Assembly: GCA_021323945.1 (NCBI GenBank)
Contig: JAJPKA010000014.1
Span: 248,001 to 312,000, forward strand
From: Pseudomonadota bacterium
GTDB lineage: Bacteria; Desulfobacterota; Binatia; Binatales; Binataceae
Length of the DNA: 64,000 bases
Reading direction: 5' to 3'
The translations under genes were made by a program, and so were the position numbers. Positions within the stretch are counted from its first letter, which is position 1; every line of letters starts with the position of its first letter. Positions 1-64,000 of the stretch are shown in pieces. The notes beneath the pieces were generated by a model, which worked only from the letters and a program-made list of their open reading frames with translations, had not been told where the DNA came from and ran no database searches.

Positions 1-1388
1 GGACGCAGAACGACAAAGGCCTTCACCGTCTGGCCCCATTCCACGGATGGGACGCCAATTACCGCTGCTTCATCCACTGCGGGATGACTCATCAGAACCG
101 CTTCGATTTCGGCGGGTGCGATGTTTTCACCGCCACGGATTATCATGTCGTCCTTTCGGCCCGCGAAAAATACGTAGCCATCCTCGTCTATCCAGCCCAG
201 GTCGCCGGTGGCGCGCCATCCTTCGGCTAGTGCGGCGTCGTCTTCACGACCGGCGTAGCCTTTCATTATTCGGGGGGTACGGATGATGATTTCCCCGACT
301 TGCCCCGGGGGTAAGAAGTTATTGGCTTCGTCCCTTACTCGGATTTCGACATCGGGAAGAGGCTTGCCGATGGAATTGAGACGCTTGAGCTTCAACTCGA
401 CCTCAGCGGGAGAGCCCTCGATGCGGTGGTCGTCAGGGCCCAGCACCGTCAATGAAGACGTGGTTTCGGTCTGGCCGTACGCGTTCACGAACCCGACGCT
501 TTTAGGGAACATGTCGATGGCGCGGCGGATGACTGCCAGAGGCATCGGCGCACCGCCGTAAGCCAGGTTGGTCAGTGACGAGAGGTCAGTGCTGGTGAAG
601 GTCGGGTCGTCGAGCAACTGCTTCATCATCGTCGGCACGACGAAAGCATGCGTAACCCGTTCTCGCTCGACAAGCTCGAGCCACAATTTAGGCTCGAATT
701 GGGGCATTACCACCATTTTCCGGCCGGTCCATAGATTGGTCATCATCGCGGTCGTCCCCGCGATGTGGTAGAAGGGCGCGCAGACCAGGAAGACGCCGCG
801 ATCAGTGCCGTCGGCCATTTCCACGTTTGCTGTCACATAGGCCGTAAAGTCACGAAAACTCAGCATTACGCCCTTGGGAAGCGAGGTGGTGCCGCTGGTA
901 TACATCAACACTGAAACATCTTCGTCCTCAACCTCGGCCTCGGTCTCATCGACTTCAGCCTTTTCGAGCAAGGTAGCCAAGCGAGGCATGCGGCCATCGC
1001 CCTGTCCCATTGCGACTAGTTGAGTGCCGGGCAGCTTGCTGGCGATACGGTTAATGAGCTCGACATAACGGTCACCGGTAAGCAGGATCCGGGCGTTGGC
1101 CGTGTTGACCATATATTCCAGTTCAGCATCTTTGGCCCGATAATTCAGCGGCAAAAATGTCAACCCGGCCTTGGCCGCCGCGTAGTAACTGGCGACATAC
1201 AGGTGGGAATTGGTATCGAGGATCGCGATCACGTCACGCTGACGCAGCCCCAATTGCTTAAACGTGAATGAAAGCTTCGCAATCAGTTCGTTTAAGGCCT
1301 GATAAGTCAGCCGTTCTTGGCCGAAGACCAGGATTTCCTGATTCGGCACAATCGACCCCGGTATCGTGACGAAGTTAACCGTATTCAC
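1..1388 (-). CDS. Acyl-CoA ligase (AMP-dependent synthetase), 3'-truncated by window edge
   Basis: Activates a carboxylic acid with ATP and CoA through an acyl-adenylate, in the cytoplasm. The reverse-strand translation is open for 462 codons and runs off the left edge, so the C-terminal end is missing. It contains the adenylation-domain core: a P-loop-like YTSGTTSLPKG segment, the AYGQTET motif, TGDLGWIDEDGY and the late GRKDDMIIRGGENI motif. The start is a GTG with a strong AGGAGG about 11 nt upstream, lying inside the end of the preceding enoyl-CoA hydratase gene; only four bases separate that gene's stop from this start, so the two are probably co-transcribed and coupled. Family assignment is secure. 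The acyl substrate (fatty, aromatic or other) cannot be read from the sequence; the hydratase partner suggests a beta-oxidation-like pathway. Confidence 0.93.
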   Translation of the reverse strand, partial: MNTVNFVTIPGSIVPNQEILVFGQERLTYQALNELIAKLSFTFKQLGLRQRDVIAILDTNSHLYVASYYAAAKAGLTFLPLNYRAKDAELEYMVNTANARILLTGDRYVELINRIASKLPGTQLVAMGQGDGRMPRLATLLEKAEVDETEAEVEDEDVSVLMYTSGTTSLPKGVMLSFRDFTAYVTANVEMADGTDRGVFLVCAPFYHIAGTTAMMTNLWTGRKMVVMPQFEPKLWLELVERERVTHAFVVPTMMKQLLDDPTFTSTDLSSLTNLAYGGAPMPLAVIRRAIDMFPKSVGFVNAYGQTETTSSLTVLGPDDHRIEGSPAEVELKLKRLNSIGKPLPDVEIRVRDEANNFLPPGQVGEIIIRTPRIMKGYAGREDDAALAEGWRATGDLGWIDEDGYVFFAGRKDDMIIRGGENIAPAEIEAVLMSHPAVDEAAVIGVPSVEWGQTVKAFVVLR

Positions 1389-1392
1389 GCGA

Positions 1393-2166
1393 TTAGCTAC
1401 CTCCTGGTTGCGAAATGCGCATCAGCGCGATTCTGTTCGCCAGCCGCCGTTCGAGTTCAAGCCCTGCCGCGAGCGTTCCGTTCAGGCCCTCCCATACTGC
1501 CAGCTTCGCTATCGCGACGTGCTCACGCGGTAGGCGGCTTAGACGCACAGCCCATCTGTGGGCAGTTCGGTTCAGCGCATCGGGAGTGACCACCTGGGCA
1601 ACCAACCCCAAAGCCAGCGCCTGGCGAGCATCCAGCCAACGACCGGTGATACATAGATCCAGCGCCCAGCCAAAGGGCAGGCGGCGTGCGGCCGTCTGCG
1701 TGCCAGCAACGCCCGGGATCATCCCGAGGCCGGTCTCCGGCAAGCAAAACCGCGTGTCGGTGGCGGCTACGGCGACATCACACAACAGTACCATTTCCAT
1801 TCCGCCTCCCACGGTGAACCCATGGGCAGCGGCGATCGTGGGCACTGGCAAATTACGCAACCGCCCCCACACGTCACGGCGAAAACGGATCCATCGCGCA
1901 GCAGTCGGCGAAGGGGCCTGGCCGAATTCCGTCACGTCACCGCCCGTTGAAAAAGAGCTCCCGGCGCCAGCCAGAACCATCGCGCGGACCTCTGGATCGT
2001 CGTAGATAGCACTCAGAATTTCAAATAGCTCGTCGCGCATTTCAACGTTGTAAGCGTTGAGCCGCTCCGGGCGATTGAGCGTGACCCACGCGATATTATC
2101 TCGCTTTTCGTACAGCACAGCGGGTGCGCCTTGACCATCCGGTTGGGCACAAAATCGACCGGGCAT
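1393..2166 (-). CDS. Enoyl-CoA hydratase/isomerase family protein
   Basis: A 257-residue crotonase-fold protein that would hydrate a trans-2-enoyl-CoA, or do a related crotonase reaction. It shows the oxyanion-hole segment near residues 66-80 (AGSSFSTGGDVTEF) and the GGGMEM motif. Both catalytic glutamates of true hydratases appear present, at about E124 (GGGMEM) and E144 (LPETGLG), which argues for hydratase activity rather than only isomerase or thioesterase activity. Length is normal for the family. It sits immediately upstream of the acyl-CoA ligase with a four-base gap and supplies that gene's ribosome-binding site from its own 3' end. The ATG start at 2166 has no obvious Shine-Dalgarno sequence; the conserved part begins near residue 16, so a later start is possible. 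The specific acyl substrate is unknown. Confidence 0.93.
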   Translation of the reverse strand: MPGRFCAQPDGQGAPAVLYEKRDNIAWVTLNRPERLNAYNVEMRDELFEILSAIYDDPEVRAMVLAGAGSSFSTGGDVTEFGQAPSPTAARWIRFRRDVWGRLRNLPVPTIAAAHGFTVGGGMEMVLLCDVAVAATDTRFCLPETGLGMIPGVAGTQTAARRLPFGWALDLCITGRWLDARQALALGLVAQVVTPDALNRTAHRWAVRLSRLPREHVAIAKLAVWEGLNGTLAAGLELERRLANRIALMRISQPGGS

Positions 2167-2228
2167 ATCGAAGGGATTAGCCGGACGTTAGGTTGAAAAG
2201 CAAGCACCTCAGAGCATTTCGGCGTACC

Positions 2229-2248
2229 AAAAAAGTCCGGCCGAACTT
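2229..2248 (-). terminator. Possible terminator of the GT39 gene
   Basis: Read on the minus strand, AAGTTC, the loop GGCC and GGACTT (one G-T pair) form a six-base-pair stem followed directly by a T run, about 140 nt past the stop of the GT39 gene. The stem is short, so this is a weak call. Confidence 0.3.
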
Positions 2249-2388
2249 CAAGAGGAGTCGGCAGGATTTCCCGAGTTTGGTTCGTTGCGCGAGGTCAGGC
2301 GGTAGCGCGGTGCCTATTGGGAGCAAATGCGGCTGTGGGAGCATCTCGGGCTGCCGCCTCGCTGCGGAACTGAGCGCTGACCAAACAG

Positions 2389-3921
2389 CTATTCCGGGGA
2401 GGGACGCACCTCCTGCGGCGGCGCACCCCAATCCTGCGCATTGAGCGAATGAGCTCGTTCGGATCGGGGGCCACTTGCATTCCATTCGTCAACGAGATTA
2501 TCCACCGCGACCACCGCCCCACTCGAGTCACGTAGGACCAACTCGTTATAGCTAACGCTGATCGGGTTACCACCGAGATCGGCCAGTTCGAAATCAGGCT
2601 CGGACGGCGAGACAAAATGACATCGCATTCCGCTGTAATAGACGGTGGTTGGTAAGGGACGCCCCGCGAAATAGAGTTCGCCGCCACCTCGTACAGCGGC
2701 AAAGGCGACCGCTCGCATGGCCATTTCATAGCTCGGTCGGCTGCGTTCACGTTGGCGGGTAAAACTGGATTCGATCATTGAAGGGCGCCGCGCCGCAGTG
2801 AATGGCAGCAACAGGACCGCGACGATCGCTAAAGGACGACAATAACTTTGGGCCGGGCCGTGTTGCCTTAGGGCAGCGGCCAAAACCGAAGCAGCTATCA
2901 GGGCAGCGGGAATCAGTGCGGGCAAAATGTACCATCCCAGTTTCGTTTGGACGATACAGGCTGAAGCGAAAGCGATTACAAACCATAGGACCCAAACCTT
3001 AACCGGTGCCGGTACCACGCGGAACAGGTCCCGGTTAGGAGTTCGAAAGGCCGCGTAGGCGAGGCCGGCGGCTGGTAACAATAACGGCCAAAGGTAACCG
3101 ACCTCGTTGATAAACGAATAAGTGGTGAAGCCTGCAGTGGCGGGTTGGTCCTCCAGATGCTTGACTATCCGTAACAACGTCTCGTCTTTGATATACGTGC
3201 TCCAAAAGGCCGGACCGTTGTGCCAAAGCTGATACATGAACCAAGGAGCTGCGATGACGGTCGTGACCGCGATTATTCCAATCAGGCGCAAGGTTACCAG
3301 TTCAGCTGCTGACGGGATCGTAATCAGCGCAAGGATTACTACAGCCAGGGGAACTAGGCCCGCGGCGCCCTTGCTGAGCAGAGCAAGCCCACAAGCCGCT
3401 CCAATCAGGAAGGGTCCGCCACGTTGCAGTCGCGTCAGGCTACAGATCGCCAGCGAGCTGAAGAAAATCAGCGGCGCGTCCGTGGCGCATTCGCGTCCAC
3501 CCCGCGCAACAAAAAAATAAAAGCCGAGTGGAAAAACTGCAGCGAGCAAGCCGGCAAGTGGCCCAAATTCCGCTGCAACCATCCAGTACATCAACAAAAG
3601 CGTTCCCACCCCCATTACCACCGAGGGCAGACGAGCTGAAAATTCGCTCTCCCCGAAAAGCTTGAACGATGCTGCCAAAATCCAAAAGAGGAGGGGTGGC
3701 TTCTTGAGATATCGCTCGCCGTTCCAGGTGAAATCCAGATACGAATGATTCGTTAGCGCTTCATGGGCGACTTCGGCGTACGTCGCCTCGTCCCAATCGA
3801 TCAGCGGCGCCTCGTTGATACCCTTGGCAAGTACTGCTGTTCCAAGCGCGAGCACCAATACGATGGCGAGGGGCGAAAGAACGTGAGCCGGTGATAGTTT
3901 GGTCAATGAGTATTCTCCCAT
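2389..3921 (-). CDS. GT39/ArnT-like membrane glycosyltransferase
   Basis: Polytopic inner-membrane protein of the dolichyl/undecaprenyl-phosphate-sugar mannosyltransferase superfamily (GT39, ArnT/PMT-like). It would transfer a sugar from a polyprenyl-phosphate donor to lipid A, a protein or a glycan on the periplasmic side. After a first membrane helix comes the family's first-loop motif DWDEATYAEVAHEAL, with its acidic residues, then GERYLKKPPLLFWI and many hydrophobic helices; the C-terminal third is soluble. The open frame extends to 4038, but that adds 39 poorly hydrophobic residues with no ribosome-binding site. The ATG at 3921 directly precedes the first helix and is preferred, though it also lacks a clear ribosome-binding site. 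It stands alone between a gene-poor stretch and the hydratase gene. The acceptor is unknown. Confidence 0.85.
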   Translation of the reverse strand: MGEYSLTKLSPAHVLSPLAIVLVLALGTAVLAKGINEAPLIDWDEATYAEVAHEALTNHSYLDFTWNGERYLKKPPLLFWILAASFKLFGESEFSARLPSVVMGVGTLLLMYWMVAAEFGPLAGLLAAVFPLGFYFFVARGGRECATDAPLIFFSSLAICSLTRLQRGGPFLIGAACGLALLSKGAAGLVPLAVVILALITIPSAAELVTLRLIGIIAVTTVIAAPWFMYQLWHNGPAFWSTYIKDETLLRIVKHLEDQPATAGFTTYSFINEVGYLWPLLLPAAGLAYAAFRTPNRDLFRVVPAPVKVWVLWFVIAFASACIVQTKLGWYILPALIPAALIAASVLAAALRQHGPAQSYCRPLAIVAVLLLPFTAARRPSMIESSFTRQRERSRPSYEMAMRAVAFAAVRGGGELYFAGRPLPTTVYYSGMRCHFVSPSEPDFELADLGGNPISVSYNELVLRDSSGAVVAVDNLVDEWNASGPRSERAHSLNAQDWGAPPQEVRPSPE

Positions 3922-4998
3922 GTCGAGCAATGGATGAAGCCAGCCATGGTGTCCAAGGCACTCGATACTGCCGGAATCCTGAAAGCAAGAGTTGGGCGCA
4001 AGCGAGATGATTCTTTCGTCCAGCCAAAAGGACCCCATTTGCCGACTCAGAAAAACCGTGGCGCTTGGATCGGCCAGTCGGTAAGGGCCCGGCCTCAGCT
4101 TGGGGACTCCCTGGCCGTTGAAGACTGCACTGACGTGAACATCTGGCCTAAATGCGATCTCAATCGATTTGTCTGATGCTCACCAATTCGAATACGATGG
4201 AGCTAAGATCTGGCGACCTGCCGGGAGCAGGAAGTGGCTCGACCTCCAGTTTCGATACGCGTCGCATTGCTTTATCGGTCAGTGCAGTTTTTGTGACGGT
4301 TCTTGGGCCTGGAGCTGCCGCTTTCCGCGTGTCTGTTCGCTCGACAAACAGTCGTTCAAGGAACAATTCCAGCAAATCGATACTAGGGTCCGTGCAAAAA
4401 TTGATCAATTGAGCCCTCTCGCCGCAGAAGTATCCGGACCACGCAAACTCATTATCAACGCCCCCTAAGGCTCACGCCCCAGTCCAAACCGCTTCTGGCA
4501 TCTGGCAGGAACTGACCGAAAACGTCACTGTTCCTGCACGATATCTGACACATGGGATGCGCAACATCGCAAAATTAGCCGCGGTTCTGGCGACAGCTTT
4601 TGATCACACAAGGTCGTCATCTACGCCGCAGCGCGCATTTCTGACCTTAAAGATACCGTCAAAAGCCTGGTCGCTCCGCTCATCCCGTTCGCAGCCTAAG
4701 TGGGTCAGATGGTTCGCGAGGCAAGACTCGCTGGCCAGGCATTAATCAAAGGGCTTTGCAGTGCGTGGAACGATCTCGCGACAACCTCTCATGGCCGCAA
4801 CCGCACCACCCGAGAGTACGAGAACTCGTGCGAGCGGTTACAGGCCTTCGCCAGGGCCAAGATCGGTCAGCAACAGATAAGGACCAATCTCAAGCCAAGG
4901 AGTTAGAACGCGCGTTCACGATTGAAACCCGGAGCTCGGCTTGGTACGGCTTTTTAGACACTAAGCCGGGGACCAAACAAAGGGACCACCCTCACTCT
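3922..4998. other. Gene-poor stretch, possibly decayed coding sequence
   Basis: About 1 kb with no ORF I can recognise. Short open frames on the plus strand (4169-4468, 4557-4745, 4700-4906) look protein-like only in patches, such as the ends near 4370-4465 and 4598-4695, and are interrupted by stops. This could be a degraded gene, but no family was identified. Near its right end, 4941-4976 forms an interrupted hairpin (TTGGT, GGCTT / AAGCC, ACCAA) just past the glutathione reductase stop and may act as its terminator. Confidence 0.3.
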
Positions 4999-6354
4999 CT
5001 ACGCAGATTTTTCACGCATTGTTACGAACTCTTCAGCCGCAGTGGGATGAATTCCAATGGTTGCGTCGAACTGTGCCTTCGTCGCCCCCGCCTTAAGCGC
5101 GATTGCCAGCCCCTGGATGATTTCCGCGGCGTCAGGTCCCAGCATGTGTGCGCCAACAACACGTCCGCTCCTGGGTTCGACCACCAGTTTCATCAAAGTA
5201 CGCTCATTGCGACCACTAAGCGTATGCTTAAGCGGCCTGAAAACCGACTTATAGACTTCGATCGCGGAATAACGAGCCCGCGCTGCGGTTTCGGTCAACC
5301 CGACCGTCGCGAGAGGTGGCTGACTGAAGACTGCAGATGGCACATTATCATAATCGATTACGCGGCGCTGGCCGCCGAAGAGCAGCTCGGCAACAGCATG
5401 CCCCTCAGCAATCGCAACCGGAGTTAGGTTCCGCCGGTTAGTCACATCACCGACTGCATAAATGTTTTCGGCCGAGGTTTGGGAGTATTCATTAACCAGG
5501 ATGGCGCCATTCGCGTCACATTTAACCCCAGCGGCTTCCAGCCCAAGCCCGCTCGAGTTTGGATGACGACCGGTGCAAAACATAACCATATCGACCTCGA
5601 GCCGTGTGCCGTCAGAGAGGCTCGCTGTAATTCCACCGTCGCTTCTGGCAAGTTTCGACAACTGCGTATTGAACCTCAGGTCTATACCGCGAGTGCGCAT
5701 TTCCTCAGCCAAAGCCGCGCGTAGATCATCATCGAATCCGCGAAGGAACAGTGCTCCGCGGTGCACCTGAGTTACCTGCGCTCGCAGGCCATGAAAAATT
5801 CCGGCAAATTCCACCCCTACATAGCCGCCGCCTATAATTAGGATGCGCCGGGGCAGATCGGGCAAATGAAACGCTTCATTGGACGTGATCGCTAGCTCGG
5901 CGCCTGGGATGCGGGGTATTGTCGGCCAGCTCCCGGTGGCAATCAGGATATAGCGCGCGGTTAAGCGGCGGCCGTTAACGGCTATGGTGTGTGCGTCAAG
6001 CAACTGCGCGCGGTGGCGAATGATCTGTGCGCCAGCATCAACCAGGAGACGTTCGTAAACGTTGTTGAGGCGTTCGATTTCGCGATCTTTGTTGGCGATC
6101 AACTTTTGCCAGTCAAACTGGGACTGCGTCTGTGCCCAGCCGAAGCCTGCGGCATCCTCGAGGGCTGCGCTGAACTCAGAGGCGTAGACCAGCAATTTTT
6201 TGGGAATGCAGCCAACATTTACGCAAGTTCCGCCGAGGTAGCGTTCTTCAGCCACCGCGACTTTGGCGCCGTAGGCGGCGGCGATACGGCTGGCGCGAAC
6301 GCCACCTGAACCGGCACCAATGGTAAACAGATCAAAATCGTACGCTTTAGGCAT
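4999..6354 (-). CDS. gor: Glutathione-disulfide reductase
   Basis: A 451-residue class I pyridine nucleotide-disulfide oxidoreductase. It reduces oxidised glutathione with NADPH through FAD, in the cytoplasm. The FAD-binding GAGSGGVRAS lies at residues 13-22. The redox-active pair C44/C49 sits in GGTCVNVGCIPKK. The second nucleotide-binding GGGYVGVEFA and the second FAD motif (IYAVGDVTNR) follow, and the C-terminal HPTAAEEFVTMR holds the catalytic-base histidine. That C-terminal signature is typical of glutathione reductase, as opposed to dihydrolipoamide or mercuric reductase. Length matches the family. It is followed downstream on the same strand by the gene-poor stretch, and the thioredoxin-fold gene next to it (6403-7512) is transcribed the same way, so the two may share a thiol-redox role. 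The beta-class GST at 60.8 kb also implies glutathione in this organism. Confidence 0.93.
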   Translation of the reverse strand: MPKAYDFDLFTIGAGSGGVRASRIAAAYGAKVAVAEERYLGGTCVNVGCIPKKLLVYASEFSAALEDAAGFGWAQTQSQFDWQKLIANKDREIERLNNVYERLLVDAGAQIIRHRAQLLDAHTIAVNGRRLTARYILIATGSWPTIPRIPGAELAITSNEAFHLPDLPRRILIIGGGYVGVEFAGIFHGLRAQVTQVHRGALFLRGFDDDLRAALAEEMRTRGIDLRFNTQLSKLARSDGGITASLSDGTRLEVDMVMFCTGRHPNSSGLGLEAAGVKCDANGAILVNEYSQTSAENIYAVGDVTNRRNLTPVAIAEGHAVAELLFGGQRRVIDYDNVPSAVFSQPPLATVGLTETAARARYSAIEVYKSVFRPLKHTLSGRNERTLMKLVVEPRSGRVVGAHMLGPDAAEIIQGLAIALKAGATKAQFDATIGIHPTAAEEFVTMREKSA

Positions 6355-6402
6355 CGCTGTTCGGCTCGTTGGGAAGTTGGGCAGGAAGGGCCGTGACTGG
6401 CC

Positions 6403-7512
6403 CTATTTCATCGCTTGCTGCGAACCCTGCGCCTTGGCGCGGGCGAGTTCTTCGTCAATCACTTCGTTGAACTTCGGCAGCGGCTGCACGCCGGCAAGTT
6501 CCCTTCCATTGACAAAAAACGTCGGGGTACCGGTCACGCCGAGTGCGTTTCCCTCTGCGACGTCTCGCTGAATGCCGCCAGTGTGCTTATCGCTCGCAAG
6601 ACAGACGTTGAACTGATGAGTGTCGAGCCCGAGCCTGGCCGCCGTTTGCTTCAGACTGTCGACGTCGAGTTTTTTTTGGTCAGCAAACAAAGCGTCATGA
6701 AACTGCCAGAACTTGTTCTGTTCGGCGGCACAGCGGGCGGCGCGAGCTGCGTCCATTGCGTGAGCATGGAAGCTGAGCGGGTAATCCATATAAACCAATC
6801 TGACCTGATCGCCATATTTCCTGCGCACCTCTTTTAGTGAGGGTTCCGCGGCGCGGCAAAACGGGCATTGGAAATCTGAAAATTCGACAATCGTAACCGG
6901 TGCGGATGACGGGCCTTTGCTCGGGTGCCCCGCGCTGGCGACCTTAACTCGAGGCGCCTCGAGCAGGACGGTTACATGGTTCTGCGCGCGCAACCGGGCG
7001 AGCAGTTCCTGCTCGGCCTGGCGGTCACGTTCGCGTTGCATAGCGGCGATCAGGCGGGGTTCGATCTGGCTGAGAGGCTTGCCCCCGGTCTGCGCATCAA
7101 GCTGCGCCTTGTGCTCGCCATAAAATGCCGCTGCCTCGTTGGCCGTCACTGGATGGCTGGTCATTCTTACTTCTTGTTTGAGATAGTCGTCGGGCTTGAG
7201 GCCGGCTTTTTGGGCCGCCTCATCCAGAAGGTAATCGTCGATGATTTGGTCGAGCGCCTGTTTACGCAAATCGTACAGCTGGGTCGCTATCCTATTGTCA
7301 ACCTCGGCCTGAGTTACGACATGATCGCCCACTTTCGCCACAATTTTTTTTGAATCCTGAGCGCCGCATGCGGCAGATATGTCCGAGGTTGACCGTCCGC
7401 CAGCGTACGCGCCCAGCTGTGACACAGCCAATCCTACCGTTAACGCAATCATGGTCGGCCAAACGGCGGAGCGGAAAAATCCCAAGCCCAACAATTTTAT
7501 CGAACGATTCAT
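6403..7512 (-). CDS. Exported SurA-like/DsbA-like thioredoxin fusion
   Basis: A 369-residue two-part envelope protein. An N-terminal hydrophobic segment (about residues 15-38) looks like a signal peptide or anchor. Residues 55-180 are helical and charged and resemble the SurA/PpiC N-terminal chaperone region (KIVAKVGDHVVTQAEVDNRI, LIDEAAQKAGL-type helices), but no PPIase domain follows. Residues 200-365 form a DsbA/DsbG-like thioredoxin fold with the CPFC active site (C216, C219) and the cis-proline loop VTGTPTFFVNG. It probably acts as a periplasmic thiol oxidase or isomerase with a built-in chaperone arm. The gene lies 48 bases upstream of glutathione reductase on the same strand. The architecture occurs in deltaproteobacterial-type genomes as a 'DsbA family / thioredoxin domain-containing' protein. 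Substrates are unknown. Confidence 0.88.
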   Translation of the reverse strand: MNRSIKLLGLGFFRSAVWPTMIALTVGLAVSQLGAYAGGRSTSDISAACGAQDSKKIVAKVGDHVVTQAEVDNRIATQLYDLRKQALDQIIDDYLLDEAAQKAGLKPDDYLKQEVRMTSHPVTANEAAAFYGEHKAQLDAQTGGKPLSQIEPRLIAAMQRERDRQAEQELLARLRAQNHVTVLLEAPRVKVASAGHPSKGPSSAPVTIVEFSDFQCPFCRAAEPSLKEVRRKYGDQVRLVYMDYPLSFHAHAMDAARAARCAAEQNKFWQFHDALFADQKKLDVDSLKQTAARLGLDTHQFNVCLASDKHTGGIQRDVAEGNALGVTGTPTFFVNGRELAGVQPLPKFNEVIDEELARAKAQGSQQAMK

Positions 7513-8262
7513 TCAGTTGTCCCTACAAGTGAAACGTGGTTTTCATGAATCGCGCCTTTGTAGTCGCCCTTCAAAGCTGCGTTATCGGACAATATCATGC
7601 ACTAGTGGCATTGTCGTTACGATTCTTCATTCATCCATCTGCGGTGACAGCTGGGATTCTATTGGCGAAGTCGCAAACCATTAACTGCTCGGTCCGTAAC
7701 CGCTAAGGCTAATCGTCGGCCGCGGTGAAGCCTCGTCGATGGCCGATGCCGGCTGCCCAAGCGCCGTCGTCGACACGACCGGTAAATCTTACTCACTCGT
7801 TCTGGTTCGGACTGAAAATCGACAGTCTTGTCACACGTGTATTGACGGGGTCATTTCCTAATAGCTAACGGGCTGATCTTCAATGAGTGACACCCGATTC
7901 TCGAGTGTTTTGGCGAGAAAAAGACACATACAGCAGCGAATTGCATCGCAAAGGTTATTGCTCAGATTGGTCCCCTCTTTTGCGAGCTGTTCCTTATGTG
8001 ACGGATGTATGCTTTTTTATTCCTGTCCTTCGTCGTCAGGGGAAGACTTTGCTGCCTGTAATTTGTAATTCTTCTCAGGTGGCAGACTGTATAACGATAT
8101 GTCAGGATTTAATTCAGCTATTAAAACCCTTGTTTTCTATTCTACGCTTCGTGGCACAACGCTTGCCAACAGACTCTGTTGCTTGGTTGAAAGCGGCAGC
8201 ACTGCGTTGAGCTAGCGAGAAGTGGGCCGTAGTCTGCGTTTGCGAGGCCCGAGGGAGGGGAG
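7513..8262. promoter_or_regulatory. Divergent intergenic region upstream of the exopolysaccharide operon
   Basis: About 750 bases between the divergent thioredoxin-fusion gene and the Wza-like gene. It must hold promoters for both. It is more AT-rich than the flanking genes, especially 7960-8150. Two overlapping ORFs (7883-8068 and 7887-8210) have no ribosome-binding site and no recognisable motifs and are not called. A purine-rich GAGGGAGGGGAG directly precedes the Wza-like ATG at 8263. No convincing -35/-10 pair or known riboswitch was found. The long leader leaves room for regulation of capsule expression. Confidence 0.4.
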
Positions 8263-9075
8263 ATGAAGTTTAGTAGTGGAGATGAGAGGCCAATCTTCAT
8301 TCACTCCCAGTTGTTGCCGGTCAGAATTGGTGGATTGCTCGCCCTTCTGTGTCTAGCGATGGGTTTGTCGGCTTGTTCGGCGGGGGGTACGGACGCGGCG
8401 CGTGGCGACGTGGCTCCGGCCCGGCTCGGATCCCGCAAATTGAGTCCCGAACAATGCGCTGCCGGTGGCCAGATTCAGCAGGCGGCGTTGCGTCCTGATG
8501 ACCAGAATTACGTGATTCAACCGGGCGACGTGCTCTCGGTCGATTTTTACCTGAATCCTGAATTCAACGACGAGGTCACGGTACGGCCGGACGGCAAAGC
8601 GACGCTGCGCCTTATCGGAGATATTCAGGCAGCCGGTCTGACTCCCAGCCAGTTCGCCTCGAAATTGGACCAGGCTTATCTGAGCGAGTTGCGCTCACCC
8701 GACGCCGCCGTCCACGTGAAAAACTCGCCAAATCGATTGGTGTTTGTGCAGGGTCAAGTAGCAAAGCCGGGTTCCTTCGCGCTAGAGCCTGGTATGACAG
8801 CCTTGCAGGCAGTGGCCGACGCTGGCGGAGTGACACCCGAAGCTGCTCGCGATGCGGTCCTGATTCGTCGCGATGTCTGCGGTCAGCCCCACGGGATCAA
8901 GGTCGATATTTCGAACGCGGAGGGCAAACCAGGGAAGGGCGAAGACGTAGCGTTGATGCCGCGCGACATTCTGGTCGTCCCACGGAGCAGGATTGCGAAT
9001 ATCGATCTCTTTGTGAAGCAATATATGCAAGACCTCCTGCCTATACCGCCTTACCTGTCAATCCCCGCGATGTAG
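8263..9075 (+). CDS. Wza-like polysaccharide export lipoprotein
   Basis: A 270-residue outer-membrane auxiliary protein through which exopolysaccharide is exported. The signal peptide ends in a lipobox (LSAC, Cys about residue 39), so the mature protein should be lipid-anchored. The Poly_export domain is visible at about residues 83-165 (YVIQPGDVLSVDFYLNPEFN, VRPDGKATLRLIGDIQAAGLTPSQ), followed by one SLBB-like segment (VFVQGQVAKPGSF, about residues 165-240). It is shorter than E. coli Wza (about 380 residues), like the single-SLBB exporters of PEP-CTERM/exosortase-associated loci. It has a strong purine-rich ribosome-binding site and is the first gene of the plus-strand exopolysaccharide operon, ten bases upstream of the chain-length gene. 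Confidence 0.93.
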   Translation: MKFSSGDERPIFIHSQLLPVRIGGLLALLCLAMGLSACSAGGTDAARGDVAPARLGSRKLSPEQCAAGGQIQQAALRPDDQNYVIQPGDVLSVDFYLNPEFNDEVTVRPDGKATLRLIGDIQAAGLTPSQFASKLDQAYLSELRSPDAAVHVKNSPNRLVFVQGQVAKPGSFALEPGMTALQAVADAGGVTPEAARDAVLIRRDVCGQPHGIKVDISNAEGKPGKGEDVALMPRDILVVPRSRIANIDLFVKQYMQDLLPIPPYLSIPAM

Positions 9076-9085
9076 CAGCGTAGCG

Positions 9086-10600
9086 ATGCAGGAACGTAAC
9101 TTGGCATATTGGCTAGATTTGCTCATCCGCCGTCGAACCATCGCTCTGGAGGTGGGGACTGCGGTTTTCGGCTTGATTGCGTTGGTTACTCTTTTGTGTC
9201 CGCCGACTTATCGCTCGACCGCCAAGATCCTGGTGCAGAGCAACCGAGCCGAGTATCTGGTCTCGCCCCAACTGCAGACTAGTGCGGGCGAGACTCAGAT
9301 TATGGGCGTTCAGCCGGTTAGCCAGGCGGACCTCAATTCCGAGGCCGAACTGCTGACCAGCGTTTACATGGTTAAACAAGCGCTTTCAGGATTAGCCGAA
9401 CCACCCCGCGAAGGGGTTGGTTCGATGATGCTGAGCCTGATGAACCTGGCGTTAAACCTGCCCGCCGTGGGTTATGACAGCTTGCATCATGCCCCACCGG
9501 TGCCGCCACTCGATGCTTGGGCGCTCAAGCTTAGCCGCCACGTTTCAGCCGAGCCAGTCAAACTTTCAAATATTCTAGAAGTGAGTTTCAAGTCGCATGA
9601 CGCGCAATGGTCCCACGCTTTCTTGCAGCGCCTGCTTAACGAATACCTCGCCTATCACGCGCGTATTTCCAACGATCCCGAAGCCGAGAGATTCTTCACG
9701 CAACAAGCGGGCATTTTGCGTGCTCGACTGCAAGCTTCAGAAGACAAGCTGCGTCAGTTCGAGGTAAAGACCGGCATCACCGATGTCCGCGCTCAGAAGC
9801 AGGCACTGGTCAACCGTTTATCTGCGCTTCAAAGCGACGCCGCGCGGGCCAGTACCGCCGCCATGGCTGCGCACGAGCAGGTGACGGAACTGCAAAATGA
9901 ACTGAAAGTCACGCCACTCGAGATCGCCAAAGAAACGCGTTCTGAACAGAATATTGCCCTGGCCCAGCTCAAGCCGGAACTGATGCAACTCAAGGCGGAG
10001 CGCGCGGAATTGCTGGCCCGCTATCAGCCAACCAGCCAGCGAATTCAGCAGATCGATGCAAAGATCGCGGCCGCGCAGCGCATTCTCGATCAGGAGAACC
10101 GGCTTGAGGTGAAGGAAAAAAGTACCGAACTCAACCCCGTTTGGGTCACTCTTGACACCAATCTCGAGCAGGCCAAGACAACCGAAGCTTCGCAGCAGGC
10201 CGCGGTCAAGGCTCTTGAAAGTCAAATTCAGGACGTCCAGGCGCAAATAAATCAGATCACCAATAACGCTGTTGCGCTGGCGCAACTTGAACGCCAGGTG
10301 ATGGCTGATCGGGAAGCGTACATGTCATATGTGCGTAAGAGCGAAGAGGCGCGCACTGCTGGCGGCCTTAACCTCAATAAGATCCTCAACGTCAGTATCG
10401 CCGAACCGCCAACGATGCCGCTCGAGCCGGAATTTCCCGTGGTTTGGCTTAACTTGGTTGGAGGGTTAGTAGCGGCAGCGATCCTCGGCTTTCTCGCAGC
10501 GTGGTGGGAGGAGTGGCAGGACGACCGCATCTACTCTGCGGCGACCATCGCAGAGGTCAGTGGCCTCAACACTGTGGCGGTCCTTCGCGACGAGGGCTAA
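9086..10600 (+). CDS. Wzc/GumC-like chain-length determinant without kinase domain
   Basis: A 504-residue inner-membrane polysaccharide co-polymerase that sets polymer length and bridges to the export channel. A first membrane helix (about residues 18-38) is followed by a Wzz-type periplasmic domain (TYRSTAKILVQSNRAEYL). Next come long coiled coils (about residues 200-430, rich in Q/E/K/A heptads such as QLKPELMQLKAERAELLARY), then a second helix near residues 455-475 and a short cytoplasmic tail ending soon after. No Walker motif or Tyr cluster follows, so any kinase function must come from a separate protein; the CpsD-like gene two positions downstream is the candidate. Closest in layout to GumC or the PEP-CTERM-locus chain-length proteins. 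Six bases separate it from the next gene. Confidence 0.9.
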   Translation: MQERNLAYWLDLLIRRRTIALEVGTAVFGLIALVTLLCPPTYRSTAKILVQSNRAEYLVSPQLQTSAGETQIMGVQPVSQADLNSEAELLTSVYMVKQALSGLAEPPREGVGSMMLSLMNLALNLPAVGYDSLHHAPPVPPLDAWALKLSRHVSAEPVKLSNILEVSFKSHDAQWSHAFLQRLLNEYLAYHARISNDPEAERFFTQQAGILRARLQASEDKLRQFEVKTGITDVRAQKQALVNRLSALQSDAARASTAAMAAHEQVTELQNELKVTPLEIAKETRSEQNIALAQLKPELMQLKAERAELLARYQPTSQRIQQIDAKIAAAQRILDQENRLEVKEKSTELNPVWVTLDTNLEQAKTTEASQQAAVKALESQIQDVQAQINQITNNAVALAQLERQVMADREAYMSYVRKSEEARTAGGLNLNKILNVSIAEPPTMPLEPEFPVVWLNLVGGLVAAAILGFLAAWWEEWQDDRIYSAATIAEVSGLNTVAVLRDEG

Positions 10601-10606
10601 GCGACG

Positions 10607-11917
10607 ATGTATTACCGTCACTTTGGTCTGGACGGTGCTCCCTTCCGGTTCGTGCCGTCGGGCCGCGATCTATTCATGAGCCGAGCTCATCGCGAGGCAC
10701 TGGCGGCCTTGGAATGGGGTGTGCTGTACGAACCCAGTGGCTTCACGTTGCTGATAGGCGAAGCCGGAACGGGCAAAACCACGCTGGTCAAGTCAATTCT
10801 GGCGCGTAATTACGAGCGGGTTCGCGCGGCTTGTATCAGTAATCCAAAACGCGGCTTCGAAGGCATGCTGCGGGAACTGCTGCGCCAGTTCGGACTGGCT
10901 GGCCCGGCGACGAAGCTCGACATGTCAGCCACATTTGAGCGTTTCATCGAGCAGCTTAAAGCGGGCGAACGCGTCGTGGTTCTGATCGATGAAGCACAGG
11001 CGCTCGATGATGAGAGCCTGGAGGAACTGAGGCTTTTCTCCAACGTCGGAAACTCAGACGAAAAACAACTGAATTTTGTACTGGTCGGCCAGCCCGAACT
11101 GATGCACCGTCTGCTGCGGCCTGAGTTGCGACAATTCAACGACCGGATTGGCGCGCGCGCTGTGCTGAATCCCCTGTCAGCCTCCGAAGCGCGTTCGTAT
11201 TTGGATTTCCGCCTGCGAGCACATGGTGGCAGTTGTGACCGGATCTTTGAGCCCGCGGCTGTCGACTACATTGTCGCGCATAGTGGGGGGATTCCCCGGC
11301 GGATCAACGTGCTCGGTCACAATTCGATGCTGCTCGCGTATTCGGGGGGCAAACGAAAAGTCGATCTCCAAGCGGCGCGCGAAGCTGCTAATGAATACGA
11401 AAATCTGCTCGGAAGGACCGGTTCCGAAAAGAAACGAGTTCCTGGATTGCTGCATTGGCGGCGCCTGGGGGTGGCAGCGGTTGGTTTGGCTGGGCTCGTG
11501 ACGCTGATCCTTTTTCAGGTGGGCATCGTTGACGGACCGGGGCGAACTGTTACCAGCTATTCTGGGGACCTGGCACTGAAGCCGCATGTACTGCGGCTGA
11601 GCCGCTTCGATTCCACATCCAGTGAAGCGGCAGCGTCGCTGCCGAGCGTTGGCACAGGTGGAAAGGGCGGCTCCGAGGGAGGCCTGGCGCGGCCGCTTGC
11701 TTCGCCAAAAGTGGCGTCGGCCAGCTCTCCTCCGGCACAGCCTGGTCGCTGGATTCGGGTCCGGCGTGGCGATAGCCTGCAGCGCCTTGCTATCCGTTAT
11801 CTCGGCTCCCAGCAGCGTTTGGCGAGCCTGATTCAGGCCAACCCTCAATTACGTAATTTCAATCTGATCTACCCAGGGCAGATGGTATATCTGCCGGCTT
11901 CGACCTCACAGGAGTAG
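10607..11917 (+). CDS. ExeA-like AAA ATPase with membrane helix and C-terminal LysM
   Basis: A 436-residue protein resembling the putative secretion ATPase of PEP-CTERM/exosortase polysaccharide loci. The typical N-terminus is MYYRHFGLDGAPFRFVPS. The Walker A GEAGTGKTT lies at residues 51-59 and the Walker B VVVLIDEAQ at about 123-131; a sensor-like VLVGQPEL and the arginine-rich region near 180 follow. A single membrane helix spans about 287-306. A low-complexity G/S/P-rich linker (320-380) then leads to a LysM-like domain at about 383-430 (VRRGDSLQRLAIRYL, NLIYPGQMVYLP). The ATPase would face the cytoplasm and the LysM the periplasm, coupling ATP hydrolysis to glycan or peptidoglycan contact. 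It lies between the chain-length and CpsD-like genes. The exact role of this family is not established. Confidence 0.9.
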   Translation: MYYRHFGLDGAPFRFVPSGRDLFMSRAHREALAALEWGVLYEPSGFTLLIGEAGTGKTTLVKSILARNYERVRAACISNPKRGFEGMLRELLRQFGLAGPATKLDMSATFERFIEQLKAGERVVVLIDEAQALDDESLEELRLFSNVGNSDEKQLNFVLVGQPELMHRLLRPELRQFNDRIGARAVLNPLSASEARSYLDFRLRAHGGSCDRIFEPAAVDYIVAHSGGIPRRINVLGHNSMLLAYSGGKRKVDLQAAREAANEYENLLGRTGSEKKRVPGLLHWRRLGVAAVGLAGLVTLILFQVGIVDGPGRTVTSYSGDLALKPHVLRLSRFDSTSSEAAASLPSVGTGGKGGSEGGLARPLASPKVASASSPPAQPGRWIRVRRGDSLQRLAIRYLGSQQRLASLIQANPQLRNFNLIYPGQMVYLPASTSQE

Positions 11918-11924
11918 TTCAGGC

Positions 11925-12710
11925 GTGAGCAGTTACTACGAAGCAATCCATCGGATATCGCCCGACTCGACCGCCGACGAGGGGTCGCAGATCGACGCGC
12001 CAAGCTCATCAGCAGATAGGCGAGAGGAGAAACGCTCAGTTGCACGGGCCCGCCCGGGAAATGCCATCGTGCCTCTTCCCACCGCCGAAGCCGTTCCGGT
12101 GATGGTTGCGCGCGCGGAGGCATTGCAGAGGTTGGCAGAGCGGCTGGCACCTATAGCGACAGTGGAGCGCTCGATGCGGCTGTTTTTGACCGGCTGCCGG
12201 CCGGCCGACGGCGTATCCACGGTGGCCTCGGCGTTCGCTCTCGATCTCAGTCAGCGGTTGTCGGTCAGAACCTTGCTGGTTGATGCGCATCTTCGTCACC
12301 CGTCGGTTCACCGCATTTTTAGCTCGTTGGACCATAAACAGCCGGAACTGCTTTTGGACGGGGCGCTGCAGATTCGCGCGAGCGGTTGGCCCAGGTTGGA
12401 AGTAGCAAGCTGCGGAGCCGACAACTTCGATGAGGAGCGGCAGTCGCTCATCCAGCGCTTGGACGCCGTGCTCGGTCATTATAGCGCCGTTGTAGTCGAT
12501 CTCGGCGTGATCCGGCTGGATACGCGAATGCTAACACTGGCGCGGCCCACTGATCCTGTCTTGCTTGTGGCTCGTTATGGCCATACACGACGTCAGGAGT
12601 TAGCCACCACCGCAGCCGCGCTTCGTGCCGCAAACCGGGCGGTCGCCGGCGTCATCTTCAACGGGGCCGCGAGTCCGGTTGCTAATCTCTTGAGGAAGTT
12701 TAAACGATGA
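11925..12710 (+). CDS. CpsD/Wzc-kinase-like ATPase with degenerate P-loop
   Basis: A 261-residue protein of the bacterial tyrosine-kinase/MinD fold. In this fold an exopolysaccharide kinase normally has GxxPGEGKST at the P-loop. Here the matching segment is GCRPADGVST (residues 90-99), with Val97 where the catalytic lysine should be. The Walker A' segment is kept in altered form (TLLVDAHLRHPSVH, D120), and a Walker B-like VVVDLG follows. There is no C-terminal tyrosine cluster. It may therefore be a pseudokinase or regulatory partner of the kinase-less chain-length protein. The start is GTG after an AGGAG, eight bases past the ExeA-like gene, and its stop overlaps the next ATG (ATGA), which implies translational coupling. 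The first 60 residues are probably disordered. Confidence 0.85.
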   Translation: MSSYYEAIHRISPDSTADEGSQIDAPSSSADRREEKRSVARARPGNAIVPLPTAEAVPVMVARAEALQRLAERLAPIATVERSMRLFLTGCRPADGVSTVASAFALDLSQRLSVRTLLVDAHLRHPSVHRIFSSLDHKQPELLLDGALQIRASGWPRLEVASCGADNFDEERQSLIQRLDAVLGHYSAVVVDLGVIRLDTRMLTLARPTDPVLLVARYGHTRRQELATTAAALRAANRAVAGVIFNGAASPVANLLRKFKR

Positions 12711-13843
12711 ACGATTCCGACCACATCGATCAGCGCCACCTCTGCGAGAAATCCCTGACCTACGGCGAGGGGCCGATGGTGTCGAGCAATGGAGTCGTCC
12801 GCTCAGCGCCCGACACGCGCTTGCCCGGTGTCGCGGTCGTGGGGTTGGGCTATTGGGGACCGAACTGGGTTCGTAATTTTCAGCAACTTCAATGCGCTCA
12901 TCGGGTCATCGCCTGCGACTTGGACGCCAGGCGGCGCAATCACGTCAAGCAACTCCATCCGTCGGTCGAAACAACCGCGAGCTTTGATGATGTTTTGCGT
13001 GATTCAGAAGTAGAGGGTGTTGTCATCGCGACCCCTGTCAGTACGCATTACAGGCTGGCGCGGATGGCGCTCGAAAGCGGTAAGTCAGTGCTGGTCGAGA
13101 AGCCGCTAGCGACGTCACGTCAGGAAGCTGCTGAACTGGTTCGGCTTGCCCAAGTCCGCAAACGCACATTGATGGTGGGTCATACCTTTCTCTACAGCGC
13201 ACCCGTTCTCAAGACTCGCGAGATAATCCAGTCGGGCGAGCTGGGCGAGATTTTCTATATCAGCTCGGTGCGGGCTAACCTCGGTCTGTTTCAGCATGAC
13301 GTAAACGTGGCGTGGGACCTGGCGACTCATGATATCTCGATTATCCTGTGGCTACTCGATCGGTTGCCGCACTCGGTCACCTGCCAAGGTCAAAGTCACT
13401 ATCGCAGCGATGTTGAGGACGTGGCACTACTTACGCTGCATTTCTCGGGGAAAGTGATCGCCTTTATCCACGTCAGTTGGCTGGATCCTAACAAGATTCG
13501 CCGCACGACCATCGTCGGGTCTCGAAAAATGTTGGTTTATGACGACACGGCATCGCAGGAAAAGCTCCGGATTTACGACCGAGGTGTCAGCATGCAGCGA
13601 TATTACGACACCTTCGGCGAGTTTCAGTTCTCCTATCGCTATGGCGATATTTTGATTCCCCGCCTCGATGAATCGGAACCGTTGCAGCAGGAGTGTGCTC
13701 ATTTCGTCGACTGTATCCGCACGGGTTCCCAGCCCCGGACCGACGGCGTCAACGGCCTCCAGGTAGTCAGTGTGCTCGAAGCCGCCAACCTGTCGATGCG
13801 TGATTCCGGTCGGATGATGCCAATCAAGTACGGAACGGTGTGA
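12707..13843 (+). CDS. Gfo/Idh/MocA oxidoreductase, WbpB-like
   Basis: A 378-residue NAD(P)-dependent dehydrogenase of the glucose-fructose oxidoreductase family. The Rossmann motif VVGLGYWGPN is at residues 44-53, the signature EKPLA at 131-135, and a conserved H-containing segment (WDLATHDISIILWLL) contributes to the active site. Its neighbours encode an N-acyltransferase and a DegT aminotransferase. This trio matches the WbpB/WbpD/WbpE (WlbA/WlbB/WlbC) route, where this enzyme oxidises C3 of UDP-GlcNAc uronic acid before transamination. That assignment is from context. The ATG overlaps the previous stop; about 40 extra residues precede the Rossmann fold, and the internal ATG at 12776 could be used instead. 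Its stop overlaps the next start (GTGTGA). Confidence 0.9.
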   Translation: MNDSDHIDQRHLCEKSLTYGEGPMVSSNGVVRSAPDTRLPGVAVVGLGYWGPNWVRNFQQLQCAHRVIACDLDARRRNHVKQLHPSVETTASFDDVLRDSEVEGVVIATPVSTHYRLARMALESGKSVLVEKPLATSRQEAAELVRLAQVRKRTLMVGHTFLYSAPVLKTREIIQSGELGEIFYISSVRANLGLFQHDVNVAWDLATHDISIILWLLDRLPHSVTCQGQSHYRSDVEDVALLTLHFSGKVIAFIHVSWLDPNKIRRTTIVGSRKMLVYDDTASQEKLRIYDRGVSMQRYYDTFGEFQFSYRYGDILIPRLDESEPLQQECAHFVDCIRTGSQPRTDGVNGLQVVSVLEAANLSMRDSGRMMPIKYGTV

Positions 13844-14436
13844 AGTGCATGAACTCTTCAGCTCAAATCTCGCCCTTGGCCAATGTCGGCAGCGATGTGC
13901 GGCTGGGAGAACGCGTGCGCATAAGCCCGTTCGTAAACCTTTACGGATGCGAGGTCGGGGACGACAGCCGGATCGGAGCATTCGTGGAGATCCAACGCGG
14001 CGCTCGGGTCGGCGCCAGGTGCAAAATCTCGAGCCACAGCTTCATCTGCGACGGGGTTACGATCGAGGATGAAGTGTTTGTCGGTCATGGGGTTGTCTTC
14101 ATCAACGACCGAACGCCCCGCGCGACGAATGAAGACGGCCAACCGCAGTCGGAAAGCGACTGGCTGCTGGAGGAAACGATCGTTCATCGGCGTGCTTCGC
14201 TGGGGAGCGGAGCCATCATCATGTGCGGGGTGAAGATCGGCGAGGGCGCAATGGTGGGGGCGGGTGCCCTCGTCACGCACGATGTTCCACCATATTCGGT
14301 GGTTGCCGGGGTTCCGGCGCGCTTGCTGCGGCTCATTCGTCCTGACACCGCGAGTCCGGCCAGGTCTGCGGGCAGTGATTTAGAGTCGCAGCTAACGGCT
14401 CCAAAGGCTCAGCGCTCCGATGACCATGACCACTGA
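13840..14436 (+). CDS. Left-handed beta-helix N-acyltransferase, WbpD-like
   Basis: A 198-residue hexapeptide-repeat acyltransferase. Consecutive [LIV]-G-x4 repeats run from about residue 10 (ISPLANVGSDVRLGERVRIS) to about 150 (GVKIGEGAMVGAGALVTHDV), forming a trimeric left-handed beta-helix. The C-terminal VPPYSVVAGVPARLLR is typical of sugar-nucleotide N-acetyltransferases such as WbpD/WlbB, which acetylate the 3-amino group made by the neighbouring aminotransferase. The last 40 residues lack repeats and look disordered. A GTG start overlaps the preceding stop; an in-frame ATG nine bases later (13849) is an alternative. Its 3' end overlaps a possible 42-codon ORF (14420-14548). Confidence 0.9.
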   Translation: MKCMNSSAQISPLANVGSDVRLGERVRISPFVNLYGCEVGDDSRIGAFVEIQRGARVGARCKISSHSFICDGVTIEDEVFVGHGVVFINDRTPRATNEDGQPQSESDWLLEETIVHRRASLGSGAIIMCGVKIGEGAMVGAGALVTHDVPPYSVVAGVPARLLRLIRPDTASPARSAGSDLESQLTAPKAQRSDDHDH

Positions 14437-14548
14437 GACGCTGAAAAGGGGAGAACGGGACCAAGCAGCGTCAAAACCCAAGGAGCGAACCAAGCAAGAA
14501 CTTCTCAACGTGATGTCGAGAGGTCAGTACCATTCGAGGAATCAGTAG
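14420..14548 (+). CDS. Possible small basic protein, 42 residues
   Basis: An ATG inside the end of the acyltransferase gene opens a 42-codon frame that ends six bases before the aminotransferase ATG. It fills an otherwise empty 117-base gap in a tightly packed operon. The product begins MTMTTETLKRGERD, is rich in K/R/E/Q and ends QYHSRNQ, with no hydrophobic segment or known motif. No strong ribosome-binding site is visible, so translation would depend on coupling. It may be chance. Confidence 0.3.
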   Translation: MTMTTETLKRGERDQAASKPKERTKQELLNVMSRGQYHSRNQ

Positions 14549-14553
14549 CGGAA

Positions 14554-15768
14554 ATGCAGCGAGTCAAGTTCGTTGATCTGGTGGCACAAAACGCTGAAAT
14601 CCGCGAGGACGTCGACCGTGGTTTCGAACGCATCCACGCGGAGACAGCGTATGTTGGCGGGGCGGCGGTCAAACAATTCGAACAGGAATTCGCCGCATTT
14701 CTCGGTGTGCGTCACGTCATCGGCGTGAGCAGCGGTACTGACGCACTACGGCTTGCGCTGCTCGCACTCGGCGTTGGGACCGGCGACGAAGTGATCACCA
14801 GTCCGATGACATTTATTGGCACGGTTGAAGCCATTGTACAAACTGGCGCGCAGCCAGTCTTCGTCGACGTCGAGCCACAGACCTGCAACCTAAGTGTCGC
14901 CGCGGTTCGCCACTATCTGGAAGCCGGTCGTTTTCGTACCAAAAGGGGGCCCAAGGCGATAATGCCGGTGCACCTGTATGGAATGCCGGTGGCGATGGCC
15001 CCGATGCGCGCGTTGGCGGATCAATTTGGCCTGCAAATAGTCGAAGACGCCTGCCAGGCACATGGTGCGCGCGTCCTACTTGATCAGCAATGGGTCCGTG
15101 CGGGCTCGATCGGCAAAGCCGGCTGTTTCAGTTTCTATCCAGGAAAAAATCTGGGTGCCTGGGGTGAGGCAGGGGCGGTTGCAACGAATGATGATCAACT
15201 GGCAGAGCGGGTTTCGCTCCTGCGCGATCACGGCCGAATTTCTCATTACGCGCACCAGAGTTACGGATACAACGCGCGGCTTGACGCGCTTCAGGCGGCT
15301 GTACTCAGTGCCAAGCTTAAACGCCTCGACCGCTGGAATCGACGCCGGCGCGAGCTGGCCGATCGGTACCGGGAACTGTTAGGGACGACCCCGCTGCCGC
15401 TGTGGTTGCCAAGCGAGCCCGAGGATGTGGAGTCGGTTTACCATCTGTTCGTGGTGCGCAGTCCACGGCGCGACGCCCTACGATCGGCCCTGCTGGCCAA
15501 TGAGATTGAATGTGGCATTCATTATCCGGTTCCGCTTCATCTTCAACCCGCCTGTCGAACGCTGGGTTATCGGGTCGGCGACTTCCCTGAAAGCGAGCGT
15601 ATAGCCGACACCGTGCTCTCTCTACCGATGCATCCGCATCTCAAAGAGAATGAGCTGGAACGAATCGCTAGCGTCACCATTCGTGCCTTGGCCGAGAACC
15701 ACGAACTGTTCGCCGGCGAACGTGACGAACACAAAACTGCGTGCCTCCCCCCCACACGCGGCGAGTGA
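14554..15768 (+). CDS. DegT/DnrJ/EryC1 PLP aminotransferase, WbpE-like
   Basis: A 404-residue sugar aminotransferase (DegT/StrS family). It transfers an amino group, usually from glutamate, to a 3-keto or 4-keto nucleotide sugar. Visible features are the cofactor-phosphate loop GVSSGTDALRLAL (57-69), TSPMTFIGTVEAI, the PLP ring-contacting EDACQAHGA (164-172) and the Schiff-base lysine K198 in SFYPGKNLGAWGEAG. Length is normal; the tail of about 25 residues past the fold is variable. Sitting after WbpB-like and WbpD-like genes, it probably makes the 3-amino sugar of a UDP-GlcNAc(3NAc)A-type nucleotide. The ATG follows a weak purine stretch (GCGGAA). The next gene begins three bases after its stop. 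Confidence 0.93.
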   Translation: MQRVKFVDLVAQNAEIREDVDRGFERIHAETAYVGGAAVKQFEQEFAAFLGVRHVIGVSSGTDALRLALLALGVGTGDEVITSPMTFIGTVEAIVQTGAQPVFVDVEPQTCNLSVAAVRHYLEAGRFRTKRGPKAIMPVHLYGMPVAMAPMRALADQFGLQIVEDACQAHGARVLLDQQWVRAGSIGKAGCFSFYPGKNLGAWGEAGAVATNDDQLAERVSLLRDHGRISHYAHQSYGYNARLDALQAAVLSAKLKRLDRWNRRRRELADRYRELLGTTPLPLWLPSEPEDVESVYHLFVVRSPRRDALRSALLANEIECGIHYPVPLHLQPACRTLGYRVGDFPESERIADTVLSLPMHPHLKENELERIASVTIRALAENHELFAGERDEHKTACLPPTRGE

Positions 15769-15771
15769 AGT

Positions 15772-17208
15772 ATGTTTGCCGGCGAACTGCAAAAGCAAAA
15801 GGCTTTGTTTGCGGCGTCTGACGGTCTAGCGCTGGCCGCTTCATTCTTCGGTGCCCTCGCGCTCCACGACCCGGCGGGCGCCATGGCTCATCGACTGCTG
15901 GATGCCAATCCCTGGGTATTGTGCACCGGCGTAATGTTGATGGCCTCGGTATGGCTAGTGGTCTTTCGTGCTTGTGATCTTTATCGAATGCGAGCCGGCG
16001 GATTGAAAGAGGCCTGGGCTGTTATTCGCGCTTGTTCGATCGCTGCAACAGTCGGGCTGCTGCTGGCATTCGTGGCTCATATCGAGTTGTCACGGCTGAC
16101 CATGGCAATCGGTTACCTCCTCAGCATCCCGGCGGTCCTGACCGGCCGTGCCGTCACGCGGACTTGTATCAGACGGTTGTACTCGAACCCGCGGATTGCA
16201 ATCCCGCTTGTGATAGCCGGGTTTAATCCTATCGCCCAGTACGTCCTCGATCAGCTGCTTGACAATATGACGCCATACGAACCGGTGGGCTTTCTCGACG
16301 GCGCGCGGGCCGGCCGACAGTATCGTGGTTACCCGGTAATCAGCAATATTCAGCGCTTGTCACAGCTCAGCGCAGACTATCCATGCCTCGAAGTGGCCAT
16401 TGCGTTACCGGACGCATCGCGGGAAGAGCTCGAAGGTATTATCAGGTCCTGCGAACAAAGCCGCTTACGCTGGTGGATGGTGCCTTGGATGTTCAAGGCA
16501 TTTTCCACTGGAGTAAAGGTTGACGTGTTGGGGACGATACCTCTTATTGGGCCGCGCTGCACGAATATTGAGGGTCTCAACTATGCGCTCAAGCGCGGGT
16601 TTGACGTCGTTGCCGCCGCGCTGTTGCTGGTGTTAGCCGCTCCAGCATTGGCTGTCGGCGCATTCTTAATCCTGGTTACAGATGGACGCCCGGTACTGTT
16701 CCGGCAGACCCGCGTTGGCGCACATGGCCGGCGCTTCGAGCTGCTTAAACTGCGTACGATGCGGCGCGCAGCAGGCGATCAGGTCCATCGCGAGTACGTA
16801 CGCAATTGGATTCTTAATGGGGCGGCGGCCAGCAATGGCAGTTCTAGCGGAGTTCCCATTTTCAAACTGACGAATGATCAACGCGTAACCCGAGTCGGGC
16901 GCTTCCTGCGTCGCTTTTCGATTGATGAATTACCTCAACTCATCAACGTTCTGCGGGGCGAAATGAGTCTTATCGGCCCACGACCAGCTCTGCCTTACGA
17001 GCTAGAGTATTACGACGATTGGCATCGGCGCCGCCTGGACGCCGCGCCTGGAATCACCGGTCTCTGGCAAGTCAGCGGTCGCAACCGGCTGTCATTCGAC
17101 GAGATGGTACAGCTCGACGTCCAATATCTAGAGGATTGGTCGTTGTTCGGTGATTTGAAGATTCTCGTCAGGACGCTACCGGCTTTGCTGCGCGGAGAGG
17201 GAGTATGA
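15772..17208 (+). CDS. Polyisoprenyl-phosphate sugar phosphotransferase (WcaJ/WbaP type)
   Basis: A 478-residue initiating transferase. It moves a sugar-1-phosphate from a nucleotide sugar onto undecaprenyl phosphate at the inner membrane, starting repeat-unit assembly. The N-terminal half has about four membrane helices (roughly residues 15-130) and a Rossmann-like CoA-binding-type region (RIAIPLVIAGFNPIAQYVL). The C-terminal bacterial sugar-transferase domain starts with the re-entrant helix KRGFDVVAAALLLVLAAPAL. It contains the catalytic ELLKLRTM, the FSIDELPQLINVLRGEMSLIGPRP signature and PGITGLWQVSGR. Length is normal for PglC-type long homologues. Its stop overlaps the flippase start (ATGA). 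The sugar transferred cannot be read from the sequence. Confidence 0.95.
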   Translation: MFAGELQKQKALFAASDGLALAASFFGALALHDPAGAMAHRLLDANPWVLCTGVMLMASVWLVVFRACDLYRMRAGGLKEAWAVIRACSIAATVGLLLAFVAHIELSRLTMAIGYLLSIPAVLTGRAVTRTCIRRLYSNPRIAIPLVIAGFNPIAQYVLDQLLDNMTPYEPVGFLDGARAGRQYRGYPVISNIQRLSQLSADYPCLEVAIALPDASREELEGIIRSCEQSRLRWWMVPWMFKAFSTGVKVDVLGTIPLIGPRCTNIEGLNYALKRGFDVVAAALLLVLAAPALAVGAFLILVTDGRPVLFRQTRVGAHGRRFELLKLRTMRRAAGDQVHREYVRNWILNGAAASNGSSSGVPIFKLTNDQRVTRVGRFLRRFSIDELPQLINVLRGEMSLIGPRPALPYELEYYDDWHRRRLDAAPGITGLWQVSGRNRLSFDEMVQLDVQYLEDWSLFGDLKILVRTLPALLRGEGV

Positions 17209-18773
17209 GCGAACTGCAGCAAAGCGACTTGGTAGGTAGCGAACAACTGGATGCTGAGCCTTCTCCGTCGGAGCAAAGTAGCGAACATGTCAGTGGTCGC
17301 ACATCAGCCTGGAGCGCACTGTGGGATGCTTTCGCCCGCGGTGTGCGCGACAACATGCTCGGTGAAATCGGCGTGCAGGGGGTTCGAATTGGTGGCCTGA
17401 TTTACCTCGCGCGCGCTTTGCAGCCCCAGGATTTTGGTCTGCTGAAAGTGCTGACCGTGGTTAGCATGTTTGGAATCCTGTTGGTTGAGGCCGGGATTCC
17501 CGAGGCGCTGATTCAGCGCGATGACTTGCGACGGGAACATGAGATAACCGCCTGGTGGTCAACTGTCGCCATCTCTCTAAGCCTGATGGTTGGGCTGTAC
17601 TTTGGGGCGCCGTGGCTCGCCAATGCGATGGGGATGAAGCGACTAGTTTTCGGTGCCCGCTTGTTGTGTGTCCCGATTTTGCTACAGGGTCTGGCTGTTT
17701 GTGCCCGCGCAAGACTCCAGCGAGAGCTTAGATTCGGCGCAGTCGCCTTAGCTAATGTCGGCGCCGAAGTTGCTTTTCTGGTAATCGCCGTGGTCCTTCT
17801 ATTCGAGGGACTTCCCCAATGGAGCTTGCCTGCAGCATTGGGCGCAAGACTGGGGGTTCATGCTCTAATAACGCTGGGTGCTGACGCGCGACTGCCGCTC
17901 GGGTTTCCGCGCCTCCGGGCCGCCCAGGATTTGCTAGGGTTTGCGGGGACGGTGCTGGCAGGCGGTCTCATCACTACTGGTTCAGGCAATGTTGACTATC
18001 TGCTGGTCGGGCGACTGCTCGGTAGTGCTGCGTTGGGTTATTATTCGATCGCTTGGGACTTGTTCCGGTTTTTTCCATCCTTACTGCATCGTATTGCTGG
18101 TATAGTTGCTTTTCCAGCGTTCTGTCGATTACAAGATAATGACCGAGAGCTTGCACTAGCTTATCGTAACTTTGTAAACTATATTGGGCGGGTAGTTCTA
18201 CCCGTTTTAGGATGTATCGCGATCGCAGCGCCGGAACTCCTTGCAAGTATCTACGGATCAAAGTGGCTACCGGCCGCAACGCCAATGCGATTGCTGGTCT
18301 TCGGACTGGCACTAATTGGACTATGCAGTGCTATCGGTCCGCTCTATTATTCGAAAGGTTATCCTTCATTCGACATTTATCTCAATGGCACCCACCTTTT
18401 GTTGATCGTTGCCGCTGTAGGCTTGACCGCGCCGATGGGGCTATGGGCAGTGTGCGCTGCCGTTTCTCTTGTGGAAGCAACGATAAGCATCTTTGGGCAG
18501 CATTTCGTCTCACTGCTTTTAGGTATGCGCCTGCGTGAGCTTGCAACAGCACTAAACTCTGCTTTCCGGATAACGGTAGCCTGCATCATGGCGACCCTCG
18601 TTGGTAAATTGGCGGGTACGGCACTCAATGTGAGGGCGCCGATCATTCTGCTCTTTGTAGTTGCGCCTCCGGCGGTCGTTTTCTGTTGGCTTGAGGCCGA
18701 CGAGGTGCTCGGGATGGTGAGACGAGCTTTTAAGAGCCGCTGGAGTGGCGTCATGGATGTGGCAGAGACGTGA
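17205..18773 (+). CDS. Wzx/WzxC-like oligosaccharide flippase
   Basis: A 522-residue polytopic MOP-superfamily transporter that flips the lipid-linked repeat unit across the inner membrane. After about 45 hydrophilic residues come some 12-14 hydrophobic helices. GVRIGGLIYLARALQPQDFGLLKVLTVVSMFGILLVEAGIPEALIQR is the recognisable WzxC/MviN-like opening, with the 'LxPxDFGxL' type motif and an AGIPEALIQR loop. The middle of the gene (18050-18400) reads more AT-rich than its neighbours, which is common for flippases and could reflect exchange. It overlaps the sugar transferase stop by four bases and is followed six bases later by a GT2 gene. Confidence 0.92.
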   Translation: MSELQQSDLVGSEQLDAEPSPSEQSSEHVSGRTSAWSALWDAFARGVRDNMLGEIGVQGVRIGGLIYLARALQPQDFGLLKVLTVVSMFGILLVEAGIPEALIQRDDLRREHEITAWWSTVAISLSLMVGLYFGAPWLANAMGMKRLVFGARLLCVPILLQGLAVCARARLQRELRFGAVALANVGAEVAFLVIAVVLLFEGLPQWSLPAALGARLGVHALITLGADARLPLGFPRLRAAQDLLGFAGTVLAGGLITTGSGNVDYLLVGRLLGSAALGYYSIAWDLFRFFPSLLHRIAGIVAFPAFCRLQDNDRELALAYRNFVNYIGRVVLPVLGCIAIAAPELLASIYGSKWLPAATPMRLLVFGLALIGLCSAIGPLYYSKGYPSFDIYLNGTHLLLIVAAVGLTAPMGLWAVCAAVSLVEATISIFGQHFVSLLLGMRLRELATALNSAFRITVACIMATLVGKLAGTALNVRAPIILLFVVAPPAVVFCWLEADEVLGMVRRAFKSRWSGVMDVAET

Positions 18774-18779
18774 GCGAGT

Positions 18780-19637
18780 ATGACACGTATAGTCGCTATA
18801 ACTCCTGCCCGTGATGAGGCGGCGTTATTGCCTGGCCTGATTTCCTCAATGATTTCCCAGTCTCACCGCCCTGAGCGCTGGATCGTGATCGATGATGGCT
18901 CCGCGGACAGGACGGCCGAAATTATAGATAGCGCGGCTAAAGCCTACCCTTGGATTGAGCCTCATCATCTTCCGCGAAATCGGCCTCGGGCGGCTGGCGG
19001 TGAGTCAGTGATCATGCAGTTTCTGCCGGCTAGCGAATGGCAAACGTGGGATTTCTTGCTCCGCCTAGACGCGGACTTGTCGTTCGCGCCGGATTTTATA
19101 GAAAAGTTGTTAATCGAGTTTCAGCTCGACCCGAAACTGGGGGTAGCAGGCCCAATTCTTCTGGAGCGAGATGGACCAAGTTGGCGTCCAATTAAAGTTC
19201 CAACCTTTCACGTTCGCGGTGCGGCCAAGATGTACTCCCGTCAGTGTTTCAGTGCGATCGGTGGTTTACAGCCGGGGCTCGGCTGGGACACTATCGATGA
19301 ACTACAGGCGATGATGTTCGGGTTTCACAGCCGTCATTTTCCCCATATCTATGCGTATCATCATCGACCACAGGGCAGCGCCAACAGCTTATGGCGAGCG
19401 CGCCTGGCGGCGGGGCGGGCAGCCTACTACGCGGGGTACTCTCCCTTATTCTTGTTCGCCCGCGCCATGAGCCATCTCTTTACGCCGCCCAGGGTGCTGG
19501 GCACTGTCGCCATGCTGATAGGCTACTTCGAAGGCTTTGTGAAACGAGCACCACGGGCGGCCTCGCCGGAGCTTGTCCGATTTGTCCGTCGGCAGCAGCT
19601 CCGACGCCTGCTCATGTTGGAGACGGTATGGCGCTAG
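18780..19637 (+). CDS. Family 2 glycosyltransferase
   Basis: A 285-residue GT-A-fold glycosyltransferase acting on the cytoplasmic side of the membrane during repeat-unit synthesis. It starts with the typical IVAITPARDEAALLPGLISS strand-loop. It contains the nucleotide-binding VIDDGSADRTAEI (about residues 38-50) and a DxD-like LRLDADLSF (about residues 95-102). GGLQPGLGWDTIDELQA gives the ED-type catalytic-base region. A hydrophobic stretch near the C-terminus (about 220-250) may anchor it. Its last ten bases overlap the following deacetylase gene. Donor and acceptor are unknown. Confidence 0.92.
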   Translation: MTRIVAITPARDEAALLPGLISSMISQSHRPERWIVIDDGSADRTAEIIDSAAKAYPWIEPHHLPRNRPRAAGGESVIMQFLPASEWQTWDFLLRLDADLSFAPDFIEKLLIEFQLDPKLGVAGPILLERDGPSWRPIKVPTFHVRGAAKMYSRQCFSAIGGLQPGLGWDTIDELQAMMFGFHSRHFPHIYAYHHRPQGSANSLWRARLAAGRAAYYAGYSPLFLFARAMSHLFTPPRVLGTVAMLIGYFEGFVKRAPRAASPELVRFVRRQQLRRLLMLETVWR

Positions 19638-20848
19638 GCCCGAGCACGTCCGCGTGGCGCGACTCCCAGAAACTGAGCGCCGATGCGAAGGTCGGCCCTT
19701 CCGGTAATGACGCGTTCAGTTTCTGGAAGCTGCAGGAAGAATGGCGTAGTCGGTTGGGTGCCGCCATTGATGAGTCGCAAGCCACTGCTGAACGATATCT
19801 GTTCGAACTCTATTTGAGTGAAAAGCAGCGACGCCCGCCCGCCGCGCTTGGCAGCTATTATCGCTTCCGCAACTTCATACCGCGCCCACTTCGCCACTGG
19901 CTGAATTCGGCAGCGATTCGTGCGCGCGGTCATGGTGGATTTCCCAATTGGCCGTGCGAGAGCGTCTTGCTGGATTTTTGGCGAGACTGGCTGGACCGCG
20001 CACTCAGGTCGCTCGACGTTGAGGACGGATGGCATATCGGATTCTGGCCACACAATGCCCGCTGCTGTATCGTCTTGACCCACGACGTGGAAAGCCCCTT
20101 GGGTGTCAGACGGATGGAGAAGATGGCGGATATCGAGCAGAAATATGGCTTCCTCTCCAGCTGGAATCTGCCGCTGCTGGAATATCCCATCGACTGGTCC
20201 ACGGTCGAGCGATTGCGCGCACGAGGATTCGAGATCGGCGCCCATGGCCTGGCCCATGACGGAAAACTGTTTCGCAGTGAAGCCGATTTTGCCGAGCTCG
20301 GCCGTGAACTCCAACGGCTTGCACGCGAACATTCCATGGTCGGATTTCGTTCCCCTTCGACGCTTAGACGTGCCGAATGGATCGGAACGATGGCTTTTGA
20401 ATACGATTCGAGCTTTGCGGATACCGACCCGTATGAGCCTCAGCCCGGTGGAACCTGCAGCATATTTCCATTCCGGTTGGGCTCTCTGATCGAATTGCCC
20501 TATACATTACCCCAGGATCATACCCTGATGCATCTCATTCACCGCGATCCAGTGCCCTTGTGGCACCTCAAAGCGCAGTGGATCGCGGCTGCCGGAGGCA
20601 TGATCCTGGCTCTTACCCACCCTGATTATATGGGCGCAGGAGAGCATCTAGCCCGCTATGAGGAATTCCTCAAACGCTTGCGCGACCTTCCGGATGCGTG
20701 GCATGCGCTGCCATCCGAGGTGGCGGATTGGTGGCGGCGCCGGTCACGAATGCAGCTCTGTATCAGTGGTGGGCAGGTCGTTATCAAAGGCGATAACACC
20801 AGCGGCGCGGTTGCTGCCCGCCTCCGCAATCACCCACTTTGCGCTTGA
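19628..20848 (+). CDS. NodB-like polysaccharide deacetylase family protein
   Basis: About 406 residues from the ATG that overlaps the GT2 stop (ATGGCGCTAG); the frame is open further upstream, but that part overlaps the GT2. A NodB-homology domain occupies about residues 140-340. The metal-site aspartate is in VLTHDVES, the histidine pair in FEIGAHGLAHDG, and FRSPSTLRRAEW corresponds to motif 3. ILALTHPDYMGAG is the late His-containing motif. No signal peptide is visible, so it may act on lipid-linked intermediates in the cytoplasm or be exported by an unseen route. Activity is probably removal of N- or O-acetyl groups from the polymer or a precursor. The N-terminal 130 residues are not recognised. 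Confidence 0.87.
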   Translation: MALGPSTSAWRDSQKLSADAKVGPSGNDAFSFWKLQEEWRSRLGAAIDESQATAERYLFELYLSEKQRRPPAALGSYYRFRNFIPRPLRHWLNSAAIRARGHGGFPNWPCESVLLDFWRDWLDRALRSLDVEDGWHIGFWPHNARCCIVLTHDVESPLGVRRMEKMADIEQKYGFLSSWNLPLLEYPIDWSTVERLRARGFEIGAHGLAHDGKLFRSEADFAELGRELQRLAREHSMVGFRSPSTLRRAEWIGTMAFEYDSSFADTDPYEPQPGGTCSIFPFRLGSLIELPYTLPQDHTLMHLIHRDPVPLWHLKAQWIAAAGGMILALTHPDYMGAGEHLARYEEFLKRLRDLPDAWHALPSEVADWWRRRSRMQLCISGGQVVIKGDNTSGAVAARLRNHPLCA

Positions 20849-20975
20849 CAGCTCACTAGTAGCACGATTCTCTGCAGAGCTAATAATGCGCTATTGTTAA
20901 TGCATGATCTTCTTGTAGAGGCAAGTGAGGAAATTTCTATATACGCTTGATAATCACAGTTTGAAGGAGCAACCG

Positions 20976-21776
20976 TTGCGACACGGCAAAACCTTGGTTG
21001 TCGGTATAGGTGAAGTTGGGGGCGCTTTGGCAGAGGTGCTTGCGAGGACCCAACCTGACGTGCTTCGCCATGATATAGAACGGCGCGATATCCGGGACGA
21101 AATCGGCGTGATGCATATTTGCATCCCATATCAGTCGCGCCAGCAATTCGAGACTGCTGCAATCGAATACATCGAACGGTTTCGTCCCCATCTTACCGTG
21201 ATCAATAGCACCGTCGTTCCCGGTACGACTCGCCGGATCGCTGAGCGGAGCGGCGCTCGGCTCGCCTACAGTCCGGTCCGAGGGAAACATGCGCGCATGA
21301 CCGAGGATCTACTTCGCTACTGCAAGTTCGTCGCCGCGCCAAACGACGAGATTGTTGCGGAGGCCGAAGAGCACTTTCACTCGATCGGGATGAAGACTCG
21401 GCGCATCGTTCGTCTGGAGACGCTGGAACTCGCAAAACTTGCCGAGACCACCTATTTTGGCATTCAGATCGCGTTTGCCCAGGAGCTGAATCGTTTCTGC
21501 CAGCAAGTTCAGGCAGATTATTCGGAAGCTATAGAGTTCTTCGATGAGATCGATTTTCTACCTCGTGTGCATTATTACCCGGGGTTTATCGGGGGTCACT
21601 GCGTCATTCCGAATATTCATCTGCTGAAACAGGTGATGCATTCAGATTTGCTCGATGCGGTACTTGAGTCGAATGATCGGCGTGCGGCAGAGTTGGCAGG
21701 CGAAAAGATCGATCTGGAGGCCAATAGCGGCACTGGAAAGCGGACTGCTGGAACCAAAGCGGTGGCGCAAAGTTGA
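20976..21776 (+). CDS. Short UDP-sugar-dehydrogenase-like protein
   Basis: A 266-residue protein resembling the first two domains of UDP-glucose/UDP-ManNAc 6-dehydrogenases. The Rossmann motif is LVVGIGEVGGALAEVL. STVVPGTT matches the conserved TVxPGTT. A helix (LELAKLAETTYFGIQIAFAQEL) resembles the dimer helix, and GFIGGHCVIPN keeps the catalytic-type cysteine. The C-terminal UDP-binding domain is absent; family members usually exceed 400 residues. The best start is a TTG at 20976 with AAGGAG six bases upstream; a GTG at 20925 would add 17 unconserved residues. It may be an inactive, regulatory or altered-substrate relative. Sits after the deacetylase, with a short AT-rich gap. Confidence 0.75.
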   Translation: MRHGKTLVVGIGEVGGALAEVLARTQPDVLRHDIERRDIRDEIGVMHICIPYQSRQQFETAAIEYIERFRPHLTVINSTVVPGTTRRIAERSGARLAYSPVRGKHARMTEDLLRYCKFVAAPNDEIVAEAEEHFHSIGMKTRRIVRLETLELAKLAETTYFGIQIAFAQELNRFCQQVQADYSEAIEFFDEIDFLPRVHYYPGFIGGHCVIPNIHLLKQVMHSDLLDAVLESNDRRAAELAGEKIDLEANSGTGKRTAGTKAVAQS

Positions 21777-21897
21777 CGTTCTTCGGTCTTGCTGGCTATC
21801 GACTGGAGCTAGCTGCCACGTCGCGGGTGCAAACAAGCCCTCACAGCTTTCGGTTCGGCAATCCAACACTCGATAGGCGCTCGCGCTAATTCGACTG

Positions 21898-22872
21898 ATG
21901 CTACGCCGAGTGCGTTCTTTGGTCCCGGAAAAAGTCGCGTCCTTTTCAGCGCGCCAGCCGCGGCCTGACACGCTTTATCGAAAAGCGGTTCGAAGATTTG
22001 CGCGTTACGCTTTTCCGGTGTGTGAAAGACTCGGCTTCCATATAGTGCCGATCCATTATTATCAGCCCATCCCAGACAGCCGGACCTTAACTGCTGATCT
22101 GTCACAACGTATGTCGGAAATGGTCGGTATTGACCTTCGGCCCGGCAGTCAATTGGAACTTCTCGGACAATTAAAATCCTCTTACCAAGTCGAGTACGAC
22201 CGTATACCCATCGAACCATCCAATGACGGGCATGGCTTTTACATCCGGAATAACAGGTTCGGAACCGTCGATGCGGAAATACTCTATTGTATGATTCGCC
22301 ACTTCCGGCCGCGCCTTATGATCGAGATTGGTGGAGGCATGTCCACGCTGCTTTCGGCACAGGCCTTGGAACGCAATCGAACGGAAGGCGCCGATGGGAA
22401 GTTAATCTCGATCGAGCCTTACCCCGACGAAAGGCTGACAAAGGGCTTGCCGGGATTCGTCCAGCTCTATCGCACGGAGGTCCAGCAGGTGCCCTTGTCA
22501 GTGTTTGAGATGTTAGACCCGGGTGACATCCTCTTTATCGATTCCAGTCACATTTGCATGATCAACAGCGATGTGAACTACGAGTTCCTCGAGATCTTAC
22601 CGCGAGTGAAGCCAGGAGTAGTGATTCACGTTCATGATATCTATCTGCCACGCGAATATGACGTGGCTTTCTTTAAAAGACACAGAGTCTTCCTAAACGA
22701 GCAATATCTGCTGCAGGCATTCTTGACGTACAATAGCGAATTTGAAGTCCTGTGGGCGGGAAACTACATGCATATCAACCATCCCGACTTACTACGGGCG
22801 GCGTTTCGCTCGTATCGCAACGAACCCGTCACACCTCTGAGCTGGTGGATGCGAAGAAAGCTGAGAAACTAG
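21898..22872 (+). CDS. Class I SAM-dependent methyltransferase-like protein
   Basis: A 324-residue cytoplasmic protein with a Rossmann-type methyltransferase core in its second half. LMIEIGGGMSTLLSAQAL (about residues 141-158) is the SAM-binding motif I, LISIEPYPDE motif II, and DILFIDSSHICMINSDVNYEF the acidic post-II/IV motif. The N-terminal 110 residues precede the fold and contain HIVPIHYYQPIPDSRTL. Similar proteins are annotated as class I methyltransferases in exopolysaccharide loci and may methylate a sugar. It is the last plus-strand gene of the operon, converging on another methyltransferase-like gene with only 21 bases between stops. No clear ribosome-binding site precedes the ATG. 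Confidence 0.8.
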   Translation: MLRRVRSLVPEKVASFSARQPRPDTLYRKAVRRFARYAFPVCERLGFHIVPIHYYQPIPDSRTLTADLSQRMSEMVGIDLRPGSQLELLGQLKSSYQVEYDRIPIEPSNDGHGFYIRNNRFGTVDAEILYCMIRHFRPRLMIEIGGGMSTLLSAQALERNRTEGADGKLISIEPYPDERLTKGLPGFVQLYRTEVQQVPLSVFEMLDPGDILFIDSSHICMINSDVNYEFLEILPRVKPGVVIHVHDIYLPREYDVAFFKRHRVFLNEQYLLQAFLTYNSEFEVLWAGNYMHINHPDLLRAAFRSYRNEPVTPLSWWMRRKLRN

Positions 22873-22893
22873 AGATACGCCAGGTGGTATAAG

Positions 22894-23910
22894 CTACGCC
22901 GAACCTTTATATTGCCCCGCTCCCTGAGAGACAAGCCGGCTCTGCCGGGAAGCGTGATTCCGGCGACTTCGCCATCCATCGTTGAGCAGCTGGTCAATAG
23001 AAGAGATAAGATATGGCCTGGATCGGCGCCGTTGCGGGTGGTCAGCATAGATCTTGGGCTGGCGAGCTTTGGTTGTGTTCATAATCGGGTGATCGAAGAC
23101 ATGAAGGAGAAAGACCTGGCTGATCCACCGAGGCTGTTTAAAAATGCGCTGAGAGCGCAAGAATCGATACTTATCTATCTTTCGCATGGCGTTAGCTTGA
23201 TTGAACTCTTCTACCGCCAGTAATTCTCCGGTAAAACGGCTGTGACTAGGCAGCACAATGTCATCCAGATAGACCAGCGTAAGCGGGAGATACTTGGTCG
23301 GGTCGGGTCCTGAAAAAATCTTCAGTGCCTCCACGGCAGAGCTATAGTAGTCGACGTCGATCGCGGCAAAACCGATGGGCTGCTCCGGCGAGAGTTCGGC
23401 AAGGAAGCCCGGCACAGTGTGCTTGATGTCGCCTATGACTAACCGAGCATTCGGCGGCAACTCGCGTGCCAGCTCCTCCTGATTCATCGGAAAGTCCCCC
23501 GCCTGGTACAGGTCAGGATGATCGCGGTAATCCACCGGGGGCGGCATGCCACAACCGGTATCAAAACCGGCCACAGAAAACTGAACGCCGGTTTCACGGC
23601 TGACCTGCTTTGCGATATCGCACATCGCGAGCAAGCCTTTGCCCATCGCAACTCCGAATTCAATAATCGTGATAGTTGATACTCCCTGCCGTTGAGCAAA
23701 TCGGGCGGCTTCCAGAATCGCGAATGCGTAATGACGGGGTCGAATCAGATCGAAATCTATTTTCATCGTGTAGGAGCCGAACAGCTTGACGAAAGCCGCC
23801 AGAATATTCAAATGAAGGGGTTCCGTAAGGCGCTCCGCCAAACGAGCGCTCCAGCTGCGTGGATGGATGATGAATGGTTGTTCGCTTTCGGAATCCACTT
23901 TTTGCTTCAT
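22894..23910 (-). CDS. Methyltransferase-like protein, uncharacterised
   Basis: A 338-residue protein with a probable SAM-binding fold. ITIIEFGVAMGKGLLAM (about residues 80-96) resembles motif I, VAGFDTGCGMPPPVDYRD motif II, and FAAIDVDYYSSAVEAL the acidic strand-4 motif of TylF/class I methyltransferases. The last 50 residues are basic and probably disordered. GAGGTGAT precedes the ATG. It begins a minus-strand group with the deacetylase and FkbH-like genes upstream of it, separated by 67 bases. It converges with another methyltransferase gene. The substrate is unknown; a sugar or polyketide-like moiety is plausible. Confidence 0.7.
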   Translation of the reverse strand: MKQKVDSESEQPFIIHPRSWSARLAERLTEPLHLNILAAFVKLFGSYTMKIDFDLIRPRHYAFAILEAARFAQRQGVSTITIIEFGVAMGKGLLAMCDIAKQVSRETGVQFSVAGFDTGCGMPPPVDYRDHPDLYQAGDFPMNQEELARELPPNARLVIGDIKHTVPGFLAELSPEQPIGFAAIDVDYYSSAVEALKIFSGPDPTKYLPLTLVYLDDIVLPSHSRFTGELLAVEEFNQANAMRKIDKYRFLRSQRIFKQPRWISQVFLLHVFDHPIMNTTKARQPKIYADHPQRRRSRPYLISSIDQLLNDGWRSRRNHASRQSRLVSQGAGQYKGSA

Positions 23911-23977
23911 GTTCCCATCACCTCACTCCGGGCCAGCATTCCGATAACTACTGAAACGCTGCCTTCTCCACCCTTCA

Positions 23978-24925
23978 TCAGATTGGTTTAGCTGGCTGTG
24001 AACGAGAAGGACCTTGATCTCGGCCTGACGAGCTTGCTCCAAGCAACCAACGCACGGCGGAGCGCAATCCTCTTTTGGCTGCAAATGCCGCTGGCAACCA
24101 TCGGTAAGCACCCATTATTTTGAGATGGAATTCGAGCAGCCAGTCGGATGGGTCGACGCGGACGCGGCCGATGGCGAACGCGTCGAACTGCGAATGGGTG
24201 ACGTATGGCAATCCGGTGAAAACCCGCTGATAGCCGGTTTCGTAGCATAGTCGAATCAGCCGGTCGTTGGATTGGCTCAGAGGAAAGGCGAAGAGCACCA
24301 CCTCCTGCTTGAGCAGATCCGACAGCAGCCGACGGGATTCCCGCAACTCGTAAAGTGCCTCTGCTTCGCTAAGCCTTGTCAGCGCGCAGTGTGTTAGACT
24401 GTGCGAGCCAACAGTGACACCTCGAGCGACGAGAGATCGGAGCTGCTGTTCAGAAATCAGTGATTCTGCTGAATCATCTTCGAGTTTCTGACCCAAGCGC
24501 CCGGCGACCGCGAATAGCGTGACCGGGATCCGCCGCCGCTCGAGCTCGGGGAAGGCAATTTCAGCAAAACTTTGCCACCCATCATCAAAGGTTACCGCGA
24601 CACTGTGAGCGTTGCGGGGAAGGGGTTCCTGACGATCGGCCCGAATGGGATGGGCCCATTTGCGCAGGTGATCGAGTTGGCGCGCGAATCGCTCCCGTTC
24701 GTGCGGGTCAACTCGATGGTAATAGATGACGGTGGCCGTGCCAGCGCGGCCGATTCGCGCCAGCCTCAGCAGAAACCTCACCGTTTCGAAAACACTCCAG
24801 AAGCCAAGACTCAGGACCAGCTTAACAACTCGTAACGACTGTTTTCGGACGGTCAGGCTCGCCCCTCTCGTGCTCCTTGGTTGGCTCGCTGAACCAGGCT
24901 GTGCTTCCGCTGCGCCATTTTTCAT
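23978..24925 (-). CDS. Polysaccharide deacetylase (NodB family)
   Basis: A 315-residue protein with an N-terminal membrane segment (about residues 30-55, VVKLVLSLGFWSVFETVRFLL) and a NodB domain. The domain starts at VIYYHRVDPHERERFARQL. The catalytic/metal motif is AVTFDDGWQSF (about residues 107-117), the histidine pair is in TVGSHSLTHCAL, and LFAFPLSQSNDR corresponds to motif 3. It would deacetylate the exported polymer at the membrane surface, or act on a lipid-linked precursor. Its ATG overlaps the stop of the FkbH-like gene (ATGA), so the two are coupled. It is not a close copy of the deacetylase at 19.6 kb, which lacks a membrane segment. Confidence 0.9.
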   Translation of the reverse strand: MKNGAAEAQPGSASQPRSTRGASLTVRKQSLRVVKLVLSLGFWSVFETVRFLLRLARIGRAGTATVIYYHRVDPHERERFARQLDHLRKWAHPIRADRQEPLPRNAHSVAVTFDDGWQSFAEIAFPELERRRIPVTLFAVAGRLGQKLEDDSAESLISEQQLRSLVARGVTVGSHSLTHCALTRLSEAEALYELRESRRLLSDLLKQEVVLFAFPLSQSNDRLIRLCYETGYQRVFTGLPYVTHSQFDAFAIGRVRVDPSDWLLEFHLKIMGAYRWLPAAFAAKRGLRSAVRWLLGASSSGRDQGPSRSQPAKPI

Positions 24926-26784
24926 GCCAGATTTGCGACTTGAACTCCGCTAGCTTCGAATGCGCAGATAACGCTGATGAGATCGCAGTTCAAATTGCCC
25001 AATTCATGTAACATGAGACCACCGCTCTCCGATCGGCATGGCTGGAAGCCGAGGGAGTCGAGCACTTGACGAGCCGGGGTGTTACGGTCGGTCGACCGAA
25101 AGTTTATCCAGAGCGTCTGTGAAGCGTAACGGTTGTGAAATCTGAGCAAGTGCGAGAACAGCGCCTGCTCGATGAATTTGCCCTGCACCCGACAGGACAG
25201 CATAAAATCATTTATGCGCAGCTCGCGTTCCGTCTGTTGAACGATGCAAAAGCCCACCGCGCCGTAGTCGCCGAAACGGTCCGAGCATCGCAACACATAT
25301 TTTTCCAGGCCAGGATCGTTGATTATCTGCTGGAGCTGAGCACGCGAATACTTGCGCCCCGAGAAATTGAGCTGATTGGTGCGCTGCACCAGCTCTGCAA
25401 CTCGCTCTTCGTCAGCCGGCCGGTATGGTGAGATATCAAGGACGATCTTACACGATTTCAGAAAGGCTCGGTAATCTCCGGCAAAAGAGGCTTGCTCGAG
25501 TTCCCGCGTGATCTGTTGTTGGTAGTAGCGGCGGCGTTGCCGAGACTCGTCCGTTACATTGCCCTGTAGCCGCGGATTGGTTGTTAGGCTGCTCAGCTCG
25601 TTGGCGTTGATACAGGTAAGTTGAGGTAGCGCTGTCGCCACTTCAGCCAATTCGAACGGGTTGTCGTCAATGAAAGCTAGAGCGTCAAGGCCGATATTTA
25701 ACTGCTGAGCAATCTTTTTGATCTTCTGACTCTTGGGCGACCAGTCTATCTGCGGGTAAAGAAAGTAATCCGCTATACCAAATTCTTTGAGCTTGGTTAG
25801 GGCGAATTCGGCGTCATTCTTGCTCGCTATGCTCATCAAGACGCCACGCTCATCAAGATATTTCAGTAATTCACTGATGCCTGGGCGAAGGGTCAATTCA
25901 TCCCCTTCGACCAAAATTCCGTTCCAGAGCGTGTTGTCCAAATCCCACACTACGCACTTGATCGGGGCCGCGCCGTCAGCGTTCCGCTCCTGGCTGGTCT
26001 TCGGCCGGAACGTGACGAAATCAGCAGTAAGGAAGACCAGGTGAGCATTGCTCTCCGCTTCCGGCAAAAGCGCAATCCTGAATGGCAGTTCGCGCTCGAT
26101 GAATGGCTGAAACACGGTAGCTTGGAACGTATAGCGCGAATACCCCGGATCTATAGCAAGTGTCTTAATATACGGAGCGGCGTCGGCCGGGTTACAGTGG
26201 TGATTTCGCCTACTATCGGTGAGCGGGCTGAAGATCACCTGCAACCGGATCTCTTGCTCTGTCGGATTGTACACCTCAAGCAAAAAAGCCTCGGGCCGAG
26301 GCCAAAGATGGCGACGCTCATTGAATCGGCGACTGATTTTTCCCAGGGCAATATAGGTTAACTGCTCCAGATTGGAGCCTGGCCTCAGGTAATGGCTGGC
26401 GGTGCCAATCACGTTTGTTAATCGTGCCGCTCGCTCGAGCGCGCGTTCGAGCCGAAGTACTTTCTCGACCGGCTGAATTGCCGTGTTCGCGAGCGTTTCC
26501 AGCTTCGCCCATTTTTTAAACCGAACCTCCACCCCATAGCCACGCAGAGAACGAAAGGCAGGGTTTTTATAGGCTCCGAAAGCAAATCGTCGGCAGCGCC
26601 AATCGCTACGCGGCTGGTACAAATCGCAAGATTGGTAGCAACTGGGGGCTGCGCACTCCACGCAATGCTCCGCCCACAACAAAAACGATATCCCGTCAAT
26701 GTTATCTACCGGCTCGTAGCCGATTTGCGGCGACACTGGAGGCTCTGAGTGAAGCGCTCGGTCGTATTTATCTGTCTCAAACAT
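24922..26784 (-). CDS. FkbH-like HAD-IIIC/GNAT protein with N-terminal Cys motif
   Basis: About 620 residues. The middle holds a HAD-IIIC (FkbH) domain: CVVWDLDNTLWNG with nucleophile D281 and D283, SIASKND, and the acidic AFIDDNPFE near residues 370-377. FkbH enzymes load a glyceryl or phosphoglyceryl-type unit onto a carrier. The C-terminal third (about 430-600) is GNAT-like (LNFSGRKYSRAQLQQI, YVLRCSDRFGDYGAVGF), as in other long FkbH proteins. Unusually, the N-terminus carries C41, C44, C49, C53 (CX2CX4CX3C) and C64, resembling an iron-sulphur or zinc site. The ATG at 26784 is preferred; a TTG at 26802 adds six residues. No acyl-carrier gene was seen nearby. Confidence 0.85.
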   Translation of the reverse strand: MFETDKYDRALHSEPPVSPQIGYEPVDNIDGISFLLWAEHCVECAAPSCYQSCDLYQPRSDWRCRRFAFGAYKNPAFRSLRGYGVEVRFKKWAKLETLANTAIQPVEKVLRLERALERAARLTNVIGTASHYLRPGSNLEQLTYIALGKISRRFNERRHLWPRPEAFLLEVYNPTEQEIRLQVIFSPLTDSRRNHHCNPADAAPYIKTLAIDPGYSRYTFQATVFQPFIERELPFRIALLPEAESNAHLVFLTADFVTFRPKTSQERNADGAAPIKCVVWDLDNTLWNGILVEGDELTLRPGISELLKYLDERGVLMSIASKNDAEFALTKLKEFGIADYFLYPQIDWSPKSQKIKKIAQQLNIGLDALAFIDDNPFELAEVATALPQLTCINANELSSLTTNPRLQGNVTDESRQRRRYYQQQITRELEQASFAGDYRAFLKSCKIVLDISPYRPADEERVAELVQRTNQLNFSGRKYSRAQLQQIINDPGLEKYVLRCSDRFGDYGAVGFCIVQQTERELRINDFMLSCRVQGKFIEQALFSHLLRFHNRYASQTLWINFRSTDRNTPARQVLDSLGFQPCRSESGGLMLHELGNLNCDLISVICAFEASGVQVANLA

Positions 26785-27150
26785 AGGCAGCTCGTGCCTC
26801 AACTTAGACTCTAGAGCTTGTGCGTATCGCCTATAGGGCTGTTAGCTGGGAAAGCAATCGCAGTGCCTTTGACCTGCGTAACCAAACCGGGTTCGTTTGA
26901 CGTCGTACACACTATGCAACATATGAAGATCGCTAACATCAGGAAAGATCCAACGGAAGCAAGTCTATCACTTTTACATGCTCTGAGCAGCGAATCTGTA
27001 TCGCCTGAAAACATGGTTCGACTGCTTTTTTAGTGCCCCGGAGCATCTGATGGACGCTGTAAACAAAAGGCCCGAATCCGTGGGGACGGATGTCGGGCCT
27101 TTTCAGCGTGGACCGTGCTAACGCTGATGCAAACCGTTGTCAGCCTGGTG
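26785..27150. other. Intergenic region with bidirectional terminator
   Basis: About 366 bases between the FkbH-like gene (promoter side) and the end of the beta-helix gene, both on the minus strand. It holds the strong hairpin at 27065-27103 (listed separately) and presumably the FkbH-like promoter. No gene is recognised; short ORFs here lack ribosome-binding sites. Confidence 0.4.
27065..27103 (-). terminator. Strong bidirectional intrinsic terminator
   Basis: AAAAGGCCCGA plus ATCCGT pairs with ACGGAT plus TCGGGCCTTTT: a stem of about 17 base pairs with one bulged G and a GGGG loop, flanked by A4 and T4 on the two sides. It begins 48 bases past the beta-helix stop and should terminate that minus-strand transcript; the symmetry allows termination in the other direction as well. 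Confidence 0.85.
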
Positions 27151-28935
27151 TCAGTACGCGCCCATGTTACTGTTCCCGGTGGTGAGTCCAGGCAGTCCCG
27201 CATTAAAGCACGGGCTTACCTGAAGACCAAAATCGGGAGCGGCCGAACTGCTGTTGATGTACATCGGATTGACGTTGGTGAAGTCATGGGGACCCTTTTG
27301 GTTGGAACCGTTGAACGAGAACCCCGGGCTTCCCTGCGCGCCGCCGATATCGTTGTAGTCTTCGATGGCGAGACCAAATCCGCTTGCGACACTAACACTC
27401 GCGGTCCCAGCGCCATCGAAGATATTGTTACGAACGTCGATGGTACTCGAGCTATTGTTGCCACCACATCCTGCGTACAGCCCAAATGAATTGGACAAAC
27501 CTCGTGGCAGGTACGCGGTATTATTATAATATTTTACATTGGTTGGGCAGTTTCCGGGGCAGGGTGTGACGCTGGGGCAATCCTGGAATCCGATTCCATC
27601 ATCGTAAGCAACGTTCCTCTGGTAGATTAAGGTTTCGCTATCCTTCGTAGATTCGTTATGGGTATAGAAGGCGGGCGTCTGATTGGTCGCGCAGTTGTTC
27701 ACTCCGCCGCTATTCTGACAGCCACAGAGATTTTGCGAGTAGCCGCAGCCAGCCACGTTGCCAACAATCTGGGCGGGTGTGGCGGGGCTGCCTACTCCTT
27801 TGACATCGATGCACCCGTGCACGCAGCCAGGGCCAACTACATTTCCCTCAACGAGGACGCCGCCGGTGTCGTAGTGTACCTGGACCGCGTTGTGGCCTCC
27901 ACTCCAGATGACCGTGTTGTAAAGAAATTGAACGCCATCCGATCCAACAGCGGTATCCAACAGCTCGAGCTGGTTCTTATAGGCACCCCAGACGCCAGTG
28001 TTCTGCCAATTGCAGTTGTTATCTTTGACGCTTGCGCCGACCACCTGAGGCCAAATCGGTTGTCGGCTCCCCGAAGTGCAAGATGGCACAGTTTCCATGT
28101 ACCAATAACCGCCCGGATTACCGATGGTTGGATAGATGATTCCGTAGACCGTATTACTATTTGCTGCGTAGCTATGGTTGCTCGACCAGTCAGCCGGAAC
28201 TTCGGCGGTCGGCCTGCAGGGACCCGTGGTATTTGAGCAATTTGTCCCATTATTGTGAATGTAAAAGTTCTGAACAGTAATTCCCGGCATTTTGCCGCCG
28301 GCGGTCGTGAATGAAACCGCCTGAGCGTAGGCATGCTCGCATTCAAAATTGTCGATCGTCAGGTATTTGACGCTGTACGCCGGTTGGTGAGCCACGAAGC
28401 AATATGGATTCATATTTGCCGCATCGATCGTCGCTCTGCCAGCGCCATAAGTGCTGATGATGATCGGATTGTCGGCAGAGCCGTTTACCGCGTGCAGCGG
28501 GGAATCGCCGAAAGTAAATGGGGGATTGCTCGAGCTCGCCACCCAGATGTCACCGCCCTTGAACAACTCGCGATCTCCCGGCTTGAGCGTAGACAGAACA
28601 CTCATGGCTTTACTGATACTTCGCCACGGAGAGGACTGGGTGCCAGCTCCCGTTAGGTCGTTGCCCGTAGACGCCGAGAAATAGTAACAAGTTTGACCTG
28701 TTGGACATCCGGACACTTGGAACTCTGAGCGGGCGAGCCTGCCCCCATCGCCTACAGTAACGGGTAAGGGAGCCCGAAGTCGCCTCGCTCCATCGATTCC
28801 AGGCGTCGGGTCGGACGTAACCACCTGTCCGAGCTGGTTGGTCGACGTCTTGCCGGCTGCGTACGCCGAACTCAGTCCTAAAGCAAAAAGGACGAGGACT
28901 AGGGCGCCCAACAGCCTAAGATCGGTTCCTCTCAT
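27151..28935 (-). CDS. Secreted right-handed beta-helix protein
   Basis: About 594 residues. A signal peptide (LRLLGALVLVLFALGLSSAYAA) starts at the ATG at 28935, which has AAGGGGTC seven bases upstream; an ATG eight codons earlier is less likely. The mature part shows CYYFSASTGNDLTGAGTQSSPWRSISKAM, the hallmark opening of DUF1565/pectate-lyase-like beta-helices. Asn-, Gly- and Thr-rich repeats follow (ITVQNFYIHNNGTNC, YNTVIWSGGHNAVQVHY, VEGNVVGPGCVHGCIDVKG, YNNTAYLPRG). Many cysteines suggest disulfides in an oxidising compartment. It could be a polysaccharide lyase, epimerase or hydrolase acting on the exopolymer. No catalytic residues can be assigned with confidence. Confidence 0.82.
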   Translation of the reverse strand: MRGTDLRLLGALVLVLFALGLSSAYAAGKTSTNQLGQVVTSDPTPGIDGARRLRAPLPVTVGDGGRLARSEFQVSGCPTGQTCYYFSASTGNDLTGAGTQSSPWRSISKAMSVLSTLKPGDRELFKGGDIWVASSSNPPFTFGDSPLHAVNGSADNPIIISTYGAGRATIDAANMNPYCFVAHQPAYSVKYLTIDNFECEHAYAQAVSFTTAGGKMPGITVQNFYIHNNGTNCSNTTGPCRPTAEVPADWSSNHSYAANSNTVYGIIYPTIGNPGGYWYMETVPSCTSGSRQPIWPQVVGASVKDNNCNWQNTGVWGAYKNQLELLDTAVGSDGVQFLYNTVIWSGGHNAVQVHYDTGGVLVEGNVVGPGCVHGCIDVKGVGSPATPAQIVGNVAGCGYSQNLCGCQNSGGVNNCATNQTPAFYTHNESTKDSETLIYQRNVAYDDGIGFQDCPSVTPCPGNCPTNVKYYNNTAYLPRGLSNSFGLYAGCGGNNSSSTIDVRNNIFDGAGTASVSVASGFGLAIEDYNDIGGAQGSPGFSFNGSNQKGPHDFTNVNPMYINSSSAAPDFGLQVSPCFNAGLPGLTTGNSNMGAY

Positions 28936-29769
28936 TGTTTGACCCCTTGTATCACCCAAGCCGTCTTGAACTGGTGTCTAGCCGCGCTGTTCCCTTTGAC
29001 AGTTTCCAGCATCAGGACACTCACGGATAATCGACATTACTTTTCGCTACACTGTCCTCAGTGGGATAAATCTCCTTCGTAGCAGAGAAAATATATTCTG
29101 TGGCGGTGACGGCCAGCCGAGATCGAAACCAAGGATTTGGCCTGCTCATCGCGCCTGTAGGTACCTCCGTTCCTTGTGAATAGCCATTTATCCGCGCGGA
29201 TACATTCCAGTTAGAACTGGTAGGCATAGCAGCTGAAGAGGTGACATTGTCATCCCCTTCCTGGGTCGATTAGTGAGTCGAGAGGAAGCGATGAAATTTG
29301 AAAGCTCAGTATATCGAGATGACTGGCCAGACGCTTTACATGGTTATCACAAATACCTCTAGAGCACGGTAGTCGCGTTGCTGAATTATGAGTTGCAGAG
29401 GGTAGTGAGTAGTTTCATTAGGCCGCAGGGATGGATCTCGAGAGATGGTGCTCTGAAAAAATTTTCAATAATCGTACGGCGGGATCTGAACTCCTGCGAT
29501 CCTGAGCACAAATAAGAGCGTAAGTGCAGCAGGCCGTTGCTAACCAAAAGCAATGAAAATGTTGAGGGCTGGTAATACCCGCGGTTGAGGGCCTAACAGC
29601 GGAAAGGACCGTCTCCCAACAAAGGCCGCAGGGCTCCGCCCGGTGGAACGGGGCGAAGAACGCAGCTTAGTTGCGGCGGTCTTAAAATGTTGGCAAGCGA
29701 AAGTTGGATGTACCTAACGGAGTGAGCGTGCTAAGGAGTGTCGGCTGGTCGCCTCTTGTCGGCACACTG
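28936..29769. other. Intergenic stretch with a possible decayed ORF
   Basis: About 830 bases between the beta-helix and GT4 genes. A minus-strand frame at 29021-29227 (68 codons) reads as plausible protein (NWNVSARINGYSQG, PNPWFRSRLAV) but has no ribosome-binding site and a stop just upstream; it may be a gene remnant. The segment 29580-29700 is GC-rich with short inverted segments (GGGCTCCGCCC, GGAACGGGGCG) that could fold, but it matches no RNA family I know. Confidence 0.3.
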
Positions 29770-30999
29770 TTAGCCGGATTCGGGGGCCAAAGTTCCCGTT
29801 GGGCTGCCACTTAGCAGGTCCGCGTAAAAGGCGGTTAACTTGCTTTTTTCCAGCTCCCAGGTATAGCTCGAGATAAGGGTTCTGCCCGCTGCGATTCGGC
29901 GAATTGCTGCGCCGCGATCATTCCAGACGTGCAGTATCTTTGCGGCCATATCCTCACTGCTGCCAGGCTCAAAGTAAAAGATAGCATCCTCGGGTATATA
30001 GCGTACCAGGGTTTCAGTACGGCTCGCGATAACAGGTAGACCTTGGGACATATATTCGAGAATCTTGTTTGAGAAGTACAGCGCGCCGAAGATGCCGCCG
30101 GCGTGAGTGGAGATTCCAATATCGGCATCGGCCATTATGGCAGGTATTTCCTCGACATTGACTGTGTCGAGGAATTCGACTCGGCCCGCTACTCCTAACT
30201 CTGCGGCGAGACGCCGAACATCGTCTACCCTGTTGCCTTCGCCGACGATTCTTAGCCGCAGGCCTGGAATACTTTTTGAAGCGATCGCCAACGCACGTAC
30301 GGCTATATCCAGTCTGTAATGGTCGGTGATCGTGCCGCAGTAGAGCAAAGTGGGTTGGTCGGGATGCCTGGGCCAGACCAAGAGGTTCCCATTACTGGAA
30401 AAGAAGCGCTGCTCCGGGAAGTTATGAACTATAAACAGTTTATCAGACGGTACACCCTTGCTTTGAAGGTTTTCCCGCATGGACTCGCTGACGGATATAA
30501 CTTTGTTGGCGAGCTGGCAGCTAATTCTTTGCTGCCAATTCAAAATTCGAGTGACTAATCCCGCGTGGCGATATCCGTTTGCTTCGTAAAGCTCAGCCAT
30601 CGGATCGTGAACATCAAGAACCAACTTTGCGCCGGTCCATTTCGGCAACAGTCCAGCGAGAACCAGCAGATCAGGCATATTATGGATATGAACGATCTGG
30701 AAGGGTCGGGAAAAGTGTAGTTGGGCGAGTTTAACCGCCCCTAATCCCGTTAACAGCGCGTATTCGAACACGTAACGCAACTGGCTGCCTCGGCGGCGCT
30801 CGAGTGGAAGCCGGTGAACGAAAACTCCGTTGATGGTTTCCTTTCGTGGCTGCCTGCTTTTCTTTCCGGCTTCAGTGCGGCGCAGACAAATGACGTGGAC
30901 CTCGTAGCCAGCATTAACCAGCGCTTCGGCTTCACGGCGCACCCGTACATCGGTGGGATAGTAGCCGTGAAATAGCATTCCCACCCTCCTATCTCGCAT
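29770..30999 (-). CDS. GT4-family glycosyltransferase
   Basis: About 409 residues, GT-B fold. The N-terminal domain begins RRVGMLFHGYYPTDVRVRREAEAL and includes VHIHNMPDLLVLAGLLPKWTG and VLDVHDPMAELY. The C-terminal donor-binding domain shows LLYCGTITDHYRLDIAVRAL, LRIVGEG, VEFLDTV and the EX7E-like region ISTHAGGIFGALYFSNKILEYMSQGLPVIAS. It would add a sugar to the lipid-linked repeat unit in the cytoplasm. The ATG at 30999 overlaps the end of the 2-epimerase gene by eleven bases; another in-frame ATG at 30981 has a perfect AGGAGG six bases upstream, but would shorten the first beta strand. The frame is open to 31032. Sugar specificity is unknown. Confidence 0.9.
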   Translation of the reverse strand: MRDRRVGMLFHGYYPTDVRVRREAEALVNAGYEVHVICLRRTEAGKKSRQPRKETINGVFVHRLPLERRRGSQLRYVFEYALLTGLGAVKLAQLHFSRPFQIVHIHNMPDLLVLAGLLPKWTGAKLVLDVHDPMAELYEANGYRHAGLVTRILNWQQRISCQLANKVISVSESMRENLQSKGVPSDKLFIVHNFPEQRFFSSNGNLLVWPRHPDQPTLLYCGTITDHYRLDIAVRALAIASKSIPGLRLRIVGEGNRVDDVRRLAAELGVAGRVEFLDTVNVEEIPAIMADADIGISTHAGGIFGALYFSNKILEYMSQGLPVIASRTETLVRYIPEDAIFYFEPGSSEDMAAKILHVWNDRGAAIRRIAAGRTLISSYTWELEKSKLTAFYADLLSGSPTGTLAPESG

Positions 31000-32059
31000 T
31001 CGAAGAGCTCCCGAACCGTTGTTCAAGGTCATCGAGGATCTTGACGTGTGCGCGGCCGTCGCCGAAAAGTTCGCGATAAGGACCAGTCGGCTCGAAGGTG
31101 TTGATTAGAAACGCGATTCGTTCCGGATCAGGACCCGTCAAAACCTTCCATCCCACTTGAGATATTTCAGGAAACCACGACAACTCGATGAGCACGATAC
31201 AGGGTTTCTTCAACAGATAAGCTTCTCGCCGTACACCTCCCGAATCTGTCAACACCTTGTTGGCCCCGGCTGCCAATCGGATAAAGTCCACATATCCTAA
31301 AGGCGGGATGATCTCGATCTTGGACCTCGCCAGTCTGGGCATCAGGTCAAATTGTTCCAGCTGTTTACGGGTCCGCGGATGAGCCGGGAAGACGATCCGT
31401 TGATCAGAGCGAAGCAGACCTTCCACAATCGCCGCCAGCCGGTCGCGCACCATTATATTTTCCTGGCGGTGAAGCGTCAGTACCATATAGTCCCCCCTGA
31501 CAACTGGTAACTCCAGTCTACTCAGAGTATAGAGTAGCGCGTCCTTCATCAGATCTCCGGAGAGAACTATGCGGCTTGCGTCATGGCCTTCGGCTTTGAG
31601 GTTGCGAACGTGTGTCTCAGTGCAACAATAATTCACTTCCGCCAGCGTATCTGCGACTCGCCGGTTAATCTCCTCGGGATTGTAACGATCGGCCGTTCGG
31701 ATTCCGGCTTCCACGTGCGCAAACGGAATCCTGAGCTTGGAAGCGGCAACCGCCGCCGATAAAGTCGTATTGACGTCTCCGTAAGCGAGGACGAAGTCGG
31801 GCCTGTCTTCGCTCAGGAGCCGTCCGAGTTGTTGCATAGCGCCAGCGGTGAACGAGACGTTATCGTTGTTTTCGACCGTCAGCAAATAGTGCGGAGCGGG
31901 CAGGGCAAAATCCTCAAAAAACACATCCGACATGTCGCGGTCGTAGTGCTGTCTTGTATGAACTATGATTTCCTGAAAACCGCGTCGGCTCGACTCCATG
32001 TGGATCAGAAATTCTTTGACGAAATTAGGCCGCGTCCCAACAATCGAGTAGAACCTCAT
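30989..32059 (-). CDS. wecB: UDP-N-acetylglucosamine 2-epimerase (non-hydrolysing)
   Basis: A 356-residue cytoplasmic epimerase interconverting UDP-GlcNAc and UDP-ManNAc, or, if WbpI-like, the 2,3-diacetamido uronic acid analogue. Visible motifs are VGTRPNFVK at the N-terminus, AYGDVNTTLSA, HVEAGIRTADRYNPEEINRR with the catalytic acidic residues, LTLHRQEN with the histidine, and LTDSGGVRREAYLLKKP binding UDP. Length is typical. The ATG has AGAGG about ten bases upstream. With WbpB/D/E-like genes in the operon at 12.7-15.8 kb, a WbpI-type role is reasonable, but WecB and WbpI cannot be told apart by eye. It lies upstream of the overlapping GT4 gene. Confidence 0.93.
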   Translation of the reverse strand: MRFYSIVGTRPNFVKEFLIHMESSRRGFQEIIVHTRQHYDRDMSDVFFEDFALPAPHYLLTVENNDNVSFTAGAMQQLGRLLSEDRPDFVLAYGDVNTTLSAAVAASKLRIPFAHVEAGIRTADRYNPEEINRRVADTLAEVNYCCTETHVRNLKAEGHDASRIVLSGDLMKDALLYTLSRLELPVVRGDYMVLTLHRQENIMVRDRLAAIVEGLLRSDQRIVFPAHPRTRKQLEQFDLMPRLARSKIEIIPPLGYVDFIRLAAGANKVLTDSGGVRREAYLLKKPCIVLIELSWFPEISQVGWKVLTGPDPERIAFLINTFEPTGPYRELFGDGRAHVKILDDLEQRFGSSSNAR

Positions 32060-32615
32060 CGGGCTGAACCTCTTGTCATTGTGCGCTGGCGCGAGTCGTG
32101 GAGAAAACCAGCCGGTGGAACCTGCGTGCTCGAGCCCGACCGTAGGGCTTTATGAGGTGGCCTGGAGCAAGAACGCAGGATCTCCGTGCCGCCGGCGTTT
32201 GCCGTCCGACTGGAGGTGATGCTGAATCAACCCTCGCGTATGCAAATAAGTTGCAACGGACCCGCCAGCCGAAATGCTCGGCTAAACGCCCGGCCGAGGG
32301 AAATCCACGGGACAATAATGCAGGCGCCCCCCCACCGCGACCCAACTTCATCACATCACCACCGGCACCTGTAGTCATCGTAAATTACCAAATTGGGGGA
32401 CGAGAAACCAAGTGAATAATCGCTGTTGGGGGCTCTAAAACGTCTGTCAAACAAGATCCTGTAGAATTGCCGCTGTTCGTTGAATATCTCAAAACTACGG
32501 TTAGTACTATTGGCTTATCGTGTTACTCGGAGCGCAAAGTAAAAGGTCTCAAAGACCCCGCTTCGCAGATCCGCTAACGAAACGTTAGATTGGTGGTCGC
32601 CGCCCTTTAATCGGT
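32060..32615. other. Intergenic region, no gene recognised
   Basis: About 556 bases between the epimerase start and the small membrane protein stop. It must contain the epimerase promoter. Near its right end GGTCT-CAA-AGACC at 32545-32557, followed by T4 on the minus strand, is a possible terminator (listed separately). Other short ORFs here are not convincing. Confidence 0.35.
32541..32557 (-). terminator. Possible intrinsic terminator after the small membrane protein
   Basis: On the minus strand GGTCT, loop TTG and AGACC form a five-base-pair hairpin followed by TTTT, 59 bases beyond the stop of the 55-residue membrane protein gene. The stem is short. Confidence 0.35.
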
Positions 32616-32783
32616 TTACCGATACTGATGTTGAGCAGTCGATGGTGAATCCGGCGGCCGCTGGAAATTTCCCCGCGCGGCAAGAACACCGATCACAACC
32701 ATCGCAACCAAGGCGACTGCGGCCAGTAACCTCTGAGTGCGGCGTATTTTTTTAAGCTCAGACGTGCTGGGATGCTTTGCCAT
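32616..32783 (-). CDS. Small single-pass membrane protein, 55 residues
   Basis: An ATG inside the 3' end of the FemAB/GNAT-like gene opens a 55-codon frame, overlapping that gene by 26 bases. The product has a basic N-terminus (LKKIRRTQR), one clear membrane helix (LLAAVALVAMVVIGVLAA, about residues 19-36) and a polar proline-rich tail. By the positive-inside rule the N-terminus is cytoplasmic. No family is recognised. The overlap with the gene upstream, the clean hydrophobic profile and the possible terminator just downstream support a real coupled gene. It could be a small subunit or regulator of the exopolysaccharide machinery; this is speculation. Confidence 0.55.
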   Translation of the reverse strand: MAKHPSTSELKKIRRTQRLLAAVALVAMVVIGVLAARGNFQRPPDSPSTAQHQYR

Positions 32784-33774
32784 GTTTAAGATCAATTGCT
32801 CCGCGGGATACAGTCTCAGATGAAACCCTCGCCGCGGGTCTTAAGTCCGAAGTGTTCGCTTGCCGTCTCGCTTGGAGCTGGCGCTCGTACGCTGCGATCG
32901 AATCCTTTATGGTTTGCCGTATCTCTTCGAGCGACATGTTGCGCCACCGTTCTCCCGCTCGTTCCATTTGAATCCTGCGTTGCCAGCGCTTTGTGTGTGA
33001 CATCAGAGTAAATGCAAGGCGCCATACGGTGGGAGCTCCAGCTAATAAATAATTATGCTCCCGAATTATAGTTCCGCCGAACTGCATTTTGAATCTATTG
33101 ACCCCGATACTATCCTCGACTTGACCGAGACTGCCAAAATCGTAAGTAGTCAGTCCTTCGTCGCGATATTTCTCGAGTTCGTACCAGTGCAAATAAACGT
33201 TAACAATTCCTGCCAGCCGGGCCGTCGCCGGGTCATCAAAGCGCCGATTAGCCGAATCGTGAAGGCGCACGATTCCCACATCTCGGTCAACTAGGTTGAG
33301 ATGGCCACAGATAGGCTGGCCGTCGAGATAGGCCATCATCAAATCAGCGTTGGGAAAGTAGCTGTATTCGCGGGCCTCCGACACGGGGCTTGTCTGTAAC
33401 GGTTTGCCCCGCGCGAAATCGTTGTAGAGCTTCACGAATTGGGGAACCAATCCGTCAACATCCGGGCCTCCGCTGTAGCGGCGGATCATCAGCCGGCCGC
33501 CGAGTTTTTCGGCCTTGTGAATGCGAATCCTGGCGTTTTCAATCAGGTCTTTATAGATCGCGCCTAGAGGGCGCCTGAGGTCTATCAAAAGCGTTAGGCT
33601 GAGAGTGTGGGTAATGATACATCGGCCGTGTTCAAGGTCTGTGCTGGCGAATGCGACACGCGCGTAATGGCTGAAAGGGAGGTTTTCAGCCAGTTCTTTT
33701 AAGGTCGTCTCGGTGGGCCAGTAGACGAGCTGGTAGGGAATGATACCCTTGAGCTTGTTGCGGATAATAATCAT
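32758..33774 (-). CDS. FemAB/GNAT-like acyltransferase
   Basis: About 338 residues with a GNAT/FemAB (Acetyltransf_6-type) fold. The region around SLTLLIDLRRPLGAIYKDLIENARIRIHKAEKLGG resembles the FemAB substrate-side segment. ADLMMAYLDGQPICGHLNLVDRDVGIVRLHDSANRRF and TTYDFGSLGQVEDSIGVNRFKMQFGGTIIREHNYLL form the second acyl-CoA-binding lobe. Such proteins occur in PEP-CTERM/exopolysaccharide loci and may add amino acids or acyl groups to a glycan. The ATG at 33774 is chosen; the frame opens at a TTG at 33831, but no good ribosome-binding site fits either. An AGGAGG lies too far upstream of the ATG. The C-terminus is charged and overlaps the small membrane protein gene. Confidence 0.8.
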   Translation of the reverse strand: MIIIRNKLKGIIPYQLVYWPTETTLKELAENLPFSHYARVAFASTDLEHGRCIITHTLSLTLLIDLRRPLGAIYKDLIENARIRIHKAEKLGGRLMIRRYSGGPDVDGLVPQFVKLYNDFARGKPLQTSPVSEAREYSYFPNADLMMAYLDGQPICGHLNLVDRDVGIVRLHDSANRRFDDPATARLAGIVNVYLHWYELEKYRDEGLTTYDFGSLGQVEDSIGVNRFKMQFGGTIIREHNYLLAGAPTVWRLAFTLMSHTKRWQRRIQMERAGERWRNMSLEEIRQTIKDSIAAYERQLQARRQANTSDLRPAARVSSETVSRGAIDLKHGKASQHV

Positions 33775-34270
33775 TTCAATTTTCCCGTCCGGGCTACTTT
33801 TGACCCGACCTCCTCGGTAACACTCTTGCAAGCACGAAATGAGCCGTACTGCTGATTCAATAAGTCCTGTTAATCGTTCTTTGGGCGAAAATCTTCACAG
33901 ATTGCTGCACTGTCTCCCGCTGTTGGGGTATCAGGCGCTCCGTAGCCGCATGGCACGCCCGCTTGGTGCTCGAGACAGATAGAAATTGACGCTGTCGGTT
34001 GCAATACGTCCTGTAAATTGTAAATGTTGCAACCAGCGGTCGGAAGCGTTGCTTGAGTGAGAGTTCGGAATTAAGTCTCGATTCCCGCATTTCAAGCACC
34101 CAGTTAGTGATGCAAGCAAATTGAGGGCTTAATGTAGCAAGACAGATGACTTCTTTAGGGTTATTTTAAAGAATTATTTTCGCTCGTGCCTACAGGCCTA
34201 AGCTTCCGAAAAAGTTTGACAAACAAAACGAGCTCCACTTTAAGGCGTTAAGTCCAAGCTGGCACAAATA
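33775..34270. promoter_or_regulatory. Divergent promoter region between acyltransferase and Wzy-like genes
   Basis: About 496 AT-rich bases with divergent genes on both sides and no recognisable ORF. It holds the putative promoter of the Wzy-like gene at 34216-34244 (listed separately). Short minus-strand ORFs (33857-34119) have no ribosome-binding site and no motifs. Confidence 0.45.
34216..34244 (+). promoter_or_regulatory. Putative sigma70-type promoter for the Wzy-like gene
   Basis: TTGACA is followed after exactly 17 bases by TTTAAG, four of six matches to the -10 consensus. It would start transcription near 34251, twenty bases before the Wzy-like TTG start. Confidence 0.45.
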
Positions 34271-35800
34271 TTGGTCCGTCGTAAGAACGTGTACGGTCGA
34301 CCAGGCAATCTTTTAGGCGCTATCGAATCGGTCGATGAGGACGGAACGGTACCACACTTGCCGCGAGTCCTGCTCTTCGCCGTTGCCGCGCTTGTCGCCC
34401 TAGTTATTTTGTGCGTCATCAATCGCCCAACCGGCCCGGTGACTCTCGCGATCCTGGGGGCTACGGCCATTATTCCCATATGGAAGTTGTGGTCCTTAGC
34501 GAAGCGTGATCTCCCCTGGCTGGCATTCGCCCTGATTTTGATTCAGCTCCTTGATGGATTGTTTTTTCTGACCGAGCAGGTGCGGCCGATAATCACCTAT
34601 GGACTTACATTCCTCTTCTGTCTACCGGCGCTTCCCACCCTGTGGGCGGCATGGAAAGCGCACAGCTCGACTTTTCGTCTGTACTTGCTGTTCTGCCTCT
34701 GGTGCCTGATTTCAGTCTTCTATTCGATCGCTCCCGAGTTTTCGCTTAGTCGACTGGTGCGAAATGTTTTCCTGTTTGCGGCGATAACCGCATGCTCAAT
34801 CGCGGCGCGCAAGCTCGGCGGGCCCAAGCCTATCATGCGTGCGTTGATGGCGGCTGCAATCGCGGTTACCGCAATCACGTGCGCCTCGATGCTCCTGCCG
34901 CACAGCCTGACGTGGTCGACCGGTGACGACGATGCGACCATCCAAAACATGGCAACGGTCGACAATGGCGATGCTTTGCCCAGATTTCGCGGTTTATTCG
35001 GCAATCCCAATGAAGTTGGCGAGCTCGCTGGTCTGACTGCTGGCTTAATTCTCTCCTATTTGGCATTTGCGGACAAAAAGCAGCGAATTGCTCTAATCCT
35101 GATAGCCCTCATCGCGGTAGCACTGGCTGTTATTGCCGATTCCCGCTCCGACTTGATCGGTCTGGCGATCGGCTCAACGCTCTACCTCTGCTGGAGATAC
35201 GGCCTTCGCGGCATTGTCCTTATAGGAGCTTTAGGTACAGTTGGCCTTTTGTCACTCAAACTATTGGGTGAGAGTGCGGCCTCCTATATCTGGCGTGGCG
35301 ATGTATGGAGTCTGACCGGCAGAACTGATATCTGGCAGTTCGCGCTTCGAGAAATTGCGGGCCGACCACTGACAGGCTATGGCTGGGCGGTAGGGGGCGC
35401 AATCTTTAGCAGCAAGTATTTTCCGATTTGGTTCGGACCCTGGGATCTGGGACCCCACAGCTCCATTCACAGCGGTTATTTGACTTGCATGGTTGGCGTC
35501 GGCGTGCCGGCGACTCTTTTTTGGCTCTTCATCATTTTGCGACCCTGGGTGGCTCTGTTTCGCCAAGCAGAAGATCCGTGGGCTCTCAAGCGCAGTTTTT
35601 TCTTCCTGGCGGTTCCAATGCTCATTATCAACTTGGATGAATCGATGATTACCGATTGCGCCGGTGCCGCCGGGTTTCTGTTTATGATGCTTTGGGCTTT
35701 GGCGGAACAGTACCGGCTGGTAGTGATTGCCAATGATCGATTGGCCCGCCAGCGAGCCCTCAAGAACTCACCACCTGCGGTCGCGGCCCTGGTCTCCTAG
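34271..35800 (+). CDS. Wzy/O-antigen ligase-like membrane protein
   Basis: A 509-residue polytopic membrane protein with about 11-12 helices. The central long periplasmic loop contains the Wzy_C/O-antigen-ligase pattern: RFRGLFGNPNEVGELAGLTAGLILSYLAF, then VIADSRSDLIGLAIGS and later GRPLTGYGWAVGG and GPHSSIHSGYLTCMVGVGVPATLFWL. The conserved H in the last motif is expected for this family. It would polymerise the flipped repeat units, or ligate glycan to an acceptor. The start is uncertain: TTG at 34271 fits the promoter but lacks a ribosome-binding site; GTG at 34289 is an alternative. It converges on the first transglycosylase-like gene with 31 bases between stops. Confidence 0.88.
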   Translation: MVRRKNVYGRPGNLLGAIESVDEDGTVPHLPRVLLFAVAALVALVILCVINRPTGPVTLAILGATAIIPIWKLWSLAKRDLPWLAFALILIQLLDGLFFLTEQVRPIITYGLTFLFCLPALPTLWAAWKAHSSTFRLYLLFCLWCLISVFYSIAPEFSLSRLVRNVFLFAAITACSIAARKLGGPKPIMRALMAAAIAVTAITCASMLLPHSLTWSTGDDDATIQNMATVDNGDALPRFRGLFGNPNEVGELAGLTAGLILSYLAFADKKQRIALILIALIAVALAVIADSRSDLIGLAIGSTLYLCWRYGLRGIVLIGALGTVGLLSLKLLGESAASYIWRGDVWSLTGRTDIWQFALREIAGRPLTGYGWAVGGAIFSSKYFPIWFGPWDLGPHSSIHSGYLTCMVGVGVPATLFWLFIILRPWVALFRQAEDPWALKRSFFFLAVPMLIINLDESMITDCAGAAGFLFMMLWALAEQYRLVVIANDRLARQRALKNSPPAVAALVS

Positions 35801-35831
35801 AGTAGCGTTGCAGTTGACCTGGTTGGATCGC

Positions 35832-36821
35832 TCAGTAGGGCACCGCTATTCCGTCGAATTCACGACTGACCCACAGACGGTTCGTCAAGGTGTCAATAAA
35901 CGCAGCCGTGTAGGGGCCGGCCGAATTTGTATGGCCCGAATACCACGACTGAAGCGCAATTCCGATATCACCGCCTGGCGCCATGTCCGAGGATAGTCCG
36001 TGAAAGATAGAGTAGATACGCCCCGCAAAAAAATCGGCATTAAAGCAGCTGTTCTCGCGGGCCAGCATCGCGCCCAATCCACCGAAGCCAGGGTACCCGT
36101 GATGTGGGCGGTCACGGTCGGGAACTTGCATTAATCCGCTCGACCGGCCGTTGTCGCCGATACCCGTCTGATCCCAATGGCTTTCATTTTCAGCTTCGGC
36201 GTACATGAGTAGAGGATTGATGCCCCATTTGTTTGCCGCCCACTGCAGAACCTCTGCAGTAGTCGGGTGCGCCAAGGGACAGGCACCATCGATGCGGTCG
36301 GCTACTGGCTGCCAACTCCGCCCCCAGCCGCTCACATAATCGGCATAGAAGCTCCGTAACTGACGGAGATAGTCTTCCGGGTTGGTAGAGGCGATATAAT
36401 TGAAGTAGTTGTTGGCAGCGGCTATCGCCGGGCCGCTTGGGCCTAGCTCGGGTTTGGATTTCTGAGTCGGTTTTATGAAGGAGACGGCTTGAAGATCATC
36501 GAGCAACGGTCCGCCAATTAGTGGGTAACCTGCCAAGCTTCCACCAGGTGCGTCGTAATGGCCGAAATGAGCCGGATTGGTATCCGCCCAAGGAATGCCC
36601 GCAGCTGAACCTGTCAGCTCGGGTATCGTTGCCCCTCGCTGGACCGCGACCAATCGAACCGCTTCTGGGTCCACTCGAGCCCAACCGATGGCCGCATTTA
36701 AACTGGTCAGCTGTGAGAGCAAACGGTGTCTGAGTCTGACTACTGATTCATTATCGCGGAATTTAAGAAGCCCGAAAGCGATAAGAGCAAAAGCCAATAC
36801 AGAGATTATTATCCATCGCAT
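35832..36821 (-). CDS. Membrane-anchored lytic-transglycosylase-like paralogue A (no Ig domain)
   Basis: About 329 residues from the ATG at 36821, which opens directly on a membrane helix (residues 2-19); the frame extends to 36938 but the extra 39 residues look non-coding. The conserved module (residues 63-329) begins ATIPELTGSAAGIPWADTNP. It contains VLQWAANKWGINPLLMYAEAENESHWDQTG, with E213 placed like the catalytic glutamate of SLT/goose-type lysozymes, and SSGLMQVPDRDRPHHGYPGFGG. Two cysteines (DGACP, ENSCFNAD) are shared with the paralogues and may form a disulfide. Related to the next two genes. It likely cleaves peptidoglycan or the exopolymer near the membrane; the fold is inferred from motif pattern only. 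Confidence 0.75.
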   Translation of the reverse strand: MRWIIISVLAFALIAFGLLKFRDNESVVRLRHRLLSQLTSLNAAIGWARVDPEAVRLVAVQRGATIPELTGSAAGIPWADTNPAHFGHYDAPGGSLAGYPLIGGPLLDDLQAVSFIKPTQKSKPELGPSGPAIAAANNYFNYIASTNPEDYLRQLRSFYADYVSGWGRSWQPVADRIDGACPLAHPTTAEVLQWAANKWGINPLLMYAEAENESHWDQTGIGDNGRSSGLMQVPDRDRPHHGYPGFGGLGAMLARENSCFNADFFAGRIYSIFHGLSSDMAPGGDIGIALQSWYSGHTNSAGPYTAAFIDTLTNRLWVSREFDGIAVPY

Positions 36822-36968
36822 AAAGCATACAGAACCGAGAGATTCGAGCGCATGCCACTCCTTCGTGTTGCAAGTTAGTCTAGCCTGGGAAGAAGGCACG
36901 AACCATCCCACGAACCTGGCGACGGCCTGAGCGCGCACTCTTCGCTCACGCCACCTATTACCTTAATG

Positions 36969-38399
36969 TTAATACGGGACGAAAGCACCGCCGAAGGCGC
37001 GGGTCTTCCAAGTTTGGTTGCTGAGGGCGTAAGTCCATGCGCTGACATATAGGGGTGAATTGTCATCCCAAGACCCAACCGCCGCGAGAATATTTCCATC
37101 TCCCCAGCTGGTTTTGCCCAGTCCATGGAAGACTAAGTATATCCAGGCAGCATAGAAGTCCGCATTGAAGCAGGTATTCTCGCGCGCCAGCATCGAACCA
37201 GCGCCAGAGAAGCCAGGGAAAGCATGATACGGACGCGTATTCCGGTCAGCAACCTGCAGCACGCCGCTCGAACCGCCGTTATCCCCGAGGGCGGTTTGAT
37301 CCCAATGGCTTTCGATTGTGGCAGTAGCATAGAGTAACAGTGGATTAATACCCCATTTATTCGCTGCCCACTGGAGAACTTCGGCCGTAGTTGGACTCGC
37401 CATCGGACAGGCGCCATCGACTCGATCGATTATGGATTTCCACCTTGTCCAGGTATAGGCCGCATAAAAGCCGTCGCTAGATTGAAGCTGATACAGATAG
37501 TTAGTCGGATCATGCGATGCGATGTAATTGAAATAGTTATTTGCGGCTTGATTGGCCGCACCATTGATTCCAGTCTCGATCTGCGATTGCTGCGTTGGCA
37601 CCACAAAGGATGCCGCCTCAGAGTCGTCGAGAAGTGGCCCACCAATTAATGCATATCCATTTACGGCACCGCCGGTTGCGTCATATTGGCCATAATGAGC
37701 CGGATTAGTATCGGCGCCCGGAATACTTGCTGCTGAACCCGTTAAACCGGGGATTGTTGCGCCTGGCGTGACAGACGAGCTCGTGGCTGCGTTGGCAACC
37801 GTAACCGTGGCTGACGCGCTGCCGAGCAGCACATGTGACGGTGAGAAGGCGCTGGCCGAAACTACATGACTGCCGTTGGGGTACTGAGTCGTGTCCCACT
37901 GCCATGTCGATGGTGGCGTTGCAGCCTTAAAAATGCCGTCAACGTAGAAGTCCGACCAGGACACATTAGTTTGCGTAGCAATCGCAACATTGACAACTCC
38001 CGATACTGCGGTGCCATTCTGGGGCGTAACCAGGGTTATCTCGGGGCCATTGTCAACGTTAACCGTTAGAGCGGAAGAGCCAAGTACAGTCTTGTTTCGG
38101 CCGAATGCGGTAACTGAGATCGTATGGCTACCGTTTTTCACACTGCTTGAATTCCAGTCGATAATGTATGGCGGGGACGAAGCGAGAAATACTCCGTCAA
38201 TATAAAAGTCAACCCACACCACTCCTGGCCCGACAGCGCACGCTATTGGTGTGGGGCCCGAAACCGTGCTGCCATTGACCGGTGAAGTCAGGTTGACGGC
38301 AATCGAAGCCGGCGCTCGAGTCGCAGTACAAGTTATTAGTACTAACGCGCTGCCCAAGCATAAGACCGATCGTTGCCAGCGAAGTACTCCATTGTTCAT
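36969..38399 (-). CDS. Secreted lytic-transglycosylase-like paralogue B (two Ig-like domains)
   Basis: About 476 residues from the ATG at 38399, which has AGGGGGGAAGG upstream; an ATG 14 codons earlier is less likely. A signal peptide (residues 8-31) is followed by two Ig-like/Big-type repeats at about 33-116 and 118-202. Each has VWVDFYIDG or SWSDFYVDG and KNGSHTISVTAF or PNGSHVVSASAF. Then comes the catalytic-like module (about 213-476), starting GATIPGLTGSAASIPGADTNPAH, with E363 in YATATIESHWDQTALGD and SSGVLQVADRNTRPYHAFPGF. Length difference from the paralogues comes only from the N-terminal domains. The Ig-like domains may bind polysaccharide or extend the enzyme from the surface. Confidence 0.8.
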   Translation of the reverse strand: MNNGVLRWQRSVLCLGSALVLITCTATRAPASIAVNLTSPVNGSTVSGPTPIACAVGPGVVWVDFYIDGVFLASSPPYIIDWNSSSVKNGSHTISVTAFGRNKTVLGSSALTVNVDNGPEITLVTPQNGTAVSGVVNVAIATQTNVSWSDFYVDGIFKAATPPSTWQWDTTQYPNGSHVVSASAFSPSHVLLGSASATVTVANAATSSSVTPGATIPGLTGSAASIPGADTNPAHYGQYDATGGAVNGYALIGGPLLDDSEAASFVVPTQQSQIETGINGAANQAANNYFNYIASHDPTNYLYQLQSSDGFYAAYTWTRWKSIIDRVDGACPMASPTTAEVLQWAANKWGINPLLLYATATIESHWDQTALGDNGGSSGVLQVADRNTRPYHAFPGFSGAGSMLARENTCFNADFYAAWIYLVFHGLGKTSWGDGNILAAVGSWDDNSPLYVSAWTYALSNQTWKTRAFGGAFVPY

Positions 38400-38956
38400 G
38401 CACCTTCCCCCCTCAACTCGTGTGATATCGCAAGAGCGCAAATCCGTCTCCCACAGGCAGAGAAAGACCCAGGACCCGTAGGTTCGAGTGTCAGGAATCG
38501 GGAGAGGCAGGTACGGTGAGGTACTAAGCAGGAAAGAATCAGAAATGCAGCGCGGTCCCCCTAGCCTGTCGGAACCGAGCGCAAGAACTGCGCCAGCGAT
38601 CGTGGCGAGGAAGATGGGGGTATATGCGAACTAATGCGAGAAAAGATTGTTCGCGTTGTGAATTAAAACCTGGCGGACGTCGCGAAATGTTGCGACCCTA
38701 GATTAGGGATGTTTCATTCAAGGACGCTGTCCGAGAACTCGCTTCGCCGGCGCGCTGGAACCCTTCGAGAATCCCTACAGGCGATCAGCGACTCAGGGTT
38801 GGGCTCAGACGGGTTTGGCAACCCCTTTGGACGCCGCAGTCATCATAGCTGAGGGTTTTCGAAAATTCTCCTGCACGAGATGAAACTAACCAGCTGCCTT
38901 AAGTATTGCCACACGCACGGTTTGCAGCCGTGCGTGTGGCAGCTTCCGACTCTGTC
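38400..38956. other. Intergenic region between paralogues B and C
   Basis: About 557 bases, minus-strand leader of paralogue B and downstream region of paralogue C. It contains the perfect hairpin at 38907-38941 (listed separately). No convincing ORF; a 13-codon frame and similar fragments were dismissed. It presumably holds a promoter for paralogue B. Confidence 0.4.
38907..38941 (-). terminator. Perfect hairpin, probable terminator of paralogue C
   Basis: TGCCACACGCACGG pairs exactly with CCGTGCGTGTGGCA (14 base pairs, seven-base loop) just 15 bases past the stop of paralogue C. On the minus strand the sequence that follows is not a T run, so it may be a Rho-independent terminator of weak type or an RNA-stabilising stem. 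Confidence 0.6.
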
Positions 38957-40162
38957 TTAATAGGGGACGAATGCACCGCCAAACGCCCGTGTTTCCCAGG
39001 ACTGGTTCAGCAAGGCGCTATTGAAGGCCGGCACGTAAATAGAGACACCCGGATCCCAAAGCTGAACTGAGCCGAGAATGTTATTTTGGCCCGCTCCTCC
39101 GCCGATGAGCCCATGGAAAGCGGAATAGATGAAAGCGGCGTAGAAATCCGCGTTGAAACACGAACTTTCGCGCGCCAACATTGAACCCCCTCCAGAAAAC
39201 CCGGGGTATGCGTGGTTCGGGGAAACCGAAGTATCGCGATCAGCAATCTGAAATAAACCGGCCGAGCCCCCATAGTCACCAACGCCGGTCTGATCCCAGT
39301 GACTCTCAATCGTCGCGTCGGCATACAGCAACAACGGATTGATCCCCCATTTGTTTGCGGCCCACTGGAGTACCTCTGCAGTGGTGGGATTGGCAATTGG
39401 GCAGGCACCGTCTACCCGATAAACCTCGGCCTTCCAGCTCGCCCCCCAACCATAGTTATAGGCACTGTGAAATGCCTGGAGTTGGTACAAGTAGTTACTC
39501 GGATTGGTCGATGCAATATAGTTAAAATAGTTGTTAGCCACCGCATTAGCGTAGCCTGTACCAGCGCTATTCAATTCGATGTTGGACTTTTGCGTCTTTT
39601 TTACAAAGGAGGCTGCCTGCCAATCACTCAGTAGCGGTCCTCCGATCAGCGAATAGCCATCTGCGCTGCCGCCCGATGCCCAGTAGTGTCCGTAGTCGGC
39701 TGGGTTAGTGTCTGCACCGGGAATCGTAGAGCCCGAACCAGTTAGACCCGAGATTGTCGCGCCCGGCGTGACTTGCCAGGACGAAGAGCTGGATGAAGAG
39801 CTATTGGAGTTGTTACTGACGTAGACGGTCACTGAAGAGGAGCCAAGAACGGCATGATTAGCAGCAAAAGCAGTTACCGAAATCGTATGAGTACCGTTCT
39901 TCACGTTTTGGGAATTCCAGTCGATGATGTATGGAGGCGAGCAGGTTAGATAAATACCATCGATATAGAAATCTACCCATACCACGCCCGAGCTAATCGC
40001 CGCGGCGACTGTCACATTGCCGGAAACTGTCGCACCGTTTGCTGGCGAAGTCAGATTGACTGCGGTCGAACTGTACGAAGAGTCCGGCTTGAAAAAGAGC
40101 ATTGTGAGAGTTAAATAAATTACGTAGGCACACGAATACCGTCGGAAAAAACGCGCTTTCAT
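38957..40162 (-). CDS. Secreted lytic-transglycosylase-like paralogue C (one Ig-like domain)
   Basis: A 401-residue protein with an N-terminal hydrophobic segment (about 10-30, AYVIYLTLTMLFF) and one Ig-like domain (about 34-116, VWVDFYIDGIYLTCSPPYIIDWN). A serine-rich linker follows (118-129). The catalytic-like module spans about 131-401: GATISGLTGSGSTIPGADTNPADYGHYWASGG, E286 in YADATIESHWDQTGVGD, and SAGLFQIADRDTSVSPNHAYPGFSG. GGGGGAAAA lies before the ATG. Shared residues with paralogues A and B cover nearly the whole module, so these genes arose by duplication. A probable terminator follows the stop. Confidence 0.8.
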   Translation of the reverse strand: MKARFFRRYSCAYVIYLTLTMLFFKPDSSYSSTAVNLTSPANGATVSGNVTVAAAISSGVVWVDFYIDGIYLTCSPPYIIDWNSQNVKNGTHTISVTAFAANHAVLGSSSVTVYVSNNSNSSSSSSSSWQVTPGATISGLTGSGSTIPGADTNPADYGHYWASGGSADGYSLIGGPLLSDWQAASFVKKTQKSNIELNSAGTGYANAVANNYFNYIASTNPSNYLYQLQAFHSAYNYGWGASWKAEVYRVDGACPIANPTTAEVLQWAANKWGINPLLLYADATIESHWDQTGVGDYGGSAGLFQIADRDTSVSPNHAYPGFSGGGSMLARESSCFNADFYAAFIYSAFHGLIGGGAGQNNILGSVQLWDPGVSIYVPAFNSALLNQSWETRAFGGAFVPY

Positions 40163-41181
40163 TTTTCCCCCGAATTTGAATCTCCGAGCGCGATGGCGCC
40201 CGCCGAGTCAGTGTGGAAACCGAGCGCAGATCTGGAATGCTTAAGGCGCGGTGACTGAAGGACTGCAGGTAACTGGCGAGGCGGCACGCCGAGTCTTGAA
40301 AGACAGGCGCGCCAGCCCAGATCTCGCCGCTAGGCCAATACTGGTTCGCTAGAAGCGAAGGCCATTTACCTTCGTTTCATTCGATCCAAGTCGACCAAAT
40401 CGGCAAAGCTCGATCCGAATCCACTTGTACGCTTTAGTTGTCTAGCGTCGCTGGAAGTGATGAGAGTGGTGAGCCGCGACCACCGAACGTATGAATGACG
40501 CCCGGCTGATTGGTCCGGAACCTGATGTGCGCGGATTGAATCTGCTGGTAGCGTTGTTTTTCTACCGACATGACTCCCCCCACACCCCCCGTGATGGTAC
40601 TGCCGACCCGAACTCCGAATCAGAGCGTGGTGATGTGAGTTGGCGGCATGCGCCAGTTTTTACCGTCTGACGTTACTGCGATCAAGCCCCCAGCTAGACA
40701 AATTTCCGAGATTCAATGAGATCTCGTTTCGTTTTGTCCACAATCTGATCCTGGCCGACGATTTGGCTGCTGACTACCTAGCCTAAGGCTAGGGCGCGGG
40801 CCTTTTATCCGTCAGATCAATCGCGCTAACTCTTTGTCTTCGATTGATAGCTGTCAGTGTTTTATCTTGTTCTGATCAAACGTCGCAACATCAGCGCCCA
40901 TGCGGGTTTGGAGCGGAATGTGAACGTTTATGGGACCGTCGATGTTCCCGAGCGCGTATGGTAAAGGTCCAAGGCGGTGGGCAAAGAATTGACTGGTGCG
41001 ACGAAGCGACCAACGACGCAGACCGGTGAAAGAGCCAAGCGTGCAGAGAGAGTATCAATAATCGAACCCAGGACTGCGAGTAGAGCCCAGAGCGCTGAGC
41101 GTCTTTGACGTACGAACCTGTGTCGTGTACCTCCGTGAGCCGCTGACTCAGTTATTGGCGTCACCTGATACAATTTTTTCT
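40163..41181. other. Large intergenic region with one possible small gene
   Basis: About 1 kb, the leader of paralogue C and of proS. A 45-codon minus-strand frame at 40434-40571 has a good ribosome-binding site (listed separately). CCTAGCC-TAA-GGCTAGG at 40777-40793 is a seven-base-pair hairpin of unknown role. Otherwise no gene is seen. Confidence 0.4.
40434..40571 (-). CDS. Possible small protein, 45 residues
   Basis: ATG with GGGGGGAG three bases upstream opens 45 codons ending in TAA. The product starts MSVEKQRYQQIQSAH and contains VIHTFGGRGSP; it is polar, has no membrane segment and matches no family. Similar G-rich ribosome-binding sites precede paralogues B and C on the same strand, so it may be a small gene in the same transcription unit as paralogue C. 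It is short enough to be chance. Confidence 0.35.
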   Translation of the reverse strand: MSVEKQRYQQIQSAHIRFRTNQPGVIHTFGGRGSPLSSLPATLDN

Positions 41182-42648
41182 ATGGCCGATAAGATGGACG
41201 AGAAGAAAGTTACACCGCGCAGCCAGGATTTCGCCGCATGGTATAATGATTTGATCATCCGCGCCGAGCTCGCCGACTATTCGCCGGTTCGTGGGTGTAT
41301 TGTTTTCCGGCCGGACGGCTTCGCCATTTGGGAGAACTTGCGCGATGAGCTCGATCGGCGCATCAGGCAGACCGGTGCCCGTAACGCCTACTTTCCGCTC
41401 TTCATTCCACAAAGCTTTCTAAAAAAAGAAGCGGAACATGTGGAGGGTTTCGCACCGGAAGTGGCCGTCGTGACGCATGGCGGCGGCAAACAATTGGAGG
41501 AACCTCTGATCGTTCGGCCAACTTCGGAGACCATCATCAATCACATGTTTGCCCAATGGATTCATTCGTACCGCGACCTGCCCTTGATGATCAATCAGTG
41601 GTGCAACGTCGTACGGTGGGAAATGCGCACTCGCCCGTTTCTGCGCACGGCGGAATTCCTGTGGCAGGAAGGTCATACCGCTCACGCAACACGCCAAGAG
41701 GCTGAACACGAAACGCTGCTGATGCTCGAGGTGTATCGCTCCTTCGTCGAGGATTTTCTCGCCATTCCACTGATCGCAGGGCGCAAGAGCGCGGCCGAGC
41801 GCTTTCCCGGTGCCGAGCAAACTTACACCATCGAGTCCCTGATGCCTGACGGCCGGGCGCTTCAATGTGGCACGTCTCATTACCTGGGCCAGAACTTCGC
41901 CAAAGCTTTCGATATCCGCTTCCTGGACGAAAACAATGAGCTCCAGCATCCACATCAGACCAGCTGGGGAGTCTCTACCAGGTTGCTCGGCGCCATAGTC
42001 ATGAGCCACGGCGACGACCAGGGTTTGCGCCTGCCACCATCGGTAGCTTCGACTCAGGTGGTCATTGTGCCTATCTGGCGTAAGGCGGGTGAGACTGCAA
42101 AGGTGCTCTCCGTCGCCCGCGATCTCGCCGGGAAGCTGACCGATGCGGGACTCCGGGTGAAAAACGACGAACGTGAAGGAGTCACTCCTGGCTTCAAATT
42201 CAACGATTGGGAAATGCGGGGTGTGCCGCTTCGACTCGAGATTGGACCACGGGATGTGGCCGCGGGTGAGGTCGTGGCCGCTCGGCGCGACATCCCGGGA
42301 CCCCCGGGTAAGTCGAAAGTGCAATTAGCGGAGATAGTCACCAGCGTAAGAGCGATGCTGGGCCAAATCCAGGCCAATCTTTATCGCCAGGCTAAGGCGC
42401 AAGTCGACTCCAATACCCGTCAGTTCGACGATTACGCCCAGCTACGTGCTCAAATGGAGGACGAGGGGGGAGGCGGTTTCGCCGAGCTTTACTGGTGTGG
42501 AAACGCGCGATGCGAAACCAGGATCCGTGAAGAGACCCGCGCAACCTGCCGCGCTATTCCGCTGAACCAGTCGCCCGACCAAAATGGTCGCTGCATCGTG
42601 TGCCGAGAACCGGCAGCCGAGCGCGCTTTCTTCGCCAAGGCGTATTAG
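41182..42648 (+). CDS. proS: Proline--tRNA ligase (short, archaeal/eukaryote-like type)
   Basis: About 488 residues from the ATG at 41182; the frame opens at a GTG 19 codons earlier. A class II aminoacyl-tRNA synthetase that charges proline. VRGCIVFRPDGFAIWENLRDELDRRI and the motif 2 region (FLRTAEFLWQEGHTAH, RWEMRTRPFL) are clear, as are RPTSETII and the motif 3 area (GTSHYLGQNFAKAFDI, HQTSWGVSTRLLGAIVMSHGDDQGL). The C-terminus has a cysteine-rich zinc-binding-type end (C at NARCETRIREETRATCRA and RCIVCREP). There is no internal editing domain, unlike the long bacterial ProS, which fits the shorter type found in archaea, eukaryotes and some bacteria. It converges with the NUDIX gene, overlapping it by four bases at the stops. 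Confidence 0.95.
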   Translation: MADKMDEKKVTPRSQDFAAWYNDLIIRAELADYSPVRGCIVFRPDGFAIWENLRDELDRRIRQTGARNAYFPLFIPQSFLKKEAEHVEGFAPEVAVVTHGGGKQLEEPLIVRPTSETIINHMFAQWIHSYRDLPLMINQWCNVVRWEMRTRPFLRTAEFLWQEGHTAHATRQEAEHETLLMLEVYRSFVEDFLAIPLIAGRKSAAERFPGAEQTYTIESLMPDGRALQCGTSHYLGQNFAKAFDIRFLDENNELQHPHQTSWGVSTRLLGAIVMSHGDDQGLRLPPSVASTQVVIVPIWRKAGETAKVLSVARDLAGKLTDAGLRVKNDEREGVTPGFKFNDWEMRGVPLRLEIGPRDVAAGEVVAARRDIPGPPGKSKVQLAEIVTSVRAMLGQIQANLYRQAKAQVDSNTRQFDDYAQLRAQMEDEGGGGFAELYWCGNARCETRIREETRATCRAIPLNQSPDQNGRCIVCREPAAERAFFAKAY

Positions 42649-43202
42649 GAAGCCTTGGGAACCAGTCGTTCGCGCTTGCGCTCTTCCTCGAGGAAAGCAT
42701 TTGCATGATGGAGGGCGGCGATAGTCTTAGCGTCGATAATTTGCCCCGAGCGGATCAGCGCCAAAGCATCGGCGAGGCCAAAGCGCTCTACCTTGATAAC
42801 CTCGTCAAGATCCCGCTGAGTCAGCGCGGTTGACAGTTGGCGCGCCAGAAACAATTCAATTCGCTCGTCACAGAAACTGGGGATCGTGACTATCGAGCCG
42901 AGATGATCCCATCGCGCCGCGCAGATACCTGCCTCTTCACGCAACTCTCGCTTCGCGCACTGCAGGGGAGACTCGCCTTCTAGGCGACAGCCCGCTGGCA
43001 CCTCATGCAACCAATCGCCCACTGCGTAACGGTATTGACTCAGCATTACGACGAAACCGAACTCATCCAGCGCAACGATCGCGCTGGCGCCGGGATGACG
43101 CACCAGTGCCAGCTCGACTTCGAGCCCGTTAGGCAATAGAGCCCTCTCTACGCCCACATCGACTACGCCCATCTTCAGCACGGGACGACGTTCTGAGGCC
43201 AT
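42645..43202 (-). CDS. NUDIX hydrolase (ADP-ribose pyrophosphatase-like)
   Basis: A 185-residue cytoplasmic NUDIX enzyme that cleaves a nucleoside diphosphate linked to another moiety. The full Nudix box GX5EX7REUXEEXGU is present at residues 71-93 (GCRLEGESPLQCAKRELREEAGI). Upstream strands (AIVALDEFGFVVMLSQYRYAVGDWLHEVPAG) match the ADP-ribose/ADP-sugar pyrophosphatase subfamily. Length is normal. The stop overlaps the proS stop by four bases on the other strand. It is probably transcribed alone from a promoter in the 305-base region that follows. Confidence 0.92.
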   Translation of the reverse strand: MASERRPVLKMGVVDVGVERALLPNGLEVELALVRHPGASAIVALDEFGFVVMLSQYRYAVGDWLHEVPAGCRLEGESPLQCAKRELREEAGICAARWDHLGSIVTIPSFCDERIELFLARQLSTALTQRDLDEVIKVERFGLADALALIRSGQIIDAKTIAALHHANAFLEEERKRERLVPKAS

Positions 43203-43507
43203 GGCTTACAGAATCCTGCGCAATAGGCGCTGGTACAAGTCCACCGATGTTTCTTTGCCAAAGCAAGCAACACGAGCCTCTCGCCTCAGTTCGTGCTAAG
43301 TTCTGTGCAGTTTGATCGGATGCGGTTTTGCAACCGCCGGTGAGAAACCGAGGGAAGCTAATCATAAAGGCTTCTGCCGGTCAGAACCTATAGATCTGCG
43401 AGCCGTCGGCCAGAGTTATGGTGTCGCTCATTCCCACGCCGGTCGGCTGGGGCTATTAACATTGGCGTAATCAGCGCCGGCAAAAAAGACATCTTGGGTG
43501 AACGGAA
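43203..43507. promoter_or_regulatory. Divergent region upstream of the molybdoenzyme operon
   Basis: About 305 bases between the NUDIX start and the ferredoxin/NrfD start. Two adjacent small hairpins lie at 43322-43337 (GCGGTT-TTGC-AACCGC) and 43338-43350 (CGGT-GAGAA-ACCG), about 160 bases before the operon. They do not match the molybdenum cofactor riboswitch by eye. No gene. Confidence 0.35.
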
Positions 43508-45109
43508 TTGCGTTACGGCTTTGTCATCGATCATAACCGATGTATCGGATGCCACGCGTGTACTCTGGCGTGCAAGGAAGAGCACAGCGTCCCGCTGGGT
43601 GTCTTTCGCACCTGGGTCAAATACATTGAAAAAGGTGCCTTTCCGCATGCCAGCCGCCATTTTGGCGTGATGCGCTGCAATCACTGCGATGACGCACCAT
43701 GCGTCGCGATCTGTCCAACCAGCGCGCTCTTTCGTCGTCAAGACGGCATAGTCGATTTCGACAGCAGCCGCTGTATTGGCTGCAAGTCTTGCATGCAAGC
43801 ATGCCCTTATGACGCTCTCTACCTTGACCCGGGTACCCATACAGCGGCGAAATGTAATTTTTGCGCCCATCGGATTGAGATGAATCTGGAACCTGCCTGC
43901 GTGGTGGTCTGTCCGGTGCAGGCTATTATCGCCGGTGACATTGATGACCCGGAAAGTCGTATCAGTGAGGTTATAGCTTCGGCCAAGGTCACCGCTCGCA
44001 AACCTCATAAGGGTACTCGTCCGAAACTGTTTTATGTCGGGATTGAAGGCGATCTGCTTCAGCCGTCGATGACAGAGGCGGCGTCGAACTATATGTTCGC
44101 GGAGCGTCATTCGGGGTCGCGCCACGAGGACTTTCCGCGGTGGGCTCGGCCGGCCGATCATGGTTCACAATCGGTCCCAACCGACGGTGATCGCCCAAAT
44201 GTTGGTGCGGGGCGCGTCGTCTATGACGTGGCGCATCCGCAACCTTGGGCGTGGATACCAGCGTTCTACTTGTGGACCAAGTCCATCGGCGCCGGCATCC
44301 TCATGGTGGCGGCGCTGCTCCTGGCTCTTGCGGCACCGTTCGACTCCGGTCTCAGGTTAATCGTGCCTGCTACTGCGCTACTATTCACAGGCATTACGGC
44401 ATTACTGCTGATCGCTGATCTGCATCGACCGGACCGTTTCTACTATATATTGTTGAAGCCCAACCCGCGCTCCTGGCTTGTCGTCGGAACCTGGATACTA
44501 ATTATCTATTCTATCCTTGCCGCGATCTGGTTGATCTATGGTTTCGGTCGCGACGATTACATGCCCTCGCTGCTCGTTGTGATGGCGGCGATCGCGGCGG
44601 GATGTTCCGCCGGCTATTCAGCCTTTCTCTTCGCTCAGGCAAAAGGGCGCGACCTCTGGCAAAGTCCTCTTTTTCTGTGGCACCTGTTTATCCAGGCGAT
44701 GCTGGCGGGGGCGGCGACGATGATAATCGCAGCTGTGTTAGACGGCTATCCCCACATTCGCGCAATCGGGGATGGCGGACTCGAGATCGTGCGTTTGAGC
44801 AATTTTGTCCTGGTGACGGCGATTGCGTTGAGCACCCTTATGATCCTCGGTGAGCTCTCGATAACACCCTTTAGCGTTGACGTGCAATATGCAGTCGACG
44901 TCATATGGCGAGGCCGCTTGCGCGCACTATTTTGGCTAGGTGTTGTTGGTCTCGGCACCATCCTACCTGTAGGGCTGCTTTTTTATACGATTGCGACCGC
45001 TGCGACTTCTCGTCTACTTGAGATATCGGATGCAGTAGCGCCTCTCATCGGTCTGTTGCTTTTTGAAAAGGTTTGGATTGACGCCGGCCAGGCTCCGCCC
45101 CTTAGCTGA
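43508..45109 (+). CDS. Fused four-cluster ferredoxin and NrfD-type membrane subunit
   Basis: A 533-residue fusion. The N-terminus carries 16 cysteines in four sets: C12/15/18/22, C57/60/65/69, C89/92/95/99 and C116/119/131/135. This is the pattern of DmsB/NrfC/PsrB-type proteins with four [4Fe-4S] clusters. After a linker (about 140-235), residues 240-525 have about eight membrane helices of the NrfD/PsrC type (WIPAFYLWTKSIGAGILMVAALL, LADLHRPDRFYYILLKPNPRSWLVVGTWI). The unit exchanges electrons between the quinone pool and the molybdoenzyme downstream. The two subunits are usually separate genes, so the fusion is notable. The start is a TTG matching the conserved N-terminus; no strong ribosome-binding site. 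70 bases separate it from the catalytic subunit. Confidence 0.92.
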   Translation: MRYGFVIDHNRCIGCHACTLACKEEHSVPLGVFRTWVKYIEKGAFPHASRHFGVMRCNHCDDAPCVAICPTSALFRRQDGIVDFDSSRCIGCKSCMQACPYDALYLDPGTHTAAKCNFCAHRIEMNLEPACVVVCPVQAIIAGDIDDPESRISEVIASAKVTARKPHKGTRPKLFYVGIEGDLLQPSMTEAASNYMFAERHSGSRHEDFPRWARPADHGSQSVPTDGDRPNVGAGRVVYDVAHPQPWAWIPAFYLWTKSIGAGILMVAALLLALAAPFDSGLRLIVPATALLFTGITALLLIADLHRPDRFYYILLKPNPRSWLVVGTWILIIYSILAAIWLIYGFGRDDYMPSLLVVMAAIAAGCSAGYSAFLFAQAKGRDLWQSPLFLWHLFIQAMLAGAATMIIAAVLDGYPHIRAIGDGGLEIVRLSNFVLVTAIALSTLMILGELSITPFSVDVQYAVDVIWRGRLRALFWLGVVGLGTILPVGLLFYTIATAATSRLLEISDAVAPLIGLLLFEKVWIDAGQAPPLS

Positions 45110-45179
45110 CCACCTCTGCGAGGCCTAGCCGTTCGTGCGAAAAGAGCGCATCGGTCCGAAAGCAGGAGGCCAGAGCTCA

Positions 45180-48005
45180 GTGAACGAAAGCTTAACACCA
45201 CTGAATCCAGCGGCCCTGGGCCTCGAAGCGCCTGCCAGAGGGCTCGCCAGTTTTCCACCGCCCGAGCGTTGGGACAACTGGACCGAATTCGATCCCGCTG
45301 AATGGCCGCGCCAGGTAAAAAAACGATATCGGTTGATTCCCACCATCTGCTTCAACTGCGAAGCCGCTTGCGGGTTGCTGGCCTATGTCGATTTGGACAG
45401 CGGCCGGATTCGAAAATTCGAAGGCAATCCCGCGCATCCGGGCAGCCGAGGACGGAACTGCGCCAAGGGGCCGGCTACCCTCAACCAGGTGAACGACCCC
45501 GAGCGCATCCTCTATCCGTTGAGACGCGCTGGTAAGCGAGGCGAGGGCAGGTGGGAGCGAGTGAGTTGGGAGGAGGTGCTGGACGATCTGGCGACCAGAA
45601 TCCGCGCCGCACTGATTGATGGTCGCCGAAACGAAATCATCTATCATGTGGGCCGTCCTGGCCACGAGCTCATCTACAACCAGCGTGTTCTGCATTCCTG
45701 GGGAATCGACGGCCACAACAGCCACACCAATATCTGCTCGGCTGGAGCCAGAACCGGTTACGCCTTCTGGCAGGGGATTGACCGGCCATCACCTGATTAC
45801 GCAAACGCACGTTTCATCCTGCTGCTGAGCTCCCATCTTGAGGCGGGACATTACTTCAACCCCCATGCTCAGCGCATTATCGAGGCCAAAACCAGGGGAG
45901 CCAAGCTGTGCGTAATTGATACTCGTCTCTCCAACACCGCGGCGCGCGCTGACTATTGGTTGTCGACCTGGCCCGGGAGCGAGGCCGCGGTGTTGCTCGC
46001 GATGTGTCATGTAATACTCGAGGAGCGGCTATACGATAGCGAGTTTCTGCGACGATGGGTGAACTGGCAGCAATATCTGGCTAGCGAGCATCCCGACCGT
46101 CCGAGCAGCTTTCCAACCTTCGTCGAAGTTCTGCGAGAGCTCTACTCACGATTTACGCCTGAGTTCGCGGCGCAGGAATCCGGCGCCGACAGCGGCGTAA
46201 TCGTGCAGGTTGCGCGCGAAATAGGTCGTGCCGGCAAAGCATTCGCAGCCCACATCTGGCGCAACGCGGCGGCAGGAAACCTTGGTGGGTGGCAGGTTGC
46301 AAGAACGCTGGAATTTTTGTCGGTGCTCGTCGGCGCGATCGCGACACCTGGTGGAACCGCACCGGCGGTGGCCAGCAAATTTATTCCCACGCCACCCGGC
46401 ATGCCTCCGGCACCGGAAGTATGGAACGAAATAATCTGGCCCCGTGAATATCCGCTGGCATTCTTCGAGATGAGTTTTCTGCTGCCGCATTTCCTCAAAG
46501 CAGGGCGTGGCAAGCTCGCCGCCTACTTCACTCGTGTTTACAATCCAGTCTGGACTAATCCCGACGGGATGAGTTGGATCGAAGTTCTCCTAGACGAGAC
46601 CAAGATCGAACGTCACGCTTGTTTGACTCCCGTTTGGAGCGAGACAGCCTGGTTCGCGGATTACGTCTTACCGATGGGGTTGGCGTCAGAACGACACGAT
46701 TTGATGAGCCAGGAAACCCATGCCGCGCGCTGGATTGGCTTTCGTCAACCAGTTCTACGCGTGGCTCAGGAAAAGGAGGGAAAACAGTTTAACTTCACCT
46801 ACGAGGCTCACCGTGCGGCCGGGCTAGGGGAAGTTTGGGAGGAAGACGAGTTTTGGATTGAGCTCTCGTGGCGCATCGATCCAAGCGGCGATCTTGGCAT
46901 CCGCCGATACTTTGAATCGCCCTATCGCGCCGGTCAAAAGCTTACGGTCGCTGAATTTTATCGTTGGATCTTCGAACACAGCGTGCCGGGATTGCCTGAG
47001 GCCGCCGCTCGCGAGGGCCTGGATCCGCTTGCTTACATGCGCAAGTACGGAGCGTTTTTGATTGAGGAAGGTACCTACCATTCGCACGAGCAGCGCCTGA
47101 GCAGCGTCCAGCTTGAAGGTGCATCCACCGATCCACAAACCGGGATCATCGTAAAGGATGGGGCCGCGGTCGGTGTCGACGTGGACGGTGTCCCATGCGT
47201 CGGTTTCCCCACGCCCTCACGTCGGCTCGAATTCTTTTCGCAGACCCTGAAGGACTGGGGATGGCCGGAATATGCGATTCCGGGTTACATCCGCAGCCAC
47301 GTTCATCCTGATTTCATCGATCGGCGCAAGGGTGAGATGGTGTTGCTGCCGACTTTTCGCTTACCGACACTGGTTCATACGCGCTCCGGCAACGCGAAGT
47401 GGCTTTGCGAGATATCGCATCGCAATCCCCTGTGGCTCCATCCTGAAGATGCCGCTCGCCTCGGTGTCACAACAGATGACCTCCTCAAAGTTAACACCGA
47501 GATTGGTTACTTTGTTGACAAGGTCTGGGTTACTGAAGCAATCCGCCCTGGAATTATAGCCTGCTCGCATCATTTAGGCCGATGGCGCCTGCAGGAGGAC
47601 CTGGGCGGGGAAAAATGGTCGACAGCGCTTGTTGACTTGCAGCAAATTGCCCCGGGGAGGTGGCGCATGCGACAAATTCACGGGATTCGGCAATTCGTGA
47701 GCCCGGACCACGATTCAAAGCGAGTTTGGTGGGAGGACGCGGGAGTGCACCAAAATCTGGCTTTTCCTGTCCAGCCAGATCCGGTCAGTGGGGCCCATTG
47801 CTGGCATCAGAAAGTCAGGGTGGAACGGGCGGGCCCGGAGGATCAATACGGCGATATCTTGGTCGATACCAACAAGGCTCACCAAGTATACAAACAATGG
47901 CTGGCAATCGCCCGGCCAGCGCCAGGCCCAGGTGGCTTGCGCCGACCTCTTTGGCTGCCCCGGGCCTATCGGCCCGCAACCTCGGCGTTCTCCTGGCGGG
48001 CTTAA
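45180..48005 (+). CDS. Molybdopterin-dependent oxidoreductase, catalytic subunit (PsrA/SoeA-like)
   Basis: About 941 residues from the GTG at 45180, which has AGGAGG ten bases upstream; the frame opens 15 codons earlier. A complex iron-sulphur molybdoenzyme. The [4Fe-4S] motif is C57/C60/C64 (TICFNCEAACG) and C94 (GRNCAKG). A candidate molybdenum-ligand Cys is C186 in SHTNICSAGARTG. Later segments match the bis-MGD family (SSHLEAGHYFNPHAQRIIEAKTRGAKLCVIDTR, MGLASERHDLMSQETHAA, TRSGNAKWLCEISHRNPLW). No twin-arginine signal is visible, so it should stay cytoplasmic, as in SoeABC sulphite dehydrogenases, unlike Psr/Nrf enzymes. Substrate candidates are sulphite, polysulfide, thiosulfate or arsenite; the sequence does not decide. 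Confidence 0.9.
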   Translation: MNESLTPLNPAALGLEAPARGLASFPPPERWDNWTEFDPAEWPRQVKKRYRLIPTICFNCEAACGLLAYVDLDSGRIRKFEGNPAHPGSRGRNCAKGPATLNQVNDPERILYPLRRAGKRGEGRWERVSWEEVLDDLATRIRAALIDGRRNEIIYHVGRPGHELIYNQRVLHSWGIDGHNSHTNICSAGARTGYAFWQGIDRPSPDYANARFILLLSSHLEAGHYFNPHAQRIIEAKTRGAKLCVIDTRLSNTAARADYWLSTWPGSEAAVLLAMCHVILEERLYDSEFLRRWVNWQQYLASEHPDRPSSFPTFVEVLRELYSRFTPEFAAQESGADSGVIVQVAREIGRAGKAFAAHIWRNAAAGNLGGWQVARTLEFLSVLVGAIATPGGTAPAVASKFIPTPPGMPPAPEVWNEIIWPREYPLAFFEMSFLLPHFLKAGRGKLAAYFTRVYNPVWTNPDGMSWIEVLLDETKIERHACLTPVWSETAWFADYVLPMGLASERHDLMSQETHAARWIGFRQPVLRVAQEKEGKQFNFTYEAHRAAGLGEVWEEDEFWIELSWRIDPSGDLGIRRYFESPYRAGQKLTVAEFYRWIFEHSVPGLPEAAAREGLDPLAYMRKYGAFLIEEGTYHSHEQRLSSVQLEGASTDPQTGIIVKDGAAVGVDVDGVPCVGFPTPSRRLEFFSQTLKDWGWPEYAIPGYIRSHVHPDFIDRRKGEMVLLPTFRLPTLVHTRSGNAKWLCEISHRNPLWLHPEDAARLGVTTDDLLKVNTEIGYFVDKVWVTEAIRPGIIACSHHLGRWRLQEDLGGEKWSTALVDLQQIAPGRWRMRQIHGIRQFVSPDHDSKRVWWEDAGVHQNLAFPVQPDPVSGAHCWHQKVRVERAGPEDQYGDILVDTNKAHQVYKQWLAIARPAPGPGGLRRPLWLPRAYRPATSAFSWRA

Positions 48006-48544
48006 AACAACAGCTCGGGTCTTCGTTCCATGGGTTTGTCTTTCTTGGCATCGGGTTTCGGTTCTTCTACCGGGCAATGGGGTGACGGGGACCTTGCAAA
48101 TCTTATTCGTCCTGTGGCTGGATGCGCTTCGCCGCGGTGGTTAACCTGTCACGCCGCTCCGGGGGCCTGTTCTGGTGCGGCGCTCGGGTCTGGGGTCTTT
48201 GGTGGGTTGCAAGGGTGGTCTGCCGCATTGATAGACGGCTAAACTCTCTCAATTTCCTGTGGCAGCAATCCCGAGTAGTCGGGGGACCAATTTAGTCGTG
48301 CAGGCTCTTCTACGGATGGGGCAAAAATTATGACCTGCGTTCGATAACTGAGCCTGATCAATGTCGAGGGCACCGGCCATTTGCCCTCTTGGCTGATGAG
48401 GATGCTATCGGAAATCGGAATGTGGGTAGGCTTTTGGGCGATAAAGCGATACTCTGGCCAAGCGCGAGAAGAGGGGAAACGGTGTGTTCATGAAACGCTC
48501 GTCATTCGCGCTTCATAGCTCGGACCAGGAGTCGTCATAAATAA
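48006..48544. other. Intergenic region, nothing recognised
   Basis: About 540 GC-rich bases after the molybdoenzyme. Short ORFs (48030-48242, 48488-48940 on the minus strand, a shadow of the SDR gene) are not convincing. It probably holds the SDR promoter. Confidence 0.35.
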
Positions 48545-49333
48545 ATGAAACTTCAGGGTAAGGTTGCGATCATCACCGGCGCGGCACAAGGAATCGGGCG
48601 TGAGTATGCGCTCCGATTTGTCGAAGAGGGTGCCGCGGTTGCCATTGTCGATACCCGCCTCCAACAAGCTAGAGACCTCGAGCAGGAGATCACCGCCAGG
48701 AAGGGTAGAGCCATCGCAATTGGGGCCGACGTTACAAATGAGGCGCAGTTGGCAGCAATGGCTAAGCAAGTCGCCGACTGCTTCGGGCGGATCGATGCCC
48801 TGATAAACAATGCGGCCATTTACTACGATCTCGAGCTCGGTCGCGCTTCTCTCGAGTACGGCCGTAAGGTGATGGACGTCAACGTGTTTGGTGTGATGCT
48901 GGCGAGCTGGGCAGTATTTCCTTACATGGAGCGCCAGCATAGCGGTTCGATCATCAACATTGCGTCAATTGCAGCGTGGCCCGGCGCAATTTCGCCGCCG
49001 CCCATGCGAAGCGCGCGTGCCGGCGGAATCACGGGTGGCGACCTTTATGGTATATCCAAGGCCGCCGTCATTTACATTACACAGTCGATGGCACTGAACT
49101 TTGGCAAGTCCAATATACGGGTAAATGCTATCGCGCCGGGCGTTACCATGTCGGAAGCTACTCGCAAAGTGGTGGCCGGACGGTTTATCGAAGCACTCAT
49201 CGGTCAGTCCGCGCTCGGCCGCGCGCTTGAGCCTAGAGATCTGGCCGGTGCCGCAGTGTTCTTGGCCTCTGACGACAGTGCACTCATGACAGGACAGTGC
49301 CTCGTTGTTGATGCTGGGTGCAAGATTTCCTGA
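48545..49333 (+). CDS. SDR family oxidoreductase
   Basis: A 262-residue classical short-chain dehydrogenase. The cofactor motif TGAAQGIG is at residues 11-18. ADVTN, NNAA and the catalytic S141 (NIASIAAW), Y168 and K172 (YGISK) are all present, as is the C-terminal VAGGxC-like end (GQCLVVDAGCKIS). D36 after the second beta strand (VDTR) suggests preference for NAD over NADP. Length is normal. Possible roles include fatty acyl, steroid or sugar oxidoreduction; the downstream neighbour is a GT2 gene, with 142 bases between, so no pathway is implied. Confidence 0.93.
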   Translation: MKLQGKVAIITGAAQGIGREYALRFVEEGAAVAIVDTRLQQARDLEQEITARKGRAIAIGADVTNEAQLAAMAKQVADCFGRIDALINNAAIYYDLELGRASLEYGRKVMDVNVFGVMLASWAVFPYMERQHSGSIINIASIAAWPGAISPPPMRSARAGGITGGDLYGISKAAVIYITQSMALNFGKSNIRVNAIAPGVTMSEATRKVVAGRFIEALIGQSALGRALEPRDLAGAAVFLASDDSALMTGQCLVVDAGCKIS

Positions 49334-49475
49334 AGGCGCGCCGCTTTGGCTCGCGTCGCGTAAGAGATCGGCAAAACGGTGCGTTCTCCTACTGAAATTT
49401 GCTGGGCGGAAGAGGAGTCTTTGGAAAGGTGTGCGGCGGTCAACTGATTCTTGTTCTAAGTGACCCGTAACTACG

Positions 49476-50249
49476 ATGGATGCCCTTGACCGGCTCGACC
49501 TAGCGCAAGTCGAAAATCATGATACGAACCGTGGAAAGTTAGCCGGGCTGACCGTATTTCTGCCCGCTCACAACGAAGAAGGCAATCTTGCCCGCATTGT
49601 GCAGGCCTTCAAGGTTGAGCTGCCCAAGACTGCTGACAATTGGGAGATCGTTATTGTCGATGATGGCAGCACCGACAGCACCGGCGAGATCGCAGACCAG
49701 ATTGCACTCGCGGATCCGCACGTCCGGGTGGTTCACCATAAGACCAACCGTGGATACGGTGCTGCTGTGGTCTCGGGCATCCGAGCTGCATCGCAGCCGT
49801 ATATTTTGTTGTGCGACGGCGATGGCCAATTCGAGGCGGCCGATATCCGGCATCTGGTGGCACGCATTTCGGATTTTGACGTCGTGGTTGGGCGCCGAAA
49901 ACGCCGCGCAGACAATCTGATCCGGCGTTTGAACGGACAGGCTTGGACCACACTGGTACGGCTTCTGTTCGGAGTGCAAGTCTCCGATGTCGATTGCGGA
50001 TTCAAGCTGTTTCGCAGTGAGACTCTGAAAGACGTGCCCCTGCACGCAAGGGGTGCGATGATCTCAACCGAATTAATCGCGCGTCTTGCAGCCCGCGGCG
50101 CGCGAATATGCGAAGTCGACGTGAATCACCTGCCGCGACTCGCCGGGCAGCAAAGTGGCAATCGTCCAAAGGTGATCCTAAGGGCGTTTAAAGAGCTGTT
50201 TTTGCTGTATCGGGACTTGCGATCGGGCGTTAGACCGCGCAACGGATAA
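49476..50249 (+). CDS. Family 2 glycosyltransferase (dolichyl-phosphate mannosyltransferase-like)
   Basis: A 257-residue soluble GT2. The nucleotide-binding segment LPAHNEEGNLARIVQAF (29-45) and the VDDGSTDSTGEIAD motif (61-74) are present. GYGAAVVSGIRAASQPYILLCDGDGQFEAADI contains the DxD metal site. DCGFKLFR and IEVxVNHLPR-like EVDVNHLPRLAGQ give the acceptor side. It would make a polyprenyl-phosphate sugar, plausible donor for GT39 enzymes such as the one at 2.4-3.9 kb. There is no C-terminal membrane helix, unlike many family members. Converges with clpB. Confidence 0.92.
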   Translation: MDALDRLDLAQVENHDTNRGKLAGLTVFLPAHNEEGNLARIVQAFKVELPKTADNWEIVIVDDGSTDSTGEIADQIALADPHVRVVHHKTNRGYGAAVVSGIRAASQPYILLCDGDGQFEAADIRHLVARISDFDVVVGRRKRRADNLIRRLNGQAWTTLVRLLFGVQVSDVDCGFKLFRSETLKDVPLHARGAMISTELIARLAARGARICEVDVNHLPRLAGQQSGNRPKVILRAFKELFLLYRDLRSGVRPRNG

Positions 50250-50417
50250 AGGTCCACCCATCTCTCGAGCCTCAGAGTGCATAAACCATGTTTTGCCTGC
50301 GCTAATCGATTCCTAGGATAGAACAAGCTTCATCCGATTGAATTTGCCGCTCCCTTCTATTTCCGCCGCAAGTCCCTTGTCGATGGGTCTAGCCCAATAG
50401 CGATTGCCGACGCGCTT

Positions 50418-50516
50418 TTAGATGAAGTGACCATCTTTGTGGTCAATTTGTTCGCGCAAGCGCTTTTCAAGCTGCATTTGTCGAAGAGAAGCTGAAGCTA
50501 AAAGGGCCGGAATCAT
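50418..50516 (-). CDS. Possible short ORF downstream of clpB
   Basis: 32 codons beginning at an ATG 32 bases past the clpB stop, with GAGGTGTC just upstream. The product (MIPALLASASLRQMQLEK...) is amphipathic with no known match. It may be translated or chance; listed because it is close to clpB with a plausible ribosome-binding site. Confidence 0.25.
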   Translation of the reverse strand: MIPALLASASLRQMQLEKRLREQIDHKDGHFI

Positions 50517-50547
50517 GACACCTCGGCCCGGTCCTGCTGCGGCTCGC

Positions 50548-53157
50548 CTATGCGGCAGCTCGTTGGCCTTCGCGTGTGGTGAACTCAAGACCGCGAGGCC
50601 CGGCATCGACCACCACATGATTGCCGTCGCGAATCTCGCCGGACAGCAGTTTGCGACCCAATGCCGTTTCCAGCTCCCGTTGGATCATACGGCGCAGAGG
50701 CCGCGCACCGTAAACCGGATCATAACCGTGCTCGGCGAAGTAGTCGCGCGCCTGGTCCGTCAACTGGATATCAATCTTGCGCTCTGCCAGCCGGTTACGC
50801 AGCCGGGTCAACTGGATTTCAACAATCTGGCGCAATTGTTCTCGAGTCAACGGATGGAATACCACGATTTCGTCTACCCGATTGAGGAATTCGGGCCTGA
50901 AGCTTTGGCGCAAAATCTCCAGGGCCTGTTCCTTCATCCGCTCGTAGTTCTGTCCCTTGTAGGACAGAATCACTTGGCTCGCGATATTCGAGGTCATGAT
51001 CACGATGCAGTTTTTGAAATCAACTGTCCGTCCATGCCCATCGGTGAGCCGGCCATCATCAAGCAACTGTAACAGGATGTTGAAGACGTCAGCATGTGCT
51101 TTTTCGATCTCGTCAAACAGCAGCACGGAGTAAGGTCGCCGACGAACTGCCTCTGTCAGTTGCCCTCCTTCGTCATAACCAACGTAGCCTGGCGGCGCAC
51201 CGACCAAACGCGAAACCGTGTGCTTTTCCATGTACTCAGACATGTCGATACGCACCATTGCGTTCTCGTCGTCGAACAAGAACTCGGCCAGCGCTCGCGC
51301 CAGCTCCGTTTTACCGACACCCGTGGGGCCCAGGAAAATGAAAGAACCGATCGGCCGGTTGGGGTCTTTCAGTCCCGCGCGGGCCCGAATCACCGCATCC
51401 GCGACAGCCGAAACTGCTTCATCCTGACCGATGACGCGCTTGTGCAAGTGCTCCTCGAGGTGAGCAAGTTTCTGCACCTCGCCTTCAAGCAATCGAGAGA
51501 CGGGAATCCCCGTCCATCGAGCAACGACCTCGGCAATGTCCTCTTCGTCCACCTCTTCCTTGATAAGGCGCGAACCGGTCGAACTCGAAGCTGCGGTTTC
51601 AGCCGCGGCCAGGTCCCTCTCCAGACTGACCAGTTTACCGTACTGTAGTTCGGCGACCTTGTTGAGGTCGTATTCGCGCTTGGCCTTCTCGATTTCGTGC
51701 CGTGTCTGTTCGATTTCACTCTTGATCTTGGAAAGCTTCTCGATGGCGTCTTTTTCGGTCTGCCATTGGGCCCGCAACATTTGACGCCGCTCTTCGGCTT
51801 CGGCGAGCTCCTTTTCGAGTTTTTCCAGCCGATCGCGTGAGGCGGGATCGGTTTCGCGTTTCAGCGCCTCGCGCTCGATTTCGAGCTGCATCACCCTGCG
51901 GTTCGCTTCGTCGAGCTCCGCTGGCATCGATTCTTTTTCAGTGCGAAGCTTGGCGGCGGCCTCGTCCACTAAGTCGATGGCCTTGTCAGGCATGAAGCGA
52001 TCGGTGATATAGCGCTTTGAGAGCATCGCGGCGGTCACCAGCGCCGAATCTTTGATTCGGATCCCGTGATGGACCTCGTAACGTTCCTTTAGGCCCCGCA
52101 GAATCGAAATAGTATCTTCGACGCTAGGCTCATCGACCATGACCGGCTGAAAACGCCGTTCCAAGGCCGCATCTTTCTCGATATGCTTGCGATACTCATC
52201 AAGAGTGGTCGCCCCAATGCAGTGGAGTTCACCGCGAGCCAGCATGGGTTTGAGCAGGTTCGAGGCATCCATCGCTCCTTCAGCGGCGCCGGCACCCACC
52301 ACGGTATGGAGCTCGTCGATAAACAGGATTATCTCGCCCTCAGCCTCTTGAACCTCCTTCAAGACAGCTTTGAGACGCTCTTCGAACTCGCCTCGGTACT
52401 TTGCACCCGCTACGAGTGCGCCCATGTCCAGCGCAACCAGTCGCCGATTCTTAAGTCCTTCAGGTACATCGCCCGCCACGATCCGCTGAGCCAAACCCTC
52501 GACGATCGCGGTTTTGCCCACACCTGGTTCGCCAATCAAAACGGGATTGTTCTTGGTGCGCCGTGACAAGACCTGGATCACGCGGCGAATCTCATCGTCT
52601 CTTCCGATCACCGGATCGAGCTTTCCGGCCGAGGCGAGTTGTGTCAGGTCACGACCATAACGCTCCAATGCCTGGTAGGTCGCTTCGGGATTGGGCGAAG
52701 TTACCCGCTGGCTGCCTCGCACCTTTTTGAGTACGGCCATCAGCTTGTCGTGCGTGATGCCCGCTTCGCGCAGGATTCGCGCGGTGGCGCCAGGTTCATC
52801 GAGCATCGCGATCAATACGTGCTCAACCGACACGTATTCGTCCTTGAGCTTGCCGGCTTCCTGCTCGGCACGGGTTAGCACACGATTCAAACGCTGGGTG
52901 ATGTAGGCCTGACCGGCATCGGCGCCCGATCCCGTTACACTGGGGATTTTGCGCAATTCATCCGAAAGCTTTCTACGGAGGGCGGCGAGATCTGCACCCG
53001 CGATTTTGACGATCGAGGCCGTCAAGCCCTGGTCATCCTCGAGTAGCGCCGAAGCCAGATGTTCAACGTCTACCGCTTGATGATGAGCGCTGACAGCGAG
53101 GCTTTGAGCGCGACCAAGGCCTTCCTGGAGCTTTTCGGTAAAACGATTCACATTCAT
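50548..53157 (-). CDS. clpB: ClpB disaggregase
   Basis: An 869-residue Hsp100 AAA+ chaperone that, with DnaK, extracts proteins from aggregates. The N-terminal Clp-N repeats ([26 protein letters not shown]) lead to the first AAA+ domain ([18 protein letters not shown], Walker [16 protein letters not shown]). The coiled-coil middle domain (about 400-530, [26 protein letters not shown]) is present, which separates ClpB from ClpA/ClpC. The second AAA+ domain has [18 protein letters not shown] and [10 protein letters not shown], and a C-terminal domain. Full length for the family. ClpP follows on the same strand 437 bases upstream. No CIRCE element or clear sigma32 promoter was found upstream. 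Confidence 0.97.
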
Positions 53158-53594
53158 TGGTTAGCTTAATCCTCTAGCAACTAACCTAACCATCAGGTTG
53201 CATACCGCAAGGAGGAAACCCATTCCCTTTAACCTGCTTCCGTAGAAAGCAACCGAATCTTGCGACTCGTTTAGCAAATGTCAGGGCGCCGTTACTGTCG
53301 GGTGATAGATTGACCATGGCTCGACCGCGTTGAGTCGACCCGCTCTCCGCCAAGGTTCTCGATTAAGACAGTATTTTTTCGACGACAGCGGCGCTGGCCC
53401 TGATCCTACTAAGACAGCAGCCGAGCCTGTTGAGTTCATTCACGTTTGTCGAAAGCGCACGCGAGACTGCTCAAAAACTGAAATCAGGGGTCCTTCACTT
53501 TTGGCCAACGAACCCCGCATGTGGCCCCGGCCAGACGCCCGCAGCCTGCCTGCACAAGAGAGTTCTTAGCCGACTCATGACGCGCACCGGGTGC
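53158..53594. other. Intergenic region between clpP and clpB
   Basis: About 437 bases upstream of clpB and downstream of clpP, both on the minus strand. Likely holds the clpB promoter. No heat-shock element was recognised; overlapping plus-strand ORFs are not convincing. Confidence 0.35.
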
Positions 53595-54200
53595 TCAGAC
53601 ATCAGCCTTAGTGACATTGCGTCCGGCGATTACCTCATCAATCAGCCCGTATTCAACGGCTTGTTGCGCGGTCAAAAAGTTATCGCGGTCGGTGTCCTTT
53701 TCGATTTTTTTGATGTTTTGACCGGTATGGTGAGCGAGGATTTGATTGATGACCTCGCGCAAACGCAGTGCCTCGCGCGCCTGAATATCTATGTCCGCGG
53801 CCTGACCCTCGAATCCGCCCGAAAGTTGGTGAATCATGATGCGTGAATGAGGCAGCGAATAGCGTTTACCCTTGGCTCCTGCCGCTAGCAATACGGCGCC
53901 CATACTGGCTGCCTGTCCGACGCACAATGTTGAGACCGGCGGCTTGACGAACTGCATCGTATCGTAGATGGCGAGCCCGGCCGTTACCGAACCACCCGGC
54001 GAGTTGATATACATGTTGATTTCTTTTTCGGGATCCTCGGATTCGAGGAACAGCAGCTGGGCCGTGACCAGGTTAGCCTGATCGTCTGTTACCTGACCGC
54101 CGAGAAAGACAATACGGTCCTTCAATAAGCGCGAATAGATATCATAGGACCGTTCGCCACGCCCGGTTTGCTCAATTACAAATGGTACCAGGATGCTCAT
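53595..54200 (-). CDS. clpP: ATP-dependent Clp protease proteolytic subunit
   Basis: A 201-residue serine protease that forms the barrel of Clp. The catalytic triad is S99 ([14 protein letters not shown]), H124 ([11 protein letters not shown]) and D173 (DTDRDNF), with the same spacing as in E. coli ClpP. The N-terminal [31 protein letters not shown] and [19 protein letters not shown] are diagnostic. Length is normal; a short propeptide may be removed. No clpX gene lies next to it in the window, unlike the usual clpP-clpX pair, so its partner is encoded elsewhere. Start at ATG 54200. Confidence 0.97.
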
Positions 54201-54385
54201 ATAACCTCGCCAATTACTCAGGATACCGCAGCACTAAAAGGGGCGAAAGCGACGATCAGTGCGCCTTCTTTTCGGCCGCCTTTGACCAATCATGCAAAAT
54301 GCTCACAGCCCCAACTGCTTCGGGCAGTCGCTTGCTCCAATATCAGCCTGCGCTCTCCCCGGCCTAATGACCCGGCCAGTGCATC

Positions 54386-55174
54386 TTAGCGTAGAGAGAA
54401 ACGTTCACCCAGGAAAACTTCACGAACCCGCTCGTTACGAACGATCTCTTGCGGAGTGCCTTCAACCAGAATCTGTCCGCCGTGGATCACGTATGCGCGA
54501 TCAATAATCGACAGGGTCTCGCGGACGTTATGATCCGACATCAAGATGCCGATGCCCCGCTGTTTGAGGTAACTAATGATACGCTGAATTTCAACCACAG
54601 TGATGGGGTCGATACCTGCGAAGGGCTCGTCGAGGCAGAGGAATAAAGGGTCGAGCACCAGCGCGCGGGTGATCTCAACCTTGCGACGTTCGCCACCCGA
54701 AAGTACCCCAGCTTTGCTCCGTGCCAGGCGTGCAATGTCAAGTTCGTCGAGCAGCGATTGCAGGCGCGCCTTGCGCTCCTCCTCCGTCAAGGGCAATGTT
54801 TCCAAAACGGCCAGTAGATTTTGCTCAACCGTAAGTTTGCGGAAAACCGATGGCTCTTGAGGTAAATAACTGATTCCCCGGCGCGCCCGCTGATAGAGAG
54901 GCAACATCGTGATCTCTGAGCCGCTCAATTCGATCCGCCCGCTGTCCGGCCTAAGCAGTCCGACCAGCATGTAAAAGGTTGTGGTTTTGCCCGCTCCATT
55001 TGGTCCAAGCAAACCAACCACCTCACCCTGACCCACGCGGACCCGAACGTTGTTGACCACCGCCCGGCCGCCATAGCGTTTCGTCAAACTGATTCCTTCG
55101 AGCGAGGCTGCCCTCTGCAGGCTAGAGCGCAGCCCTTCTGACGGAACGGTCTTTGGCTGACCCATGCTGGCCAT
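54386..55174 (-). CDS. lptB: LptB-type lipopolysaccharide export ABC ATPase
   Basis: A 262-residue ABC ATPase that, with LptF/LptG, drives lipopolysaccharide from the inner to the outer membrane. The Walker A is GPNGAGKTTTFYMLVG. The LptB-specific RARRGISYLPQEPSVFRKLTVEQNL is followed by the signature LSGGERRKVEITRAL, the Walker B LFLCLDEPFAGIDPITV and the switch SDHNVRETLSI. The first ~25 residues are an N-terminal extension; ATG at 55165 is an alternative start. No lptA/lptC or rpoN genes flank it as they often do. Its presence shows a Gram-negative envelope. Confidence 0.95.
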   Translation of the reverse strand: MASMGQPKTVPSEGLRSSLQRAASLEGISLTKRYGGRAVVNNVRVRVGQGEVVGLLGPNGAGKTTTFYMLVGLLRPDSGRIELSGSEITMLPLYQRARRGISYLPQEPSVFRKLTVEQNLLAVLETLPLTEEERKARLQSLLDELDIARLARSKAGVLSGGERRKVEITRALVLDPLFLCLDEPFAGIDPITVVEIQRIISYLKQRGIGILMSDHNVRETLSIIDRAYVIHGGQILVEGTPQEIVRNERVREVFLGERFSLR

Positions 55175-55348
55175 GGAGCTCGATGTAACCCTTGGAATTT
55201 AATCCCTTTTTGAACGGACGCTTGGCTAACTCTCTAGCTGAAATACGCTGGCGATGCGACGCGGATTCAGTTTATCCTAACGACAGGTTCCGGCAACGCA
55301 CCAGATTCCATGCGACTTAACCGCGGGCAGGAGAAGGGGAGGGCCGTA

Positions 55349-55924
55349 ATGAGACACAGACTCAGCCGACGTCGATTACTCAAAGCCGGCCTGCTTGGCG
55401 CCGTGGCAGTCTCAATACCAGGCGGCTGGCCAGCCACGCGCTGGGTGTTCAGCGATCCGGACTGCAGTGCCCGTTCGGTGCCTTCCCGCGCGCTGTTCCT
55501 TTATAACCCTCATACTGGGGAAACGCTCAAAACTCTTTATTTCGAAAACGGCAGATACCTGCCCGATGCCCTCCGCGAAATAGATCGCTTCTTTCGCGAT
55601 TTCCGAACCAATGAGGTAAAGGCGATTGATCGACGGCTGCTCGATCTTTTATGGCGTATCTATTCCGCCCTTGACACCACGCAGCCCTTTAACCTTATCT
55701 CCGGATATCGTTCACCAGCAACCAATGAGTGGCTGGCAAATCATACGGAAGGGGTCTCGCTTCACAGCCTTCACACCTACGGCATGGCCTCGGACGTTAA
55801 TGTGCCAGGTCGTTCACTCGAGTCATTGCGCGCGGTGGCGCTCGCGATGCGTGGCGGAGGGGTGGGTTTTTATCCACGTTCTCAATTCGTTCACATCGAT
55901 TGCGGCCGCGTTCGCTATTGGTAG
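55349..55924 (+). CDS. Tat-exported DUF882/YcbK-like peptidase
   Basis: About 191 residues from the ATG at 55349, with GGAGGG upstream; the frame opens 13 codons earlier. A twin-arginine signal (LSRRRLLKAGLLGAVAVSIPGG) should send it through Tat. The mature part matches DUF882/YcbK, a peptidase-M15-like family: ALFLYNPHTGETLKTLYFENG, then NLISGYRSPATNEWLAN and SLHSLHTYGMASDVNVPGR with zinc-binding H and D, and GVGFYPRSQFVHIDCGRVRYW with the late H and terminal VRxW. It probably cleaves peptidoglycan cross-links in the periplasm. Length is normal. Confidence 0.92.
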   Translation: MRHRLSRRRLLKAGLLGAVAVSIPGGWPATRWVFSDPDCSARSVPSRALFLYNPHTGETLKTLYFENGRYLPDALREIDRFFRDFRTNEVKAIDRRLLDLLWRIYSALDTTQPFNLISGYRSPATNEWLANHTEGVSLHSLHTYGMASDVNVPGRSLESLRAVALAMRGGGVGFYPRSQFVHIDCGRVRYW

Positions 55925-56125
55925 TGTCGACCGCCGATTTAAGAGGTCGATGAGAAGGTGGGTCTGAGGGTATACGGTCAAGGAGACTTTCTGTGCATGG
56001 AACCCCGCAGCGCTGCCAAAACAAGCAGATCGACGGGTAGGTCGACGGAGTCGACAGGCCCGCTGTTGGCAAAGGTAAAAAGGTAACTGAACCTAATCGG
56101 GCAGGATTCAGACTGGAGGCGTGCC

Positions 56126-57226
56126 GTGGACGTAAGCTTGTTTTACGAATTGGAAACCTCGGATTTATCCGAAGCAGGCGTCAAGCGTGCTTTTGAACAG
56201 TGCATCGAGCAGACCATGCTGGCTGACCGTCTCGGCTACCGCGCTGTATGGTTTACCGAGCACCATTTTCTGACGGGGTTTTCGTACAGTTCCGCGCCAG
56301 AACTCGTCCTCGCACACCTCGCCGCCAAGACCAGGAATATCCGTCTCGGACACGGCATTGTGCTTCTACCATTCCGGATCAATCATCCGCTGCGGGTGGC
56401 GGAACGGATTGCCACTTTGGACCTGTTGTCAAACGGTCGAGTTGAGTTCGGTGGCGGGCGGGCTATCTCCGAATCCGAGCTTTCCGCCTTTGAAGTCGAC
56501 CCAGATGATACGCGTCCCCAGTGGGAGGAATCGCTCAAGATCCTGCCCAAAATGTGGACCCAGGAAACCTTCCAATACGAAAGTCCTACGCTGAAAATTC
56601 CCGCACGCCAGGTCCTGCCAAAACCAGTACAAAAACCTCATCCTCCGATGTGGGTCGCTTGTACCCAACCTGCCACATTGGAGTTTGCCGCGGATAATGG
56701 TCTCGGTGCATTAGGTTTTGGGATTGGGCAGGGTCAATCTAACGATTACGTCCGGCTTTATAAGGACCGCATCAAAAATTGCAAACCGATCGGCTCCTTC
56801 GTTAACAACAAGTTCGCCCTATTAACTTTCACTCTTTGCTGCGAAACGGATGAGGAGGCGCTGGAGATCCAAGGACCGAACTTTAGAATGTACAGCGATG
56901 CAGTGCGGAATTTGTTCGCCCCGTGGATCGAAGGCAAGCCGCCACGTTCGTACGAGTGGTTCATGAAGTTCTGGCAGGAGACCATGTACAAGGCTGCCCA
57001 ATCCGTCCCTGTGTCGGAAATTGTCAAGGCCGGTGGTGCTTGTATCGGAAGTCCCGAGACCTGCCTCAGAGTTCTGCAATACCTCGCCGACGCAGGTGTG
57101 GACGAAGCCCTTCTGTTCATGCAGATGTACACCACGCCTCATGAAAAGATCATGCGTTCGATCCAATTGATTGCCGATGAAGTTATACCGCGGCTCAAGC
57201 CGCCAGCTGAGCGGATGCGGTGCTGA
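56126..57226 (+). CDS. LLM-class flavin/F420-dependent oxidoreductase
   Basis: A 366-residue luciferase-like TIM-barrel oxidoreductase that uses FMN or F420. Typical features are the N-terminal DVSLFYELE strand, the barrel motif YRAVWFTEHHFL, LAAKTRNIRLGHGIVLLPFRINHPLRVAERIATLDLLSNGRVEFGGGRA, and KPHPPMWVACTQPATLEFAADNGLG. GTG start with GGAGG seven bases upstream. Its neighbour 135 bases downstream is a deazaflavin-dependent nitroreductase, which makes F420 a reasonable cofactor. Substrate unknown. Confidence 0.92.
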   Translation: MDVSLFYELETSDLSEAGVKRAFEQCIEQTMLADRLGYRAVWFTEHHFLTGFSYSSAPELVLAHLAAKTRNIRLGHGIVLLPFRINHPLRVAERIATLDLLSNGRVEFGGGRAISESELSAFEVDPDDTRPQWEESLKILPKMWTQETFQYESPTLKIPARQVLPKPVQKPHPPMWVACTQPATLEFAADNGLGALGFGIGQGQSNDYVRLYKDRIKNCKPIGSFVNNKFALLTFTLCCETDEEALEIQGPNFRMYSDAVRNLFAPWIEGKPPRSYEWFMKFWQETMYKAAQSVPVSEIVKAGGACIGSPETCLRVLQYLADAGVDEALLFMQMYTTPHEKIMRSIQLIADEVIPRLKPPAERMRC

Positions 57227-57363
57227 AGTTGGTCGCAACGAACTGTCCGCAGCATTATTGATGGTCGCCGGCTTCGAGCGACTTTGGAGGAGCGAATCAA
57301 GATGTTCTTTCGGCCTCCGGTCTTGACAGAGAAGCCGTCGGCGCAACCCATCGGGAGGCATTG

Positions 57364-57828
57364 ATGGCTACCACTATTGAGCAAGTCGATGTCGATCGCT
57401 TGATTAGCGATCCCCGCGCCATGGAAGAGCTTAATCAGCATGTCATCAGCGAGTTCCGCGCCAATCAGGGCCGAGTCGGCGGGCCGATGGAGGGAATGCC
57501 GATTTTGCTGCTAACGATGACCGGTGCGAGGAGCGGCCGCACATTGACTCGGCCGTTGTGCTATTCGCGGGACGGTGATCGTATCGTTATTATCGCTTCT
57601 TACGGCGGTAGTCCTCACAATCCGCCGTGGTATTACAATCTGCTGGCCAATCCCGTCGTCACCGTTGAAGTGGGCAGCGAAAAATTCAAGGCACGAGCCA
57701 GTGAAGCAACCGGTGCAGAGAGACAGCGATTGTTCGACGCGCAGGCTCGATTGATGCCGTTCTTCAACGATTATCAGAAAAAAACGAAGCGCCAGATTCC
57801 GGTGCTTACCCTGACCCGGCTGGACTGA
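57364..57828 (+). CDS. Deazaflavin (F420)-dependent nitroreductase family protein
   Basis: A 154-residue split-beta-barrel protein of the Ddn/nitroreductase family, using F420H2. PMEGMPILLLTMTGARSGRTLTRPLCYSRDGDRIVIIASYGGSPHNPPWYYNLLANPVVTVEVG is the diagnostic signature. ATG at 57364 with GGGAGG five bases upstream; the TTG one codon earlier is less likely. Such proteins reduce quinones or nitro compounds. It is followed by a hairpin-rich convergent region. Confidence 0.93.
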   Translation: MATTIEQVDVDRLISDPRAMEELNQHVISEFRANQGRVGGPMEGMPILLLTMTGARSGRTLTRPLCYSRDGDRIVIIASYGGSPHNPPWYYNLLANPVVTVEVGSEKFKARASEATGAERQRLFDAQARLMPFFNDYQKKTKRQIPVLTLTRLD

Positions 57829-57965
57829 CGGGTGATTGTCAAATCTTCTGCGAATCGCCGGTAAGATATTTGCTCCTGAAGAATTCGCCGGTCAGCCCGG
57901 TGACCTGCGCTCCCGGCCATCCTGGTCTCTCCTTACGCGACTTTCACCTGTCGCGCGACGGATAT

Positions 57966-58061
57966 CGGGCAGCCGCCTCGCGGCAGCCCCGATGTAGGAC
58001 ATCGGCGCGCGGGTCGCCTGGGTTGGTCAGGGAGCAGCGGCTGAGCCGCCGCTCCCTGACC
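57966..58061. repeat. Cluster of three stem-loops in a convergent intergenic region
   Basis: Three hairpins in 96 bases. First, GGGCAGCCGC / GCGGCAGCCC at 57967-57989, one mismatch, loop CTC. Second, CCGATGT / ACATCGG at 57989-58005, loop AGG. Third, GGTCAGGGAGC and GCGGC pairing with GCCGC and GCTCCCTGACC at 58025-58061, one mismatch, loop TGA. They lie between the nitroreductase stop and the amidohydrolase stop, both reading toward them. They may be terminators or REP-like repeats. The first and second share bases, so they can compete. Confidence 0.6.
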
Positions 58062-58068
58062 GGCTCGC

Positions 58069-59196
58069 CTACTCGAGCCCGTAGAGTGAAGCCGCGTTAC
58101 TGACGACCAGCTTGCGTACCAGTGCCTCTGGTACGCCGGCAAAGTCCCGTGCTATCGCTTCCCGAGAGTAAGGAAAAGTCCCCTCCGTGTGCGGATAGTC
58201 GGATCCCCACATAAGCCGGTCAGGATTGAGCAGCCCTTCGCGTGCCAAAATCACGCCGGCGCGATCTTCCTCGAAGGTAGCCCAAAACTGGCGATTGAAG
58301 TAAACGCTGGGCTTCTCCGCGAGCCGGGGTTCCATCCAACGGCGATGATCAGTCCACCAATGATCCATAAAGCCGATTAGCGTCGGAATCCAGCCGATAC
58401 CGCCCTCGGCGATTATGAAGCGCAGCTTCGGGTAACGTTGCGGTACACCAGCCCAGATCAGCTCCGCCATACCGCGTTGGCCGCTCAGAATCTTTCCCTC
58501 TACAACTCCCGTACCGACGCCCAGACGCAGGAACAAGTCGTAAATCGGCTCACCAGTCGTGCCGATGTGAATGGACACCGGAAGGCCGGCGTCCTCAAGC
58601 GCAGCCCATAGTGGCTCATAAGCTGGATCCGAGTAGTGTCGGTCATTCATCGTCGTCGGGATAGAGAGTGTCCGGATGCCCTTGAGCTTGGCCGCGCGCT
58701 TGACTTCTCTGACGGCCAGCTCCAGTGGTCCTCGCATCGGAACCAGTGCCGCGCCTAGAAAGCGGTTTGGATCGGTTGAACAGAACTCGCTTACCCAGTC
58801 GTTGTACACACGGCAACATTCTGCCTGATATTCGGGGTCAGGCGCGGCCCAGAATTGCAGACCGAGAGCCCCTGGATACATCACCTCGGCCCGGATGTGA
58901 TCGAGCTTCAAATCAGCAATACGTGCGTGAGGGTCCCACGCGCCCGGGCGAGTGCTGGCATGGCGCCTGCCGCCCATCATTTTGATCTCGCCGGCTATTT
59001 TGTCTTCCATCGATGCTCCTTCCAACCCGACCGGGAAGGCCGTGACGCCATCGATCACATACCAATCGGCATCGTCGCGCGACTCTACTCGTGGTGCGCG
59101 ATCACGAAAGCGCCGATCCATCCGCTGCACCCATAAATCGGCCGGCTCAACAAAGTGTCCATCCGCTGAAATGTACTCGCCTTCGATAGTACTCAT
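58069..59196 (-). CDS. Amidohydrolase family protein (COG2159-like)
   Basis: About 375 residues from the ATG at 59196, with GGAG nine bases upstream; the frame opens 23 codons earlier. TIM-barrel metal-dependent hydrolase or decarboxylase. The N-terminal ISADGHFVEPADLW resembles the D-x-H start of this family. GLPVSIHIGTTGEPIY contributes a metal-site H, LRFIIAEGGIGWIP another segment, and DRLMWGSDYPHTEG the late catalytic D. Homologues act on aromatic acids or amides. It faces a CoA-transferase gene divergently, which may imply aromatic or fatty acid degradation. Substrate unknown. Confidence 0.9.
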   Translation of the reverse strand: MSTIEGEYISADGHFVEPADLWVQRMDRRFRDRAPRVESRDDADWYVIDGVTAFPVGLEGASMEDKIAGEIKMMGGRRHASTRPGAWDPHARIADLKLDHIRAEVMYPGALGLQFWAAPDPEYQAECCRVYNDWVSEFCSTDPNRFLGAALVPMRGPLELAVREVKRAAKLKGIRTLSIPTTMNDRHYSDPAYEPLWAALEDAGLPVSIHIGTTGEPIYDLFLRLGVGTGVVEGKILSGQRGMAELIWAGVPQRYPKLRFIIAEGGIGWIPTLIGFMDHWWTDHRRWMEPRLAEKPSVYFNRQFWATFEEDRAGVILAREGLLNPDRLMWGSDYPHTEGTFPYSREAIARDFAGVPEALVRKLVVSNAASLYGLE

Positions 59197-59414
59197 TGTG
59201 CGGTTCTCCAATTTCCCGGTTTCGCGCCGTCGTGCGATCAAGCTCCTACCTCGCCCACTCTCCAAGACCTACTAGCCGGATGATTCAGTTCGCAAGAGAA
59301 ATGGTTGCTATAGGAAATATTTTCAAGGTATCCATCTGACCGAAGCTCAACCGCGGTTTTGCAGAGTCTGGTTTCATGTAAATCTGGTCTGCACATCCCT
59401 TCGGAGGCAATCGT

Positions 59415-60596
59415 ATGCCCGGACCGCTCAGCGGCTTTCGCATCGTCGATGCAACGCAGATGATTTCAGGGCCGATGGCCACCATGGTCCTGGTTGACCA
59501 AGGGGCCGACGTCATCAAGATCGAGCCACCCGGAATCGGGGACCTCACCCGCGCATTCGCCGGCCGCCGCTCAATGTCGCCAACTTTCGCGGTTGCCAAC
59601 CGGAACAAGCGCTCGGTGGTAATCGACCTTAAGCACCCCTCTGGCCGAGAAGTGCTGAAGAGAATCGTTGCGAAAGCGGATCTGTTCGTTCAAAACTTCC
59701 GACCGGGGATCGTTGAGCGCCTGGGCATCGACGAGACCGCATTGCGTGAGGTGCGTCCGAACCTAGTTTACGTCTCCATCAGCGGATTCGGGGAGACCGG
59801 TCCATACGCGCATAAACGTACTTATGATCCGGTCATCCAGGCCTTATCGGGGCTGGCATCGATCCAGGCCGACCCTGAAAGTGGGCGCCCACGAATGCTA
59901 CGGGTCATCGTGCCCGATAAGGTGACTGCGCTAACTGCCGCTCAGGCGATGACTGCGGCGCTGTTGGCGCGTGAGCGAACCGGAGTAGGGCAACACGTAA
60001 GGTTGGCCATGCTCGATGCGGTAATTGCGTTCATTTGGCCAGAATCGATGGCAGCATATACGTGGGTGGGTCCTGACCGTGCAATCACGCGCCCGCCCAA
60101 TACGCGCGACCTGGTTTTTCAAACCGCTGACGGCTACATAACTTGCGGCGCTGTCTCTGACGCTGAATGGGAGGGTCTATGCCGTGCGCTTGAGCATCCG
60201 GAATGGCTCGAGGATGAGCGCTTCAAAACTCCGCTCGGCCGCACGCGTTATGCTGACGCACGGCTGGAATTGACGGCAAAAGTGCTCAAAACGCAAACCT
60301 CCGCGCAATGGCTCGAGAGACTCGAAGCACATCAGGTGCCATGCGCTCCCATCCTCACGCGGGAGGATCTACTGAGCGACCCGCAGGTGCTAGCCAATGG
60401 TATGATTGTCGAGAGCAACCATCCGACAGCCGGTCGGATGAGGCAGCCGCGCCCGGCTGCCCGATTCTCAGCAACTCCACCTGAGCTTCGGAGTTTTGCC
60501 CCAGAATTAGGACAGCATACCGATGACGTGTTACGTGAGTCCGGGCTCGAGATGGATGAAATTGCCAGCCTGCGCCGGCAAGGCGTCGTAGGATAA
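59415..60596 (+). CDS. CaiB/BaiF family CoA-transferase
   Basis: A 393-residue class III CoA-transferase that moves CoA between carboxylic acids. GFRIVDATQMISGPMATMVLVDQGADVIKIEPPGIGD is the typical N-terminus. NRNKRSVVIDLKHPSGREVLKRIVAKADLFVQNFRPGIVERLGID follows. The segment VRLAMLDAVIAFIW carries the region of the catalytic aspartate. SISGFGETGPYAHKRTYDPVIQALSGL is also diagnostic. GGAGG lies eight bases before the ATG. Divergent from the amidohydrolase gene. Specific acyl donors are not evident. Confidence 0.93.
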   Translation: MPGPLSGFRIVDATQMISGPMATMVLVDQGADVIKIEPPGIGDLTRAFAGRRSMSPTFAVANRNKRSVVIDLKHPSGREVLKRIVAKADLFVQNFRPGIVERLGIDETALREVRPNLVYVSISGFGETGPYAHKRTYDPVIQALSGLASIQADPESGRPRMLRVIVPDKVTALTAAQAMTAALLARERTGVGQHVRLAMLDAVIAFIWPESMAAYTWVGPDRAITRPPNTRDLVFQTADGYITCGAVSDAEWEGLCRALEHPEWLEDERFKTPLGRTRYADARLELTAKVLKTQTSAQWLERLEAHQVPCAPILTREDLLSDPQVLANGMIVESNHPTAGRMRQPRPAARFSATPPELRSFAPELGQHTDDVLRESGLEMDEIASLRRQGVVG

Positions 60597-60756
60597 AAGG
60601 AGCATCCAGCGCTCGCTGGCTTTTGCCTCTTCGGTCGAAATTCGAACCAGCAGTCTCGTGCCTCCACACCCGCGCTACCGAGGGCTCGATATTCGTCAGA
60701 TTGACTGAGCGGCAAGATAGCGCGGGGCCAATGCGCCAGTGAGCCGCTCAGATCTT

Positions 60757-61368
60757 TTACTTGGCGAGTCCTTCTTCGCGCAAAGCTTCTTGAATCTTGG
60801 GGCGCTGGCTAAGCCTTTCGGCATAGGTTTTAACATTTGGCCACTGGACCAGGTCAATTTTCATGAACCCGGCCCAAGTGCACATTACACACATATAGGC
60901 GTCAGCAACGGTGAACTGACTACCCATTAGATAGGGTCCGCCACGTGAGAGCTGCTGGTCAACGTAAGCAAATCGCCTTGCCAGGGTGTCCTTTGCAATG
61001 GGTTTGTAGTCCTCAGGAGTAGTCGGTTGAAAGAGTGCGCCGAAAGTCTTGTGCACCTCAGAGCAAATAAAATTAAGCCACTCCTGAAGTCGGTAGCGTT
61101 CGAAGGTGCCGCTATGCGGTGCCAGGCCCGAATCGGGCTTTTGATCTGCGAGGTATTGGACGATGGCCGGACCCTCGGTCAACACCTGCCCGTTGTCGAG
61201 CACCAGTGTCGGTACCTGGCCTTTCGGATTGATCAGCGTGTAGTCGGTCCCGTTCTTGGTTTTCTTGGTCCTCAGATCGACTTGTTCCAACTCGGCATCG
61301 ATTCCTGCTTCCCGTAACACGATATGCGGCGACAGGGAGCATGCGCCTGGAGCGAAATATAACTTCAT
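60757..61368 (-). CDS. Glutathione S-transferase, beta class
   Basis: About 203 residues from the ATG at 61368, which has AGGAG eight bases upstream; the frame opens ten codons earlier. The N-terminus MKLYFAPGACSLSPHIVLREAG has C10, the catalytic residue of beta-class GSTs. LINPKGQVPTLVLDNGQVLTEGPAIVQYLADQ binds glutathione. The C-terminal helical domain shows FTVADAYMCVMCTWAGF. Conjugates glutathione to electrophiles or acts in redox defence. Fits with glutathione reductase at 5-6.4 kb. Confidence 0.94.
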   Translation of the reverse strand: MKLYFAPGACSLSPHIVLREAGIDAELEQVDLRTKKTKNGTDYTLINPKGQVPTLVLDNGQVLTEGPAIVQYLADQKPDSGLAPHSGTFERYRLQEWLNFICSEVHKTFGALFQPTTPEDYKPIAKDTLARRFAYVDQQLSRGGPYLMGSQFTVADAYMCVMCTWAGFMKIDLVQWPNVKTYAERLSQRPKIQEALREEGLAK

Positions 61369-61398
61369 ACTCAGCACTCCTCTTGATTGGACCGTCAC

Positions 61399-61860
61399 AC
61401 GTGCGACGACCAGCTTGGTTCACGGCCCTGCGAGTGAGTCATACTACAAATGCCTTCGCTATTGCCAAGCGCTAGGCGCTCTGGCGATCCGTTGAATCCA
61501 GCCTGTGGAACGTGATAGGGCGGACAGGAATTGTTCGCAACGGGTACGGTGCGCTATCGGGGCCTGCTGGGCAGCCCGCGACCCGCTCATGTTCTTGACG
61601 ACCAAGGCCAAGACAATCCAAGATGCGGAACTTTGAGCAGAATGCTTCTGCACGGAGTCAGTATTTCTGACTGGGAGGTCGGCCATGGCGATCTAAACTC
61701 ACCTGCGCTAAACGTTCACCAGCAGGTAACGGGGGAAAAGCGATGCGATGAGTGAGTAACGATGTGATTGCTCGACCGCATGGATGCGGCGCAGACCAGG
61801 GAGGCGCGCCGAATCGACGCAGCTCTGCTGTGAGCGCGATTTTAGGTTCTGGAAGGAAGT
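61399..61860. other. Intergenic region, nothing recognised
   Basis: About 460 bases divergent between the GST and YCF48-like genes. It should hold promoters for both. Short ORFs lack ribosome-binding sites. GGAAGGAAGT directly precedes the YCF48-like ATG. Confidence 0.35.
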
Positions 61861-62907
61861 ATGAATCGGGGACAACATTGGGGAGTCAGAAAACTCAAGC
61901 GGCTAAGTCAAGCATTGCTGCTGGCGTCGGTCTCGCTCGTCGCGATAACCGGCGTCGGCCTTGCTTCCATCGGGTTGAGAGCAATGCCGCAACCTGACCG
62001 GTCGTGGGAGAGCTATTATGGCGTGACAATTCTGCCCTCGGGCCGCGCTGTGGTCGTGGGCGACAAGGGCGTCGTCATGACAAGTGACGATGGTGGCAAA
62101 ACCTGGGCTCGTCAGACGCTAAAGAAGGGCTGGAAGTACTACGACCTCTATAGCGTCGCTTTTGCGCCCGACGGCTCACATGGATGGGCGGTCGGGGATG
62201 CTGCCGTGATTTTCCGGTCCGACGATCAGGGCCTCACCTGGGTAGAGCAACCGGGGCCTGCGGGCTTGAACAGCGCATTGCTCAAAATCGCAGTGGCAGA
62301 TTCACGAAGATTCTGCGCCAGTGGCGAGCACGGAGTATTGCTGTGTACCACCGATGCAGGCGCCAGCTGGAAGCTGCAAAGATTCCACGATTTTGCGCTC
62401 TTTGACATAGTCTACTCGGACCCAAAGAACATTTGGGCTGTTGGCGAATTTGCCACTGTGCTTCATTCAGGTGACGACGGCCAAACCTGGCAAGTGCGCA
62501 ACGGCGGTGAGATCGGAAAGGGCGACCCCCTGTTCTCGATCGCCTTTAGCGGCAATCAGGGTCTAGCCGTGGGCCTCATCGGCACGTCACTGCAAACTAA
62601 CGACGGAGGCAAGACCTGGCAGGAACACGAACTCGCCAACGGTCATCGCTCGCTCTATACGGTTACTTCCGTACCCTCCCAGGCTGGTGAGTTCTACGCT
62701 GGCGGTGAGCAAGGGTTGGCCGCTCTTATCGAGGATGGCGCAGTCACGCCTGTCGTCACCGGAGTCGCCGATGCCATCGCCGCCTCGGCGTTTTCGTCGC
62801 GGTTTGCAATGGCGACAGGCTTATCGGGCACACTTTTGCGTAGCGATGACGGCGGTCGGCATTGGCATTCATTGGTTAATAAACCTCTGCTGACCCAGGC
62901 TCAATGA
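61861..62907 (+). CDS. YCF48-like beta-propeller protein
   Basis: A 348-residue exported protein with an N-terminal hydrophobic segment (about 17-40). Six BNR/YCF48 motifs recur: SDDGGKTW, SDDQGLTW, TDAGASW, SGDDGQTW, TNDGGKTW and SDDGGRHW. Each is followed by a blade-like strand set. In bacteria, such proteins commonly sit beside RND/MMPL transporters of the kind encoded immediately downstream; its stop overlaps that ATG (ATGA). It may be a periplasmic accessory or scaffold for the transporter. Good ribosome-binding site at GGAAGG. Exact role unknown. Confidence 0.9.
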   Translation: MNRGQHWGVRKLKRLSQALLLASVSLVAITGVGLASIGLRAMPQPDRSWESYYGVTILPSGRAVVVGDKGVVMTSDDGGKTWARQTLKKGWKYYDLYSVAFAPDGSHGWAVGDAAVIFRSDDQGLTWVEQPGPAGLNSALLKIAVADSRRFCASGEHGVLLCTTDAGASWKLQRFHDFALFDIVYSDPKNIWAVGEFATVLHSGDDGQTWQVRNGGEIGKGDPLFSIAFSGNQGLAVGLIGTSLQTNDGGKTWQEHELANGHRSLYTVTSVPSQAGEFYAGGEQGLAALIEDGAVTPVVTGVADAIAASAFSSRFAMATGLSGTLLRSDDGGRHWHSLVNKPLLTQAQ

Positions 62908-64000
62908 GCGGACCCATGAAGAACTCATTCAATATCGGCAAAACCATACTTCGTTTTCGGGCACCGATCGGCAGCATCCTGGTAGCGATTACCATTTTCA
63001 TGGGCTACTGGGCCTCCAAGGTGCAGATCGGAACGCGCTTTGTCGACTTTTTCCCGAGCTATCACCACTACGTGTTGTTGAATAACAAATACGCCCGGAG
63101 CTTCGGGGGCGCCGAAAGCCTCCAAATTATGTTGCGGGTCAAACACGGAGACATTTTCAATCGCAAAACACTCCTGAAAATCCAGGAGTTGAATCGCGAG
63201 ATGGACTCACTGCCGGGAGTGAATCACGAAGAGGTCTTCTCGCTTGCCTCGTTCCGCGTGTCCTACGTTCAGGCCGTCTCTGGCGCTCTCGTGACCGAAC
63301 CCTACATGTTCCCTGACGTCCCCAAGACCGAGCAGGGTATAGCGGCGCTGAAGAAGAATGTCGTGGCTCACTGGGATGCTTTACGACAGCTCGTTAGCGC
63401 CGACTACAAGAGCGCCATGGTCACCGCGTCCTTTAATGACGAAGCGATCAAATATCGCGAATTCTTTCAGGACGTGCAGCGGATTATTCAGAAAAACCAG
63501 GACGAAAACCACGAGATCTACGTAGCCGGCGAACCGATGACGCGGGGCTGGGGCTATCACTATATCTGGCAAATCGTCGCGATTATTCTGATTTCGCTGG
63601 CGGTGATTGTCCTGATTCACTACTACGGCATTCGCGGTGTCGCACGATGGTGGGCGCCGCTGATGACCGGTAGTTGTTCGGCGCTTTGGGGTATGGGATT
63701 CACCGGACTAATTGGCTACCAGCTGGACCCGGTGATGTTGGTCATTCCGTTTATTTTGACCGCTCGCGACGTCAGCCACGGTATTCAGTGGCAGCGTCGG
63801 TTTTATAACGAAATCGAGCGCTCAGGCGGAAACGTCAACGACTCCGTCATTTTGACCACCAACCTGATGTTGCCGCCTGGTTTGGTTTCAATTCTGGCGG
63901 ACATCTTTGGCATCATTTTCGTGTCTTTCAGCGGAATTCCAACTCTACATCACATCGCGCTAACCGGTGCCGTATGGGTGGCGGCGAGTCTCACCATGGT
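62904..64000 (+). CDS. RND/MMPL-family transporter, 3'-truncated by window edge
   Basis: Open for 365 codons to the right edge. The first membrane helix (APIGSILVAITIFMGYWAS) is followed by a periplasmic porter-type domain (VDFFPSYHHYVLLNNKYARSFGGAESLQIMLRVK). Then a cluster of helices appears (IWQIVAIILISLAVIVLIHYYGI, ALWGMGFTGLIGYQLDPVMLVIPFILTARDVSHGIQ) with the charged RDVSHG typical of the MMPL/SSD helix region. The ATG overlaps the YCF48-like stop; another ATG is four codons later. Such transporters move lipids, hydrophobic compounds or solvents. The C-terminal half is outside the window. Confidence 0.9.
   Translation, partial: MSGPMKNSFNIGKTILRFRAPIGSILVAITIFMGYWASKVQIGTRFVDFFPSYHHYVLLNNKYARSFGGAESLQIMLRVKHGDIFNRKTLLKIQELNREMDSLPGVNHEEVFSLASFRVSYVQAVSGALVTEPYMFPDVPKTEQGIAALKKNVVAHWDALRQLVSADYKSAMVTASFNDEAIKYREFFQDVQRIIQKNQDENHEIYVAGEPMTRGWGYHYIWQIVAIILISLAVIVLIHYYGIRGVARWWAPLMTGSCSALWGMGFTGLIGYQLDPVMLVIPFILTARDVSHGIQWQRRFYNEIERSGGNVNDSVILTTNLMLPPGLVSILADIFGIIFVSFSGIPTLHHIALTGAVWVAASLTM

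Follow-up and report, generated by a model that had tools for sequence, protein, structure and literature searches.

The exopolysaccharide (EPS) locus of this Binataceae genome raises the question of why three tandem genes for secreted, lysozyme-like proteins adjoin a gene for a Wzy-like polymerase, and which glycan their products would cut. The stretch of DNA analyzed (the window) comprises 64,000 nucleotides of a 3.74-Mb Binataceae MAG (Candidatus Binatota). A Wzx/Wzy-type EPS locus spans positions 8263 to 35800 of the window and holds a complete Wza/Wzz/Wzx/Wzy set, and the three paralogues follow directly (Table 1). At scores below the respective cut-offs, the export genes are similar to those of the XrtA/PEP-CTERM type, and nine hydrophobic segments were found in the Wzy-like protein. 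The polymer is probably rich in N-acetylated amino sugars because the locus encodes deacetylases, a UDP-GlcNAc 2-epimerase, and a putative UDP-GlcNAc 3-dehydrogenase, the last being the best NCBIfam match, below cut-off, of the GFO/IDH dehydrogenase.

Table 1. Coordinates of the EPS locus, the three paralogues, and Wzy proteins with other C-terminal modules (window positions unless a locus prefix is given).
Feature	Position	Strand	Remarks
Export module: Wza-like Poly_export, Wzz-like chain-length determinant, AAA_22 ATPase with C-terminal LysM, BY-kinase-like ATPase	8263-12710	+	
Amino-sugar genes: GFO/IDH dehydrogenase, hexapeptide acyltransferase, DegT aminotransferase	12707-15768	+	
Initiating sugar transferase (Bac_transf), Wzx flippase, GT2	15772-19637	+	
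Polysaccharide deacetylase	23978-24925	-	
Secreted 602-aa protein	27151-28959	-	LnbX-N-terminal-like/beta-helix-like (weak); no Pfam match
GT4-like glycosyltransferase and UDP-GlcNAc 2-epimerase	29770-32059	-	Epimerase: WecB, over cut-off
FemAB-like GNAT protein	32758-33831	-	Divergent from Wzy
Wzy-like polymerase (PF04932)	34271-35800	+	Wzy_C 39.4 bits (cut-off, 31.7); convergent with paralogue 1, ~31 bp apart
SLT-like paralogue 1	35832-36938	-	Adjoins Wzy; membrane anchor and lysozyme-like module (35832-36635), no Ig domain
SLT-like paralogue 2	36969-38441	-	N-terminal signal-like segment, two Big_7 Ig domains, lysozyme-like module (36969-37763)
SLT-like paralogue 3	38957-40162	-	One Big_7 Ig domain, Ser-rich linker, lysozyme-like module (38957-39763)
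Glu-Ser of ESHWDQT, paralogue 3 (module E153, S154)	39302-39307	-	Aligned with catalytic E64 of MltE/E503 of Slt
Wzy with beta-helix (G004, G030) or Cys-rich (G026:C48, G028:C19) module	L088:6787-9633, L089:2193-5015, L090:3229-5157, L091:8262-10220	-, -, -, +	

Several features of the locus are recorded here as separate observations. The AAA_22 ATPase of the export module (10607-11917, plus strand) is of PEP-CTERM type, and its C-terminal LysM, a peptidoglycan-binding domain, is an unexpected companion for a cytoplasmic ATPase. The plus-strand gene at 19391-20848 was considered as a further polymerase and rejected; it has no transmembrane segment, and its sequence looks deacetylase-like (NodB type). 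This gene is conserved in these EPS loci and has no Pfam match, and its annotated start overlaps the upstream GT2 gene, with the true start probably located downstream. The pairing of a FemAB-like gene with Wzy is also seen in a genus-mate genome (G001:C4, locus L073), in which Wzy lies on a 5.4-kb contig flanked by a glycosyltransferase gene and the FemAB-like gene.

The original prediction, made from the sequence of the window, described a module of about 265 residues shared by three minus-strand genes, and the ORF coordinates, BLASTP, the quoted motifs, and the final VPY all agree with it. The C-terminal module common to the three ORFs is 264 to 268 amino acids long at 60 to 69% identity. 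Paralogues 1 and 3 are 60% identical by BLASTP (E = 7e-110), which rules out a chance resemblance, and the identities to paralogue 3 in the alignment are 69% and 62%. The N-termini differ in the way that had been described (an anchor without Ig domain, two Ig domains, and one Ig domain with a Ser-rich linker): the Pfam Big_7 matches in paralogues 2 and 3 are significant, and the N-terminus of paralogue 1 has one strong hydrophobic segment in place of an Ig domain. The Glu of the ESHWDQT motif and two cysteines (module positions 121 and 202) are kept in all three proteins in the alignment, again as predicted, with the cysteine pair present in just 10 of 47 rows of the wider family. The likely starts of paralogues 1 and 2 are the internal ATG codons at 36821 and 38399, respectively, rather than the first GTG/TTG. 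Across the three paralogues and a genus-mate copy, dN is 0.23 to 0.32 and synonymous substitutions have reached or almost reached saturation, which indicates that all three paralogues are old and have been kept by selection. The three modules are under strong purifying selection, ruling out that they are decayed copies. Four canonical SLT proteins are encoded elsewhere in the same genome, so the three paralogues are not needed as basic lytic transglycosylases.

Structure modeling identifies the module as a divergent lysozyme-superfamily domain, a known fold rather than a new one. At the sequence level, the Pfam SLT model (PF01464) scores 16.1 to 18.4 bits in the three proteins, under its curated cut-off of 21.3 bits, and matches 15 of 31 homologues at E values up to 1. 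Searches of the module against PHROGs, PDB (by sequence), and NCBIfam returned no significant match. The top PDB profile match is EtgA (E = 0.09, not significant) and the sole NCBIfam match is IagB (13 bits against a cut-off of 208); matches to surfactant protein A and to immunoglobulin chains were judged to be due to chance. An AlphaFold model of the window module, built from ten sequences, is only fair (pLDDT 57, pTM 0.70), and nearly all of its structural matches are lysozyme-superfamily enzymes, of the same families as those matched by the homologue model described next, with Z values up to 6.8, a size that can be unspecific. Modeling of a homologue (L043) gave a better result (pLDDT 77, pTM 0.82), and the leading matches are lytic transglycosylases, goose-type lysozymes, and a GH124 cellulase. 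The best Z value of this model is 9.9 (MltF), and its leading matches include 9.2 with cod g-type lysozyme (3.0 Å over 127 residues) and 8.8 with MltE (2.6 Å over 120 residues); such values can likewise be unspecific and the Foldseek E values of the module models are not significant on their own, and the weight lies on the uniform list of matches together with the active site.

The superfamily is defined by a central helix bearing a Glu and by a motif beta-hairpin whose Gln faces the cleft (PMC2976769). The predicted central helix covers residues 143 to 153 and ends in E153 in the window model, and that of the L043 model (residues 86 to 97) holds E96. Residues 127 to 254 of the window model align with residues 38 to 203 of MltE, and residues 127 to 259 align with residues 477 to 627 of Slt, ranges that set E153 on MltE E64 and Slt E503 if the helix is gap-free; E96 of L043 falls on the same two residues. 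The PDB titles name E64 and E503 as the positions mutated in the inactive variants 6ghy and 6fcq. The motif hairpin is formed in the L043 model by strands 129 to 132 and 137 to 140, which flank S132...Q137, and is not resolved in the window model; across the family, the motif keeps S/T in all 47 modules and Q in 44 of them.

The three window modules are among the 45 of 47 that keep the Glu at the catalytic position, and Asp163, ten residues further on, is invariant (47/47), a pattern that argues for catalysis. The expectation of an SLT/GH23-type fold with the conserved Glu in the active site is therefore matched in the models, in which the predicted fold is related to that of lysozyme and the Glu, kept in nearly all homologues, is placed on the active-site Glu of MltE and Slt. 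We hold it to be very likely that the lysozyme-superfamily fold and the role of this Glu as the acid are right. An alternative is that the modules are noncatalytic, glycan-binding domains of lysozyme fold whose role is to steer or retain the growing polymer at the polymerase. Given the conservation of both acidic residues this appears highly improbable, even with two substitutions that would suit it: a Gln replaces the Glu in a Wzy-fused module of G028:C25 (L085:8467-10731, minus strand), and an Asp replaces it in a free copy (L057, in G001:C163). The Gln in the fused copy suggests that catalysis may be dispensable in some fusions.

The module shares with SLT/GH23 lytic transglycosylases (MltE, MltF, MltC, and Slt) the predicted fold, a Glu-Ser at the end of the central helix, and a downstream S-x-G-x-x-Q-like hairpin motif. 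It differs from them in scoring below the Pfam gathering threshold and in carrying the extra invariant Asp ten residues past the Glu, and the paralogues differ in their Ig/linker N-termini and in the link to Wzy. The relationship to goose-type lysozyme (GH23) is distant, at 12 to 14% identity and with another N-terminal region in the module. Alignment with hhalign pairs ESHW...GD...GLFQI with ESHAGKVLKNGWGD...GLMQV (P = 0.0005, probability only 30%) and places the conserved Glu at the equivalent of Glu73 of the goose-type enzyme. In this same alignment of 30% probability, Asp163 pairs with goose Asp86 across a loop that is shorter in the module. Goose Asp97, two residues past the motif Gln, has no counterpart; the position is occupied by Ala or Pro in the window subfamily and by Lys in much of the wider family, and Asp97 is only partly conserved within GH23 (PMC2976769). 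Cod Asp90, the counterpart of goose Asp86, is implicated in catalysis in work cited in PMC3448621. The pairing of Asp163 with Asp86 hints, at the level of sequence, that the paralogues may be hydrolases rather than transglycosylases.

A profile search recovered the module family from 20 of 41 Binataceae genomes. Outside Binataceae, no member was found at E = 1e-6 in a 395-genome sample of the phylum or in 148 genomes of the class, with at most six candidates scored per genome in the phylum sample, so distant members may be missed. No relatives were detected in phage or plasmid records, and a viral_contigs scan with the window subfamily alone gave no match. The same scan with the broad family yielded a few distant relatives bearing Ig, fibronectin-like, CBM96, or RTX parts, none of them with a Wzy in the ~6 kb of sequence covered. 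In the tree, the window subfamily forms a long branch apart from the rest, including the clades with fusions. We consider these proteins a putative undescribed family of the lysozyme superfamily. Its members fall short of the curated cut-offs of SLT and NCBIfam and would therefore mostly receive the annotation of hypothetical protein.

Whether the module accompanies Wzy in other genomes, as had been anticipated, was surveyed across the 41 Binataceae genomes. It lies beside or is fused to a Wzy-like polymerase in 13 of them, and the genus-mate G001 stands apart, since none of its five module copies, on contigs that are short, was seen beside its one detected Wzy. Wzy homologues occur in 23 of the 41 genomes, and 16 have both Wzy and the module (Fisher p = 0.004), with four further genomes possessing the module and no detected Wzy. 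A module is found within 5 kb at 15 of 31 Wzy-like loci versus 0.2 expected (~75 times chance), an expectation that assumes uniform placement and leaves aside that both genes may be drawn to EPS loci generally. Of the 53 module sites in all, 34 have no detected Wzy within 5 kb, and some of these sites are on short contigs.

In five genomes, Wzy and the module form a single ORF (G026:C43, G027:C29, and G028:C25; G010:C132 and G011:C97), and the maximum likelihood tree of the module requires two independent origins of the fused state. An assembly artifact was rejected as the source of these fusions, which occur in five genomes of two genera, contain no stops, and in three cases retain the Wzy tail at the joint. 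In G034, about 30 bp separate Wzy from the module, each encoded by its own gene on the same strand. The three fusions of genus g10 retain the Wzy tail (…LxPAAAAL), which runs into a former signal peptide with an AxA-like end site, suggesting that the fused module would face the periplasm and might be released. Collectively, the fusions, the spacing in G034, and the retained tail tie the module to the polymerase itself and not just to the EPS locus. No paper on a Wzy fused to a lysozyme-like domain was found in the open-access literature, and within the reach of those searches neither the sequence family nor its covalent fusion to Wzy has been described before.

These patterns bear on the possibility that the paralogues are secreted antibacterial or scavenging muramidases or chitinases, located near the EPS locus by chance and tethered to the surface by their Ig domains. 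Such enzymes would fit with secreted copies that are Ig-bearing, variable, and tandemly duplicated, with the many family members that are far from Wzy, and with the relatives on other contigs that bear CBM96 or RTX repeats. Coincidence, however, leaves the enriched linkage to Wzy and the two origins of fusion unexplained, and we regard this explanation as improbable.

The C-terminal site of Wzy at which the lysozyme-like module sits is occupied by other modules elsewhere: a right-handed beta-helix in the Wzy proteins of G004 and G030, and a Cys-rich module in those of G026:C48 and G028:C19. The secreted 602-aa protein of the window weakly resembles both the N-terminal part of the lacto-N-biosidase LnbX and the Wzy-fused beta-helix modules of G004 and G030, and a homologue of this protein neighbors the second Wzy gene of the window genome (G000:C22). 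The case for EPS as the substrate rests chiefly on the alternation of lysozyme-like and beta-helix modules at one site of Wzy. Glycan-cutting enzymes encoded inside EPS synthesis loci are known from WceF, AlgL, PslG, and PgaB (PMC7949094, PMC8829089, and PMC5933820). WceF is a beta-helix enzyme that hydrolyzes the EPS of its own cluster (PMC7949094), and AlgL removes alginate from the periplasm during synthesis (PMC8829089). The module, with its predicted cutting activity, would resemble these four enzymes in genomic setting and differs from them in fold. We know of none of the four being fused to the polymerase itself.

Enzymes of the IagB, EtgA, and VirB1 type open the cell wall for protein secretion systems, and the paralogues could similarly act on peptidoglycan, as hydrolases or lytic transglycosylases, to make a local gap in the wall for the Wza/Wzz export machine. 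IagB and EtgA are small lysozyme-fold enzymes (specialized lytic transglycosylases) encoded with an envelope-spanning export system, they head the profile matches, the nearest solved structures are mostly peptidoglycan enzymes, and fusion to an inner-membrane protein would also fit an assembly factor. The module nevertheless scores far from IagB, the exported substrate here is a polysaccharide, and the fusion partner is the polymerase rather than Wza or Wzz. In addition, the beta-helix modules at the same place in other Wzy proteins suit polysaccharide substrates better, and three Ig-bearing or anchored copies exceed what a gap opener would need. Among the annotated proteins of the window, no secretion-system genes were seen; what these proteins include is an EPS locus. 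Local wall opening is thus rather unlikely, if more plausible than a chance neighborhood.

We favor periplasmic or secreted EPS processing over peptidoglycan cutting. On balance, the three paralogues are best read as secreted or anchored glycosidases of an undescribed lysozyme-superfamily family that cut the EPS of the adjacent Wzx/Wzy locus, and we lean toward this EPS as their substrate. The Glu of ESHWDQT would serve as the general acid, and we infer that catalysis takes place outside the inner membrane on beta-linked amino-sugar chains of the polymer. Such cutting may serve to control chain length, to remove polymer trapped in the periplasm, or to reshape the secreted matrix. Paralogue 1, held in the membrane by its anchor, would work close to the polymerase, and the Ig-bearing paralogues 2 and 3 would work at a greater distance, on either the matrix or the envelope.

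The control of polymer length in Wzy-dependent systems is usually attributed to Wzz. We tentatively raise the possibility, which we consider less probable than EPS processing as such, of a "self-trimming" polymerase: the Binataceae Wzy pairs with, and has twice been fused to, a putative hydrolase of lysozyme fold, its C-terminal slot would take exchangeable glycan-active modules (lysozyme-like, beta-helix, or Cys-rich), and length would be set by coupled synthesis and cutting and not by Wzz alone, with the fold recruited from peptidoglycan metabolism. If the polymerase itself contains a hydrolase, the length question would become testable through a single Glu, and the association suggests that exopolysaccharide has become the target of a fold known chiefly for peptidoglycan cleavage.

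Two minor observations lie outside the locus. Module relatives in IMG/VR (L042:2332-4335, L050:1909-3642, and L051:1783-3684, all on the plus strand) are joined to RTX, CBM96, or fibronectin-like parts, and the contigs that carry such relatives may be bacterial rather than viral. In the window, positions 43508 to 48005 (plus strand) encode an Fe-S/NrfD fusion protein followed by a molybdopterin oxidoreductase.
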